Assembly: GCF_018143015.1 (NCBI RefSeq)
Contig: NC_054741.1
Span: 62,649,697 to 62,713,696 of the forward strand
Length of the DNA: 64,000 bases
Direction of reading: 5' to 3'
From: Lytechinus variegatus
Lineage: Eukaryota > Echinodermata > Echinoidea > Temnopleuroida > Toxopneustidae
Positions within the stretch are counted from its first letter, which is position 1. Each line of letters starts with the position of its first letter. A program made the translations under genes and the position numbers. A model generated the notes under the pieces. It did not search any database. It saw nothing but the letters and a program-made list of their open reading frames with translations, and had not been told where the DNA came from. This document shows positions 1 through 64,000 of this stretch, one piece after another.

Positions 1-145
1 CACAAGGCAATTAATTATGGAAACAAAATAAATTTACAGAGGGTGCGACTTTTTTTTCAAATTGGTTGATTTAACTTAAAACATTTTGTTAAATGCATTT
101 ATGGTTTACAGGTTGTAGCCCTATTTGAGTAGATTGTGTGGTATA

Positions 146-967
146 CAGTGCGTCCCACAAAAAACGAAACCGAGATTTATCGATGATTTATCATAACTTA
201 TTCACAAATACAATAGACTAATGACCTACCATTGTAAAGCTTAGAATCGTCTCTTTCATCTAATATTACTTAGATTGTTCCTCATTCACGCATGAGTGGG
301 CAAAAACAATTTGAAGAGGGGATACCAAAAAGGTCATTTGGCGGGCTGTATCTGGGTTTCAAAAAGAAATCAACTTTTTAAAAAAGTTAGATATCTGCTC
401 TTTCATTTGATACCTCAATTACAGAAAATGGTCAAGAAATAACAAAGTTCTGGTTATTTGAAATAAGGCTTGAATTTCAATAATTTCATAAAAGGAAGGG
501 GTTTTACTGGCTAGCGTTCAAACTTACTCGACACTCCGTTTTGTTGACGATCAGCCATGCATTACGTCTTTTGTTAAACATGCGATAGCTTCTGTGGGAA
601 ACCGGTGAAAACACGTTTATTTAATGAAATTTTGGAAATACAAGCATTGTTTCGAGGGAACATAACTTTTTTACTTCTTGACCATTTTTTGTGATTAAGG
701 TATCAAATAAAAGAGCAGATATTGAACTTTTTAGGCATGTGATTTTCTTTTGGAAATTCAGATACACCCCGCCAAATTAGTTTTTGGTATCCTTTCTTCA
801 AATTGTTTTTGCTCACTTATGCGTGAATGAGGAATCATCTAAGTAGTATCAGATGAAAAAAAGAGATTCTAAGCTTTACATTGATAGGTCATTTGTCTAT
901 TGTATTTGTGATTAAGTTATGATAAATCATCACTTAATCTCGGTTTCGTTTTTTCTGGGACGCACAG
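146..967. mobile_element. TA-flanked foldback (Tc1/mariner-type MITE), copy 1
   Basis: The two ends are inverted copies of each other over more than 200 bases. Both arms begin C(A/T)GTGCGTCCCA and continue through a shared AACGAAACCGAGAT segment, and each end abuts a TA dinucleotide (144-145 and 968-969). No transposase frame lies inside. TA target duplication with long inverted repeats is typical of non-autonomous Tc1/mariner elements; the superfamily is an inference. Related internal pieces recur at 3464-4097 and 4797-4910. It sits in the presumed second intron of the SLC16-like gene. Confidence 0.8.
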
Positions 968-1001
968 TAGATTATGAAAGTTTGTGTTCAACGCATCATA
1001 C

Positions 1002-1142
1002 CTGTGAGAAAGAAAGAACACCCCAGGGAGATTGCTGATTGGCTGAAGGCTCCGGCCAAGAGGGATACTGCAGACAGAAAGCCGCCGATCGTTGTTACAG
1101 TTCGACAGCCAAATCTCTGGGCTAAGAAATGACTGATTGGAC
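1002..1142 (-). CDS. SLC16-like monocarboxylate transporter, exon 2 (partial gene)
   Basis: A 141-base internal exon with a consensus acceptor (TTTTGAAG at 1143-1150) and donor (ACAG|GTATGA, GT at 1000-1001). It enters and leaves in phase 1, matching the donor of the exon at 7939-8146. The product reads PISHFLAQRFGCRT followed by a hydrophobic GGFLSAVSLLAGAF stretch ending in FFLTG. Family knowledge: this is the TM2-TM3 region of SLC16/MCT major-facilitator transporters, where a GP-x-(S/A)-x(4)-RFGCR loop joins the helices; these carry monocarboxylates or related solutes across the plasma membrane. The usual Gly before Pro is a split Cys codon here. The rest of the gene lies left of the window. 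The substrate cannot be inferred. Confidence 0.75.
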
Positions 1143-1512
1143 CTTCAAAATGAAAATTACAATAATTCAGAAAGAGGTAGACTAGACTGTTTTGCAAAGC
1201 ACGCATAATCCCTTATTTCACTATTTGATTTTTCTTCACCTATTTAAATACATTTCAATATTCAACTGAATTCCTTTGTGTTCCATTTGTGATCTCATCC
1301 CACTCTTTCATGTTTTTCGTTACTTACCCCCATCAACATGTCAAATTTTCATTTATATCAATATACTTGCTTATAATGGAACCCTTTCTTTGGCAGATAT
1401 TGTACATTTCAACATAAAACATGCCCAATTTAACATAACGTCTATATTCCTTTTCCCAGTGTGCATGACCTGCCTCTTATAGCATGTATAAAAATGATAA
1501 ATGCAAAGTGAG

Positions 1513-1676
1513 GACCCGGGCCCCTTTTCACAGAGAGTTACAACTGTGGTAACTTTCTCTTTTGGGCAATTACCATGGTAACGAGGCTCATTACCCTATC
1601 ACAATCAGGGTTTCCATGGCAGTTACATTAATGGAAAACTTTCAATAGTTGTAAGTCTTGATGAAACTGGCCCCCA
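1513..1676. mobile_element. Small GGGCC-type TIR element (MITE)
   Basis: The ends are imperfect inverted copies: GGGCCCCTTTTCAC on the left against GGGGGCCAGTTTCATC read from the right, followed in both arms by an AG-x-(T/C)TACAACT motif. About 160 bases with no frame. It resembles the GGGCC(C)GTTGCAG elements at 12410 and 26530 only at the extreme ends. No clear target duplication was found. Confidence 0.6.
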
Positions 1677-1784
1677 ATAATGACACGCATTGCATTCTAT
1701 TGCAATGGTCAGACGAAGAGGATCTCCACTTATTCACGATTAATCATAACAATGAGACAAAATTATGCAGGTACACATATTGTT

Positions 1785-2415
1785 TTTTATTTAAAGGGGA
1801 GTGAAACCTTTTGAACAAGTATATAGGCTTGTGTTGAAACAGAAAAATCAATGAATAAGAACAGTTTGAAAAAAGAAATAGTTTGAAAAACATCGGACAA
1901 ATGATGAGAAAGTTATGAACATTTGAATATTGCAATCCCTAATCATGCTAATGCTATGCATGAGATCATCATATTGGCAATGCGACAAGGATGTGTGGTG
2001 TCACAAGTCATGTGAACAACTTTCCCTTTGATGGACTATAAAATACCCCCAAATGTCTCTTTTTGCTTTGTCTTATAGTGATACAAACTCATTTTCTATG
2101 ACGTATTCTTTGAAAATCCGTATTACACGCCCTCCTATAGAAAGAAAACATGATCTAATGATAAATGTGATAAAAGAGGCAGTTTAAGTGAAATGTATAA
2201 GTAATGGGGAGAGTTGTTCACAGGTGACATTACACATCTTTGTCGCATTGCCAATGTGAGGATCTCCATGGCATTAGTGATTGCAATATTCAAATGCTCA
2301 TAACTTTCTTATCATTTGCTCGATTTTTTTCTCAAACTTTTGTTGATCCGTTTCTTTGATTTTTCTGTTTTCACACAAGCTATTTTGTTCCAAAGGTTTC
2401 ACTCTCCTTTAAATG
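1785..2415. repeat. Foldback element with ~250-base arms
   Basis: The left arm (about 1785-2040) and right arm (about 2165-2415) are diverged inverted copies. Shared landmarks are AAAGG(G/A)GAGTGAAACCTTT, the GCATTTGAATATTGCAAT region, and GGCAATGCGACAA(G/A)GATGTGT near the loop. Non-coding. Exact ends and target duplication are not resolved. Confidence 0.7.
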
Positions 2416-2439
2416 TTTTGAAGCAAATAGAGGTAAGAG

Positions 2440-2590
2440 AAAAAGTTTCCCAGATCAGAGCTTCCATCCCATTTTGAAAATTTTGGTGAGACCGAAAAAT
2501 GTTACTGCCGGTAATCGAACCCGTTCCTGCAGCTTAGGACGCCGCGGCACGCCGGTGCCCTATAACCACGAGACCACAGAGACGGGTATA
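2440..2590 (-). repeat. tRNA-derived SINE fragment
   Basis: On the minus strand a Pol III A-box-like TGGTCTCGTGGTTA (2562-2577) is followed by a B-box-like GGTTCGATTACC (2510-2521), then TTTTCGGTCTCACCAAAATT. The same order and tail recur on the plus strand at 4648-4760, so this is a repeat family rather than a tRNA gene. Confidence 0.65.
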
Positions 2591-3174
2591 GGTGCCATGA
2601 GCCTAATTACATCAGGAGGGCTCAAGATATTCGTTCGACCCAACCCATTCGAATTTTTTTCAATTTGATGTTGCTGATTGACAAAACTGTATGAATATGA
2701 TTCAAAATCTAACATTGATTCTAGAAATGGTAACTACTGAACTCCCTTCGCCCAAAGTGGGAAGATAAAAAAGTGACTTGGAACTATTTTTTTTGACTGG
2801 CGGACTAATTAGGGCTATTTTACTGTTTGAGTCGATGAATTTGATCCATTCATAGTTATCTTCATAAATGGCAATTTATCTTTAAAATGAGCTGGCTACG
2901 CTACCCTTTCCTGGTCAGATATGGAATGCCAGATATATATCCTATCCAATGGTAGTAAACATTCCACCCTCTAATTTCACATTTATTTTTTATGAATTTT
3001 TCAAAAGTGCCATTTTAACACACAAGTCTATGGGGAATGTTTTACGCGCGTGACACCTCTATAAGCGGCTCTAGCTGCCAACTCGACCCAATGGACCGTC
3101 AGATGAATGAGATTTTCGACCTCACTAATTTGCTTCGTTGATTGTAGATTAGTTTTGAATAATGGTAATACCAA

Positions 3175-3325
3175 GGTCACATTTGTTCTACGGCGGCCGT
3201 ATACGGCGAGTCTAAAACACCCATTTTAACAATTTTGATTCAAACCACCTTTATGTAGTTGGACAAAAAATGTTAAAACGGCTGTTTTCGACTCGCCGTA
3301 CGGCCGCCGTAGAACAAATATGACC
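3175..3325. mobile_element. GC-rich hairpin MITE
   Basis: A 151-base near-palindrome. Both arms read GGTCA(C/T)ATTTGTTCTACGG and continue with CGGCCGTA; the loop is AT-rich. Non-coding. Flanking duplication was not identified. Confidence 0.7.
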
Positions 3326-3463
3326 ATGGCATAGCTACCGTTCCTAGGCTGGATAAAAGCGAATGCTTAAGACAACCCATTGGCAACCCGCATCATTTAT
3401 GTACGTTGTGTAAAAAATGGGGAAGGGAATAATGACAGGCGTAGGTATATCAAAGTTCCCAGA

Positions 3464-4097
3464 GAAAAAAAATCACATGCCTAAAAATTTAATATATTTT
3501 AATTTGATACCTCAATCACTAAAAATGGTGAAAAATAATAAAATTGTGTCTTTTTGAAATAGGGCTTGAATTACAATAGTTGTATGCACTAGCGTACCTA
3601 CAGGGGGGGGGGGGGCAGTCTGACCCTGACGAGTCACAACCCATGCAAAGGATGTATCTCTGCCCCCCTGACGAGCTTGAAAGACCTTTTTTGCCCCCCC
3701 CCCCCTGACGAGCTTGATATATTTATTGCTCTCCTGACGAGCTTGAAGACCTTTTTTGTGATTGAAGAACGAAGACCCCCTTTTTTTATTTATTTATATT
3801 TTTTTGCTTGTCAAATTTTGGGCAGAGGGTTTTGCCCCCCCCCCCTGTGGAAAATCCTAGGTACGCCACTGATTTTATGACCTACATAGTAAATCAGGAC
3901 AAGACTCATGGACACTCCGTTTGTTGAAGATCAGCCATGTATAGTCTTTCGTTAACAGTGCGATAGCTACGGTATGAAATCTGAGAAAGACAAGCAAGAT
4001 TTCAAAGAACGGAATTTTGATAAACCTTGAGTTGACTTATCCGATACCGCCCTCCAGTGACTGTTTGGTATTCTTTCTTCAAGTTTTCAAAGGGAGG
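3464..4097. mobile_element. Diverged copy 2 of the 146-967 foldback family, interrupted
   Basis: Interior landmarks of the element at 146-967 recur in the same order: the TTGATACCTCAAT(T/C)AC segment, ACACTCCGTTTGTTGA, GATCAGCCATG and GGTATTCTTTCTTCAA. The copy is split by a 285-base hAT-like insertion at 3587-3871, so it is older than that insertion. Confidence 0.65.
3587..3871. mobile_element. Small hAT-like element with C/G-rich ends
   Basis: The left end CACTAGCGTACCTA and the right end read inward, CAGTGGCGTACCTAGG, form inverted ends of the CAGTGGCGTA type seen several times in this window. The flanking 8-mers GTTGTATG and ATTTTATG agree at 6 of 8 positions, a decayed duplication. Internally there are three or four degenerate repeats of TGACGAGCTTGAAGACC with homopolymer C runs. 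Assignment to hAT rests on TIR style and 8-bp duplications of better-preserved relatives (56444, 61883). Confidence 0.65.
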
Positions 4098-4647
4098 ATA
4101 GCTTTTGAGAACTTTGATTCAAGATACGCTTATGTTTGTTCTTTATATTCTTTTATTTCACAACATTAAAAAGCAGTCAAAGCTGCTGCACATGTGCTTT
4201 CTCACATTTAATGGGGTTCTTTTAGGGCAACACCATGTATGTAGTCCTGAAAAAAGACTGTTATTCTTTCTTGATTTTATGTTAGCTCTGAAAAGAACTG
4301 TTGACGTTTCGACCAGCGTGTTCTGGTCGTCAACGGAATGATGATCCACTTGAAAACTTGGTTATAAAGAAGTAATTAAGATTGAGCCAATAGGAAAGCA
4401 GGAACAAAGAGGTAATTAAAAATAAACCAATGAGCAGGGGGGGGGGGGTGATTGGTCAGTAGGTAATTGGGAACTAATTGGTATAACTTGTTCTATGCAG
4501 TATATGCATCGGTTTTGATCCAGCTAAGGCATCGCAGCCTATCCCTGTTCAAAAGTCATCGACACCCAACAAATGAGATATAATCGGTGAGGTTGAAAAT
4601 CTGTTCATCTTATGGTATATCGGATAGGGTTCGCCAGATCCTCTTAC

Positions 4648-4760
4648 CCGTCTCCGTGGTCTAGTGGTTAAGGTACCAACGTTCTGAGCTGGTGACCCGT
4701 TTTCAATTTTCGGCCTCATCAAAATTACCACAACAGAGGACGGCTCTGGGATCTTTGCTT
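4648..4760 (+). repeat. tRNA-derived SINE fragment
   Basis: CCGTGGTCTAGTGGTTA matches a Pol III A box; the B box is decayed. The downstream TTTTCGGCCTCATCAAAATTACC matches the tail of the minus-strand copy at 2440-2590. Confidence 0.6.
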
Positions 4761-4796
4761 TAAGGATTTGCCTGTCATTATTCTCTTTCCCTATTT

Positions 4797-4910
4797 ATTT
4801 CACAATAGACAAATGACCTATCATAGTAAAGTGTAGTTTTCTCTTTCATCTGGTATAACATAGAATATTCCTCATTCACGCATGAGGAAGAAAAAATGAT
4901 TTGAGCTTCT
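4797..4910. repeat. Fragment of the 146-967 foldback family
   Basis: Shares ACAATAGACAAATGACCTAT, then CTTTCATCTG and ATTCCTCATTCACGCATGAG, with the left arm of the element at 146-967. Isolated arm fragment without a partner. Confidence 0.6.
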
Positions 4911-5336
4911 TCGCCAATATATTACTCACTGAAGCACCCGCACAATGTTTAGGTCCTTGCTCACCACAATTATATATATGTATATATATATATATTTATA
5001 CATTGTTGGTCATAAAGGTGGAATATTTTTTTTCACCAAATTTTCACAGCGTAATTATTACAACATGATTTGAATATGGCATTTATAGTGCATGATAACC
5101 ACTTTTAAATTACTTTATTATTCTGCCTTTTACACACGTTTGACAGTGATATTTTACAAGTTTATGTCCTAAGCGATGGATGTCTTGAGCATAGAACAAT
5201 AATGACGACAATATGCAGTAAATTAAAGGATCATGAATATTTATTTTCAATCTCTCTCAGTTTTCCAGATGACTTCTTTTTTGTGATTTCATGGACAAAT
5301 TTGCATCAAACTTGAGTCATTGTTCTTACTCAGTCG

Positions 5337-6362
5337 CTAGTATCGGGTATGTCCACCCCTGGCACGAACCAGCGCATGCAGACGTCGTGGCATGCTGTCC
5401 ACAAGCTTGTTGATGACGTCAACAGGCATAGCGTCTCATTCTTCCCTCAGAGCATCTGCCAACTCCTGCAGATTTTGAGGTATGACCTCACTGTCATTGA
5501 TGGCTCGGCCTAGGGCATCCCATGCATGCTCTATGGGGTTCATATCCGGCGAACAAGCTGGCCATGGCAACTGTACGACGCCCTCTGCCTCACGGAATTC
5601 CCTTACTGCAGCGGCCCTGTGCGGTCTAGCGTTGTCATCCTGCAGTCGGAAATTGTGCCCATACGCTCGTCTTGCATATGGAAGACAGTGGAACTCCAAG
5701 ATATCCCTGTAGGCGGCGGCGTTGACGTTTCCGTCCGGAACCACCAGTGGCGTTTTCCCTCCATAATGGATAATGCCGGCCCATCTCATCACTGAGCCGC
5801 CTCCGCCTTGAGTCGTCTCGTGGATACATTCATCGCGAAGGTTTTCCCCGGCTAATCGACGAACTCGTTGTCTCCCATCCTTTCGGTCAAGGATGAACCG
5901 GCTCTCGTCCGTGAAGACCACATGTTGCCAATGTCCTGGATGAAGCCTTCTGTGCTCCCTAGCCCAAAGAAGACGAGCTACTCTGTGGCGAACAGACAGG
6001 CGTGGACATTTGGTCAACCGTCGTGCTCGTTAACCATGTTGGAGCAATCTGCGATTAACGGTTGACCGGGAAACGTTGATCCCATGATACCTCCTCCACA
6101 ATCGACGAAGACGGCTCGTGGCCAATTTCCGGTTTCTGCGGCTGAAATTCAACAGTTGGCGATCATCTCTTCTTGTGGTCAATCTGGGACGTCCTGGAGA
6201 TTTCCGTGGCCGCACATTCCCCTCCTCACGTTGACGTTTCAGGATCTTAGAGACTGCACTCTGTGATATCCCTAGAACTTCTGCGATATCAGTCTGCTTG
6301 TAGCCCTCCTGTCGCAGTGCTACCACTCTCTCGCGTGTTGCTGTTGCCGTTGGACCAGGCAT
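5337..6362 (-). pseudogene. Tc1-like DD34E transposase, two stop codons
   Basis: One continuous minus frame of 342 codons from ATG at 6360-6362 (product begins MPGPTATATRERV) to TAG at 5337-5339, interrupted by TAA at 6030-6032 and TGA at 5436-5438. N-terminal part: a helix-turn-helix with GYKQTDIAEVLGISQSAVSK, then a basic RPRKSPGRPR linker (GRPR motif) and a second HTH. Catalytic part: FTDESRF (first Asp), QDDNARPH (second Asp) and SPDMNPIEHAWD (Glu), with exactly 34 residues between second Asp and Glu, i.e. DD34E of the Tc1 group. It would cut and paste the surrounding element in the nucleus. Each stop is one substitution from a sense codon, so the copy is inactive but not old. An alternative upstream ATG at 6446 exists, but MPGPT matches the family's usual start. 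Confidence 0.9.
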
Positions 6363-6519
6363 AGTCCAGGGAACGTCTCTACCGATTTTTATTTCAAACG
6401 GTACAAGGAACTCGAAAAAATGCAACCTTCTTATACACAGTGCCAAATCAGGGAAAGGGATAGAATATCACATGCATAGGCTTTTATAGTCTACAACAAA
6501 AGAAATTATTACGTAATCC

Positions 6520-7390
6520 AAATTTCTCAATTTCAATTTTCAATTTTTCAATTTCAATTTATTTACCATCTTTAAAAATAAGTGTACATAAAAATATGAC
6601 ATAAAATACAGATGCATATTGTTTAAAAATGGAGGGATACCCTTAATAAGCACATTGCTTGTAAGCAGGGTCCCAACATCAAAAAATTACTTAAACATAA
6701 TACAGATTATACATCATAACATCATACAAATTATACATTGAAAAATACATATGTAACAATAAAACACACATACATATGCATACACATAAATTAGAGAGAG
6801 AGAGAAACAGAAAGAGAGGGGAGACAGTGAAGGTGGAAGAGGTAGAAAGGAAAGAGTCAAGATAAGTACCATTCACAATTAAAGAACAGAGAAAGAGAAT
6901 TTAACACCATATAGATAACACATTGTAACTCAGCGTGAATTCATTTTAGTAAAGTACATTTGTTTTAAAGAGAGTTTGAATTTGGAAAGTGTTGAACTTT
7001 GTTGAGTAGTGTGGTCAAGGCTATTCCACAATTTGATATATTGCACACGGAATGAATTTAAGACCATGGAAGAGGAAACCTTGAGTTGATAAAATAATTC
7101 ACATTGACGAGTGTTATAATCATATACTGTTGAGTTAAGAGTAAACATATTATCAAATATCTTTGGCAAAAATCCAAATTTGTATTTATACATGAAAATA
7201 AGGGAATCCATAGAAATGAGATCAGATAAAGGTAAAATATTCATTTTGATGAACAATGGCATACTTGGACAATTATATGGAGATGATGAAATAAGTCTTA
7301 TTGATTTTTTCTGGAGTATTGATAATTTAGTTAGATGACTTTTAAAAGTATGACCCCAAACTGAGTTGCAATATGTTAAGTTCTCATGTT
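6520..7390 (-). pseudogene. 5'-truncated LINE: reverse transcriptase C-terminus
   Basis: Minus-strand frame from about 7385 to 6930 reads YCNSVWGHTFKSHLTKLSIL, then LQKKSIRLI, a PLFIKMNIL helix, DYNTRQ and WNSLDHTT...SLSKFK-type ending. This is the conserved thumb/C-terminal segment of Jockey/CR1/L2-group LINE reverse transcriptases. No start or YADD region is present; an in-frame stop lies just upstream, consistent with 5' truncation. The 3' end (6520-6562) is a TTGAAA-like short tandem tail, as in CR1/L2-type elements. Inserted inside the Tc1 element on the 5' side of its transposase. Confidence 0.75.
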
Positions 7391-7528
7391 ATAATGTCAC
7401 CTGTGTAATGGGGAAACATTATGTAATCACTCAATTACCATTTTTGTCTACGCGTAGCCTTTCAAATACCAACAAAACTTTCGACTTTTATTCAAAAATA
7501 TTTTATTCCACCTTTATGACCAACAGTG

Positions 7529-7575
7529 TATATATATATACACACACACACACACATATATATATATACACGTAT
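7529..7575. repeat. (TA)/(CA) microsatellite
   Basis: TA, CA and TA dinucleotide runs directly abutting the right end of the Tc1 element; the matching left flank (4974-5000) is also TA repeat. Confidence 0.8.
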
Positions 7576-7938
7576 GTATGTTGTGATGTTGTGTGCGTGT
7601 GTGAGATGAAATTTGTACATGTATGTTCGTTCGCTAACGTCCATGATGTGCATACCAATTTTAGAGCAGATTAAAAAAACTTTTTATCTATGTCGTAATT
7701 TTTAATAAGTTGTTGATAAGTAAAGCAACGTGTGCACGAATAAAAAAAAATGGTAAATAGAAATATATCTAATAATGATAATAATAGTAATGTCACAGTC
7801 ACACGTACCAACAAAACTAACTCCAGACCGATCAAAGTAACAACGGTCGGTTTCGTTGGTGCATGGACCTAGAGTGGTAGGTCCATGGTTGGTGTGACTG
7901 TATTAGGCTAATCAATGAAGAAAATCAGATGAACTTAC

Positions 7939-8146
7939 AGGCGAACATATGCACCCCGTATTCCATGGCGATGATGAATCCAGCGGTTGATTGCGTCATA
8001 TCGAGCTGGATGACCAGGAACGGGAGAAAGACTGACATGGCCTTGACAAGACCCGGATGCAGAGCGTGAACCAACATCTTTGCCAAGATGACAACGTAGC
8101 GCCATGTATCAGTATGATGATCTGGGATATAAGATGGTGGTGACAT
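7939..8146 (-). CDS. SLC16-like monocarboxylate transporter, exon 1
   Basis: Minus-strand exon ending at a consensus donor (GCCT|GTAAGT) in phase 1. The chosen ATG (8144-8146) has A at -3 and gives MSPPSYIPDHHTDTWRYVV, followed by a hydrophobic helix and HPGLVKAMSVFLPFL. Family knowledge: SLC16/MCT proteins start with a short Pro-rich tail, then a PDGGWGWVV-like motif opening TM1 and a G-L-x-K-S/A-x-GVF segment; WRYVV and PGLVKAMSVF fit these positions. The frame stays open upstream to 8326, so a longer N-terminus is possible. It joins exon 2 (1002-1142) across 6.8 kb in matching phase. The protein would be a plasma-membrane solute carrier; the substrate is unknown. Confidence 0.72.
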
Positions 8147-8559
8147 CTTGACTTCAACGGTAAACACTTCAATAGTCGACTGATATCGCTGAGGTACAGT
8201 CATCGATATATTTTTATGCACAAAAGTCAGGTGCCTGGTTGACGCTAGTGAGGCCCTACTTGTTGTGACATACATGCAGATTGCATGGATTGATGAAAAT
8301 TGTAGACATAAGGACGATTCGAACATTTAGACTTCTATTCACTGGCGTCATTATATAGTCTAAATTTTCCATTAATCTATATTCGGCGTGGCAGAACGCC
8401 CACTTTGTGGCCTGTCCCAGGGCCCTGTCCTTGAAGCGTACATAAAGTATATATGCATGGATTCACGATGTGTCTCAGTGGGTATTTATCATGCGTATCT
8501 GAAGGACAATAAAAAGTATATAGGTTATAGGACTAACCTTTTTTTGTCTTGCACCAGTG

Positions 8560-9200
8560 TTCACAAAACCTATAGTTACAAAATAAAAATATTACTCAAA
8601 CAAAAATTTGATTCTAATAAAAAGAGAAATATCGAACAGGCGTAACATGGATAATTTCATCAAATTCGATTGTAAAATTAGAAAGTTCTCCTTAATTTCA
8701 CATAACAATAATATGCGCATCCTGGTTGGTATGCAAATGGGGTGACTGATTTAATTATTTTTTTATTCATTCAAATTTATTTATTTCAGTTCCATCAAAC
8801 AAAAACAAATTGTATATCATAGATAAACATAAACATTTGTAACCGTTGCTAAAAAAATTAATAATACATATGTTGTGATGAAAAAAAATCCTTAGACAAT
8901 TTGGGCAACACATTGTATGTTTTAAATATGTATACTGTTGACTGATGACGCTATCCACTCACTATTTCTATTGTATTTACATGAAAAATTAAGTAATGTT
9001 CTCCTCATCGTCAAGTGAAACGATAAATTCCTCCCTAAACCTGTGGAATTAGTGTTGTTTAATACTATATGGTTCAATCAAGTGGGATCTTATTGTCAAA
9101 TATGTCAAAATACAATAAAAATGAAATATTGTGTAATTAAAACAATACATACTAAATAATGATTGAAGGATATCATATACTGTCTCATTTGTATGTCACT
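8560..9200. repeat. Diverged copy of the TTAA foldback family
   Basis: Shares with 9247-9977 the arm motif TTGATT(C/T)(T/G)AATAAAAAGAGAAA, the central TTCCTCCCT(A/G)AAC-x-(T/C)GTGGAATT segment and the second arm near TGTCTCATTTGTATGTCACTG. Ends are decayed. Non-coding. Confidence 0.6.
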
Positions 9201-9246
9201 GAACTGGAAAAATCAATGATTTGTGAAAAAAATAAGCGAAACTTAA

Positions 9247-9977
9247 AGGACAAGTCCACCCCAACAAAAACTTGATTTGAATAAAAAGAGAAAAATTCAA
9301 CAAGCATAACACTGAAAATTTCATCAAAATCGGATGTAAAATAAGAAAGTTATAGCATTTTAAAGTTTCGCTTATTTTCAACAAAATAGTTATATGAACG
9401 AGCCAGTTACATCCAAATGAGAGAGTTGATGACATCACTCACTCACTATTTCTTTTGTATTTTATTATATGAAATATGAAATATTTTTATTTTCTCGTCA
9501 TTGTCATGTGAAATGAAGTTGCATTCCTCCCTGAACACGTGGAATTCCATTATTTTAACATTTTGTGCTTCAGGCAATGAGGTCCTAATCATCAAATTTG
9601 TAAAAATTGAAATATTGTATAATTCAAACAATAAAAAACAAAAGAAATAGTGAGTGAGTGACGTCATCGACTCTCTCATTTGGATGTAACTGGCTCGTTC
9701 ATATAACCATTTTGTTGAAAATAAGCGAAACTTTGAAATGTCATAACTTTCTTATTTTACATCCGATTTTGATGAAATTTTCAGCATTGTGCTTGTCTGA
9801 TTTTTCTCTATTGATTTAAATCAACATTTTTCTGAGGTGGACTTGACCTTTGAAGTCGAGTAGAAAATATCGTAACTTTTTTATTTTATAACAGATTTTG
9901 ATGGCATTCTCAGTTTTATGATGGTTGGATTTTTCTCTTTTTATCTAAATTAACCTTTGTGGAGGTGGACTTGTCCT
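9247..9977. mobile_element. TTAA-flanked foldback element
   Basis: Left end AGGACAAGTCCACC preceded by TTAA (9243-9246); right end read inward gives the same AGGACAAGTCCACC followed by TTAA (9978-9981). Left (9247-9450) and right (9640-9850) arms are about 90 percent identical inverted copies, sharing CGAGCCAGTTACATCCAAAT and TCACTCACTCACTATTTC. An extra right-arm end lies at 9860-9977, so the copy carries a partial arm duplication. TTAA duplication is known for piggyBac and Kolobok groups; which applies here is not decidable. Confidence 0.8.
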
Positions 9978-10149
9978 TTAACAAGGATTAGCAGTAGTAG
10001 TAGCCCAATGAGCCCAAAAGTTTGAGGGGCCAGACATGGGGAATGGGACCAAATAAAAAAAAAAGTTGCGAGCGAGAGAAGAAAGCAAAATTTTTGATAT
10101 TTATAACTAAAAATACTTTTTTTGTGTGATAGACATGATAGATTTGACA

Positions 10150-11040
10150 TAGCATTCAGAAAATATTATACATTCCATCTGTTTTACTTTTTTTTGTTGC
10201 TTCCTCACTTTTCTTGGTCCTAAACATTTTTGTCCATGCCCCCAAAGCCCAAAGGTAATTTGTACGCCGTAAAACGTCATGTTTATTTTGACGAAATCGA
10301 CAGGTCACACTCACGCACCTACACACATACCCTCACACACATACTCCTCACTAAACTCAGCACTGATCAGTGAGCGGCACAAAGGTTCAGCAACAACGAT
10401 TATCTATTGCCGATTTAATAGCAAAGTGCTTTTCGGAAGTTTCAATTGGGTTATTCCTAGCAGATTTGCGACTCTGAAATGCCCTCTAAATTGATTGTAA
10501 TTTATATTAATATATGAATCATTAAACGATATTCTATATGGAATAATGAAAAGTAATATAATGAAAATTATGCAGAATACTACTTCTTTTTCATTGTTTT
10601 ATTAAAAGGCAGTTTGTTAATTTTATCTTGTTAGAAAATGCTCTCACAAATAATGTTTAATGGCAGGAGAGGTAGAGAAGAGTGAGATAAATAGATAGAA
10701 AAGAGGCGAAGAGAGAGAGATAGCCAGAGAAACATCCGAGGGTATATTCAGATCGCTTTGAAGTTCGAGAATGCCAGGTATTCTCTGGTCAGGAAAAATG
10801 GGGAGGGGGGGGACAATGTGAAAGCAAATAAGGAAAACTTTCTGAACCCAGGTGCGGGCGCCGTTGGCTGCTTGTGGTTTTCCAACTAGTACCAGAACAA
10901 ATTGCGCATGCTCGTAACTTCTCGAGAAGGTATGCTACTTATAGATGCGAATCGTGAACAAAAAGAAGATTGTGGGTACTTTGAGGTTTGAAAAACTCTC
11001 CGTAATTTAACAGTGATCGAGTACGTATAAATGCACCTCG
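10150..11040. other. No gene or named repeat recognised
   Basis: AT-rich spacer with a short CA-rich stretch (10300-10350), an AGAG-rich stretch (10670-10735) and a G run near 10800. No splice-compatible coding segment was found on either strand. Confidence 0.5.
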
Positions 11041-11044
11041 AGAT

Positions 11045-11281
11045 ATAGATAGATAAACAGGTAGGTAGGTAGATAGATAGATAAACAGGTAGGTGGGTAG
11101 GTAGATAGATAGATAGACAGGTAGGTAAGTAGGTAGATAGATAGATAAACAGGTAGGTAGGTAGATAGATAGACAGATAGATAAGTAGGTAGATAGATAG
11201 ATAAATAGGTAGGTAGGTAGCTAGGTAGGTAGCTAGATAGATAGATAAACAGGTAGGAAGGTAGGTAGATAGATAGATAGA
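11045..11281. repeat. (GATA)/(GGTA) microsatellite
   Basis: About 237 bases of alternating GATA and GGTA-type tetramers. It resumes as GATA after the adjacent SINE (11543-11563). Long open frames of Tyr/Leu/Ile/Ser on the minus strand here are a by-product of the repeat. Confidence 0.95.
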
Positions 11282-11287
11282 CCCACA

Positions 11288-11545
11288 CGGGTCGTGTGGT
11301 CCAGTGGTTAGATCATTGGACTCATAATCGCAAGGTTGTGAGTTCGAATTCCAACTCTGCCATTGTCTCCACTTTGATAAAAAGGCCCGAGAGTGATTTC
11401 TGTCGTCTATAACGTCAGCCATTATGACTGATTAATCTAGACGTAAAATGTTTCATAGGTAATTGGTTATATACCAGCTTGGCGTTTACCATCATAATGC
11501 TGTCCTGCCGAGTTCCTGCGGGAGTTACCACAAACAGAAACAGAT
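11288..11545 (+). repeat. tRNA-derived SINE, Met-like head
   Basis: GTGTGGTCCAGTGGTTA fits a Pol III A box and GAGTTCGAATTCC a B box, 50-60 bases apart. The middle reads GGACTCATAATCGCA, like a tRNA anticodon arm with CAT. A non-tRNA body (AACGTCAGCC..., TGCGGGAGTTACCAC) follows and then a GATA tail, so it is a SINE rather than a tRNA gene. It lies between two GATA tracts. Confidence 0.75.
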
Positions 11546-11922
11546 AGATAGATAGATAGATAGGAAATAGAAATACGTAGAGAAAAGATATTTGAAGTAT
11601 CTATACCTTGGGTCAATAAGGATTACTAGAAATACCTACAATACATACACATTTGACAGGGTATCAAGAATTTATGATCCGTAACTGGTGTTAAGAGACG
11701 GAATGGAATCAGTATTGTTCTATTCAGAAAATCAGATAATTAAAAAAAATGATACACAAAGAATAAGGTGAGGTGATGGTAGACTTTGAACTGTGTAAAA
11801 TACCAGAATGGAAAGCTGGATTATGCAGCGCTTTTAAGCGTGAAAAACAGTTTGCATCAATCAGCCTCGTCATTCGAGGCAGTGAAAACAGAGTCCGTAC
11901 TGCTTTCCGGATAGGGCCCAGG

Positions 11923-12090
11923 TGGGTGTTTCATAAAGCTGTTCGTAAGATACGAACGACTTTACGCACGACTGGTGATCCTTTCTTGTGCTATGTGATA
12001 TCACTGTGTAATTGAGTTATGACCTAAGAACGTGTTTCAGTCGTGCGTAAAGTCGTTGGTAACTTTACGAACAGCTTTATGAAACACCCA
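11923..12090. mobile_element. 168-bp MITE with CCAGG duplication
   Basis: Perfect outer inverted repeats TGGGTGTTTCATAAAGCTG, continuing with an inner inverted pair around AGTCGTGCGTAAAGTCGTT. Directly flanked by CCAGG at 11918-11922 and 12091-12095. Non-coding. Confidence 0.85.
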
Positions 12091-12194
12091 CCAGGTCTTG
12101 TCCAAAATTTCTGGGGAAAAAACGATATTCTTGTGCACTATCCGCGGGTCCGCGTCCCAGAGAAAAATAGTTGATTTTTCACACTGCAGAGTCA

Positions 12195-12310
12195 ATCCTT
12201 GAACGCAGCAAATGCATTGGAAATACAAGTTCCATCGCATTGAAAACCTTGGACGTCTTGGTATGGAGGTCGAAAATTAGTCTGCAGGCACAAACCCTGA
12301 TTGAAACTTT
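12195..12310. repeat. Fragment of a three-copy dispersed repeat
   Basis: AACGCAGCAAATGCATTG and the following ATACAAGTTCCATCGCATTG match the start of the repeats at 25615-25860 and 61385-61680. Confidence 0.55.
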
Positions 12311-12409
12311 GATCAACAAGTGGGTCTCCACGCAAACACCAGCACATATAGAATTTGTTGTTTCAATTTACCATTTACGGTTGTCCAGGCCAAGATTCGA
12401 ACCTTTTGG

Positions 12410-12552
12410 GCCCGTTGCAGAAAGAGTTGCAATCAAACCCAGCTCTAAAAATCATGCGCAAGTTGATTTTCAGCCAATCAGCAGCGAGCATTTTGGACTT
12501 TCGATTGATTTTTTGACTTTCGTTTAAACGCAACTCTTTCTGCAACCCACCC
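12410..12552. mobile_element. GGCCCGTTGCAG MITE, copy 1
   Basis: Inverted ends GGGCCCGTTGCAGAAAGAG and (right end inward) GGGTTGCAGAAAGAGTTGCG. Internal TTTCAGCCAATCAGC matches the inverted form of the copy at 26530-26671. Target duplication is not clean here. Confidence 0.75.
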
Positions 12553-12744
12553 CTGGATGCAGAACGAGGCATCTCTGCTCCATCGCCTATACTCACTGAG
12601 CTAGCAGAAATCGTTGACAGATGTGGTTTTCACAGTCTCCAAGAGTCCAGTGGATTTATTTTTCTGACTAAAAACCGATGCCATTTGGGAATCGCACACT
12701 CTCGATGATTTGACGGAGTGATTTCTGTCTTCGGGTGAGGAATC

Positions 12745-12951
12745 CATAGGCAGCGGAAGCGGGGGGATGTGTCACCCCCTAAATTTGAGGAGGGGGGACG
12801 GTCCCCCCCCCTAATTTTTTTTTTTTTTTTTTTTTGCTTGTCAATTTATTTTCCTACGTCCCCCCTAAAATTTTTGGGTTGAGAACTTTTTTTGCTTGTC
12901 AAAAATTTTTTGGTTGTCCCCTCCTAAAATTTTTGGCTTCCGCCGCCAATG
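12745..12951. mobile_element. Small hAT-like element, 8-bp duplication GAGGAATC
   Basis: Ends are CATAGGCAGCGGAAGC and, read inward from the right, CATTGGCGGCGGAAGCC. Flanked by perfect GAGGAATC at 12737-12744 and 12952-12959. The 207-base interior is repeated CCCCCCTAAAATTTTTGG and TTTTGCTTGTCAA motifs. An 8-bp duplication fits hAT. A relative lies at 33666-33994. Confidence 0.85.
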
Positions 12952-13099
12952 GAGGAATCACATTAACGTTTACAGTAATTGCAAGAGAGATGGAAAAAAC
13001 ATGCAATCGACATTTCATTTTTATGAAACAATACAAAACGTTAAGTTCGATGACTACCGCCCCACGACCTTATCAAAGAGTGTGAAAGTGGGACTCGCA

Positions 13100-13560
13100 C
13101 GCTTCTAATGAGGTCGGTCCTATGTCATACCAGGATCCCACTCAACTCCTTTCATAAACCCCATTATGCGGCTAATAGCAGCATAATTTGGTCGTAAGAT
13201 CGGAGGAGGACCAGAGTTATCCCCATTATTTTGATTTTATGAACGCATTTCCAAATAATGCGGATAATTGCCATGGTGCGGTCACAAGGGTCACCCTTTT
13301 CCAACACCACCGCATCGGAGGGGGCGTGTCCAGTTGTCATGACGATTTTCCGCCTTTTTCAGGACGGGCGCTCGTAAAAATAGTGCGGATTATTTTCGGA
13401 GTTTGTGAACGCAATTTTTATTGAATTATCCGCATTACTCTAATTGGAGGATAGGTTTATATTTAGAATAACATAAAAGAAAGAAAATCACTCGAAATCA
13501 ATGATGCGCACCTGCAAAACTATTTCACATGAACAATTAATATTTATTTATTTTATTCAA
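13100..13560. other. Unclassified spacer with repeated AATGCGGAT motifs
   Basis: TTATGCGGC, AATGCGGATAATT, GTGCGGATTATT and ATCCGCATTA recur on both strands, suggesting a decayed inverted-repeat element. No gene seen. Confidence 0.35.
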
Positions 13561-13580
13561 ATATACAGGATAATAAAATC

Positions 13581-13930
13581 AGGACACTGATTTTCATCTT
13601 GGTCCTGTAAGGACACTGATTTTCATCTTGGTCCTGTTAAGGACACTGATTTTCATCTTGGTCCTGTAAGGACACTGATTTTCATCTTGGTCCTGTTAAG
13701 GACACTGATTTTCATCTTGGTCCTGTAAGGACACTGATTTTCATCTTGGTCCTGTAAGGACACTGATTTTCATCTTGGTCCTGTAAGGACACTGATTTTC
13801 ATCTTGGTCCTGTAAGGACACTGATTTTCATCTTGGTCCTGTAAGGACACTGATTTTCATCTTGGTCCTGTAAGGACACTGATTTTCATCTTGGTCCTGT
13901 AAGGACACTGATTTTCATCTTGGTCCTGTA
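13581..13930. repeat. 29-bp minisatellite, about 12 units
   Basis: Head-to-tail units of AGGACACTGATTTTCATC plus TTGGTCCTGTA, near-identical; some carry one extra T. Each unit starts AGGAC and ends GTCCT, so every unit can form a short stem. No spacers and no cas genes: not a CRISPR. Confidence 0.95.
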
Positions 13931-14740
13931 AAAAGTACAAAGAAAAATTCTTGTAAAAAAATAAATACATAGTAGCATAAGTGTAGACCAAGACGATACC
14001 TTATCGTGGGTAAATAGTGAAGCGTTAATAAATTTTAAGAATATAGAAGCAATGAACCAATCATAACTACAATCAATAAAAAAGGAAGATATATGTAAAC
14101 ACGATAAAAAGCAAGTATATACAACTAAACGTTTATGTCTGCAAAATATTCAATTACATAAGTCAATGATAGAGGGGTTATGGTAAATTTCTTTGTGAGG
14201 GGGGGGGGGGGGGGGAGGTTGCATAAGCACTTAGATATCAGAATAGGAATAGGAACGATATCTAAAATGAATTTTTTTGTGATTCGATATGAAGCTTTAT
14301 ACGGACTCAGAATTTTGCATATTATTGGGAAGTTTGTACCAGACGTTCGTATCGGCATATGAACGAATGTTTAAATGATTCTAGATTAGGTTTATTGCTT
14401 TGGGCTGCAGCCGAAAGTATGAACTATTACTGCTCCTCAACCTTCCCATGCGGTGGCGAAATGAGCAAAACAACAACAACAAACGGCGTATGTTGGAATA
14501 GTTTGCATTTTTACGTGATACTCTAATCTTGTGACAGATTTCTACACAACATTCCTTCATTGTTCTTTTTCTCTTTCTATATCTCTTTTTTTCCTTGGGA
14601 AGAACCTCCCAAGTCTACATTATGTACATCATTGGTCAAAAGAGAGAGTAGTAATTTATTTCCTTTTTTTTAATACTATGGACACATAATTCATTTCCCA
14701 ATGAATTAATCACCGCTGTCGGAGTCAAATTTGAGATTGC
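13931..14740. other. No gene recognised
   Basis: AT-rich spacer with a G run at 14200-14216. Nothing coding was supported on either strand. Confidence 0.5.
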
Positions 14741-14744
14741 TTGA

Positions 14745-15200
14745 GCCCGGGGGGGGGGGCCCTCGACCAAAAAAGTGGTGGGGGTGTGCCGCGGGCGAGA
14801 CAAGAAACGGGGGCCTTGGAGCGGGCTTGTTGTAAAAAGGAGGGTCCTCGGAACGGGCTTCGGAACTACAAATGTTTGTGAAAACGAGGGTCCTTCGAAC
14901 GGATCGCCAGCGTATGAGTGCGTATATGCATCCCTATGGAACGGGTATGTGTGTATAATGCAGCTAGCCCGGCGGCACGGCCGCCGGGTGCGCTCGCGCA
15001 GAGGCGATTGTCGGACAGTACTCTGCGGCCGCTTTTCACCAAAATTGCAGCCCATTGAACGGCGTAACGAAAAATATGCGAAGCTTTGGAGCGGATTTAT
15101 TTTTTTTTCTCTCGATAAGAAGAAAATGCTATGCTTTGGAGCTGTTGTTCTTTTTCTCAATAAGACAAAAATGCTATGCCTTGGAACGGAAATTTTAGTG
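14745..15200. repeat. GC-rich degenerate tandem repeat
   Basis: Motif (T/C)TTGGA(A/G)CGG(G/A) recurs every 35-60 bases (for example 14813, 14848, 14896, 14934, 15052, 15084, 15138, 15180) after an initial GGGGGGGGGCCCTCGACC. It is a CpG-rich island in AT-rich surroundings. No coding support. Confidence 0.6.
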
Positions 15201-15239
15201 TAAAAATGGGGGTCATTTTAATGGAACATTATGCAATGC

Positions 15240-16279
15240 ACGTAGACAATATGAACTTGGCAAATCAAACAATGTGACCACGCAGCATGAGCTTAAAATG
15301 ATGAAATGTAGATCATAAAACGGACATATTACAGAGCACTTAAAATTGTAAATGAAAAAAATAATGAAAGCTCGATATCCGAGCTAAAATATGTTTGGTA
15401 TATTGACTTCAAAACTTGCTCCATATCAGCCTATTGAGCAAGATATGAATCTCATCGAACAGACAATTCTCGCGCGAAGCGCAAGAATTATTTTTTTTAT
15501 AGTAACATGAAAGATTTTTTTTGCAAGTCTTTCCCTCATATTTTTTATTTCATTCACTTGTCTTCCTCCTCTTATTTTTCTCTTCTTTTCGTCTGTCTTT
15601 CTTCTTCTTCTTTTCCTTTTATCTTCTTCTTTCTCCTTTTTTTCCTCTGCCAATTTTTATCTGGGGGGCACCTGGGGGGCACACCAAATCTCGGGGGGCA
15701 CGTGCCCCCAGCCCCCCCCCCCTGGAGCTACACCACTGGCGCTGGCCTGTTATTTGCCGAAACCCTGGGGAACAGAGAAAGGGGCCGGATGACATTTTTG
15801 GCCCCCATCCCCATATACACTCCAAATCTGGCCAGAAGAATTGCATGCCAGATCATGTAGATCATAAAACGGACATATTACAGAGCACTTAAATTTGTAA
15901 ATGAAAAAAAAAATGAAAGCTCGATGTCCGAGCTAAAATATGTTTGTATATTAACTTCAAAACTTGATCCATATCAGCCTATTGAGCAAGACATGAATCT
16001 CATCGAACAGGCAATTCTGGCGCGAAGTGCAAGCAAAAGTTTTATATAGTAACATGAAAGATTTTTTTTCAAGTCTTCCCTTCACATTATTTCATTCACT
16101 CGTCTTCCTCCTCTTATTTTCCTCTTCTTTTTTTCTTCTGTCTTTCTTATTCTTTTCTTTTCTTCTTTATAGCTTTTTTTTTCTCTGCCATTTTTTCTGG
16201 GGGGGGGGGGCACCTGGGGGGCACACCAAATCTCAGGGGGAGGGGGTCTGTCCCCCCCCCCCGTATAGCTACGCCACTG
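15240..16279 (+). mobile_element. Two tandem partial copies of a G-rich hAT-like end
   Basis: Copy a (15240-15742) and copy b (15857-16279) share, in order, ATCATAAAACGGACATATTA, AAAGCTCGAT(A/G)TCCGAGCT, TATGAATCTCATCGAACAG, a pyrimidine-rich stretch, GGGGGGCACCTGGGGGGCAC and a terminal CTAC(G/A)CCACTG. The same order ends the complete element at 56444-57847. Left ends are missing, so these are truncated copies. Confidence 0.75.
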
Positions 16280-16282
16280 AAT

Positions 16283-16473
16283 CCACTGGGCCACAACACT
16301 CCACAAATGGAGGGAAAAGGAGATAAAAAGAAGAGGAGGAAGACAAGTTGATAAAATAACACGAGGGGAAGACTTTGAAAATAAAATAAAATTTTCGCTC
16401 GTGCTTTGCGCTCATATTAATTAGGTGATTTACATATGAGGCTTAAAATATCTAGTTTTGAGATCAATATACG
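16283..16473 (-). repeat. Inverted fragment of the same hAT-like family
   Basis: GCTCGTGCTTTGCGCTCATA and GTGATTTACATAT are the reverse of the AGCGCGAAGCGCAAGCG region near 36330. It lies head-to-head with the tandem copies before it. Confidence 0.55.
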
Positions 16474-17330
16474 CAGGCACGGATCCATGGGGGCCTCCCC
16501 CCCCCCCGCTAAAGAAAAAAAAGGAAGAGGGGAAAGGAAGAGAATGGGAAAATTAAGAGAAAAAAGAGAGGAAGAGAGCAGAAAGGAAGAGTAGAAAAAA
16601 AGAGAAGGGAAATTGGGGAAAAAAGAGAGAAGAGAGAGGAATTAAGAGGAGGAAAGAGAAAGGGAAAAGGATAGAGGAACTGGGGAAAAAAGAGAAAATA
16701 GAGAGAGGATGAGGGCAAAGAAGAGAATAAGAAAAGAGAGAGGAAGGGGGGAATGGAATAAATGAAAAAAAAGAGAGGGGAATTTTTTTATAAAAAAAAG
16801 AGTGGAAGACGAGCAAAGGATCAAAGAGAAGAAAAAAATAGGAAATCTGAGAAAAAAAGAGAGGAGAAATAAGAGAGGAAAGAAAAAAGAGAGAGAAAGA
16901 GGGGAGAAGAAAAAAAAAGAGAGGAAGGGAGAGGGGAAAAGGAAGAGAAGTCAAGAGAAAAAAGAAAGAGGACTTGGGTATAGAAGAGAAAAAAGAGAGA
17001 GGAGGAGATGGGCAAACAAGAGAATAAGAAAAGACAGAAGAGGGGAAAGAAATAAATGAAGAAAAAAAGAAAGGGGAAAGAAAAGAAGAAAAAAGAATGA
17101 AAGACGAGGAAATTAGAAAGAAAAAAAATAGAGAGGAAAAGGGGGAAAGAACAGAAGAAAAAAGAAAGGAGAAAAGAAGAAAAAAGACAGAGGAAGAGGG
17201 AAGAGAAAGAAAGAAGGAAAAAGAGGGAAGAGGAGAAAGGATATGAGGAGAAAGAGGAAAAGAGAAAGAAAAAAGGAAAAAGGAGAGGAGAAAAGAGAAA
17301 GAGCGCAGGGGGGAAATCATAAGGTGGATC
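16474..17330 (+). repeat. hAT-like end followed by 0.8-kb polypurine tract
   Basis: CAGGCACGGATCCATGG at 16474 matches the terminal repeat of the large element at 34220-44462. From about 16505 to 17310 the plus strand is almost entirely A and G. Its complement resembles the pyrimidine tracts at 37790-38136 and 44200-44400, the matching position in the large element. Long Ser/Phe/Leu frames here are compositional. Confidence 0.75.
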
Positions 17331-17334
17331 GAAG

Positions 17335-17600
17335 CACCTTTTTGACCGGGGCGCCGATTTTTATGTTTGAACTAGGCGCCAAATGTTCGAACTAGGGGGC
17401 ACCGAATCAATGTCCAACTATAGGGGTGCCAAATTATTGTTTTAATTAGGGGGCAAAATTGATGCTCAAACTAGGGGGCGCTGAATTGATGTTCAAATAA
17501 GGGGGCGCCAAACTGATATTCGAACTAGGGTACTGCCAATTTGATATTTGACGAGAGGCGACAAAATTAAGAGAGGGAGGGAAAAGTCATATTTTACATG
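17335..17600. repeat. ~35-bp degenerate tandem repeat
   Basis: Seven or eight units built on GTTCGAACTAGGGGGCGCCA and AATTGAT, diverged from each other. Confidence 0.7.
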
Positions 17601-17639
17601 GGGGCCCCAAATTCATGTTTACTCCTATACAGGATGGGT

Positions 17640-17930
17640 AGGCCTGTGCCATATTTTTCTGTAGGATATAATTTCTGTTCTATATTCCACAAGATGGGAT
17701 ATACATATATGCTTATGTGAGATCAATATGGTATGCTATTCTGGGTAAGATATGTTCAATATGATTAGAGTGGACCTACATGGAATATATGGGCATGCCA
17801 ATCTAGGTGGGATATGATTAAGCTTATTGGATGGGACCCATTATGGCCATGTACATGCATTGGTATGCCATTCTGGGTTGGATTATGATCAATAGCTCAT
17901 TGGAATAAGGGCACGCAAACGTGGTACGTC
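17640..17930. repeat. Degenerate ~70-bp tandem repeat
   Basis: Three to four diverged units containing GG(C/T)ATGCCA(A/T)TCT(A/G)GG, then TGGGATATGATCAA and GCTCATTGG. Non-coding. Confidence 0.5.
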
Positions 17931-18113
17931 CAGCTGTATGATACAGGATTTTCATTCGTGCCAACACTCATTAATTCACTTCACTGGCTTCCTTTGTAAC
18001 GGGGAATTATGTTAAAATTTCTTTTGATTGTCTACATAAAACTGAATAAACAGACTCCAGAGCCGGCTATTTGACTCTGAATTTATACACCAACTATAGA
18101 ACACTTAGAACGG
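17930..18113 (+). pseudogene. LINE reverse transcriptase C-terminal remnant
   Basis: Plus frame reads VQLYDTGFSFVPTLINSLHW, LP, then a stop and FLLIVYIKLNKQTPEPA. Family knowledge: LHWLPV-x(5)-FK-LL-x-YK-LN-x-AP-EY is the conserved tail of many non-LTR reverse transcriptases. Several stops; 5' truncated. Too short to name a clade. Confidence 0.65.
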
Positions 18114-18959
18114 CCGAAGGCGAATAGCCGGGGGAGGCGGGTCTTTCCGGGCGTTCGCCCCCCCCCTCAAAAAAAATAAAATAAAAAACGGCCTCAAAAA
18201 GAAAAAAGGGAGGAAGAAAGGAAAAAGCGAACGGAGAAAAGGGAAGAAGGTTAGAGCTTTATTGTTTTTTTTCTTTTCTTTTCTTTCTTTTTTGTCAAAA
18301 TAATAAGAAACTAAACCAGAAGTTCTTCTCTCTCTTCAAAATTTTGCTTCTGTGCTCCGCGCGGGAGAATTAATATCAAAATTGCCTTTCCCCTTTGTTT
18401 CCCCACACTTTTTTTGTTCTCCGTTTTACTCTTCCCGGCTATAGGAATCGTATATTTTTGCCAGCTTCATAAAGTATACATGAGTATAAAAACTATGAAA
18501 AGTATTTTTTATTGCATTGACACTTGCATTGTTAATGAATATGTAATGTTTAATCCTTACTTAGTTCTTTGTCTATACGATGCAAGCATATTTTCCGCTT
18601 TTCCACACTGACAGAGACCTTTGTTTTGTTTTTTATTTGTATGTTTTCTTTATTTGAATACGGGATAAAGAAAACTGCTTTCAGCCTTATGGCTGTTTTC
18701 AGCAAGTCTGTACATAAAAGTTGAAAAACATAATTATAAATCATGAACAAAATAATAAATACAAACATTTGAACAGACATAAGTTACATTGTACATGACA
18801 AAAATAAAGATTTGAGATAAGAGAATAAGAACTAAAAAAAAAGAAAACAAAAAATATATAAATATATACACATTAAAAACAAACAAAAGTACAATCAATA
18901 TACATGATAAAAAAATGAAAACAATACAATGGTCAGAAATCTCAGTCAGTAACAATTGC

Positions 18960-20195
18960 GGAAATACATTTTGGATGCATCTGTTAAAGCCGGAAGATTT
19001 GTTTGTGTTCTTACAGATTGAGGGGGGGGGGCGGGGTTTTGAATAAATGGCTGGCAAGATATAAAGAGCTATTTTTCAAATAATTGGTGTGGGGTTTTGG
19101 AAGATGAATATACTGTTCGATATTTCTAAGTGAATGTTGCGTGTCCTTAATTGTAAGTTTTGAGTCTAGCACATTTGGAAGCAGATTATTTAATAGCTTG
19201 AATAGGAAAGTGACGAGGTCTTTCTTTAACTTTACATTTAAGCAGTCAACAGAAACAGTCTGATAAAGAAGTGTTCTACTGTAGCGACAATCCACCTGTA
19301 GAATTATCCTCAATGCTCTGATTTGGAGGATTTGAAGCCGTTTCAGAGAAGTTGAATCAGGTTTCATCCACACGGTGTTACAATAGTCGAAATGGGGGGG
19401 TTAATCAATGTCTTATACAAAAGAGTAGCAGTGGGTATGTCTATATATTGTCGGATTCTCCTCAACATAAAGAAACTTCGTAGGACTTTGGATCGGACAC
19501 TGTCAATGTATGGTCGCCAAGTTAATTCCTTATCAATAACGATACCCAAACAATTGCAGTTTTCTATACTCTTTCCAGAACTTGGTCATTAATCCGGACA
19601 TTGACATTGGCAAATAAATTGGTCTCACGCTTCGAGCCTATAATGACCAGCTTACACTTTTTAACAATCAACAAAAGCTCATTGTGTATTAACCAATCTT
19701 GAATAGAGGCCAGGTCTTCGTTTACCATATCTTGCATTCGAGTAGGATCTCTAGATGATACATACAGACAGGTATCGTCTGCATAAAGTGATATGTTACA
19801 ATATTTTATTACTTTGGGGAGATCGTTCATGTATAGTATGAAAAACAAAGGCACAAGAATACTCCCTTAAGCAATTCCACATTGTACAATTTGTTCAGTG
19901 GATTAATTTCCATTTACGACAATTTTCTGGGTTCTAAACTGAAAATAATTTTGAATCCATCGTAAACAATTTCTATCAAATCCATAACATTTTAATTTTT
20001 AAGCAATATCTCGTGGCTAATATCAAATGCCTTTTTCCCAGTCTAATGCAACAAGGGCAACTTACTCACCTATATCAAGTGATTTAGTAATATTTTCAGT
20101 CAGATTTAGAAGAGCAAGGCTTGTTGAAAGTTTGGACGTAAACCAAATTGGTTTGGAATAAGTATGTCATTCTCATTTAGATATTTAACTTTATG
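18960..20195 (-). pseudogene. Decayed LINE reverse transcriptase
   Basis: Minus-strand segments, broken by stops and frameshifts, occur in the right order: LALLNLTENITKSLDIG and VALVALDWEKG (motif A region), VQCGIA-stop-GSILVPLFF (motif B, normally QGSxLGPLLF), ILYMNDL...ISLYADDTCLYV (motif C, YADD; 19780-19800), GIVIDKELTWRPYI, then a WGxxxxxxLKRLQILQIRA-type thumb and a C-terminal region to about 18960. A Jockey/CR1/L2-group element is likely. It abuts the 33-bp minisatellite region on its 5' side. Confidence 0.8.
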
Positions 20196-20219
20196 TTTTA
20201 TTAACTTAAAGTTTTATGC

Positions 20220-21650
20220 GTCTATTAAGAAATGTACTACCATTATTATAAATGCAAAGCTATGCTTAACCAAAGCCCTTTGCTGAAAACCTTGCAATTA
20301 CCTGAATTAGCCTCATGACTACATAAAACATACTGCTTCAGTAAACTTAATGTATAAACAAATATGCGTAAACAAAAACCTTATCATAAAGAATCCTGTA
20401 ATAAGCAAAGCTTTATGCGTTAACGGAAAACCTTGGATTAAAAACCTTATACTTGACCGAGCCTTATGCTAAAAACCTGAAACTTGACCAAATCCTATGC
20501 TAAAAACATTGTCTAAAAACCTTATACTTGACCATAACCTTATGCTAAAACTTAATGCTTAAAAACCTTATGCTTGACCAAAACTTTATATTCAAAACAT
20601 TATGCTTGACCCAAACCCTAGGCAAAAAACCCTATCCTTGACCAAGACATTGTGTAATAACATGCTTTACTCAAACTTTATGCCTAAAACCTTAAACTTA
20701 ACTTAACCAAAACCTAATGCTTAAACTATGTATGCTTAAAATCTTACACTTCACTAAAACCATAAGCTTAAAAATCTTACACTTTACAAGACCTTAAACC
20801 CTTTGGCGGTATTCTGAAAGCTCAATTAGTTCTTAGTTAATGCTTAAAAACCTTATGCTTAACCAAAACGTTATGTTAAAAAAGCATTATGCTTGACCCA
20901 AACCCTATGCAAAAACCCCTATCCTTGACCTAGACATTATGCAATAACATTATGCTTGGCCAAAACCTTCCGCTCAAAAACCTTATGCTTCACCCAAACT
21001 TTATGCTAAAAAGCCTTATGGCTAACCAAAACCTTATGCTTAAAAACCTTATACTTAGCCAAAACCTTATGCTTAAAAACCTTATACTTAGCCAAAACCT
21101 TATGCTTAAAAACCTTATACTTAGCCAAAACCTTATGCTTAAAAACCTTATGCTTAAAAACCTTATACTTAGCCAAAACCTTATGCTTAAAAACCTTATA
21201 CTTAGCCAAAACCTTATGCTTAAAAACCTTATACTTAGCCAAAACCTTGTGCTTAAAAACCTTATGCTTAGCCAAAACCTTATGCTTAATAAACTTATAC
21301 TTTGCCCAAACCTAATGCTTAAAAACCTTATGCTTCACTAGAACCTTATTTGTTAAAAAACATGTATCTAACCAAAACCTTATGCTTGTCTAATAACCTT
21401 ATGCTTGACCAAATCCTTAGGCTCAAAAACCTTATATTTAACCAAAACTTTATGCTTAAAAATCTTATGCCTGACTGAAACCTTATACTTAAAATCTTAT
21501 ACTTAACTTAACCAAAACCTAGTGCTTAAACACCGTATGCTTAAAATTCTACACTTCACTAAATCTTTAAGCTTAAAAATCTTATACTTTACAAGACCTT
21601 TTAAGCGTAAGCGCTTAAAACCCTTTGGCGGTATTCTGAAAGCTCATTAG
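20220..21650. repeat. CCTTATGCTTAAAAA minisatellite region, 33-bp core
   Basis: A degenerate array of AACCTTATGCTTAAA half units; the core (about 21020-21290) is near-perfect 33-bp units made of CCTTATGCTTAAAAA plus CCTTATACTTAGCC. Two ~150-base segments, ending 20690-20830 and 21480-21652, are direct duplicates carrying ACCCTTTGGCGGTATTCTGA. Open frames on both strands (LMLKNLILSQN one way, KVFKHKVLAKY the other) follow from the repeat. Confidence 0.9.
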
Positions 21651-22655
21651 CATTTTGGTATTCTAAAAGTGATACTTTCCTTATTTTGCAGGGGTGCGTT
21701 GCGTGCACTTGCATAAGAACGCGTTAAGACCGCGCGAAGACTTAATTGAGCAGTAACGAGAATTTGGTTTTCTGAAAAGTCTCGGAGCGAACAATTAGCA
21801 GACTTTCCCATGGGAAAATAATGGTGATAAAAGGTCCATTAAGTTTCATAATCTCATAAGCTGGCTTCTTTTCCGTTTGATTCTACGGCGAACCCTCTGC
21901 TTGCCATTGTCCATTTTTCTCTAATACGCGGATGAGTGCTCTTGCCATTCAAGATGCCAGCGTCACCTTGGCGCAGCACATACCCACTATGCATTATATA
22001 CTGAGTGCCCCTCCCCCCGGGTGCTTGAGGCTGCAGCAGAGAAAAAAAACTCTGAAAATGTATAAATGAAGTTTTCCATGATATCTATGACGATTTGGGT
22101 CATCTACCTAAAATGACAAATAGATGAACTAAGTCGTTATCAACTCTTATCTCTGGAGGTTTATCTTCAAAACCTCATTTATAACATCATAGCCGTTATA
22201 TCGTCTTATTGACTGTCTGATGGTGGTTGATACTTTGGTAAAAAGAATATCTTCTTTCCTATTCCTTGCTTGATAATCTGTGGAGTCTGTAGTGTGAGTC
22301 GCCGCCGACCTTGGACAAGTATCCTTGCTTCCTGTCGCTTCACTCTGTCTGTCACCTATATGCATGGCCCATTGTGACGTAAAAAATCAAGTTATATTTT
22401 ATTGTTCTTTCAAATCGAAAAAATGTATACGTTTTCTATTGATCAATTGTCACGAATGCAGGCTTATTTCTACATCTCCCAATTAATAATCTCTTGAACA
22501 TTCAGTTTGACATTCTTAAAAGTTTAATTAACTGATGAAGAGGTTAATATCGTACGGTGATATACTTGAGGATAAACAAAATATATATACTTAACACCTT
22601 TCATAAAATTAGTATGCTTAGCATCATATGACAGTGCACTAGTGCTCTTAAATGT

Positions 22656-22661
22656 TTTATT
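22656..22661 (-). terminator. Candidate poly(A) signal of the membrane caspase gene
   Basis: AATAAA on the minus strand, 42-47 bases beyond the stop codon of the proposed last exon. AT-rich context weakens the inference. Confidence 0.35.
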
Positions 22662-22702
22662 TTGGTAATTAATAGTAAAAAGGTGACTTTCTTAGCCCCA
22701 TT

Positions 22703-22891
22703 TTAACAAAATTTATTTTGATTACTCGTAACTGAGAGAAATTTGGTTAGATGACCAGAATTACACTTTGTTTTTAACACATTTACATGATTGAAAAATG
22801 ATTGCGATTGTAACATAAACAGTTGACTACAACTTGTTATACATGGCCTGCCATGTACGTTTAACTGAACATATTGATTGTATTTGGTATG
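22703..22891 (-). CDS. Membrane caspase gene, proposed last exon (p10 end)
   Basis: Begins after a strong acceptor (TTTCCTTGCAG) in phase 0, matching the phase-0 donor of the exon at 22958-23067, and stays open for 62 codons to TAA. The segment VHGRPCITSCSQLFML sits where caspase small subunits carry a (K/R)QxPC-x-x-S-x-L-x-x-x-(L/F)-(Y/F) ending, so it plausibly closes the p10 fold. A further ~35 residues rich in Ser, Asn and Lys follow, longer than the usual caspase C-terminus. It lacks the typical LTRVNR-like helix directly after the previous exon, so a missed exon or a degenerate tail remains possible. Confidence 0.5.
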   Translation of the reverse strand, partial: HTKYNQYVQLNVHGRPCITSCSQLFMLQSQSFFNHVNVLKTKCNSGHLTKFLSVTSNQNKFC

Positions 22892-22957
22892 CTGCAAGGA
22901 AATAATCATATTCAGAAAGGAATTAAGGGAAAACCCTTAATAAAAGAGACATCGTAC

Positions 22958-23067
22958 CTTCGTCATGATGTCATCCAGATGATGAGCATGCGCACTAGCT
23001 ATGAGCTCCTCACAGAGGGCTTGAATGAACCAAGATCCGTTTTGTTTGTGACGCAGTGAAAAATAAC
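22958..23067 (-). CDS. Membrane caspase gene, p10 core exon
   Basis: 110 bases between an acceptor (CTATTGACAG) and donor (ACGAAG|GTACGA). With the split Gly codon from the previous exon it reads EGYFSLRHKQNGSWFIQALC and continues EELIASAHAHHLDDIMTK. Family knowledge: Y-(Y/F)-S-W-R-x(3)-GSWFIQ-x-LC is the most conserved part of the caspase small subunit. The Arg in SLRHK is the position that helps bind the substrate P1 Asp. The usual Trp before it is Leu. Phase 2-in and 0-out agree with both neighbours. Confidence 0.88.
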
Positions 23068-23177
23068 CTGTCAATAGGGATAATCAATGACGACGTTTAT
23101 ATGACAAAACAGTATTAATTGGTTCTCTATTTCCGCTATCTCTCATTTGCTGTAAAGCTTTATCTTTCCTTCCATAG

Positions 23178-23349
23178 TTGTGTCAAAATCCCTCATCCAT
23201 GTCAACCTTCCCCTCTTACAAAGTAACAATTCTTTATACACTGAAACATTTACTTACAACGCATACGTACCTCAGCTTACGCACCTTATTACCCCCCCCC
23301 CACACACACACACACACACTTTTTTTCTCCAAAAGCACACACACCGCAC
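23178..23349. repeat. CA-rich low-complexity stretch
   Basis: CACACA and C runs around 23290-23345, immediately left of the hAT-like element. Confidence 0.6.
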
Positions 23350-23663
23350 CATATGCGGAAATCACAGGGGGAGGGGGACGTGTCCTCCCTACTCAAAATA
23401 GTAGGGGGGGACACAATATCAAATGACCCCCTACTATTAAATTTTGTGGTCCTTTATGATGGTAAGAAATCCATCATTCAAAATCGAAATAAAACATGTA
23501 TTTTAGGACGAGATAACCTTATTTTTGTGATGATAACTTTTTTTTGCTTGTCAAATTTATTTTCGTCGAAATGACCTTAAATTTTGGGTGATTACTTTTT
23601 TTGGCTTGTACAATTTTTCAGCCCCTTGTCCCCCCTACCTTTTGGGAGAGATTTCCGCCCCTG
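23350..23663. mobile_element. hAT-like element in caspase intron, duplication CACCGCAC
   Basis: Ends CATATGCGGAAATC and, read inward from the right, CAGGGGCGGAAATC. Flanked by perfect CACCGCAC at 23342-23349 and 23664-23671. 314 bases, G-rich, non-coding. The interior matches, inverted, 36565-36725 (GGGGGACACAATATCAAATG and AATACATGT(A/T)TTA region). Confidence 0.85.
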
Positions 23664-24212
23664 CACCGCACCCATACTTTTCGCGCGTCCACACCAGGGC
23701 TTCGTCTTACTCTGATCCAATCAATCGTAACTCTGTGGAAATCCATCAGTGTCATAATTTTTTTCTACAGGAAATGTGCACAATGTCCTTTATAAACAAA
23801 GGAGAACACACCAAATTGTCAAGAAATCAATTAATTTATGGATATGCATTAATATCTAGATAAATTTTTTGAGCAAATATTCATTTTATATATGGTGACT
23901 TTGCTGGCTTTCCATAGTTGCGATCAATCGGATCAATCGAAGCTCTTTATAAGACGGGGCACTGATATCCATTGTATCGTACAGGCGTATCCCATCACAA
24001 GTTTTTGCTTTCAGGGAACTACGCTATCTTCCGTTAACAAATATCTTTTATATTTATACTCTTTTATGACAAATGATTCTGTATAATTCACATTAAAAAC
24101 TGTATTTCGTTAAAATGGAGGAAAATAAATGTTAATTTGAATAAGAATGGGGGGGATCCGGTGACCTATCACCTTCCCTCTCTGTCCCTCTGGCTCCCTA
24201 TCGTCAATTTAC

Positions 24213-24434
24213 CTTCTGATGTTGCATGGGCAATGTAGACATCCGCATTGTCTGGTACACTACCGTCAATGTCTAATTCTCCTGCATCCAGTGTAGGAGG
24301 TGGTGTCACACATTCTCCTTCTCTCGTTACCATAGTAACCCCTCCATCTACTCCGTCAGTCTTCACAGTGTCAGTATACATTCCAGGATCTTCTTCATAA
24401 TTTGGAGGAGATGGAGCACTCGGCGTTGCTTTGT
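24213..24434 (-). CDS. Membrane caspase gene, inter-subunit linker and p10 start
   Basis: 222 bases, acceptor ATCTCCTTTTCAG, donor GAAG|GTAAAT. The first codon completes QACRGD with the previous exon. It then encodes a ~55-residue acidic, Pro/Thr-rich linker (TPSAPSPPNYEEDPG, LDAGELDIDGS) and the first p10 strand PDNADVYIAHATSEG, the equivalent of (A/D)DFLxAYxTxPG in other caspases. Several Asp-Gly sites (VKTDG, DIDG) are candidate self-processing points. In active caspases cleavage here separates large and small subunits. The linker is longer than in typical effector caspases. Confidence 0.85.
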
Positions 24435-24932
24435 CTGAAAAGGAGATTTTGTCAAGAACGATTGTCGGCTTATTCAAATTGTTTAAATAGCTTATGAGCA
24501 ACTTTTTTCATATGTTTATGAAATCTGTCTTTTTCTCATCGGATTGTCTTCATTTCAACGATTTGTTAAATTATTTTTTCGAAAATAACTGTTTATCTGA
24601 CAAACAAAGAAGATTCGGATAGGAACATTTAGAAATAAACAATTATTTGGTTGGGAGGGAACTACATTCAATTATGTAAATAACAACGTATCGGTCTTTT
24701 AATAGAACGAATAGGCTTTTGTATTGTAGATAATTATTGATGCCTATTGATAAGACAATAGGAAAGACATTTCGAATATTGATCTAAACAATATTGCAAT
24801 CTTGATCAGAAAATCAGGATAATAAAAGTAATATATTCGTTGCCGTCGTTTCGATTTCCTTGTTCTCTCGAAAACTCTTAATTTTGTTACTCTATAGCTG
24901 GTGTAAAAGGGGGGTGGTTGTAAGTGGATTAC

Positions 24933-25149
24933 CTCCACGACAGGCCTGGAAGAACATGATCTTTGGTTTTCCGATCAAAGCTGGACAGTTGTTCCCAGAG
25001 AACATGTTCTTGATTTCCTCGACGGTGACGACTTTCTGATCGATACCAAGAATCCCTTCTGAAACCCCGTGGCTCATGAAGACCAATACAACAGAGGTAT
25101 GGGAGGGAGAGATCTTCTGTTTTAGGCTCTTCAGTTTTCGTCGTATCCC
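24933..25149 (-). CDS. Membrane caspase gene, catalytic exon (His and Cys)
   Basis: 217 bases, acceptor CTCATGCGCAAAG, donor GGAG|GTAATC. It reads GIRRKLKSLKQKISPSHTSV, VLVFMSHG (catalytic His), a loop, then KIMFFQACRG (catalytic Cys). In the partial product these are His424 and Cys467, 43 residues apart, as expected for the C14 peptidase fold (about 42 in caspase-3). The pentapeptide QACRG is the caspase signature. It joins the exon before in phase 0 and after in phase 1. Both catalytic residues being present argues for an active protease rather than a caspase-like decoy. Confidence 0.92.
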
Positions 25150-25423
25150 CTTTGCGCATGAGAAACGGATAAGGCAAATGATATGAATTATTAGACGGAC
25201 CTCACTGTCATTTAAAATGATATGGCAAGATTAGTAGGGTTGTGTTCTTAAATTTGTTAAGTTCTTCGCTGCCAATCGTTCATCCCCTCTTGTTCCCCTT
25301 TCTTTCTCTACCATATACCCACCTCTCCTTCTCTTCATCTCTCTCTCCATCTTTCATTCTTTGTGTCTGATTCTTCAAGAGGCAGATTCTACAGTAACGC
25401 GAGCGCCACAATTTTAATGTATC

Positions 25424-25572
25424 CCGTGTTTACTCTTAATCGGGTTTTGCATCGACTCGCGGTGCAGAACCGCGAGCTGTAACAGCGTGTAAACGCAGAG
25501 CAAGATAAACCAAAAGCCGATTCTGCATCGGCTTTTGGTTTTGAACCAAAGGCCGATCAAGTGTAAACACGG
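25424..25572. mobile_element. Foldback MITE in caspase intron
   Basis: Outer inverted ends CCCGTGTTTACTCTTAATCG and (inward) CCGTGTTTACACTTGATCGG, with inner hairpins around GCAGAACCGCG and AAAGCCGATTCTGCATCGGC. Non-coding. Confidence 0.65.
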
Positions 25573-25614
25573 TAAGAATCGATATACATTTTTATGTCAG
25601 ATCAACTAAGCGGA

Positions 25615-25860
25615 ATGGATCCTACAACGCAGCAAATGCATTGAAAATGCAAGTCCAATCACATTGAAGTATTTATCGAGAGTTGATGAATCGGAACGGC
25701 AGTTTCATCTGACGTTCTAGAGCAAATTTGTCGCTTGTCCTGAGTCACAGACGAAACTTCCGTTTCGATTCACCTACTCTCGTCAAAGCCTTAGTTGTCA
25801 TAAAAGGTACTATAGACAATAGATTATCTACGTTTCGGAAACCGTCTGCGTAATAATTAT
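25615..25860. repeat. Dispersed repeat, copy 2 of 3
   Basis: Shares ATGGATCCTACAACGCAG, TCACATTGAA, the ACAATAGATT segment and GCGTAATAATT end with 61385-61680, and its start with 12195-12310. Confidence 0.6.
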
Positions 25861-25955
25861 TGTTGTGGAAACTTCTTATAGATTATACCTACGGTGACTT
25901 AGGGTTTTATACATCTTTTTGGAGTACATCTAGTGTCAAATTTGAAAGACGTTAC

Positions 25956-26129
25956 CTCAGCAGTGAGATTTTGAGCTTCATTAGACGTGTAGCCAATCTC
26001 GGTGAAGACATGCTTGACATTGACCATATCAACATCAGATCCCTTTCTCTCAATGGTTCTATCGGTGTGAAAGGTGTAGTTGTTGAGGATGAATACGATA
26101 CCTTTATCCCGCTGGTCCATAGGGTAGCA
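25956..26129 (-). CDS. Membrane caspase gene, p20 N-terminal exon
   Basis: 174 bases (58 codons, phase 0 in and out), acceptor ATGTTTCTTTCAG, donor GCTGAG|GTAACG. Reads CYPMDQRDKGIVFILNNYTF, then DRTIERKGSDVDMVNVKHVF and a GYTSNEAQNLTAE end. Family knowledge: Y-x-M-x(4)-G-x-(C/A)-(L/V)-I-x-NN-x-x-F opens the caspase large subunit, and R-x-G-(T/S)-D-x-D supplies the S1-pocket Arg. Both are present. It joins directly to the catalytic exon. Confidence 0.9.
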
Positions 26130-26358
26130 CTGAAAGAAACATTATGCCATCTGTGTTTAATAGCTCTACGATTGAACATGAACGAAGTAAAGCATTAGCC
26201 AAAATGCCCCCCAAATCAACTTGTTTTCGTTTTATCGACAAGAATGTGCAGTTTATTTATTTCATGTTTTAGACTTGGGATAAAATGGAATAATCGTCAA
26301 AGAATGAGAAAATATCTACATTTATACGTCGTATAATCTTGGGACCCCTTCCCCAGAA

Positions 26359-26822
26359 ACAAATCAAGGGTCGAGGATTCGAGTCCCGCCCGGCGCTAAT
26401 GTCCTTTGGAGAGACAATTATCCACGTTTGCCACTCTCCACCCAGATGTTAAATGGATAACGGGTAGGTTGTGAACGTCAATATGATTAGATTGGCACGT
26501 GTGCACTGATAAAAGGTTATCTGGCCTGGGGCCCGTTGCAGAAAGAGTTGCGTTAAAACGCAAGTCAAAAATCAATCGCAAGTCCCAAATGCGCGCTGTT
26601 GATTGGTTGAAAATCAAGTTGCGCATGATTTTTAGAGTTGCGTTTGATTGCAACTCTTTCTGCAACGGGCCCCTGGATACTTCCCAGGGAGTTGAGATGG
26701 TGCATTTTTGTGTGGAACAGTGATGGATACTGTCAACCGGGTAGTAATAAAGCGCTTAGAAACCAAGCGCTATATAAAATTAATGTAACTATTGTTATTA
26801 TTGTTATTATTATTATTAAATC
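26359..26822 (+). repeat. tRNA-derived SINE with ATT tail, split by a MITE
   Basis: GAGGATTCGAGTCCCGCCC fits a Pol III B box at the start; the 3' end has AAAGCGCTTAGAAACCAAGC, GCTATATAAAATTAATG and an ATTGTTATTATT tail. A MITE (26530-26671) interrupts the body. A related 3' end lies at 52455-52585. Located in a caspase-gene intron. Confidence 0.75.
26530..26671. mobile_element. GGCCCGTTGCAG MITE, copy 2, duplication CCTGG
   Basis: Perfect ends GGCCCGTTGCAGAAAGAGTT in both orientations, flanked by CCTGG at 26525-26529 and 26672-26676. 142 bases, non-coding, inserted in a SINE. Inverted relative to the copy at 12410. Confidence 0.88.
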
Positions 26823-26844
26823 CTTAAAATATCTCTTTAAATAC

Positions 26845-26930
26845 CTCTTCTCGGTTAAGTCCTATTTCTGTAATGGTGGCACTCCTGATCTTTTCGGCTT
26901 GATAAAACCCATCGACATCCGGTGGAACGT
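26845..26930 (-). CDS. Membrane caspase gene, juxtamembrane exon 2
   Basis: 86 bases, acceptor TTTTCATGCAG, donor GAAGAG|GTATTT. Only one frame is open, and it is the one demanded by phase: VPPDVDGFYQAEKIRSATIT then EIGLNREE. It enters in phase 1 (completing Asp) and leaves in phase 0. This is the cytoplasmic linker between membrane helix and protease; no CARD or DED adaptor domain is recognisable. The DVDG site could serve for release by Asp-specific cleavage (inference). Confidence 0.78.
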
Positions 26931-27215
26931 CTGCATGAAAAAAAAACACATATAAATGGAATTGAATTTGAAAATAAAGAAGACGGAGAGAAGTGTCGCT
27001 GCCGCCAATCGATTTGGTTGATAAAGTTTAGTCCCATTGAACCCTAATGTAATAATTATCATGGAGCCACTAATTAGCAGCCCCGTTCCATATTCCATGT
27101 ACTTCTGTAATGTAGCAAGTCCTTATTATAGAATAACAGCACTATAGGCAGAAAGATTGCTTGGCATTGAGTTAAAGGTGCTAATGAATGAATATGAGGA
27201 TAAATTGCTACATAC

Positions 27216-27258
27216 CATCATCGTCTTCTCCAACTGAATCTTCATCGAGTATTGTGTA
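27216..27258 (-). CDS. Membrane caspase gene, juxtamembrane exon 1
   Basis: A 43-base exon, acceptor ACTTTCCTTGCAG, donor GATG|GTATGT, reading YTILDEDSVGEDDD. Strongly acidic and directly after the basic stop-transfer sequence. Phase 0 in, 1 out, matching both neighbours. Short, but both splice sites are near-consensus. Confidence 0.72.
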
Positions 27259-27671
27259 CTGCAAGGAAAGTTTAAAATGTATTGATTTAACTATCAAAGC
27301 TTATAACAGTTCATATAGACTATGAAATGTGTTTTCTCTGCTCCTTGAAAAACAACCCTGTACTCTGGAAGAGCCTTCTTTGCCTTACAAATCAAATGAA
27401 CCAATAGGCCAAAATGAGGATAAGAAAATCTTTAAAAAAAAGTAGAAAGGGTGGAACAAAGATAACTGATTGCCAATTAATGAGAACTTTGGGGGAGGGA
27501 ATAGAAGCAAAAAGTCTCACAAAAATCACAATGCATTGTTTGGGTTTGCGAAGTAGAGGCCTACGCGTTGATCCCACCATGCCCATTATAATCACAATAT
27601 TAAAAAAACAGGAATTCTACCTCAATTATATTTATTTCCCAATATTAAGATGGAAAATTTAGTTTACATAC

Positions 27672-27775
27672 CTGCTTTCTGCTGTGTCTGTGTCTCAATT
27701 TATAAATGATATATATCAGTGGCAGGATTAGTAAAGGAAGACCTAGAAAGCCAATAAATCCCATCGTCTTGAGTT
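27672..27775 (-). CDS. Membrane caspase gene, transmembrane exon
   Basis: 104 bases, acceptor TTTGTTTAACAG, donor AAGCAG|GTATGT. Reads LKTMGFIGFLGLPLLILPLI then YIIYKLRHRHSRKQ: one ~20-residue hydrophobic helix followed by a basic cluster, the classic stop-transfer of a type I membrane protein. That puts the upstream Thr-rich and sushi exons outside the cell and the caspase inside. It enters in phase 1 from the mucin-like exon and leaves in phase 0. Confidence 0.85.
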
Positions 27776-28221
27776 CTGTTAAACAAAGCATGAATATTTC
27801 AAATTCATTTACTTCGCATCTCTCTCTCTAAAAAAGCTACAATACAATACAGCGAGATGAAATCAATAAAATAATTTCATGATAAAGGAAAGTAAATCAA
27901 TTACAATAAGAAATCAACAAAATAAAAAATGCAAAAGGTAATGATTTTATATATACATATATATATATACATGATAACTATCATCAATTCTATAACCATA
28001 AATAAGTTTAGTACAAATCTAGCTCTGAAACCTTCTTGAGAATCTACAAATTAACATTCGGTAATCTTTTAAGTGATCCACAGCTTGAACAAAAATTGTT
28101 ACCTAGGTATAATTGTTGTCCTTAGGGCCTTTGAGACAACTGTCACGATATAAGGTATATAAACTTAGCTTGAAAAGTTTGAATATTTTTTCTAAAATTA
28201 ACATGATTGAAGAGAACTTAC

Positions 28222-28599
28222 TGTGAGACGTTCCAGGAAGAGCAGTCGTAGGTCCAGTCTTCCTGGAGGAATGACTTTGTGTTGTAGAACTGTCTGTCGT
28301 GATAGGATCCGCTTTGGGAGTAGTAGCAGTAGTAGGGTTCGTCTTGGGGGTATGGTTTCCTTTCGTAGTATGATTCTTTGTGGAAGGAGTCACAGAAGAA
28401 TTAGTTGCAATTGTTGTATCAGTTTCAACTGCTGGGGTTGTTTCCGCTATCGATGGACTCGGCTTCGTGATGGGACTTGCCATCGTGGGATCGTTGTGCC
28501 ATGTCGTTGTTTCGGAAGGTGTACTGCTTGTATGAACATGTTTCGTCGAATAGTTTGTTCCGGCCGTTGTGGCAGTATGGGTGGTTGGTTGTTCCTTTG
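28222..28599 (-). CDS. Membrane caspase gene, Thr/Ser/Pro-rich stalk
   Basis: 378 bases, acceptor TTTCTTTTCAACAG, donor CACA|GTAAGT (consensus). About 125 residues dominated by Thr, Ser and Pro (KEQPTTHTATTAG, KPSPSIAETTPAVETDTT, NPTTATTPKADPITT) with NYS, NSS and NHT N-glycosylation sequons. Family knowledge: such mucin-like segments are O-glycosylated stalks holding a ligand-binding module away from the membrane. One exon encodes the whole stalk. Phase 1 in and out, as is usual for extracellular modules. Confidence 0.83.
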
Positions 28600-28914
28600 C
28601 TGTTGAAAAGAAATAGAAATCAATTAAAAATCATTGAAAGGAAATCACATTTGTTAATCTTTCAACTTTATATTATCAGATATTATAATCAGACCTTTTC
28701 CATAGATGGCACAATAATCTTAATCAAACACAATACTGTATAATTGACTGATTATTAATGAAACGTGTCGATATCATCTATCAGAAAAACATCGCCAAAA
28801 GGACAACTTGGATAGATCCCTTTAAAAGAATTTAGGATCTTCGTAAAAACAGAATTACGTATGAATAATAAAATAATCAAAACAAAAATCAAGGGGGGGG
28901 GGGTTATATCACAC

Positions 28915-29112
28915 CTTGACAATGTGGGAATTCATTAGACAGAGTGCCATTCGGCCGGCATTTGATGGTAGAACTTCCGACCATTGTGAAACTAGAGTCA
29001 CTGCAGGCAAATACACACACGGTATCACATTTGATGCCTTGGTTTGGCGGGCAAGTTCCTTGGATCAACAGGAGCGGGGACGAGTAAGCCGGCAGAAAGC
29101 AATTCGTTGATT
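28915..29112 (-). CDS. Membrane caspase gene, sushi/CCP module
   Basis: 198 bases, acceptor CTTCACTGCAG, donor TCAAG|GTGTGA, phase 1 in and out as typical for CCP exons. The module spans about residues 90-135 of the partial product: CPPNQGIKCDTVCVFACS, then GSSTIKCRPNGTLSNEFPHC. Spacing of Cys, the NG-(T)-x-S pattern and PxC ending fit a short complement-control (sushi) domain; the usual Trp after NGT is Leu and there are extra cysteines. These modules bind proteins or glycans outside the cell. A Leu-rich stretch precedes it. Confidence 0.75.
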
Positions 29113-29661
29113 CTGCAGTGAAGAGAAGGTATCGTTTAAGGTAATATATGCTACAAACTCACTGAACAGCGTCATCACAAGTCCTAAATGGTTCATTTAG
29201 TTATACAAGATAATGAGAATTAATTTGTCAAATTGAATGATAATATTCATTAAATTTGAAAAAATTATGGTAAAATTGAAATCGCTGTTTTCAAAAGTCG
29301 CAAATCTTAGTCTTATAAAGACACTCTCTATCCATTATTTTCAATAGAAATAACTTCCAATAGAAATAAATAACAAACAAAGAAAGTTGGACTACTGACG
29401 TTGCAAATATGAGCAAAAGCTGGTTTTCATTCTGACTAAAATGGATTCAAGTTGAAAAATACTTTAAATTGACCTTGCTAAGTCAAATGGGTTTAACATA
29501 AAATTTGGGGGGATTTAGATTCATCAAACAATAAATGTAAAGATGATTTGAAAGATATTTTCCATCGTTTTAATTTCGCCATGCCTAATTCGCACGTTAT
29601 TTCTGCTTTAAAAACAACGTAACGTAAATGGGTGCATGGTGATAACGGTAAGTAGGCCTAC

Positions 29662-29869
29662 CTTTCATGTGACCAGTAAATACAAGCCTGTTGACCATGG
29701 AATTGGTAGCATCCTGAACTGCAGCATCTCGGGTGTAAGTGGACTTTGCCATTACCCTAAACCCGGTCTGCTGGTCAGTCACTAGCGCATCATAGGCGAA
29801 GGTCTCTCTGAACCATTTGTAGAGCCTCTTTTGGGATATGGTATAAAAGGTCCGACATGATACGAGATC
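29662..29869 (-). CDS. Membrane caspase gene, most upstream exon found
   Basis: 208 bases, acceptor CTTCAAATCTCCAG, donor AAAG|GTAGGC; phase 0 in, 1 out, joining the sushi exon. Reads DLVSCRTFYTISQKRLYKWF, ETFAYDALVTDQQTGFRVMA, then RDAAVQDATNSMVNRLVFTG. I do not recognise this fold. It is soluble-looking, with one Cys and many aromatics, and presumably extracellular because it precedes the sushi module. No signal peptide or start codon is in view, so at least one exon lies further upstream, perhaps beyond the repeat-filled 30-52 kb. Confidence 0.65.
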
Positions 29870-29939
29870 CTGGAGATTTGAAGAATAGCAAAGTACTGTC
29901 ACAGCTGCAGTATGTACCATCCAGGATGGTTTTGAGAGG

Positions 29940-30640
29940 GGGGAGGGGGGGGGGGGTTATTCATTGGGACTGCTTTTTCCGTCCAAATAAAATTGAAAGG
30001 TTCATTGACGTACTGTGGGTGGGGCCTCCCGAAATTGAATTTTGAGGGAAATCATTTTAATGAACAAAATTTACCTTTGGTGAAAATATTGTGGACGCTC
30101 TTTTGATTTAACCAATTATAAAAATCAATGTGTAAAACCGAGATTTAAATCATCCAACAATGTACAGAACTGAATATTTAACAAAAAAAGTGGTTTACGA
30201 CCTCGTGTTACGAGATTAGATCCTAAACAAAATAATCAGTTTTGCGCACTTACGTTTTTGCCTCATGCACGTGCAGCATGTATACTGGTTATGGTCTTAG
30301 GATGATTGATCAAATAACTCTAATAGGATCCACATCTTTGCATTTTATGAACCAAATAAATTAATGTACATTCTTTTATTCTGATATCAGTACAATACCC
30401 AGGAGCGAAACAAGAAATCCAAACACCCTTAGCTTTCACTTTGGACTCTTTAAATTGAAAAAAAAAATTCCAATGTAGGTTTGTGAGGGCATATATGTGC
30501 TTGATTGGGGTTATTATGGTATATTCGATCCGGTACTTGACTGACTATAGTGTGCGACTACGTAATAAAAGATCTAGGTTGTTTTGTGTTGCGTGCAAAT
30601 GGAGAGTGGAGCACCGATCGAGTCAGGCCAGGCAACGTAA
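29940..30640. other. No gene recognised
   Basis: AT-rich spacer with a G run at 29938-29955. A possible minus donor at 30245-30250 has no phase-compatible exon. If the caspase gene has 5' exons upstream, this is intron. Confidence 0.4.
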
Positions 30641-30648
30641 GTCGTGAC

Positions 30649-31207
30649 CCCGGGGGGGGGGGGGCACTTCCATTCACGAGTGGATACCATGCGCGACCAT
30701 GGGGTCTCGAAAAGCACCCTAAACAAGTAATTTCCATATTCTGAAAATGCACCCCTTAACAAGTATTGGCGTGTGAAACCCTACCCTTAACAAGTATTGG
30801 AAACAAAACGATACTCTTGGAAAAAATTCCCCTAAATGAACCCCTAAACAAGTACAGGAATGTTTGATTGTTACGGGTCCTTCGGTCATCGGCTTTACCT
30901 TATTTGGTTTAGTACGACCCCACCTTCTACACCTCGCACAAATCGGACTCTAAACACGAAGTGTTGGGGCAAAAAGGACATCCTTTATAAAACATTTTAA
31001 TTTTGTTTTATCATTCCGCAAATTCGACCCTAAACACGTAATTTTCCTAGCGAAATAGATACCCTTTTTTCATTATTTTTGTGTTTATGACACCCTTATC
31101 ACGTTACGTATACGAAACGTTCCCTATCGTGAAAAGGACATCTTTTTTACGTGTTTTTTTGGTCGCGCATGGTATCCACTCGTCAATGTAAGTGCCCCCC
31201 CCCCGGG
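30649..31207. mobile_element. CCCGGGG foldback MITE, copy 1, duplication GTCGTGAC
   Basis: Both ends read CCCGGGGGGG then GCACTT(C/A)CATT(C/G)ACGAG and TGGATACCATGCGCGACCA. Flanked by perfect 8-bp GTCGTGAC at 30641-30648 and 31208-31215. Interior has repeated AACAAGTATTGG and ACACGTAATTTTC motifs. Same family, opposite orientation, at 59707-60260. Confidence 0.9.
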
Positions 31208-31376
31208 GTCGTGACTTGCATTAATTACTTCATTCCACGGTCCACCAATTTTTTAAGGTGTGGACACAAAACACAGTGTCATGACGTACTTACGTAGGAG
31301 TCTACCAATGTATATATGCGCAAATCGGTAAGTCTATATCGAATATGCTAATAACCATGATAACGGATTTTTATGG

Positions 31377-31918
31377 AAGCTTAAAAGTGCCACCGAGATG
31401 TTGAGATAATTATCTTGGGAAGTCGGCATCATGATAGCAAAAGATCAGATGACGAGATCCTGGATCTCATCATGTCCACATATTTCAGAAGAGATGATCA
31501 GATGACAAGATCCTGGATCTCTTCATGTCGACATCCTTTAGAAGAGATGATCAGATGATCGTCGATCCATGATCATATCATCTGATCATCTCTTCCACTG
31601 GATGTAGACATGACGAGATCCGGGATCTTGTCATCTGATCATCTCTTCTAAAAGATATCGACATGACGAGATCCATGATCTTGTCATCTGATCATCTCTT
31701 CTAAAAGATGTCGACATGACGAGATCCGGGATCTTGTCATCTCATCATCTCTTCTAAAAGATGTGGACATGATGAGATCCGGGATCTTGTCATCTGATCA
31801 TCTCTTCTGAAAGATGTGGACATGATGAGATCCAGGATCTCGTCAACTGATCTTTTGCTATCACAATGTCGACTTCCCAAGATAATTATCTCAACATCTC
31901 GGTGGCACTTTTAAGCTT
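31377..31918. mobile_element. Foldback element made of 53-bp palindromic modules
   Basis: Near-perfect ~70-base outer inverted repeats starting AAGCTTAAAAGTGCCACCGA and containing GATAATTATCTTGGGAAGTC. Inside are about nine modules of 53 bases (TCTGATCATCTCTTCT starts at 31581, 31634, 31687, 31740, 31793), each with an internal GAGATCC-x-GGATCTCGTCATG palindrome; modules left of about 31570 run in the opposite direction. The whole 542 bases can fold into one long hairpin. No coding frame. Confidence 0.85.
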
Positions 31919-32639
31919 TCTTAGATTTTTACCGTGCTGGTTTCGTCTTCAAATGATAGATATGGAAACGCTCTCAATTCTGCCCATCTTCTATCTGCCT
32001 CTGTGAATCATATTTGAATAGAGAAAAATAAACACGCAATCAGTTTCTGGGAAATTTGTGATATTCCAAGTGAAAACTTGGCATTCTAAGCATTTATGTA
32101 ACAAGGAATATGATGGGAATCTTACCAAGCAATAATTGATGCGAGCGCGAAGCGCGAGCCAATAATTAACTTAAAAAAACTGAAAAGGGGCACATTTCAT
32201 TTTTAAAAGGGGCGTTTCCAATGGAGAAGTAGTAGAAGTAGTAGTGGTAAATTTTAATTACACACAGATGATGAAGTCATCTTAATCAAAATGAGCGTTT
32301 GGGCACTATATACTTTATGTATTTCACTGATACAAAATAAAGCCAAAGTCCGCTTTTACACCATGCTGCTACCCAACTGTTACCAAGGTAAACTGCACTG
32401 GGATTTTATGCATGAACTGAACAAACATTTGAAAATGACTTTCCTAAATAATTCTTAGCAAACAGAATTTAATCCCAATTATAATTACGTAATCGTTTAT
32501 CACAATTAGCTATTCAAATCAAAATTTAAAAAAATAAAGAAAACCAAGATTTTAAGATGAAATTGATGAATGTGTTCTACATTCAAGATTCAGTTTTTTT
32601 TTTCTCGCGCAACGTCATGGAGGACGGCCGCGGTTACAG

Positions 32640-32750
32640 CCCGATAGACCGCGGGTCCGATAGACCGCGGGTCCGTTAGACCGCGGGTCCGATAGACCGC
32701 GGGTCCGATAGACCGCGGGCCCGATAGACCGCGGGTCCGATAGTCCGCGG
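32640..32750 (-). repeat. 16-bp minisatellite, left copy
   Basis: About seven units of CGGACCCGCGGTCTAT (minus-strand reading). Inverted relative to 44545-44718 and forming part of the left arm of an interrupted foldback. Confidence 0.9.
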
Positions 32751-33030
32751 TGTGTGTATAATTATGATCAGGACAACATAGTGAAATCCATGTCATCAAG
32801 AGGTCAAAAGGTCATTGATACAAGTCCATGGGATTCTATAACGATGACCCACAGGACAAATCGCCCCCTGACATCTACTTCAAGGAAAATATTATCTCCA
32901 TATTTTTATCGTCGGGGACTGTTACACCCCCCCCCCCCGGAAATATGCCCTCTAGACGCCATACGGAGCCTCTAAAATGCCATCGACTTGACGACATGGC
33001 GAGATACTTTATTTTGCCATGTCGACTAAA
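32640..33030. mobile_element. Left arm of a large interrupted foldback element
   Basis: From 32640 to about 33030 this is the inverse of 34000-34219 plus 44463-44718. Shared landmarks: the 16-bp minisatellite, TGACCTTTTGACCTCT, ATAGAA(T/C)CCCATGG, CCCCCTGACA(T/A)CTACTTCAA and ACGACATGGCG. The right arm is split by the 10.2-kb hAT-like insertion. Confidence 0.8.
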
Positions 33031-33260
33031 TAAGCTTATTATGTCCGCATGGCGAGATACGTTATCCTGCCAAGTCAGTCCACTTATAAAAAGTTATATG
33101 TCAACATGGCTAGATATTGTATCTAGCCAAGTCGACTTAGATATGTTACATGTCAATATGGCGATATATCGGGCTTCTTGCCGGGACTTGTACACTTCAT
33201 ATCTCGCCATGTGGACATATCGACTTGACAAGATAGAATATATCGCTATGTCGAAATAAT
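32990..33260. repeat. ~53-bp palindromic tandem array
   Basis: CATGGCGAGATA units begin at 32995, 33048, 33105 and 33157 (spacing 53, 57, 52). Each contains inverted CATGGCGAGATA and TATCTCGCCATG-like halves with GTCGACTTA between. Module length and design match the foldback at 31377-31918. Confidence 0.75.
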
Positions 33261-33665
33261 AAGCTGATTAATTACTTTAATCATGTTAAAGGCATTGTTT
33301 AACTTTGTGAGCAGCTGATTTAAAAAATTCTCAAACCAAGATGAAACATGTGTAGAAGTGCATGTATTAGAACTAATAAACACTGAAAGCAACCATTATT
33401 GAGAATGAAAAGCTAAAACTACAAGGCAAACCCCGATTTTGTAAATAGGCGTCTTATAGACACCTAAATAGTACACATAAGTGTATGGGATGAAATTAAG
33501 ATGGTGTTTCCGGTCACTTTATATTTCAATTTTTGAAGCAATAAATAATCATTTTCGAATGCAATTTTTTATGGGCTTCATTTTTGGAACACATCACAGA
33601 CACAGGAGACAAGTGTGACCTTCTAGCTCAGATTTTTTAAAAGTCAAACCAATGTTAACCAATCA

Positions 33666-33994
33666 CTTTAATAGGCGGCAGAAGCGGGGAGGGGGGGGCT
33701 TTCCCCCCTAAATTTTAGGTGGGAGGACGGTCCCCCCCTAAATTTTTAGTTGAGAACCTTTTTTTTGGTCGTCAATTTCTTTTCTACGCCCCCCCCCCCC
33801 TAAATTGAGGTAGACCACCCTAGAATATTTTTGCCCCCCCCTAATTTTGGTTGATAACCTTCTTTTTTTCCTTGTCAAAATATTTTGGTGGTCCCTCCTA
33901 AAATTTTGGTTGATTTGCTTGTCAATTTTTTTACCTGTGTCCATCCCAAAATTTCAGGTGGATCCCCCTAAATGTTTTGCCTTCGGCCGCCAAT
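33666..33994. mobile_element. hAT-like element related to 12745-12951
   Basis: Ends AATAGGCGGCAGAAGCGGGG and (inward) CATTGGCGGCCGAAGGC; interior repeats of CCCCCCTAAATTTT and CTTGTCAATTT as at 12745. Flanking duplication is not clean. It lies in the loop of the interrupted foldback. Confidence 0.65.
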
Positions 33995-33999
33995 GATTA

Positions 34000-34219
34000 A
34001 TTAAGACATGGTAAGATAAAGTACCACGCCATGTCGTCACGTTAAGGCATTTTCACAATTACTAGTATAATTTTCAGAATCATCTGGGGTAATTGTCTGG
34101 AGAGTACATTTCCGGGGGGGGGGGTAACAGTCCCCGGCGGTAAAAGATATGGGGATAATATTTTCCTTGAAGTAGTTGTCAGGGGGTGATTGCCCTAATT
34201 GGGTTATTGTTATAGAACC
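34000..34219. mobile_element. Right arm of the interrupted foldback, inner part
   Basis: Inverse of 32829-33030 (ACTTCAAGGAAAATATTATC, GGGGACTGTTACCCCC and ACGACATGGCG segments). It stops exactly at the ATAGAACC duplication and resumes at 44463. Confidence 0.8.
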
Positions 34220-34619
34220 CAGGCGCGGATCCAGGATTTCAAGGGGAGGGAGGGGAAGCAAATTTGACCTGATGTTTGGCGCCCATGTGTACTTTTCGAA
34301 AATTTGCGCCCACTCCCTCCCGGCCAGGCTAACTTAAATTATCTTACAATCACATTTTAAAAAATAAAGACCACTTTTTAATGTGTTCTTGAAAAAACTC
34401 CATGAATACATAAATACCAAAAGGTAGGTGAGACACAGGGGCGGTTCCAGCCTTCGTCAATAGGGGGGGATGGGGCAGAAATTTGTTTCAGCCATATTTT
34501 CTCCGATCGGCAGCTCGAAGATAATTTTTGTTTGTTTCTTTGAAGGGGTAGTCCTCATTAGTCACTTTTGGCTTTACTCTTATAAATTAATACATAATAT
34601 CATAATCCTCATTTATATG

Positions 34620-36350
34620 ATGCGAACGCGAAGCGCGAACTAATTTTGGGGGAAATTTTATGTATTTTTTTCCTAAAATTTGAACTGATTCTGGGCAATG
34701 TTTGTTATCCTGAAAAAGACATGTATGCAACTTAATAATTACTACGAACGCAAAGCGCGAGGGGAAATGAACTGATGAAAAGGATACCTGTTAAATTAGC
34801 ATTTCACAATCAAATAATGCGAGCGCGAAGCGCGAGCTGAATCTTTTTGACATTTTCACCCAACGAAAGGAAATTCTAAGCACTTTTTTTTAACTGAAGC
34901 AGAATAGGTATATGAGTAAACAATTAAAGCAAGCGCGAAGCGCGAGCGGAAAATGTCTAGATTCAGTCCTATAATATTTACTGAACGAGACACTTTATTC
35001 GTGATTTGTAAATTCTAAAAAATATGAGTATTAATAATGCGAGCGCAAGAGCGAGCAAAAAAAAATTATACGTTTTAAACTGATACCTGTTAAGGACTGC
35101 TTGCACTTAGCCATGAAGGCGTCATATATTTCAACAATAAAAAAAATACGAGCGCGAAGCGCGAGCTGAACATTTTTGAACTTTTTTTAAAGAAAGAATG
35201 GAAAATTTCAATCAGTTTTTGTAATCGTGAACAGGATAGCTATATAATTTAACGATTGATGCGAGCGCGAAGCGCGAGCAGAAAAAAAATCAAGATTTAG
35301 ACATTTAAAAGTGGGCCACTCTGTTCATGTTTTGTAAATCATCAAAAGGATGAGTAATATGGCGTCTTCCTACATTAATAATGCGAGCACAAAGCGCGAG
35401 CAGAAAATTTTGATATTGTGATCTGAAACTAGATTAGAGAACAAGTTGGGTATCTGAATAAACATGCGCGAACGTGTTTCATATTTAGACTTAGAATCTA
35501 GGCATTCTAAATACAACTTTAATCATGAAAATTATGAAACTTTGATAGTCCGATCTGAAAAAAGAGAGTCAATTTCAGCTTTATATTTCTAGCACTTTGT
35601 TAAAAAAATTGTAAGGTGGATATGGATCGCACTTAAAAATTAGCTGATATCATTATTACTTTGAGTTTTGACATAGGACCTGGACATCCTTACGACATGC
35701 CATCATATGAAAATGATGACTATCTTCCTATTCATCTTGCGCGAGATGAAACAAAGGGACAATTTAATTATTAAATTGATATCATATTTATTAATGCCTA
35801 ATGAGGGCGCGAAATCTGATGATATCATGGCATAAAACTGGACATTTCACTTTTGTGATTATGAATAGGATGCATCAGTTTATATATTTTTAACCATTAA
35901 TGCGAGCGCAAGTCGCGAGCTATAATTTTTGATAAACTGTCATGAAAAGGGGATTTTAAGTAGTTTGTTGTATAAACAATATTGAAACATTTATATAACT
36001 CGCCAATAAAAATGCGAGCGTGCAGCGCTCTAGCTGATGCGCCTTAACAATCAGACCAGAAAAGGGATATTTTGAGAACTTTATGGATTACACGAAAATA
36101 TAGGTACCTGATAAATCAAAATTTGCGAGCGCGTAGCGCAAGCAGCAAATGTTAACATTCAAACCATAAAATTTACATTTTTACAGAGCACTTTTTAAAA
36201 CCAATTGTAAATTACACAAAATAATGAAAGTTCGATTTCCGAGGTGAAATATGTGTTGTATATTGACTTCCAACTTGATATTCGAACTCCATATTGAACA
36301 AGATATGTAAATCACTTAATAGACAATGTGAGCGCGAAGCGCAAGCGAAT
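34620..36350. repeat. Phased GCGAGCGCGAAGCGCGAGC array, ~110-bp period
   Basis: The quasi-palindrome recurs in AT-rich spacer near 34620, 34744, 34818, 34929, 35038, 35148, 35260, 35383, 35900, 36011, 36124 and 36330. Most neighbours are 108-123 bases apart. More copies lie at 32140, 37080, 37650, 56706, 56935, 57043 and 57166. Confidence 0.85.
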
Positions 36351-36564
36351 GTTTTATATAGTTGCACGAAAGATTCTTTTTATTTTCCAAGTCTTCCCCT
36401 CATCTTATTTTATGCCTTCGTCGTCCTCTTCCTTTTCTCTTCTCTTTTTCCCTTTTTCCTTCTTTCTTTCCTTTTTTTTCTTTTTTTTTGCTCCGCCAAG
36501 GGGGGAGGGAGCTCGGCCCCCTGGATCCTTCTATGGGGACAAGGGGCGGGGGAAAAAATTATCA

Positions 36565-36725
36565 TCGCCAAAGTAAGGTCATCTCGTCATAAAATACATG
36601 TTTTATTTCGATTTAGAATGATGTATTTCTATGATTATCAAAGACCAAAATTGTAGGGGGACATTTGATATTGTGTCCCCCTACTATTTTGAGTAGGTGG
36701 GACACGTCCCCCTGGGATTTCCGCC
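36565..36725 (-). repeat. Partial inverted copy of the 23350-23663 element
   Basis: GGGGGACATTTGATATTGTG, CCTACTATTTTGAGTAGG and CTGGGATTTCCGCCC are the reverse of the element in the caspase intron. The end motif GCGGAAATCCC is present once only. Confidence 0.65.
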
Positions 36726-37789
36726 CATGATGTAATATCAATGGGAGCGCGAAGCACGAGTGATTGGGGGGGGGGTTCAATTTGGTTTAACTTCTCACCA
36801 GAGTAGGCCCTACTAGAATATTGTGAACGGGAGCTGTAGTTTCTGTACTGTTGTTTAGTATACCCTTCAATATTATCAATGATAACCTCTAGGAAATATG
36901 CAATCTCCACTAATTATCCTCATCAGTGGCGTATTTATTCAGCATGGGTGCAGCCGGGGGGGGGGGCGAGGGCACCAAGATAAGAAATAAATGAAATGGG
37001 GGGGGGGGAAGACGTTAAAGAAAATCTGAGATTTTATTCTTGAAAAACACATTGAGGTATCTCACAAGGCCTAAATAAATAATGAGAACGCGAAGCGCGA
37101 TCTGATTTTTTTTTTTAGAATTTTCCTGCATTTTATCCTGAAAGCCTTAGTCAGGGGCGGACCCAGCTTCCAGCAATAGGGGGAGGGGCCATTTTTTCAC
37201 CCATATTTTCTCCGACCGGAAGCTCAAAGTTGATTTGTCCAAGTGCCGTAATGAGCCAACAATTTCGAGGGGGCTCGATATGGCGTATCGCATAAAATTA
37301 ATAAGAAGTTGGCAGTGAGCGAAGCGAGCAAGCAAATATATTGACACTTTTATTACAAAAATACAAGGTTGTGATAGATTTTGACATAATATTTGGAAAA
37401 TAATAGTATATTTCATCCTAATCCCTTTCCTTTCTCTCTATTTTTTCTTAGCCTTGATTCTCTCTTTTTTTGTGGGGGGGGGGGTCAAACTCCCATGTCC
37501 TAACAGTCATTTCCTATATTTACTTTATAAGCAACATAAATGTGTTATAATCTCAAAAATTAAATTTCATGTATATTGTCCTGAAAATTTAACATTCTGG
37601 GCAATGTTTGAGAACCTGAACAGGACGCGTATGTAACTAGATAATTACCGTGAGCGCGAAGCGCCAGCAGAAATGTTAAATATTATGGACTGGTCGAAAA
37701 GTTAGTCATCAAGACGATACATATTTTAACGATTAACTGAAAATTTTTGATATTCCAACCTAAAAAGATGAGATTTCAAATCCCCAAAT

Positions 37790-38136
37790 GGGACATTCGA
37801 CATTCATTTCCATCTCTCCTTTTTTTTATCTTTCTTCCCATCTTTCTCTCTTTTTAATGCTATTCTCTTCCTATTTTTTCATTTTCTTTTCCTTTCTTTT
37901 TTTTCTTTCTTTTCCCTCTTCCTCTTTTTTTCTCTTTCCCCCCATTACTTATCCCTCTTTCTTTTTCTTTCCTTTCCCCTTTTTTCTCTTTTAATTTTTT
38001 TCTTCTCTCCCTCCCTCTCTTTTTATTCTCTTCTTTTCCCCTCTTCCTCTATCTCTCTTCTTTCTTATATTTCTTCCCATCTTCCTCTCCATTTAAATAT
38101 TCTTCTCTTCCTTCCTCTTTTTTTTTCTTCTTCTTT
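37790..38136 (+). repeat. Polypyrimidine tract, LINE target region
   Basis: Almost only C and T for about 350 bases. It continues at 44200-44400 on the other side of the LINE; together they mirror the polypurine tract at 16505-17310. Confidence 0.85.
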
Positions 38137-38344
38137 GTTGTAGAAGGACGTGTCTCGAGCGAGCTCCAGAGTTTTTGTAAGTTTTGTTGAATTTACACTG
38201 TTTTATTTACAGTTTTTTAAACTAGTGTACTACTAGTACACATTTATAACCATACCAAACCAAGTCCACCTATTATTTCTTGTTAATAACTTGTATTTTC
38301 AAGGATTTTTGTGTTGACCTTGTGTCAGGAACTTTTTGGCCACT

Positions 38345-39856
38345 ATGGCCAGTAAAGCCGGACAGGCCTCCCGGGACAAGCCGGGAACCAGTTCGGCTCA
38401 GGCTGCCGTTCCTGTTTCTGCTGCCGAGCCTTTTACGTCCGTGAGCAGAAACAATGGTATCTCTTTTGTGGCTGCTGCACATGTTCCTATTCATGATTAC
38501 ATAAGGGCATTCGCAGACACAATTCCAGCCCATTGTATAGTGTCTGCTTCCCGCATCAGTAACCAAAGAATTGCCATGTACCTGAATTCTAAAGAAGATG
38601 TGCTGAGCGCGGTGAACAACGGCTTGACCTTTAAAGGCGCTTTTATTGAGATCTCACCCTTAGCTTTGCCGACAACCCGTATTACACTGTCTAATGTATA
38701 CACTGAAATTCCCAATTCTGTTCTTGTCAAACAAATTTCATCTTTCTGTAAAGTAGTCTCACAGATCCGTCCTATTCCCATTGGTTTCAAGGACAAACAT
38801 CTAGCTCACATCATGTCCTTCCGTCGTCAAGTTCAGGTGCTACTTAGTCCGAATGTCACTCCACCCGATTTCATTAATTTCACTCATGCTGGTATCAATT
38901 ATCGCGTTTTTATTTCCACTGAGGCGGCTCGTTGCTTTGAGTGCGGCGAGGCTGGCCATCTCAGTAAGAACTGCAAAAAATCAGTCCGTCAAGATGAGTC
39001 TGAAAACCCACAAGCTAAAGGAAAATCGGACCCACGTCATCCCCCTAAAGTATCTAAACCTAAACCACAACGGTCTGTACCCGAAACCACTGACAAGAGG
39101 GCGTCCCCAGCACGCACAGAAAATTCTATTGGCCCCAGTCCTACGCCAGCCTCTCCGCACTCTAAAGCTGCCGTGACTGCTGAAGGAGCCTCTGCTAGTT
39201 TTCAGGGCGCGAATAATCTGCACAGCAATGATAATAGTCAAACTAGCAGCGACTCCGTGGGCATTAGCCGGGACAAAATGCCTCTTCCCGAGGCCCCCAC
39301 CTCTCCTTTGACCCAAACCCCCTGCGACACCATTTGGGGAACACCGCCCGCCCCTTCCAGACTCTTTGCAGATGTTGTCGCAAAAAGGAAACAACCTCTC
39401 GTACCTCCTGTAGAAGACTCCCCCAAACTTATTTCAATTGTCTCTCCTACCCCACCCCGGAAATTAATGAAAAAAGTCTCCTCTCCTATGACCTCAGAAC
39501 CTCCCTCCCCAACTCCCGTCCTACTCTCTACATCACCAACCCCACCCTCTCCCGCTTCCACGGTAGACACTACCGACACTGATGACGTAACGGTATGGGA
39601 TGATGCACAGACTGACGATGAATCCTTTGACTGGGCCTCCTCATTCCCATCCAGTCAAGGACCCCTCTCTTCCAAGGAACTTTGCAAATTTCTGAAAATT
39701 GTTAAAGCACGGAAAAAACCCCTAGAAGTAGCAAAAAAATTCACTTCCAACATACCAGGACTTGTTAGACAACTGAGACCTTTGAGAAACAGTCCTCTGT
39801 TTACGAAAAGTACACAGCAGAGGATTTACAAATTGATCAAAAAACTAGATCTCTAA
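38345..39856 (+). CDS. LINE ORF1 protein with CCHC zinc knuckle
   Basis: 503 codons from ATG at 38345 (a TTG nine bases earlier is in frame) to TAA at 39854-39856. Residues ~30-185 form a folded region without a clear match in my reading. At about 197-210 is CFECGEAGHLSKNC, an exact C-x2-C-x4-H-x4-C retroviral-type zinc knuckle. The rest is a long Pro/Ser/Thr-rich acidic segment and a basic C-terminal helix with KSTQQRIYKLIKKLDL. Family knowledge: ORF1 proteins bind the element RNA and form the RNP used in retrotransposition; knuckle-bearing ORF1s are known in Tx1-type LINEs. Intact, no stops. ORF2 follows after 23 bases in another frame. Confidence 0.85.
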   Translation: MASKAGQASRDKPGTSSAQAAVPVSAAEPFTSVSRNNGISFVAAAHVPIHDYIRAFADTIPAHCIVSASRISNQRIAMYLNSKEDVLSAVNNGLTFKGAFIEISPLALPTTRITLSNVYTEIPNSVLVKQISSFCKVVSQIRPIPIGFKDKHLAHIMSFRRQVQVLLSPNVTPPDFINFTHAGINYRVFISTEAARCFECGEAGHLSKNCKKSVRQDESENPQAKGKSDPRHPPKVSKPKPQRSVPETTDKRASPARTENSIGPSPTPASPHSKAAVTAEGASASFQGANNLHSNDNSQTSSDSVGISRDKMPLPEAPTSPLTQTPCDTIWGTPPAPSRLFADVVAKRKQPLVPPVEDSPKLISIVSPTPPRKLMKKVSSPMTSEPPSPTPVLLSTSPTPPSPASTVDTTDTDDVTVWDDAQTDDESFDWASSFPSSQGPLSSKELCKFLKIVKARKKPLEVAKKFTSNIPGLVRQLRPLRNSPLFTKSTQQRIYKLIKKLDL

Positions 39857-39879
39857 TATGACCCTCTTTCTTTTTTAGT

Positions 39880-42800
39880 ATGAACGTAGACATGCATGCC
39901 TTTCTTTCCTTTTTTATGACTCTGTCGTTGCTCACCCTTAACACTGGAGGTTGCTCCAATGCCATGAAGAATGCCTCAGTTTTTACTTATGTTGATAACA
40001 TTGCTTTTGATTCTGATATTGTGTTTTTACAAGAAATAAATGACCTCTCCCAGCATTCTCATTGTTGGGATTTATGGTCATCCTATAAACCTTTTTGTGC
40101 CCCCGGACATAATCGAGGATCTGGAGTTGCTACCCTTGTAAAGAATAACCATTGTAGCATCACAGATTCCTTAGTTATACTTAATAGTCATATCTTATAT
40201 GTTAAAATTGAGTTTGATAGTGGCATGTATCATTTATATAATGTTTTAATGCCACAGGATGATAACCTTGCTATTAAGGCCATTCGTCTTCTTGCGCATC
40301 ATGTTAATCAGTGCAGTGACGGTGTTTTTTTAATTGGGGGAGATTTTAACTGTACCCTATCTCCAACATTGGATAGATTGTGCATGCCTAATGAGCATAG
40401 ACCTAAGATATCATCTGCCCTCAAGAAAGTGATTGAAAGTAATAAATTATGTGATGCGTGGCGAAGACTTCACCCACATGAAAAGAAATTCTCTTGGCAT
40501 AGAAACAATCCTCACAGTGTATATGGTGTTTCTAAAGCCAGACTTGATCGTTTTTATGTGTCTTTCCCTCTAATACCTTCAATACACGCTTGTCGTATTC
40601 TGCCTTGCACTCTCTCTGATCATTGTGCAATTTCCCTGAAAATTAAAATCCCCCCACAGAAGCCAAGAGGAAGTGCTTTTTGGCAACTTAATAATTCTCT
40701 TCTCGATGATAACGATTACAGAAATATCATTCATCAATTTTGGACGGACTGGCAAAATAAAAAAGCCAACTTTCCTAACATTCTATCATGGTGGGACTTT
40801 GGTAAATACCACATTAAATCGCTCACTCAAATGTACGGCTCCAAGTTAGCCAATGAGAAGAGAGAAACGTTATTAAATATTACCAAAACCATCGACAAAT
40901 TACAATCTTCGCCTGACTTCACGCCTGATATTCAGCAGGCCCTTGCTGAACAAAGAAATGAATTAAACATTCTTCTTAAGAATCAAGCCAAGGGTGCTCT
41001 TGTAAGGTCACGTTTTCAATATGCAAATGAGATAGACACTAGCTCAGCTTATTTTTTCGGTCTTGAAAAATCGAACTCTACTTTTAAATCACTCTCTCGT
41101 ACCCGTCTCCCTTCGGGTAACATTACAGAGGATCAGAGTGATATTAAAATTCACGTTCGGAATTTCTATAAGAGTTTGTACAGTCGTGTGCCAACTGATG
41201 ATAATGCGGTTGATAATATTTTATCTGACTTACTGAAACTTGATACTGAAGATTCAAAAAGTCTTAATGCTCCTTTGTCACTTAATGAATTTGATAATGC
41301 TGTTAAACAGCTCGGGAAAAATAAAACGCCTGGTCTAGATGGACTTTCTTCTGAATTCTATCAGACTTTCTGGCCCTTGATAAAAAATGATCTTTTTTCT
41401 GTATTACAATATGCCATAAGTACTGGAACCCTTCCACATACTTTTCGTAGGACAGTGATTACACTGATTCCTAAAAAGGGAGACCTGGCAGACATTGCCA
41501 ACTGGCGACCAGTCTCTCTTCTGAATAATGACTACAAAATTTTTGCAAAGGTACTTGCTAATAGACTAAAACATTATATCTCTAATATTGTTTCAGAAGA
41601 CCAAACGTATTGTGTTCCAGATCGAACAATCTATGATAATTTAAATTTGATCCGAGACATTGTACACTATTCTAATTGTAATGATACCCCTCTTGCAGTA
41701 GTAAATTTGGATCAAAGGAAAGCCTTTGATAATGTAGATCATAATTATCTCTTTAACACTATGAGAGCTATGGGTATTGGAGAATTTTTCATTTCTTGTA
41801 TTCAACTTTTGTATAATGATGCCGAGGGCTTAGTCAAAGTGTGTGGATCCCTCACTGCGCCTTTTCCTTTTCAAAAAGGCATACGCCAAGGTTGCCCTTT
41901 GTCTGGCCTTCTGTATTCGATAGCCATAGAACCTTTGCTGCACAAGTTAAAAGTTAATCTTGCTTCATGTTCTTTTTCTTTACCTAACACGGATATGAAT
42001 GTCTCAGTCTCTGCATATGCAGATGATATATCAATTTTTGTCACTGAAGACAAAGGCTTTGATATTATTCTTGATACATATAACACTTTTAGTAAGGCCT
42101 CGGCCGCCTGCCTTAATCATGTAAAATCTCAAGGACTGTGGGCTGGATCATGGTCGAAACGTAGAGACAGGCCCCTTGATTTCAAATGGAATTGTGATGG
42201 TCTCCTTTTTCTTGGAGTTCATCTGGGTAATAACAATAATTTTGTATACAACAACTGGATAAAGTGTAAAGAAAAATTAAATAAGACTCTATCTCGATGG
42301 AGTTCTCTTTCTTCTTGTCTATCCTTCAAAGGCAGAATCATTATTGCTAATCAACTAGCTGCATCTAAACTGTTTCATTGCCTTGCAGTTTTATCTCCCC
42401 CTCAGCAAATACTGGATGAACTCCAAGAAATGCTTATTAATTTTGTTTGGTCCGGAAAACGACATCTTTTAAGAAAGCAAATTCTGTTTCAACAACCTAA
42501 CAAAGGTGGACTTGGTTTGGTATGTCTCCAAGCACGAACACTCACGTTTCGTTTTGCCTTTTTACAGCGCTATCTCAATCTTTGTTCTCATCCCGCGTAT
42601 ACCTTTTGTTCTTATAATCTTCGGAGATATAAGAAATTAAATTTTGATTTTTCTTTGTTTCTGACTGAATTAGACCCAAAGTTTTATACCAGTCTTCCTT
42701 GTTTCTATTCGGAAATTTTGCGTGCTTGGGGTATCTCTGGAGCCAGCATCGAGACATCGTCCTTCACTGTCAACCATGTGTTCAATATTCCTTTGAATTA

Positions 42801-43788
42801 TTATAAATTTCTTCATTACACACTGGATGGCGACAAGATCTTCCCTGCTAGATTATTTGCATGTGGAATCAAACTCGTCAAACATCTTGTAAACCCGAAC
42901 AACGGTACCTGGCTCCGAGCAGACGAGGTCGCCATCACATCCACCCTGCAGCGTCCATCTTTACGGCTCTTGGAATTTGACCTCTCTCGACTTCACAAAG
43001 TGATTTCCAGTTTGTTTCCCAGATTCTTTTTAAACAGCGGACTTAGACTGTCAATAGTTTCAACTCATCTTCACAATCTGGCTGAACCTATCAACTCTCC
43101 GTTCTCGATTATAACTAAGGACAACAAGAACATTCTTGCCACACCCACTAAATCGATATATCGAATCCTCAACCGTTCTATTAACTTTCTTCCTAGAACT
43201 CAAGTTACTCATTGGCACGAGATTGGGATACTTTCCCCATCTACACTAATCAACTGGACTGAAATCTACTACTATCCTTCGTCTAAGAAAGATGGGGACA
43301 CTCAGTACAAACTATTACATAATGTCCTTCCGTCGCTTGCCGTTCTCCATCACCTTAATTCCGACATCTCCTCTTCATGTGGATGGTGTGGCAAGAAAGG
43401 AACTATATTACACCTCTTTATCGAGTGCACTTCTATTCAACCGGCCTTGGATCTACTTCATCACCTCCTTTCATGTCTTTTGCCCGAAGTGAACATTGAC
43501 TTTGACCTCTACTGGACCTTGGTTCCACATGCAAGAGGTCGTAGCAGGGAAGCCGTGCGCCTATCCAACTTTCTTATTGTTAGTCTTAAAAGCACATTAT
43601 ATTGGCTTTACCGAACCTCTCGTTTTTTTGATCCGCTTCCGTTTTGGAAATTTAGAATTAAAAACAGAGTCATTATTGATTATGAATTCCACAAATTACA
43701 AAGCAATTTGGCTTTATTTCTTAAAACATGGTCACCCAATAATGTACTCTTTCTTTTGGATAACGATAGTCTCACATGGTTGATTTAA
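39880..43788 (+). CDS. LINE ORF2: endonuclease and reverse transcriptase
   Basis: 1302 codons, uninterrupted. Residues ~15-255: AP-type endonuclease with LTLNTGG, FLQEIN (catalytic Glu), GGDFNCTL (Asp/Asn) and LSDHCAISL (SDH). Residues ~480-780: reverse transcriptase with KNKTPGLDGLSSEFY, IPKKGDLADIANWRPVSLLN, VNLDQRKAFDNVDH, GIRQGCPLSGLLYS and SAYADDISIF (YADD). A thumb with FLGVHLG follows. Near residue 1167, CGWCGKKGTILHLFIEC is the C-terminal Cys/His motif of the L1 group. The PKKGDL-x-NWRPVSLLN-x-DYK pattern is Tx1/L1-like. Length is normal for the group. It would nick target DNA and copy the RNA in place. All catalytic motifs are intact, so the copy may be active. Confidence 0.93.
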   Translation: MNVDMHAFLSFFMTLSLLTLNTGGCSNAMKNASVFTYVDNIAFDSDIVFLQEINDLSQHSHCWDLWSSYKPFCAPGHNRGSGVATLVKNNHCSITDSLVILNSHILYVKIEFDSGMYHLYNVLMPQDDNLAIKAIRLLAHHVNQCSDGVFLIGGDFNCTLSPTLDRLCMPNEHRPKISSALKKVIESNKLCDAWRRLHPHEKKFSWHRNNPHSVYGVSKARLDRFYVSFPLIPSIHACRILPCTLSDHCAISLKIKIPPQKPRGSAFWQLNNSLLDDNDYRNIIHQFWTDWQNKKANFPNILSWWDFGKYHIKSLTQMYGSKLANEKRETLLNITKTIDKLQSSPDFTPDIQQALAEQRNELNILLKNQAKGALVRSRFQYANEIDTSSAYFFGLEKSNSTFKSLSRTRLPSGNITEDQSDIKIHVRNFYKSLYSRVPTDDNAVDNILSDLLKLDTEDSKSLNAPLSLNEFDNAVKQLGKNKTPGLDGLSSEFYQTFWPLIKNDLFSVLQYAISTGTLPHTFRRTVITLIPKKGDLADIANWRPVSLLNNDYKIFAKVLANRLKHYISNIVSEDQTYCVPDRTIYDNLNLIRDIVHYSNCNDTPLAVVNLDQRKAFDNVDHNYLFNTMRAMGIGEFFISCIQLLYNDAEGLVKVCGSLTAPFPFQKGIRQGCPLSGLLYSIAIEPLLHKLKVNLASCSFSLPNTDMNVSVSAYADDISIFVTEDKGFDIILDTYNTFSKASAACLNHVKSQGLWAGSWSKRRDRPLDFKWNCDGLLFLGVHLGNNNNFVYNNWIKCKEKLNKTLSRWSSLSSCLSFKGRIIIANQLAASKLFHCLAVLSPPQQILDELQEMLINFVWSGKRHLLRKQILFQQPNKGGLGLVCLQARTLTFRFAFLQRYLNLCSHPAYTFCSYNLRRYKKLNFDFSLFLTELDPKFYTSLPCFYSEILRAWGISGASIETSSFTVNHVFNIPLNYYKFLHYTLDGDKIFPARLFACGIKLVKHLVNPNNGTWLRADEVAITSTLQRPSLRLLEFDLSRLHKVISSLFPRFFLNSGLRLSIVSTHLHNLAEPINSPFSIITKDNKNILATPTKSIYRILNRSINFLPRTQVTHWHEIGILSPSTLINWTEIYYYPSSKKDGDTQYKLLHNVLPSLAVLHHLNSDISSSCGWCGKKGTILHLFIECTSIQPALDLLHHLLSCLLPEVNIDFDLYWTLVPHARGRSREAVRLSNFLIVSLKSTLYWLYRTSRFFDPLPFWKFRIKNRVIIDYEFHKLQSNLALFLKTWSPNNVLFLLDNDSLTWLI

Positions 43789-44462
43789 TTGTTTTGACGT
43801 GATCACATATTTTCTTTGCTATTATTTTTATGTTATGCCTAAGATTTTGTGTACCTCCTTCGGTATTTTATGATTGATTTTTTTGAGCAAAGCTCTTTAT
43901 GGAAATTAATAACTTCCCACAGTAAAATCGTTTTAAATACTGATGATATTGTAGTTCTGTAATCATCTGTCGTCAGTATTCAGTACATTTAAAAAAAATT
44001 TCTCGTTTTCTATTGTTAAATTTATTGCTTGTTCATGAATTGTTTAATGTCTTCCGCTTTATGTATTACTTATTGATTGTTTTGTTTATTGTTTAGCTCA
44101 CAAACACTTGACATATTAAGTGCATCAATGTCTGTATATTTTTATTTGTATTATTTATTATATGCAATGTAAATAAAGTTTTACTTTGAAAAGTCAAAGT
44201 CTTCTACCTCCTTTTCCTTTCTCCTAGCTTTCTTTTCTTCTCTTCCTTTTCCCTCCTCTCTTTTTTTCTCTTCTTTCCCCTGTTCTTCTCCCTTTTTCTT
44301 TGTCTTTCCTTTCCCCTCTTACTCTCTTTTCTATTATCTTATTTTCCCATCTTCCTCTCTCTTTTTATTCTCTCCTATTCCCCTCTCCCCTCTTTTTTTT
44401 TGAGCGGGGGGGGGGATGGGTGAGGCAGTTCCCCCTTGCCACCCCCCATGGATCCGCACCTG

Positions 44463-44718
44463 ATAGAACCCCATGGTCTCGCGTCATTTGACCTTTGGAC
44501 CTCTCGATGACATTTGATATATCTGATCATAATTTTACACGCACTGCGGACTATCGGTCCCGCGGTCTATCGGACCCGCGGTCTATCGGACCCGCGGTCT
44601 AACGGACCCGCGGTCTATCGGACCCGCGGTCTAACGGACCCGCGGTCTATCGGACCCGCGGACTATCGGACCCGCGGACTATCGGACCCGCGGTCTATCG
44701 GACCCGCGGTCTATCGGG
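44463..44718. mobile_element. Right arm of the interrupted foldback, outer part
   Basis: Starts with the ATAGAACC duplication and runs CCATGG, TTTGACCTTTGGACCTCTCG, then the 16-bp minisatellite: the inverse of 32640-32850. Confidence 0.8.
44545..44718 (+). repeat. 16-bp minisatellite, right copy
   Basis: About eleven units of CGGACCCGCGGTCTAT with C(T/A)A(T/A) variants; 16-base spacing at 44581, 44597 and 44613. An Arg/Gly/Pro-type frame across it is compositional. Confidence 0.92.
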
Positions 44719-44829
44719 ATGTCCCCATTTCAAGTGACGGCCGCAACCCGTTGTCTTCTGACTAGAAAATCTCGCCAAGGACCCAAATTCAGGATGTAAT
44801 ACACCTCAAACTTTGGAAACTAATCTAGT

Positions 44830-45804
44830 ATGAGTGACTCTGCAAAGCATAATCCAGGACGTGACCCATATTTTCTTCGTCAAAAGAGAAAAAAAGGTGA
44901 TAAAGGTGACTCAAATAGGGACTCAACTTCTCGACCACGTGCACCCGCACCGCAACACACAGACGCCCCATCTACAGGCAGCATTACACCAGAAAACACC
45001 GCAGAAAAGGCGACGTTTGCTCATCCCATAACTTCACACACAGATACGCAAGAATCAAACATGGCGGACAAAAACGAACCGGTGAGTCATGCTGAATTTC
45101 TAAAGGTCACAAACACAATTATTGACAAAATTGATAATATGAACTCGAATGTTTCTTCTCTGAGAAAGGAGATCATAGACATCAAGAAATCAATAGCTGA
45201 TTTAGAGAAATTTGCTACTGACTCTTCTGATAGGCTAACAAAAATTGAAAATGAATCATTGCCAAGCATGCGAAAGGAAACACAAAGAGTAGAGTCTGAC
45301 TTGAATGTGAAGCTTAGTGCACTTGAAATCTACGATAGAAAAATGAATCTGTTGCTATATGGGGCAAAACGAGAAACTGATGAGAACATTGTCCATGTGG
45401 TGGGAAAGGTCTTCAAAGAAATGGGTATCCAGCAAGATATACCCCTCAGTAATGCTCACCGCCTACCCCGCCGTGCTCAAGGCGGCACCCAACAATCGCC
45501 AGAACCAGTCATCATCAGATTTGTCTCGATGATGGATCGAAACAAGGTCTTGAACGCCTACCAGCAGAGGACATCAAGAAGAGGAGACAAGACGCCTACG
45601 CAGTCACAACAATTCCCATGGAGATTCGTCGTAGATTTACCTCCTCAATTGAAAAAGCATCGATACCTACTCGAGAAAGAGGCCTACAGAATCCGTAAAG
45701 AGGAAAATAAGTCGACTAGAATCAGGCTGATTGGAGTCAAGTTGTATCTACAAACCAGAGAAAGGGGCTCAATCCACTCAGAATGGAAAACTGTGAATGG
45801 CTAG
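44830..45804 (+). CDS. L1-type ORF1 protein (coiled coil and RRM-like)
   Basis: 324 codons, intact. Residues 1-85 are basic and Pro/Thr-rich. About 90-170: heptad-rich coiled coil (TNTIIDKIDNMNSNVSSLRK, LRKEIIDIKKSIADLEK). About 175-240: KMNLLLYGAKRETDENIV and NAHRLPRR, then PEPVIIRFVSMMDRNKVL, matching the RRM of L1 ORF1 (Transposase_22 family). The C-terminal ~70 residues form the basic domain with LPPQLKKHRYLLEKEAYR. Family knowledge: trimeric RNA-binding chaperone of LINE RNPs. It starts ~110 bases after the foldback minisatellite. The next LINE frame (47279) is 1.47 kb away, an unusually long gap, so it may or may not belong to the same element. Confidence 0.82.
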   Translation: MSDSAKHNPGRDPYFLRQKRKKGDKGDSNRDSTSRPRAPAPQHTDAPSTGSITPENTAEKATFAHPITSHTDTQESNMADKNEPVSHAEFLKVTNTIIDKIDNMNSNVSSLRKEIIDIKKSIADLEKFATDSSDRLTKIENESLPSMRKETQRVESDLNVKLSALEIYDRKMNLLLYGAKRETDENIVHVVGKVFKEMGIQQDIPLSNAHRLPRRAQGGTQQSPEPVIIRFVSMMDRNKVLNAYQQRTSRRGDKTPTQSQQFPWRFVVDLPPQLKKHRYLLEKEAYRIRKEENKSTRIRLIGVKLYLQTRERGSIHSEWKTVNG

Positions 45805-47278
45805 CTTTGCAGATTTACTCATCATCATCAAGTTTGGATCATTATACTTTTGACTTTCGGACTTTCCTGAAAAAAAAAAAGAATCATCCCAAGCGGTTTA
45901 TATTACCTTCATTTAACTTTGGACTACATCCATTCCATTTCTAGTGCTTTGTTTTCATTTTTTGAGTTTTTAATACATTGCTTTTTCCATGTCATACTAA
46001 AGAAAGTAAGCACCTGTTTTCAGATTTTTGCCTAAATGAACTGATGGGCAATGGAATGTTTTTGTTGTTGTTTATTACATGAAACAAAATGAATAGGCCT
46101 ATTTTCCAGTACAAGATAACAATTTACCTGGATGATAACAAAACGTTTTGAAAAAATAGAAAAGAACTTGCAGGGGGATTTTGTGCCAAAATGGAAAGGG
46201 CATAGAGAATACTTTAGTTTTTTATGAGACCCGGTATTAAAATTTAAAAAATCCTTTCTGCTTCTTTTGTACTGCTCAAATAAAGAAAATTGAGTGTTTT
46301 TATGTCATGGTTTTTATTCATAGCATGGATGATAAAGACTTAGTTGCTGCCTTTATACATATAATATATATTTTTTATGCATCTCCAAATAATAGAGATA
46401 TCAAATAAGGAGGTGGTTAACCTTTGAAGGAAATTTTAATTTCATGTTTTTAAGGCCTTTAGAGTTGGTTAAACCTTTCAACATGTTCAAGACCTAATGA
46501 TTTAAGTTTTTCAGTTATGTATTTGATATGAAAAAAATGTGGCTGTACTTTAAAGTTTCTTTTATTATTTTTTTTCTTTGTTTTTTTGTTATTATTGGGT
46601 ACTTTGTAATAATATGAAAGAAGACAAAGGAAGGAAAGTAATATAAAAGAAAGAACGTGAATAACGTGTAGCTCAAGTAAACTGGTATATTTTTCACCAA
46701 AGTTATTTGTATATCTATGGAAAAGTAGTAAGTATGCGAGAAAATAAGGAATAAGTACATGTACCAACGGTTTTAGAAAGTTTGTTTTATTTATTGGATG
46801 ATATTTTTAAAATGCTGTTAAAAAAACAAAGGACTTTCATCTATATGCAAGGCTGTGCATTCAATTGACTAAATAATCTTTATAATTTTGATAATGCAGA
46901 ATGAGCCCTGGCATTAACAACGCATACTTCTTTCACTTAGATACTGGTTGTTTTATGTAGATTATTTCTGGTTGCCTTGCGCACGAAATTTTTGCACGAA
47001 ATGTACATAGACATTTTTACAGTGCCTAAGAAGTAGTGGATTTCAGTTTCTATTCTTGGCATAATATGGAAGGCCTGGATAAGGACCTAGGCGCGATGGT
47101 ATGCGCCATGTCTTTCTTGTTCGTTTCGCGTGAAATTATGTTTAGTGTTGTCTTGTTTGTGTGTCAAGTGTTTATGTTTGTTTTTGTTTGTTGTTTTGTG
47201 TTTGTGTTGTCAGTGTTAAAAAAAATAAAAAAGCCTCCACAGGAATTGTTATTCATAACTTAATGCTAGATTCAATGT
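45805..47278 (+). other. Spacer between L1-type ORF1 and ORF2
   Basis: AT-rich, no frame or known motif. Contains CAAATAAAG near 46280, which could be the 3' end signal of an element ending here. At 47236-47255, CCTCCACAGGAATTGTTATT is approximately the inverse of 51279-51300 in the 3' region of the following LINE. Confidence 0.5.
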
Positions 47279-50200
47279 ATGATGGGTAGTTTCAGTATAA
47301 TTTCTTTGAACTGTCGAGGTTTAGGAAATAGTAAAAAAAGAAATGATGTCTTAGAATATATTAAGGCAAAAAAGTTTCATATCTGCTGCTTGCAGGACAC
47401 TCATTTTGTAAGTGAAGACGAAGTTTCAATAAAACGTATTTGGGGAGATAATTGTTTTTTTAGTCATAAAACGTCTAATGCTAGGGGTGTTGCCATTCTT
47501 TTTGCGGAGGGTGTTATTTTTAATATAAATCAAATTAAAAGGTCAACCGAAGGGAATTTTGTTGCTTTAGATCTCCAGATATATGATTATAATATAACAT
47601 TGATATCTCTATACGGCCCTAACCAAGACAATGTTAACTTTTATTCAGATGTTGAAAATGTTGCATTAGAATTTGAAAACCCTTTAACAATCTTTTGTGG
47701 TGATTGGAATTTGGTCCAAAATTTTGATAAAGACACATTTAATTATGTCCGTTTGAATAATCCAAATGCAAAGAAAAGAGTTGATGAAATGAAAACTAAC
47801 TTAAGTTTGGTGGATCCATGGAGAGAATTACATGAACATGAAAAGATATTTACATGGCGCCAACCCACTCCATTTAAGGCAGCCAGATTGGATTATTTTC
47901 TTGTATCTCATGAATTAATGTCTCTTGTCAACAGAATAGAAATTCTACCGGGATATAGAACTGATCATTCGTTGGTGAAGTTATCATTGAATCTAAATCA
48001 TTGTAAGACAGGACCGAGTTACTGGAAATTTAACAATTCATTGTTAAAAGATGATATTTATATAGAACTGATTAAAGGTGTTATTCAACAAACAATTGAT
48101 ACCTACTCAACTCGACCGGTAAGATCCGGTGGAAATGTAGTCGATGGTCAAAATCCTTTGTATGAGTTTAATGTAAGTGATCAGCTGTTTTTTGATACGC
48201 TGTTAACAGTTGTTAGAGGTGAAACAATTTCATATGCTACAGCAAAAAAGAAAAAAATCGTTAATCTAGAAAATGATTTAGAGAAAGAAATTGTAAATTT
48301 AGAAAAGAATTTGGTTTTAAATACAAATATAGAAAGGGGGTTAACTGTTTTGAATGAGAAGAAAGCTCAGTTAGAGTCATTGAGAAAAGAAAATAATGAA
48401 GAAATAAAGATGAGATCCAGAACTAAATGGATGGAGTTCGGAGAGAAACCATCCAAATATTTTTTAAATTTAGAAAAGAAAAATGTTGTTAATAAAAGAA
48501 TATGCAAATTGATTACCAATGAAAATAAGGAAGTAACAACACATGAGGATATTACATCAGAAATTGTTTCTTTTTATTCACAACTATATGAAAGGCACCC
48601 TGTTATAAATACTGATTTAAATGCAATGATAAACAATGATGAACTAAATAAATTAACAAATGCTATGTCACGGAATTTAGAAGGAGAGCTCTCCATCGAC
48701 GAGGTTTATTATGCCCTAACAAATATGAAAAACAATAAATCTCCTGGTCTAGATGGATTCACTGTTGAATTTTTTAAACATTTTTGGAAGGAAATCCATA
48801 TATTTTTAGTTAGATATTTAAACTCTTCATTTTTATCTGGTATGCCTTACATACAGAAGTTGGGAGTTATTACTTTAATCCCAAAGGAAATAAAGATAGA
48901 CACTATTTAAAAAATTGGAGACCCATATCATTATTAAATGTCGTATACAAAATAGGATCTACTTGTATAGCTAATAGATTGAAGAATGTACTCCCTCTTC
49001 TTATTCATGAAAATCAGAAAGGGTTTATGTCCGGACGCTTTATCGGAGAAAACATCCGCTTGTTATATGATATATTATTATATACTGAATTAAACGATAT
49101 TCCCGGTTTATTGTTACTTATAGATTTTGAGAAGGCATTCGATTCAATTTCTCATGACTTTATTCGCAATGTACTACACTTCTTTAAATTCGGTCCGACC
49201 ATTGTTAAATGGTTTGATGTGTTTTATGAAAATGCTCAATCTTGTGTTTTAATCAATGGACACCTGTCTCCCAGATTTTCAATAGAGCGAGGCTGTCGCC
49301 AAGGAGATCCATTGTCTCCATATATTTTTCTATTATGTGCTGAAATACTTGGCGTTTTGTTTCGACAATCAATGTCAATAGATGGTTTGAGGATGCCCTC
49401 TGGTAAATGTCATAAAATATTACAGTATGCAGATGACACTCTTCTGACATTAAACGGTTCAGAAAGAGAATTGAGTAGTGCTTTTGACATCTTGGAAAAA
49501 TATAAAACAATTTCAGGTTTGACTGTTAATATAACAAAGACACATGCAATATGGATTTGAGGATACAAGAACAAGAAAGACTGTATTCTTGCCAACAGGA
49601 ATTTGAATTGGGTATTTGATGAATACTTCAGATATTTAGGTATAGATTTTTGTACAGATCTTCAGAAAATGACAGTGCATAATTACAATGAAAAGTTTAA
49701 AGAAATCAAAAGTCAAATGACTTCATGGTTGAGACGTTACCTGACGGTCCTTGGAAGAGTTACGGTTGTCAAGTCATTGTTTGTGTCTAAATTGAACTAC
49801 TTAATTCTTTCTCTCCCGAATCCAAGTGAGTTATTTCTAAAAGATGTAAATTCCCAATTTCATAGATTCATATGGGGAGAGAAACCAGATAAAGTAAGTA
49901 GAAATCAAATGTCTCAGAGTTATTCTGAAGGTGGAGTAAAAATGATAGACATAAATCTGCATTGCCAGTCATTGAAAATTTCTTGGATGAAAAAAATGAT
50001 AAACGGTTCCATTGACGGTAATATTATTTGTCTTCTCCACTCTTTTTTGCATAAAACTAAAAACTTGGATCTGTATATGGGAAATAGCTATTTTTTTAGA
50101 CTGGCACACGAAATTAAAAATACTTTTTGGAAAGAAATGTTCTTAGCGTATAGCACACTGTTATCTATGCACTGTAATGATATACCTTGCCAACCCTTAT

Positions 50201-51075
50201 GGAACAATGATTTTATCAAAATAGGTAATAGCTCAATTCACAGTAGATCTCTAAATAATAGGGGTGTTCGTTTTGTTAATGATATTTTAGATGTACATGG
50301 CAATTTCCTCTCTTTGAATGATCTTCAGGAAAAATACAATGTTCAAATAAATTTTCTTTTTTACCGTGGATTATGTGATGCTATAAGAGACGGTTTTAGC
50401 AATGGCACACACTTTAGCAAGTTCCAAGAACCTATTATCCCTGATACAATAGCACTTGTTATGAAATATGATAAAGGTTGTTCACACATCTATACGATTC
50501 TTAAAAAGAAAAGAAAAGTGGAGTGTAAAAGTTTTCTTAAGTGGAAGTGTATATTCGATATGAATGACAAGCAATGGCAGTCATATTGCTCTATTGGATT
50601 CAGTTGTACTACCGATGTGAATTTACGTTGGTTTCAGTTCAAAATAATGCAACGCATTTTATATACAAATGAAATATTGTTTAAAATTAATTTAGCTCAA
50701 CAAAAAGAATGTACTTTTTGTAATGTACACCGTGAAACAGTCACTCATCTACTTTGTGAATGTACATGTATTAAACATATATGGGACAAGTTTGAACAAT
50801 GGATATTTCTTAAAACTGGAAATAGAATATTTTTCTCTAATAAAGAAAAATTATTTGGCTTAAGAGGTTCAAGTAATCATGCATTAAATTGTTTATTGAT
50901 AGTGATACGGCAAATGATTTACACTTCCAGAGTAAAACATCAATTACCTGTTTTTGATAATATCAAATTTGCACTTCAGAACTATTTCAAGAATGAAAAA
51001 TATATCGCAGAGTCAAATTGTAAAATGGTAAAGTTTACAAAGAAATGGTTTCAATTACGTGCCATGTTTACATGA
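47279..51075 (+). pseudogene. L1-type ORF2 with one frameshift and one stop
   Basis: Endonuclease: ISLNCRGLG, CCLQDTHF (Asp where L1 usually has Glu), CGDWNLVQN, GYRTDHSLV. Reverse transcriptase: NKSPGLDGFTVEFF, LGVITLIPK, then a one-base loss in the AAAGGAAAT run near 48884 shifts to the next frame, which carries NWRPISLLN, LLIDFEKAFDS, ERGCRQGDPLSPY and LQYADDTLL. A TGA at 49558-49560 interrupts; the same frame resumes (FRYLGIDF, SEGGVKMIDINLHC) and ends at 51075. CTFCNVHRETVTHLLCEC is the C-terminal Cys/His motif. Two lesions in ~3.8 kb imply a fairly recent insertion. Probably the same element as the ORF1 at 44830, but the long gap leaves that open. Confidence 0.9.
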
Positions 51076-51324
51076 GGTGATCTGTTCAGTTCCCTTTCCA
51101 TGTACAATTATACATATGAATATTATTGTTCATTTACTCCTCGCTTGTTTCTTAAATTGTTTACTATTATGTGAACCTGACAGTTCAATTTATATATTTG
51201 TTGCAATTACTGTTGTACTGTATTTCGTTGTTATTAATTTGATTTGTCATTGAAAAGATATCTTGTTATGTTTGAATAATAATAAAATCCCTGTGGAGGG
51301 GAAACAAATTGAAAAAAAAAAAAA
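51076..51324 (+). other. 3' region of L1-type element with A tail
   Basis: AT-rich 3' UTR ending in a 13-base A run (51312-51324); AATAATAATAAAATCCC at 51277-51293 includes AATAAA. Confidence 0.7.
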
Positions 51325-51589
51325 GATTCAGTTTAGATCTCATAATTCTCAAGTTTGTTTCATCCAATGGAGAAATAGAAAGGAACGAAATGAATCACTC
51401 TTTGCTTTGAATGTTGATTTTTGCTTAATGTCAACAGTATGGAGAAAAAAATCCCTTCTCACGGAAATTACAGGGTTTTACCAGCCGAATAAGTATTGTT
51501 ATATGAAGTCCAAAGGTGGAGTGGGTATGCTGGTCCTTGAATTTCATTCGTATATTGAAGAGAAGTTAATAGAACGTTAAATTAATGAC

Positions 51590-51870
51590 AAAACAGTCTT
51601 TAAAAAAAATCTGCTTTGAACAAAAAATGAGAAAAGCATACAGTACAGAAAAAATTATCAAAAGCGGATGTAAAAAAAGAAAGCTACATAAAGCATTTTT
51701 ACGTGTTTTTTTTTTGCCAAAAAAGTTACATGTATATAATGAACATCCTGGTCAGTAGACATATTGAAATGAGCGGTCAACGGTGTAACACGCTCACTAT
51801 TCATTTTGTATATATTTAATCATATGAAATATCAATTATTTCGGGTTTCGTAGATTTCATAGTATATCAA
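51590..51870. repeat. Decayed TTAA foldback arm
   Basis: AAGCGGATGTAAAAAAAGAAAG, GGTGTAACACGCTCACTATT and TATGAAATATCAATTATTTC correspond to the left arm and centre of 9247-9977. One arm only. Confidence 0.5.
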
Positions 51871-52096
51871 CTAAATTTCCAAATCTTTTTTTTTTATCTC
51901 AATTCTCCTAATTTGTATCAGATTATTCAATATCAATAAAAAATCAAAATGCCCTTGTAAAATCCTCGGTCTCTTCGTCTCCTCTCATAATGTTCTTTAA
52001 CGATTTTCGTATTTTCACACACCTTATGGGGATAGTCTTGCCAGCGTGCTTGCTTGCAATGTTTTAACTTTGTTTTTAGTATAGGTCTGTATGTTT

Positions 52097-52161
52097 TCAA
52101 TTCAATTTCATTTTCCAATACTGGTAAAAAGCATACAAGTGTAAATGTTGCGAAGCACACT
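52097..52161 (-). CDS. Unrecognised gene, possible last exon
   Basis: After an acceptor TTTTTTTCACAG, the phase-compatible frame reads CASQHLHLYAFYQYWKMKLN then TGA. Phase matches the donor of 52646-52777. It is short with no family match; another frame through the same acceptor is also open, so this is tentative. Confidence 0.3.
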
Positions 52162-52454
52162 CTGTGAAAAAAATAACAAGATCTCGCTTCCCATATTTAT
52201 TTCAGCAAATTCAATTTAGAAAAAAGAAGTCTATTTTACGAATCCTAGTCATGACGTAGTTTCCTTCAGCAAGAAATTGATCCGCATTTTGCTGTACTCA
52301 ACACAGGGGATGTGAATACGGGATTAATTCCAACAATGTCTTGAAGACCTAACTATTCTAATATCCTGATCATATATATGCACTGGACTGCACATTAGTG
52401 TCACCGCCTGGTAATTTGTACATATTTTATTTACTACGCTGATCAGGGATGTCA

Positions 52455-52585
52455 TCTCAAAGCGCTTAGTATATCGCATTCGCAGGAATGGCGCTTTATG
52501 AATATGAACTATTATCATTATCATCATTATTATTATTACTATTTTTATCATCTTTATCATCATCATCATCTTCATCATCATCATA
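52455..52585 (+). repeat. SINE 3' end with ATT/ATC tail
   Basis: AAAGCGCTTAGTATATCGCA, GGCGCTTTATGAATATGAAC, then ATTATCATTATC repeats: the same 3' architecture as 26720-26822. Confidence 0.7.
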
Positions 52586-52645
52586 ACTTGTGACTGTTTT
52601 TATTATCATATCCATTTATTAATTTGTTTATTAATCTGTTCATAC

Positions 52646-52777
52646 CTTCATCGAAATATACTCCGGGGGGTGGAGTGGGGTCTTTGCCTTCCTTCAATGT
52701 GTTTCTAGTTGTAGAGATTCCTGAAGTTATCTTGTAATCAATGACGTCATTTCCATAAAGATTGGAATGTACAAGAT
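52646..52777 (-). CDS. Unrecognised gene, exon 3 in view
   Basis: 132 bases, acceptor TTCTTTTTACGAG, donor GAAG|GTATGA, phase 1 in and out. Reads LVHSNLYGNDVIDYKITSGI, then STTRNTLKEGKDPTPPPGVY and FDE. It joins 52924-53025 with a split Asp. I do not recognise the family. Confidence 0.6.
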
Positions 52778-52923
52778 CTCGTAAAAAGAAAGAAAATGAA
52801 TGTAAGTGTAATACACTAAAATAAAAAAGTGAATGTTCACCCAATGTATTGGGTATAAGACAGAACACACTTATTTGTATGGTAAGAATAGGCCTTAAAA
52901 TAATCTTTTGGGGGTAAATTTAC

Positions 52924-53025
52924 CAGTCAAGGAAACTCCCGCTTTTGCGAGAGCGACAGAATCTCGATAAACAGGGATTTGTGGTCGCATGACGTAATCT
53001 TTTAGGATCTCACCGAATAGCTTTC
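52924..53025 (-). CDS. Unrecognised gene, exon 2 in view
   Basis: 102 bases, acceptor CTTTGTACAG, donor ACTG|GTAAAT, phase 1 in and out. Reads KLFGEILKDYVMRPQIPVYR then DSVALAKAGVSLT. A 27-base piece encoding the end recurs, with two mismatches and in the opposite orientation, at 54350-54377. Confidence 0.6.
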
Positions 53026-53085
53026 CTGTACAAAGTGAATGGGGTTTTTTGACATACCCTCACTAAAAAATTCATATAAAAAAAG

Positions 53086-53181
53086 CACCACGGTGGCGGA
53101 TTTTTATTTTCAAATATGTTAAAGAAAACTAAATTTCTCATCTATATTCCAAAAAATAGAATTTGCCACCGTGGTGCTTAG
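53086..53181. repeat. Short GC-rich hairpin element
   Basis: AAGCACCACGGTGGC at the left and its exact reverse GCCACCGTGGTGCTT at the right, about 65 AT-rich bases between. Probably a very small MITE. Confidence 0.75.
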
Positions 53182-53189
53182 ACGCTATT

Positions 53190-54060
53190 GAAGAAAGAAG
53201 ACACATTTATGCTGAAAAAATGCAAGAGGAGGTTAGTCTCTGCGTTCAGCCTTTGTGCCGCGATACTCCGCTACATGTTGTAGCCGAACGTGCAGTGTGT
53301 GTGTGTGTACAAAGTGTGCATAGAGCTATGGTACTACCATGGACATTCCATGATCATGCTGAAAGTTATTTTGGGTACGGCATTACGTAATATATGATAA
53401 GAAAGACTCGGAAAATATATTCGTTCCTATGGTAATAACCTCTAACCAGCTCTCCGGCGGTTTTGTGCTATGGAAAATGGATATGCAGTAGTTCTGCAGT
53501 TCTCGATAATGTTCATAATCTAAACCATTGATCTCACACCTGTTCAATGCTAGCATGGATCATGTCGAATGGAGAATGGTCATGATCATAATGACATCAT
53601 GATAATTATTCTCATCTGGGCTGGACGTTTGAGGGAAGTTTGGACATGGATCGAGCTGACGTGACAGGCAGACTTTTATAATGCACTTTATTTGGTGACC
53701 GCTAGCCCCAAATACTTTGCAGTATGTATGTTTTGAATGTGAATACAGTATACTTTTTTCCATTTCGTTGGCTTCGTCAACCAGCCAATGATTGTTTTAG
53801 GACAGACCTGTATTCGGCATGTTTTGAAATTGCCCGGGAAATTGCATATCGACTTAATAATTTCCATGACTTCCGCCGGCACTAGTAGTGGAAATAATAT
53901 TATAATGAATTGATTATGGATTGTGCATCAGATCATAAGCTGAAGATGAATGCTGAGGTGGAATTAACATGAAAGTTGGATATTAAGGATATGACGGTGG
54001 ATCCAAAAATATGGTCTAATTACGGTACATTTAACGTCAGGATTAAGGGTAAGTGATGAA
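53190..54060. other. No gene recognised
   Basis: Mixed-composition spacer. A minus segment at 53806-53878 (PAEVMEIIKSICNFPGNFKT) has splice-like edges, but its phase does not join the neighbours. Confidence 0.4.
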
Positions 54061-54862
54061 CGAAAATCAAATTGAATGCTTGACAATAAATAAGAGAGAG
54101 AGAGGGGGAGAGAGAGGCACATGTTCTAAAGATAACAATGTCCAGAAGAATGCACGGTTGTATCATGGAGCTAACAGCTCTATGGTTGTATACACGCGAA
54201 CACATTTTCACCGCTCTTACCGAGTGTTCGCACACATACATAAGGGTCTGAAAACAGCCGAGAAAGACTACATAGGGCGAAGGTTTTCAGCGGTGATTCA
54301 CGCTTCGGTGAACGCAACTATCTCGAAAAAGGGACATTTCAAACGATCTCGGAAAAGCGGGAGTTTCCCTGACTGTTTACACACAGCATTTCGTAAACGT
54401 AAACAACAAGACAAAGTGACCTAAATAATATGTGACCAATATTGGATAAAATCCTGCTTAGAGGGGAAGGCTTTAAAAAATGATAAGAGAATAAACGAAC
54501 ACTGGTTTCACCTGAAACTTCTAGAATCCAACAACCATTAATCATACTAATCCAAAGGATATAAAGACTGACATTAATTAAGCTACATACGTGATATACT
54601 ACTAAAAACTGCCATAAATATGGTTGTAAGATTACTTTACCTGCGCATACACACTCAATTTCATTTTCATTTTATCTAATCCTCTTTGTTGCCTATATCA
54701 ATCCTCTTCTCATTCTTTTTCAATGAATAATGGAAATTTGGCGATGGTTATATTCCTATCAACACAATGGGGTATATCTAATTGTAAAAATATGTTGATA
54801 TCCGGAGCTAGTATTTGAAAATTTATTGCATACATTATTGAAAAATGTGTAATGATGCATAC

Positions 54863-54984
54863 CTATGTGTCGAGCGATAAACACTGAAAACAAGAGAAAT
54901 GACTTAATAGCTGCTGTAACTGCCATCACAATAGATATGAGATCGACATGGAAATCAATATCTTCTTTACTGTCATCAGTTCTT
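54863..54984 (-). CDS. Unrecognised gene, exon with hydrophobic segment
   Basis: 122 bases, acceptor TTTTTTCGTTATATAG, donor ATAG|GTATGC; phase 2 in, 1 out, joining 52924-53025. Reads RTDDSKEDIDFHVDLISIVM, AVTAAIKSFLLFSVFIARHI: an acidic start and then about 25 mostly hydrophobic residues, likely a membrane helix. The frame is open upstream too. An internal TTTTCAG at 54884-54890 could instead give a 21-base exon in the same frame. The family is not recognised. Confidence 0.5.
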
Positions 54985-55109
54985 CTATATAACGAAAAAA
55001 CAAGGTGTTCAAGGAAGACAATTATGTACATTTATAATGTTCTTTTCATATTTATTGAAGTAGGTTTTTCGGCAATTGCCCACCTTCTTCCCCCCAGCGT
55101 TCCCTGATC

Positions 55110-56440
55110 AAATAAAAAATCAATGGAAAGAGATAATGATAAATAAGGGAAGGACATGAACAGGGGTGAAACATGATAGGCCTATAGATTTTTTTTTCAT
55201 ATCATGTCAAGCTATCACAAAATCAGACTTTTATTTGGAATTTGGAAAATGTATACACACTTTCATTTAAAAAGGACGATTTGATATTTAATCAAAACAA
55301 TTAAAACAGGTCCTAATGTATTCAATATAACGTTAGACATAAAAACGCCCATACTCGGAGTCAATAAGACTTGTTTTGATTGTACAAGTAGGAATATACT
55401 GATGTTTTAAACATCTAGGAAAGAAAATGAAGTGAGAAGTTGTTATAATATATTATTACATGTAGGCATCACAGTGAACCTTCCCTTCCCCTTCTCCAGG
55501 TGCATTGCTCAGATTTTTTTTTCTAGTTCATTACTGCATATAGGGGCTAGGCGTCGAAGTATCACCCCTTAATTGATAATTTCTAAATTCACTTTCCATA
55601 CATTAATATCAAGAACTTACTTTGATTCATACAATCCGTCTACTCTCTTTCAGGTCTATCATGTTTATCGGCCACGTTCTCTCTTCCTTTCGATATAGTA
55701 TTTTACTTCTAATTTTCCCGAGTCCAGATAGTTAAACTGAAATTCCGGAACGTCTGCTTTGTAAATGTGGCATTTCTATCCTACTGCCAAACGAGGAAGT
55801 GGCGGGGTTATACCATTTTAAACAACCTCTTCCGTCATGGGAGGGGGGACATCTATTGCTGCGTCCCCCAATCAAATAAAAAAGACAATCCTCTTCGCTG
55901 ACGCCCACGCTTTGCATATTTACATCTTATTTCGCGCATGCAATGTAAGTCAATTTAATGGTAGTTTGAATATCAGTGGATTTAAATTTTGAAAGCATTG
56001 CCCTATCAATAATTGATATTTTAATTCAGGTTTTGTTTATCATGTTTATGGTAGTTTATCATCTTTATGAAACAAACTACAAGACACGTCGATAAAGAAT
56101 GATATGTTAATGATATCCTTTTCTGTTTAATGATTGTAAGTTAATCCTTTAAATGGGAGATAAATCAAATACAGTTATTTTCACTAATCGTGCCAAAAGA
56201 CGATACCTAAATTAGAACAATACTTTCAAATGAGCTGAAAAGATATTCCAACAAGTGAAATTGATTAAGGATGATTCAATACTTCGTGCAGCAATTTTTC
56301 TGATTGATGTGAAGATATTCGCTTTCTTTCTCCGATATTTCAAAATTTCCCGGATTTATCAAACTGAGGGTATTAGAAGTGATTTTCGCTTAAGAGAACA
56401 CATTGATGTTAATATTTGTACATTATCATCAAGGTCACTT
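55110..56440. other. No gene recognised
   Basis: AT-rich spacer. A 61-codon minus frame at 55732-55917 lacks splice or family support. Confidence 0.4.
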
Positions 56441-56443
56441 GGA

Positions 56444-57847
56444 GAGTGGCGTAGCTAGGATTTTTTTCCTGGGGGGTGGGCACTGGGGGTACTTGCTTTT
56501 TCAGGGGGGGGGGGGCACAGGCCATTTTTTCCGGTGTGTATGTGTCACAAGGGCGGATCAGACTTTCGCCAATAAGGGACCGGGCCCGAAATTATCTTCA
56601 CCTATATTTTCCCCGATCAGTCATTTCTTAGTTTTATTCTAATAAAACGGAAATCCCAGGGGGGACATAAACATGAAATAATCTCACAAGCCTTATAAAA
56701 AGTGCGAACGCGAAGCAAGAGAGATTTTTTTCACTTTCATGTATTTTGTCCTGAAAATTTTATATTCTGGGCAATGTTATATGTGATCCTGAACAAGATT
56801 TGTATGTAACTAGATGGTTACTGCAAACCCAGGATATTAGCAGAAATTTGTATTAATTATTCTAGAATTATCGAAAAGGGGCCTGTTAAGGACTGCTTAC
56901 AGTTACCCACGAAGACGGTATATGTTTCAATAATGCGAGCGCGAAGCGCGAGCAATTTTTTTTACATTCCAACCTAAAAAATTGTCATTCTAAGCACTTT
57001 TTGCATTAATAAATGGGATAGGTATGTAACTAAACAATTGATGCGAGCGCGAAGCGCGAGGGGAAGAAAATTGAGATTTTAGACCTAAAAACACTGCACT
57101 CTATTCATATTTTGTAAATCATAAATAGGATATAGTTAATTGGGTATCATCAATAATGCAATCGTGAAGCGTGAGCAGACAATTATTGATATTCTGATGT
57201 GAAACTGGATAATTTAAGCACATTTTAAATAAAGAACATGCAGACTATCGCGCATGTTTTAGATTTAGACCTAGAATCTGGACATTCTGAATACATTCGT
57301 TTAATGGAACGTTATGGAATTCACATAGACAATATGAACTTGGCAAATCAAAGACAATGTGACCACGCGGCGTGAGCTTAAAATGCTGATATGTTGACCA
57401 TAAAACGGACATTTTACAGAGCACTTAAATTTGTAAATGAAAAAAAAAAATAATGAAAGCTCGATGTCCGAGCTAAAATATGTTTTATATATTGATTTCA
57501 AAACTTGCTCCACATCAGTCTAATGAGCAAGATATGAATCTCATCGAACAGGCAATTCTGGCGCGAAGCGCAAGAAATTTTTTTATATAGTAACATGAAA
57601 GATTTTTTTTTTGCAAATCTTCCCCTCACATTATTTCATTCACTCGTCTTCCTCCTCTTATTCTTTTCCTCTTATTTTATTTGTCCTCTTCTTTCTTTCT
57701 TCTTCTTTTCCCCTTTTCTTTTCCTCTTTCTCCCTATTTTTTTTGCTCTGCCATTTTTTCGGGGGGGGGGGGGCACCTGGGGGGCACACCAAATCTCAGG
57801 GGGGGGCACGTGCCCCCCAGGCCCCCCCCCCCGTAGCTAAGCCACTG
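56444..57847 (+). mobile_element. hAT-like element, duplication CACTTGGA
   Basis: Left end GAGTGGCGTAGCTAGG, right end read inward CAGTGGCTTAGCTACGG. Flanked by perfect CACTTGGA at 56436-56443 and 57848-57855. 1404 bases, non-coding. Interior: G runs, GCGAGCGCGAAGCGCGAGC copies, then the ATCATAAAACGG... to GGGGGGCACCTGGGG block shared with 15240-16279. This is the complete reference copy for those fragments. Confidence 0.9.
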
Positions 57848-57904
57848 CACTTGGATTCCCGAAGATTCCAATTATTCCCGTATCGATCACTATTCTAAAT
57901 ACAG

Positions 57905-58060
57905 GAGGAGGTGCCGTGGCCGAGTGGTCTAACTGAGCGCCTGGATATACATGGAAAGTCCGGGGTTCGATCCGCGGCAACTATGCCCGTAAGCAAGGCA
58001 TTTAATCTACAATGCTCTTTTATCCTGCTTTCAAATAAATGGAAATACTATATGCATTAT
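57905..58060 (+). repeat. tRNA-Leu/Ser-like SINE
   Basis: GGTGCCGTGGCCGAGTGGTC gives an A box in the style of long-variable-arm tRNAs; GGGGTTCGATCCGCGGC is the B box. A non-tRNA body follows (GCCCGTAAGCAAGGCATTTA). Acceptor-stem pairing is imperfect, so this is a SINE or tRNA pseudogene. Confidence 0.65.
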
Positions 58061-58079
58061 TGGTAACTAGGTGTGCACT

Positions 58080-59700
58080 TGTTTTTTTTTTAAATACAGG
58101 GCCTACAGCGAGCGCATCGATCGAGAGGAAGAACTATTTCTTTTGGTGGTTTGCAATAAGTGTGATTCATCTTCAGAGTGGACAATGGGCCTAAAATTTT
58201 AGGTCATTCAGGTCACTTCGCTTGTTTAATCCGTTTGTTTCCGCATCCAATCTTAATACAAATATATATATATGAGCGAACGAAACGAGAGAGGAACATA
58301 TGCTCTCTTTTCACTGTCAACGTCTTGAACGTGTCACTTTGTAAGCACAACTCTTCATTTGTCAGTGAGACATCGATACCCGCATCTCAAACCACATTTC
58401 TCTTTCAAAAATTAATTCTAAAATGTTGGTATTGCGACAGCCGAAGAATTTCGGTTTCTACCTGCAAAAAAAACAAGCAAGCGGCATTTTCTCAAAATCG
58501 TAGAATTTTCAATAGTTGGGCATTTGTTTGCTACAGCAAGCCCCCTGATTGTTGAAACTGTATCATTTCTTTAACTATTCACCTAATATTGAATTCAAAT
58601 GCTGTTGCTTTATGCTTTGAGTAAAGAGTAATGTATCGTTTCGGCCAGTATCTCAGTCGACAGATTATGAATATCCAATTTGGTACGCTAATAACGGGTT
58701 CTCTTGAAAATGAACTTCCTATATAAATGAAGGTGAAATTTGCAATTACCAATAGTACACAAAGTACATGTCATGGTAGTTATATCAACATAATGCACAC
58801 CCGATGCTGAAGTCTAGAATCAATATACAGGCGACTACCTTTCACCTCATTAGGTTCAGTGATGTCACAAACTGACTCGTGCAGAACTTGCAATTACAAA
58901 TAGGCTCATTGAACTCTTCCAAGTCTTGTAATTTAATGCGATTCTTTAATTCATTCAATAATTACACATAAAATTGTTTTGCATCTCTTGATGAATCTAT
59001 AGCACTTATATCAAGTTAATTTGTCATATTGCTGCTATCAGAAATATAGTTACCATATAGGAGTTTGGGTGGTCATTTTTGGGACTAACGCAAGTCATAC
59101 CCACAAAAGAATACAAGGTGTATATACCGTGAAACCGCTACAACGATTCTCTCTTCGCCATGGAAACCAGATTACAATTACGCCTAGCAAAGATCCAAAT
59201 TCAAATAATGATGGGTTACAAATAAAAATGATATTTTCAGTCTCGTTTTAAATTATTGATAAAACTTTGTTGGATACTATTCAATCAATGATAGCGATAC
59301 CGACGCTATGGTATTAGCACTCTTGGTTTCTGGTTCTTTAGTTATATTGTGTTTGAAAATTTGTATATCGGATAAAAGATCAGAACTGCATGAAATCGAC
59401 TGATGCTTAGGAATGTTAGGAATGACTGATGCTTAGGAATTTCAAGCAAACAAATGTGTGGGAGTCTCCATAGGGTTAGGGTCTTTTCTTTATAAACCAC
59501 TCATCTATACGTACTATCAATTCTAACCAACACATACGTGTGTAAAAATCAATTATTTTAAATCGTGTGCTATCTGATCAATGCTGAGATATTACGACAG
59601 TTTCCCTCACAATGCACACAAGCTTGTATGATAGCTCTTCCATTAATGACAAATCTACAAAATGTAAAAGTACTTAAGTACTTCATCAAATCGAATATAA
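58080..59700. other. No gene recognised
   Basis: AT-rich spacer between the SINE and the MITE at 59707. No phase-coherent exons on either strand. Confidence 0.4.
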
Positions 59701-59706
59701 ACCAAT

Positions 59707-60260
59707 CCCGGAGGGGCCACTTACATTGACGAGTGGATACCATGCGCGACCAAAAAAACACGTAAAAAGAATGTCTTTTTCACGATAGGGCACGTTACGT
59801 ACGTAACGTGATAAGGGTGCCAAAAACACAAAAATAATGACAAAAGGGTATCTATTTCGCTAGGAAAATTACGTGTTTAGGGTCGAATTTGCGGGGATGA
59901 TAAAACAAAATTAAAATGTTTTATAAAGGATGTCCTTTTTGCCCCAACACTACGTGTTTAGAGTCCGATTTGCGAGAGGTGTAGAAGTGGGGTCGTACTA
60001 AACCAAATAAGGTAAAGCCGACGACCGAAGGAACCGTAACAATAAAACATTCCTGTACTTGTTTAGGGGTTCATTTCAGGAATATTTGCCAAGAGTATCG
60101 TTTTTGTTTCCAATACTTGTTAAGGGTAGGGTTTCACACGCCAATACTTGTTAAGGGGTTCATTTTCAGAATATGGAAATTACGTGTTTAGGGTGCTTTT
60201 CGAGACCCCTTGGTCGCGCATGGTATCCACTCGTGAATGGAAGTGGCCCCCCCCCCCGGG
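59707..60260. mobile_element. CCCGGGG foldback MITE, copy 2
   Basis: Ends CCCGGAGGGGCCACTTACAT and (inward) CCCGGGGGGG with GGCCACTTCCATTCACGAG, both followed by TGGATACCATGCGCGACCA. Flanks AAACCAAT (59699-59706) and AAACCAGT (60261-60268) agree at 7 of 8. Opposite orientation to 30649-31207, similar length (554 vs 559). Confidence 0.88.
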
Positions 60261-60399
60261 AAACCAGTCAAAATGGCATAATAAAAACTAATCGAAAAGG
60301 CATAATGAAAAACAAATCGAAATGGCACAATGAAGAACCAATCAATCTATAATCGATGAAGAAAAATCAATTCTATTTCAACCACAATCTTGATGAAAA

Positions 60400-60620
60400 T
60401 TAAAGGCCAAGTTCGGTGAGAAGTCGTGTTCCCATAGCTCTGACAGCAGCATGTATCTCTTCATAAGAAGGTTGGATCTGATTAGCTGGAAGAGCAAACC
60501 CGTATCGACCTGTATCGCGTAGTTCTATGGTATAGGAGTACTTGGCCCCTATGCCCGATTTCGTTGCGTCGGTCGTAAATGGGGCGTATCCAAAATCCTT
60601 GCTTGAGCCGGACGTAGCAT
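60400..60620 (-). CDS. M14 zinc carboxypeptidase, last exon
   Basis: 221 bases from acceptor CGACTATACAG to TAA at 60400-60402. Reads [11 protein letters not shown], a short insertion, [20 protein letters not shown] and [13 protein letters not shown]. Family knowledge: (K/P)-Y-S-(Y/F)-T-x-ELRDTG-x-(Y/F)-GF-x-LP is the C-terminal signature of carboxypeptidase A/B enzymes, and the Glu of ELRDTG is the general base (Glu270 in bovine CPA). These remove C-terminal residues and are usually secreted. Phase 1 joins the previous exon. Only the C-terminal quarter is in view, so A versus B specificity cannot be read. Confidence 0.9.
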
Positions 60621-60649
60621 CTGTATAGTCGAAATGTTATGAATGATGA

Positions 60650-60960
60650 CGGAGGTGATGATGGTGGCAATTGATGATGATTATGATGATAATAATGAGA
60701 ATGATGATGATGATGATGAGGAGGAGGAGGAAGATAACGATGATGAATAGGAAGAAGAAGAAAAGGAAGAGGAGGAGGAAAAGGACGTCGACGACGAGGA
60801 GAAACAGGAGGAGGAGGAGGAAGACGATAAAGAAGAAGGAGAGGAAGAGAAGGGGGGGAGGAAAAGATGATAATATGGTTAAGATGATTGAGGTGGTGGT
60901 GGCGGTGATGATGATGATGATGATGATGGAAGAAGCAAGAGAAAAGAGGGGAGAATAAAA
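60650..60960. repeat. (GAT)/(GAG)/(GAA) microsatellite
   Basis: Imperfect GATGAT, GAGGAG and GAAGAA triplets in the last intron of the carboxypeptidase gene. The His/Pro/Ser-rich minus frame and Met/Arg/Lys-rich plus frame are repeat by-products. Confidence 0.85.
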
Positions 60961-61384
60961 TGCAAAAAATGATGGTCGGAGGGAGAAGTATATGAAGAAG
61001 GGGAAGAAGAGATGGTAATAAGAAAAAAGGAGGAGAAATAAAAGAGAAACAAGAAAAAGGGATAAACGAAGTAAAAACGCTCTTCATATCGTGGGTACAT
61101 ATTGTAGTATTCTCCAAATTTATCTATAATGAGAAAAAATATATATTTATAAATATGATTATATTCTAACATCAAAGTCAAATGCATACGCTTTAGAAAA
61201 TAAAGCTAAAATGGTATCACAACGTAAGTTTGTATTCCAAACGACGGTCATGATTGTTTAATTTCGTATAAGATTATAATCTTTTAAGGAAAGCTATAAA
61301 ACTTTTCTGAAATGCATGCAGTCTCATAATACCAACTCGAACAAGGAAGACCGTCAGCTTGGTCTGTAATAAAAAGTTTTCGCA

Positions 61385-61670
61385 ATCGCGACGGGAATGG
61401 ATTGTACAACACAGAAAATCTATTGAAAATGCCTGTCAAATCACATTGAACGGCTTAGAGGTCTTTGTCGAAAATTTGTAAACCGGGACATCAGCTATTC
61501 CTAAGATTAGGAGCTGAAGAAAAATCGCAACTATGACGTTTATTAAGAGTCCAGGACAAAACTGCTGTTTTGATTCAAAGATTTTCGACAAAGGCTACTT
61601 TATCATGAAGGGCTTTTGACAATAGATTCCCTACGATCCTGAAAGCGTCCGCGTAGTAATTGTGAAAGCT
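61385..61670. repeat. Dispersed repeat, copy 3 of 3
   Basis: ATGGATTGTACAACACAG, AATCACATTGAACG, TTTTGACAATAGATTCCCTA and CGTAGTAATTGTG match 25615-25860 in order. Confidence 0.6.
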
Positions 61671-61671
61671 C

Positions 61672-61700
61672 TCTAATTTGATTTGATTTGATTTGATTTT
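61672..61700. repeat. (TTTGA)n microsatellite
   Basis: Five tandem TTTGA/TTTGATT units just left of the carboxypeptidase donor at 61712. Confidence 0.85.
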
Positions 61701-61713
61701 AATAACGACTTAC

Positions 61714-61798
61714 AGAGGATTTCTGCGCCGACTCCATGCTCATATGTCTTCCGATGTGTTTCTTTTATAGCGGTTGCCATTTCGACGGCCATCGCCAT
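61714..61798 (-). CDS. M14 zinc carboxypeptidase, penultimate exon
   Basis: 85 bases, acceptor CTATATCTATCAG, donor CTCT|GTAAGT; phase 0 in, 1 out. Reads MAMAVEMATAIKETHRKTYE then HGVGAEIL, completing ...ILYATSGSS with the last exon. Family knowledge: this is the helix and strand before the (Q/Y)-A-S-G-G/S-S region of carboxypeptidase A/B. Upstream exons with the zinc ligands (HxxE and His196-equivalent) are not in the window. Confidence 0.82.
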
Positions 61799-61882
61799 CT
61801 GATAGATATAGTTATCATGAACAAGAAAACATGAAAATATGATATCATGAAGAAAAACTTAGTTGCTTACGTACATTTTGAT

Positions 61883-61940
61883 CAGTGGCGTAGACAGGTC
61901 CTTAGACCTGGGGGGGATGATCCCTAGCTGGGTCATACTT

Positions 61941-62007
<67 letters not shown>

Positions 62008-63486
62008 CATATAAATATAAATAATGAAGGAGATAACGTACTCGATAAAAACAAAATATCATGGGCCAAAGCAGACGAGATAAAGATAACAAAATAACAC
62101 GATCTGCCTCATGGATTATCTCGTGTGTCTTTTAATCACTTTGCTTTCAGCAATAAACAGGGCATCCAGTAATAAACAAACTTCCTTGCACATTTTTCAT
62201 GGCAGTAATCTTTTGTTTGATTAATGACAATGAGTAAAGATGATCATAAGAGAAATGTCATTTGTCGGATGTCTAGTTATCAGCTTGGTCATGACAGTCC
62301 TGCTAAACATGATCTGGAATAACTAGTATTCCTTATTTTACTAGTATAGTACTATACTCTTTTAAAAGTAGCGATATTGTTAATGGTCAAACAAATGAAT
62401 CAACAACTAAAGGAATAAACAGCCAAATAACTAAAAAAAATATCAATTACAATGATAGTAATAGGGGTAAAATAAAAAAAGCTCAACATTATATTTCGTA
62501 TCCACGTGCAGATATGCGGACACTAAAATGATAAGCACACTCTGTTTAAAATTACCATGATTACAAAGGCTTGATTGAATTAAGTATGGAAATGAAATAA
62601 ACCTCACCGGGTTGTCGGAAGTAAACTGTATAGATAGTAACTTGTTATAATTTCGATTCATTTCTTATTATGTACCTTGTTATGATGATTATGATAAAAA
62701 CATAGGTAAGGAAATGTAACAGTTTATAACCTTCAAACCTAGAAGACTGCGCACGTACAGAAATCACTGGTATAAGTAATTCCAAAATACATTGCGCCTC
62801 GACTTACTTCTTCTTGAAACTGGAAGACGTTTATTTTCACCCAATATAGTTATGCAAAACAGTCCTTAACAGTAAAGGATTATTTCATTCCAAAATCATT
62901 CATTTACTAATTCGCTCCTTAGAGACTGAAAATTGTCACCTTTCCTTTGCAAAGTAGGGGTTGAGGACATGGCCAGCAGGGAAAAGGGTCAGTGTATGTG
63001 TATAGGTAATTTCTTATTAATTCGTTTGAACAGTGTTAATGTGTTATGGAAGCAATTGCTCTGAAAGGGAGTGATTAAACGACACTTTCTTAAATCTGTA
63101 ATGAAATATTTTGAACTTATCTCCTTTGCAAATACATAATTATTATAAGGAAATGTACTTGGTGAAACTCTGAATAACGATCCTTAAATGTATATGACGA
63201 CGCAAGACAGTTGTTATTACTTAAAACTTGCAAGTTGTAAATGCATATAAGATGATTGACTCTGAATAAAAGTCCAATTTTGATCATGTTTGTCATTGCT
63301 GTACGTTATGATTATTACTGCTATTATTATTGATTGATTTTAACTAGCATTCATTGCTTTATTACTGTATAGTTTTGCTTCTTCCCCACTGAAACCTGGG
63401 GGGGATGATTGTACATACCATCCCCCCCACCTAAAATTCTGGGGGGGGGATGCATCCCCCCATCCCCCCCGCTATCTACGCCCCTG
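61883..63486. mobile_element. hAT-like element, duplication ATTTTGAT
   Basis: Left end CAGTGGCGTAGACAGG, right end read inward CAGGGGCGTAGATAGCGG. Flanked by perfect ATTTTGAT at 61875-61882 and 63487-63494. 1604 bases, non-coding, with G runs near both ends and a TA microsatellite inside. It sits in the upstream intron of the carboxypeptidase gene. Confidence 0.9.
61941..62002. repeat. (TA)n microsatellite
   Basis: About 60 bases of almost pure TA within the hAT-like element. Confidence 0.95.
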
Positions 63487-63494
63487 ATTTTGAT

Positions 63495-64000
63495 ACAAGT
63501 AAAGAAAGACATCTGACTCCCTTCAGGAAGGCATATTAGCCGTACAATTTGGAAAAAGTATGATCCCCTTTTCCGTTGGCAAAAGCCAGATCCGCCACTA
63601 GCTAATGTATACGAAAAGGAAAGGCTATCCATCGATCAATGAGTAGCCTGTATCTTTAAAAAATTGTCTTGAAAATCTGATATTACCAACAAAACAAGTG
63701 GTAGGCCTACTGTTGTAAAAAATATTGGCAAAAAATGGCAAAGACATCGGCAAACTTGTTGGGTTATTGCGTTCGTTCCAAGAAATTCTAAACTTATCGA
63801 CACGCATCAGAAATAACAATGATAATAATATCAAAGTCCAGAGGCTAATCCACTGGGCCAAGACGCTCCACAAAAATCGTCATATTACAAACAGATATCA
63901 TCAAAATTGTAAGTGAATTCTGCTATTTGCCTATATAGTTAATAACATTTTTACCTTTTATCCGATATAATCATGTCACCTTTGTCTGGCTGACCTTTAC
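63495..64000. other. No gene supported at right edge
   Basis: AATCCACTGGGCCA followed by CTCCACAAA (63847-63877) also occurs at 16280-16310, so part is repeat. The last bases read on the minus strand as GQPDKGDMIISDK before a GTAAAA donor-like site; this could be an exon edge but cannot be tested without sequence to the right. Confidence 0.35.

Follow-up and report, generated by a model that had tools for sequence, protein, structure and literature searches.

The window, a 64-kb stretch of Lytechinus variegatus DNA, contains a 14-exon gene on the minus strand at 54926 to 22206, a span of 32.7 kb (Table 1). The joined exons reproduce, letter for letter, the 717-aa NCBI 'uncharacterized protein LOC121408581' (P0001); the annotated models used here come from NCBI-type pipelines and may have assumptions in common. 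The gene is predicted to encode in one chain a leader, an N-terminal module, a sushi/CCP domain, a mucin-like stalk, a single transmembrane (TM) helix, an acidic linker and an apparently intact caspase. Intron 2 contains two sets of plus-strand LINE-type ORFs.

The original prediction had joined eleven minus-strand exons. Ten were recovered where it had placed them, bounded by GT-AG, with open frames and matching phases, whereas its last exon was mis-called: the frame is open within 22936-22703, but exon 14 completes the caspase, encodes the conserved end of p10 and matches the annotated protein. The gene also extends further 5′ than first read. Exons 1 to 3 had been missed and, with their leader matching the annotated protein, they rule out what is now exon 4 as the start of the protein.

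Table 1. Exons and selected features of the gene (positions in the window; residues of P0001).
Feature	Position	Strand	Description
Exon 1	54863..54926	-	Start codon and hydrophobic signal-peptide-like leader; residues 1-22
Exon 2	52646..52777	-	N-terminal extension; residues 22-66
Exon 3	31933..32000	-	Residues 66-88; N-terminal helix region of module begins
Exon 4	29662..29869	-	Module, 4-stranded sheet and C-terminal helix; phase 0 to 1; homologous to P0019 N-terminus
Exon 5	28915..29112	-	Sushi/CCP domain; phase 1-1
Exon 6	28222..28599	-	Stalk, residues 224-349; phase 1-1; T/S/P 68/126
Exon 7	27672..27775	-	TM helix and basic stop-transfer; phase 1-0
Predicted TM helix	27699..27761	-	About residues 355-375, by hydropathy
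Exon 8	27216..27258	-	Acidic juxtamembrane linker 1; phase 0-1
Exon 9	26845..26930	-	Linker 2 with PPDVD/G; phase 1-0
D405-G406	26908..26913	-	Candidate membrane-release cleavage site
Exon 10	25956..26129	-	p20, first part, with S1-pocket Arg455 (caspase-3 alignment)
Exon 11	24933..25149	-	p20, second part; SHG and QACRG
Catalytic His512 codon (SHG)	25069..25071	-	
Catalytic Cys555 codon (QACRG)	24940..24942	-	
Exon 12	24213..24434	-	p20-p10 interdomain linker, then start of p10
LDID614/G615	24262..24267	-	Candidate maturation site; motif conserved across urchin rows
Exon 13	22958..23067	-	p10 with GSWFIQ
Exon 14	22206..22355	-	p10 C-terminus and stop

Domains of the predicted protein

Hydropathy and charge, used in place of a dedicated topology or signal-peptide predictor, fit a type I layout with a leader (residues 1-19, hydropathy 1.67), one TM segment (residues 355-373, 2.38) and a basic cytosolic flank. 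The sushi domain scored close to the Pfam cut-off of 20.7 bits: just below it in the 629-aa join of the originally predicted exons (20.6) and slightly below in the full protein (20.3), but over it in an N-terminal 155-aa piece (21.7). The predicted structure supports a CCP fold and, by this modelled fold with its cysteines together with the profile match, we assign the domain to the sushi/CCP family. A Pfam search at E<=1 detected no TNFR cysteine-rich repeats; the predicted ectodomain has a sushi domain instead, along with five N-X-S/T sites.

The caspase match was far stronger. Peptidase_C14 was recognised with E = 9.5e-50 in the 629-aa join and with E = 1.3e-49 in the full protein (169.5 bits against a cut-off of 21.4). 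His512, Cys555, Gln553, Arg455 and Arg637 align with caspase-3, leaving the catalytic dyad and the Asp-binding residues intact, and executioner caspase-3 is the closest PDB sequence to the catalytic domain. By profile and key residues, the C-terminal part is thus classified as a caspase of peptidase family C14, p20/p10 type. The joined sequence contains the features named in the original prediction: SHG, QACRG, GSWFIQ and the TM helix followed by a basic stop-transfer.

Two Asp-Gly positions are candidate cleavage sites. A [VL][ED]xD motif lies immediately upstream of p10 in 22/22 urchin caspase rows and reads LDID614/G in the window protein; at the juxtamembrane position, D-G[FLYSC][YL] is present in 21 of the 22. 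The juxtamembrane motif is also found in urchin caspases that have no TM, and so need not have evolved for release from the membrane.

Paralogs, other urchins and a soluble relative

Exons 4 to 14 recur in order at two paralogous loci elsewhere in the L. variegatus genome, as found by a search that imposed the phase and left the end of the stalk uncertain (the stalk of L. pictus P0006 is longer). The layout is also found in annotated proteins of four other urchin species. This recurrence indicates that the arrangement is more than chance, and the predicted order of module, sushi, Thr/Ser/Pro stalk, one TM, acidic linker and caspase, which a single annotated gene contains here, is kept in the paralogs and the other urchins. 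Diadema has 3-4 CCP domains against one in the window protein. Urchin genes of this layout are labelled only 'uncharacterized protein'.

A census of caspases in the L. variegatus genome placed 30 exon matches at 14 sites and recognised at least three sushi-type genes; this count is a minimum because 10-kb upstream stretches were inspected for 9 of the 13 sites outside the window. A whole-alignment profile search, which scored the 7994 candidates sharing most words, returned seven proteins, all found previously. The caspase tree comprised 27 of 30 proteins (P0025, which is without the QAC motif, was left out, and P0004 and P0026 were not included). In this midpoint-rooted tree, in which long branches meet among the outgroups, P0014 and P0016 were the nearest relatives of the sushi clade (support 80/69). 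Between the two C6 copies, dN/dS over p20 was 1.04 with few changes; dS of the module and stalk was saturated or not computable.

The module, a small alpha/beta unit taken as residues 60-158, had been described as unrecognised. That holds insofar as no Pfam family matched it consistently: each of six weak matches occurred in one of nine module pieces (best E 0.047), and the best PDB sequence match had E = 0.72. A library of viral proteins gave weak short matches, and the structure-similarity lists, for which longer proteins had been folded, were filled by caspase and CCP; a dsRNA-binding-domain-like fold is a possible lead. The module is not specific to the receptor, as it also heads soluble urchin caspases. 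It forms the N-terminus of P0019, an L. variegatus 'caspase-6-like' protein, and a search with the P0019 module matched four proteins, all of them urchin caspases.

P0019 also resembles the window gene outside the module. Intron phases are the same at 7/7 resolved junctions (the count excludes one that falls between P0019 residues 374 and 445), and the PDVDG and [LV][ED]xD motifs are common to both. Unlike the window protein, P0019 has no hydrophobic segment above threshold, and a Pro-rich 1-1 exon occupies the position of the sushi/stalk/TM block; in the window gene, the shared phases flank a phase 1-1 membrane cassette. P0014 and P0016, with several hydrophobic N-terminal segments, likewise enter the PDVDG exon in phase 1, but they are multi-pass with about four hydrophobic stretches, have no sushi domain, and the module was not found in them.

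A predicted receptor-caspase and its alternatives

We propose, at about even confidence, that the gene encodes a single-pass type I membrane caspase in which ligand clustering would yield a self-processing protease, a one-chain receptor that arose by gain of a cassette. The ectodomain would bind a microbial, complement-like or cell-surface ligand, and clustering of receptors would bring the cytosolic zymogens together for self-processing at LDID614/G, with a second self-cut perhaps at PPDVD405/G in the juxtamembrane linker. The active protease would then remain membrane-bound or be freed to cut cytosolic targets, so that recognition and proteolysis would reside in one protein and require no death-domain adaptor. 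Most likely, a soluble, module-bearing caspase gene gained a signal peptide and the phase 1-1 sushi/stalk/TM cassette. More tentatively, somewhat short of an even chance, the membrane-tethered caspases of urchins may form a modular family, with the phase-1 intron just upstream of the PDVDG exon as the docking point. There a cytosolic caspase would have gained one of several N-terminal parts: the module with a Pro-rich linker, giving a soluble protein; the module with CCP, mucin stalk and TM, giving a one-pass receptor; or a multi-pass membrane domain. The one-pass forms would be ligand-activated and self-released at PDVD/G.

Alternatively, the fusion could exist only in gene models that join two neighbouring genes, one for a membrane protein with CCP and mucin parts and one for a soluble caspase, and the models of P0007, P0013 and P0017, urchin relatives in the sushi clade, indeed have no TM. 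We regard this as very improbable. Both small linker exons keep their coding frame and are conserved when the C2 gene is compared with the C6 genes, and also in Diadema, with a dN/dS of 0.31 over the TM and linker exons, which opposes a split between TM and caspase; moreover, the layout is found at three loci of the L. variegatus genome and in four other species. P0007, from S. purpuratus, also joins the stalk straight to IPPDVDG, omitting just the stretch made up of the TM and linker 1, as might be expected if exons 7 and 8 were skipped to give a secreted or ER-retained form, the membrane form being one of two products of a decoy or regulated switch. Skipping these exons (147 nt) would keep the frame of the window gene. 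Such a switch seems improbable to us, since P0007 is a partial model that begins within the stalk and may be a prediction error, and no such isoform of the window gene was seen.

The possibility of a non-lethal role carries more weight, although we consider it unlikely on balance. Non-apoptotic functions are well established for caspases, and no feature of the sequence is specific to death. With PPDVD/G left uncut, the action of the tethered protease would be local. Examples of a non-lethal role would be local cleavage of proteins at the surface of coelomocytes, eggs or epithelia, or cytokine-like processing. Against this, the nearest PDB sequence is that of an executioner caspase, a resemblance that is not decisive for the biological role.

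The usual picture of caspases is one of soluble zymogens that are brought in by adaptors. In TNF-family death receptors, ligand outside leads to clustering-induced caspase activation, and caspase-8 is a separate DED protein recruited via the death domain. The urchin caspase, in contrast, is predicted to lie in the receptor chain itself, and Pfam found no CARD, DED, death or PYD prodomain in the predicted protein at E<=1. As a kind, the predicted protein fits the receptor-caspases of amphioxus, which combine an extracellular recognition domain, a TM and an intracellular caspase with QACXG in one chain. In the 2008 report, the predicted transmembrane TNFR-caspase Brafl1_82667 has a cDNA-supported architecture and is interpreted as a shortcut from receptor to cell death, and LRR-caspase hybrids are reported too (PMC2575513). 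The novelty implied by the original prediction is reduced accordingly. The receptor-caspase concept was already known and the amphioxus ectodomains are TNFR or LRR (PMC2575513); what is new here is a predicted ectodomain of module, CCP and mucin stalk. Bivalve caspases show a similar lineage-specific domain shuffling, with the unusual partners FN3, DSRM and PB1; in the text available, sushi is not mentioned and the sole 'transmembrane' passage is on death receptors (PMC10967218). Our literature search, which covered papers available without subscription, found no paper naming these locus numbers or covering echinoderm transmembrane sushi-caspases.

With the caspase built into the receptor, signalling would need no adaptor, and such direct 'sense and cut' signalling would be testable in a laboratory animal. 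Urchin and amphioxus together suggest that receptor-caspase fusion may have occurred more than once in deuterostomes, and the common module and intron phases would mark a concrete path from a cytosolic protease to a membrane receptor.

Structure of the receptor-like caspase gene and its protein

The original prediction had joined eleven minus-strand exons into a caspase fused to a sushi-mucin transmembrane receptor. From 29869 to 22958, these exons are all bounded by an AG acceptor and a GT donor, and they join in matching phase into an open frame. The exon proposed as the last, within 22936-22703, is open too, but it was ruled out in favor of 22355-22206, which translates to VTDRVKRQE...QTPQIIKQGIGKKIFFLPKY, the usual p10 end. 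A tblastn search with the annotated protein added three upstream exons, and P0001 (717 aa, LOC121408581, Lytechinus variegatus) is the exact translation of the resulting 14-exon join of 2154 nt.

In P0001, five N-X-S/T sites lie N-terminal to the transmembrane segment (TM), which is followed by LRHRHSRK and then by an acidic linker. Pfam assigned 169.5 bits to Peptidase_C14; Sushi reached 21.7 bits on a 155-aa N-terminal piece and 20.3 on the full protein, where it falls slightly short of its 20.7-bit cut-off. At E ≤ 1, Pfam gave no match to a CARD, DED, death or TNFR family. Caspase-3 was the top match among PDB sequences (E 1.5e-30), and its alignment bore out the SHG, QACRG and GSWFIQ motifs read originally from the DNA and also matched both S1 arginines. 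The receptor-caspase architecture is almost certainly correct.

The LINE-type ORFs in the window encode zinc knuckle, endonuclease, reverse transcriptase and zf-RVT domains. Two adjoining ORFs outside them are, by their domain content, a mariner/Tc1-like element. The two 16-bp arrays are built from what reads as one common unit, and the array of about 33-bp units yields long repetitive open frames.

Features of the receptor gene, its protein, related loci and repeats (C, sequences of the same genome; L, stretches cut from its other loci; residues are those of P0001)
Feature	Location	Strand	Remarks
Added 5′ exons	54926-54863, 52777-52646, 32000-31933	−	bounds from splice search
Leader	residues 1-26		hydropathy 1.67
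N-terminal extension	between leader and module		
Module (small alpha/beta domain)	residues about 84-158		
CCP	residues 159-225		
Stalk	residues 224-349		T/S/P, 68 of 126 residues
TM	residues about 355-375		hydropathy 2.38
Caspase	residues 437-717		
Soluble caspase (P0019) gene	C1 near 93.763-93.772 Mb		
Module copy before another caspase	L021 3295-3561, C1:49.25 Mb		
Module copy	L025 3870-4090, C1:93.760 Mb	−	exon with stop right after module
C6 paralog loci	16755684-16738540; 15792088-15774057		exons 4-14, same order, open, AG/GT ends
LINE-type ORF sets, two	38318-43785; 47270-51072	+	intron 2, opposite to receptor gene
Two adjoining ORFs	5439-6467	−	Tc1-type DDE endonuclease (E 4.2e-15) and paired/HTH region
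16-bp-unit arrays, two	32641-32750; 44546-44717		intron 2; unit CCGATAGACCGCGGGT / its complement
53-bp repeat arrays, opposite orientation	31443-31852		large inverted repeat, intron 3
Tandem arrays, units about 33 bp and 29 bp	20439-21544; 13581-13931		outside receptor gene

Relatives, paralogs and constraint

A query running from the TM to the protein end recovered 27 proteins among 3371 candidates. Ten of these (P0001-P0003, P0005, P0006, P0008-P0012), from L. variegatus, L. pictus, S. purpuratus, Diadema antillarum and D. setosum, carry a caspase together with a single hydrophobic segment and a cysteine cluster of the sushi type; the Diadema forms have 3-4 sushi stretches. Nine more urchin proteins are built differently: P0014 and P0016 each show several hydrophobic segments, and no segment passes the threshold in P0004, P0007, P0013, P0015, P0017, P0018 and P0019. 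The remaining eight (P0020-P0027) carry mostly hemichordate, fish, arthropod and tunicate caspase names. In a midpoint-rooted caspase tree with long outgroup branches, 13 sushi-clade proteins cluster (97/98), the P0014/P0016 group joins next (80/69) and the P0019 type lies outside. In the S. purpuratus model P0007, the stalk runs straight into IPPDVDG and just the TM and linker-1 part is missing, the form expected if two exons were skipped in frame. In the D. antillarum model P0004, two caspase domains flank the module/sushi-like part; this could be a fused gene model.

At the two C6 loci, where exon phase was imposed by the search script and the stalk end is uncertain, 7 of 11 exons equal those of the window gene in length, and for the other four the length difference is a multiple of three. 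Upstream of them are matches resembling exon 3 and, more weakly, exon 2. The window itself spans C2:62649697-62713696, and the C2 and C6 proteins are identical at 381 of 664 aligned positions, with dN/dS of 0.22 overall, 0.13 in p20, 0.16 in p10, 0.38 in the interdomain region and 0.11 in module and sushi (module dS 3.85, saturated); stalk dS was not computable. Because dN/dS is 0.31 across TM and linkers, the exons tying membrane to protease are kept as protein. The two C6 copies (L009-L010 and L013-L014) lie about 0.96 Mb apart; their coding sequences are 98.4% identical, and their p20 dN/dS of 1.04 rests on few changes. The pair may stem from a recent duplication, from gene conversion or from a duplication in the assembly.

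Module origin and a proposed exchange of front ends

The module had been called unrecognised. It is present in the receptor as described, but it is not exclusive to it: by hhalign it is homologous to the N-terminus of the soluble caspase P0019 (probability 97.3, E 2.4e-11). For this comparison, 30 column-shuffled controls reached at best a probability of 1.1 and E 0.05, and seven other windows from the same proteins a best E of 0.23. The P0019 gene has one further junction besides the seven that were resolved, whose phases (0, 1, 1, 0, 0, 1, 0) are those of the receptor gene at corresponding places. What separates the module exon from the PDVDG exon in the soluble gene is a single Pro-rich 1-1 exon; in the receptor gene it is the series sushi (1-1), stalk (1-1), TM (1-0) and linker 1 (0-1), a joint 1-1 block. 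A multi-pass gene on C14 also enters the PDVDG exon in phase 1. We infer that front ends were swapped at the phase-1 boundary before the PDVDG exon, probably in the direction from a soluble form to a receptor. The C14 locus at 15.18-15.22 Mb (L030, L029, L023, L024) holds the L. variegatus ortholog of P0016, with its several hydrophobic segments at the N-terminus. These multi-pass proteins form a second class of membrane caspase, and their membrane part matches no Pfam family.

A possible one-component signaling receptor

Caspase activation by proximity is established, and motifs of the VEID and LETD type are caspase substrates. The catalytic residues of the receptor caspase are intact. A [VL][ED]xD motif shortly before p10, found in 22/22 urchin proteins, fits putative interdomain processing. 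Cleavage at D-G[FLYSC][YL] before p20 (21/22, the exception being P0008) would free the protease from the membrane; this candidate site also occurs in urchin forms without a TM. Identity to S. purpuratus is 34/75 in the module versus 104/130 in the protease, and to Diadema 14/74 versus 84/128, so the outer module evolves more quickly than the protease. Such change is compatible with a recognition role and also with weak constraint. One-component signaling is a reasoned guess, with about even chances of being right.

Our literature search, with most subscription journals outside it, found nothing naming these genes' loci, nothing combining caspase domain, sushi, transmembrane and echinoderm, and nothing using any of five set phrases for caspases of urchins or echinoderms. 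Sea urchin caspases are treated in a 2007 apoptosis gene survey, and the word "transmembrane" is absent from its available portions (PMC2246300); bivalve caspases with FN3, DSRM and PB1 have been reported (PMC10967218). Amphioxus is reported to have a cDNA-supported transmembrane TNFR-caspase as well as LRR-caspases (PMC2575513); these are published proteins of the same kind, and the urchin gene is a variant of that kind. Sea urchins have a real, conserved receptor-like caspase gene.
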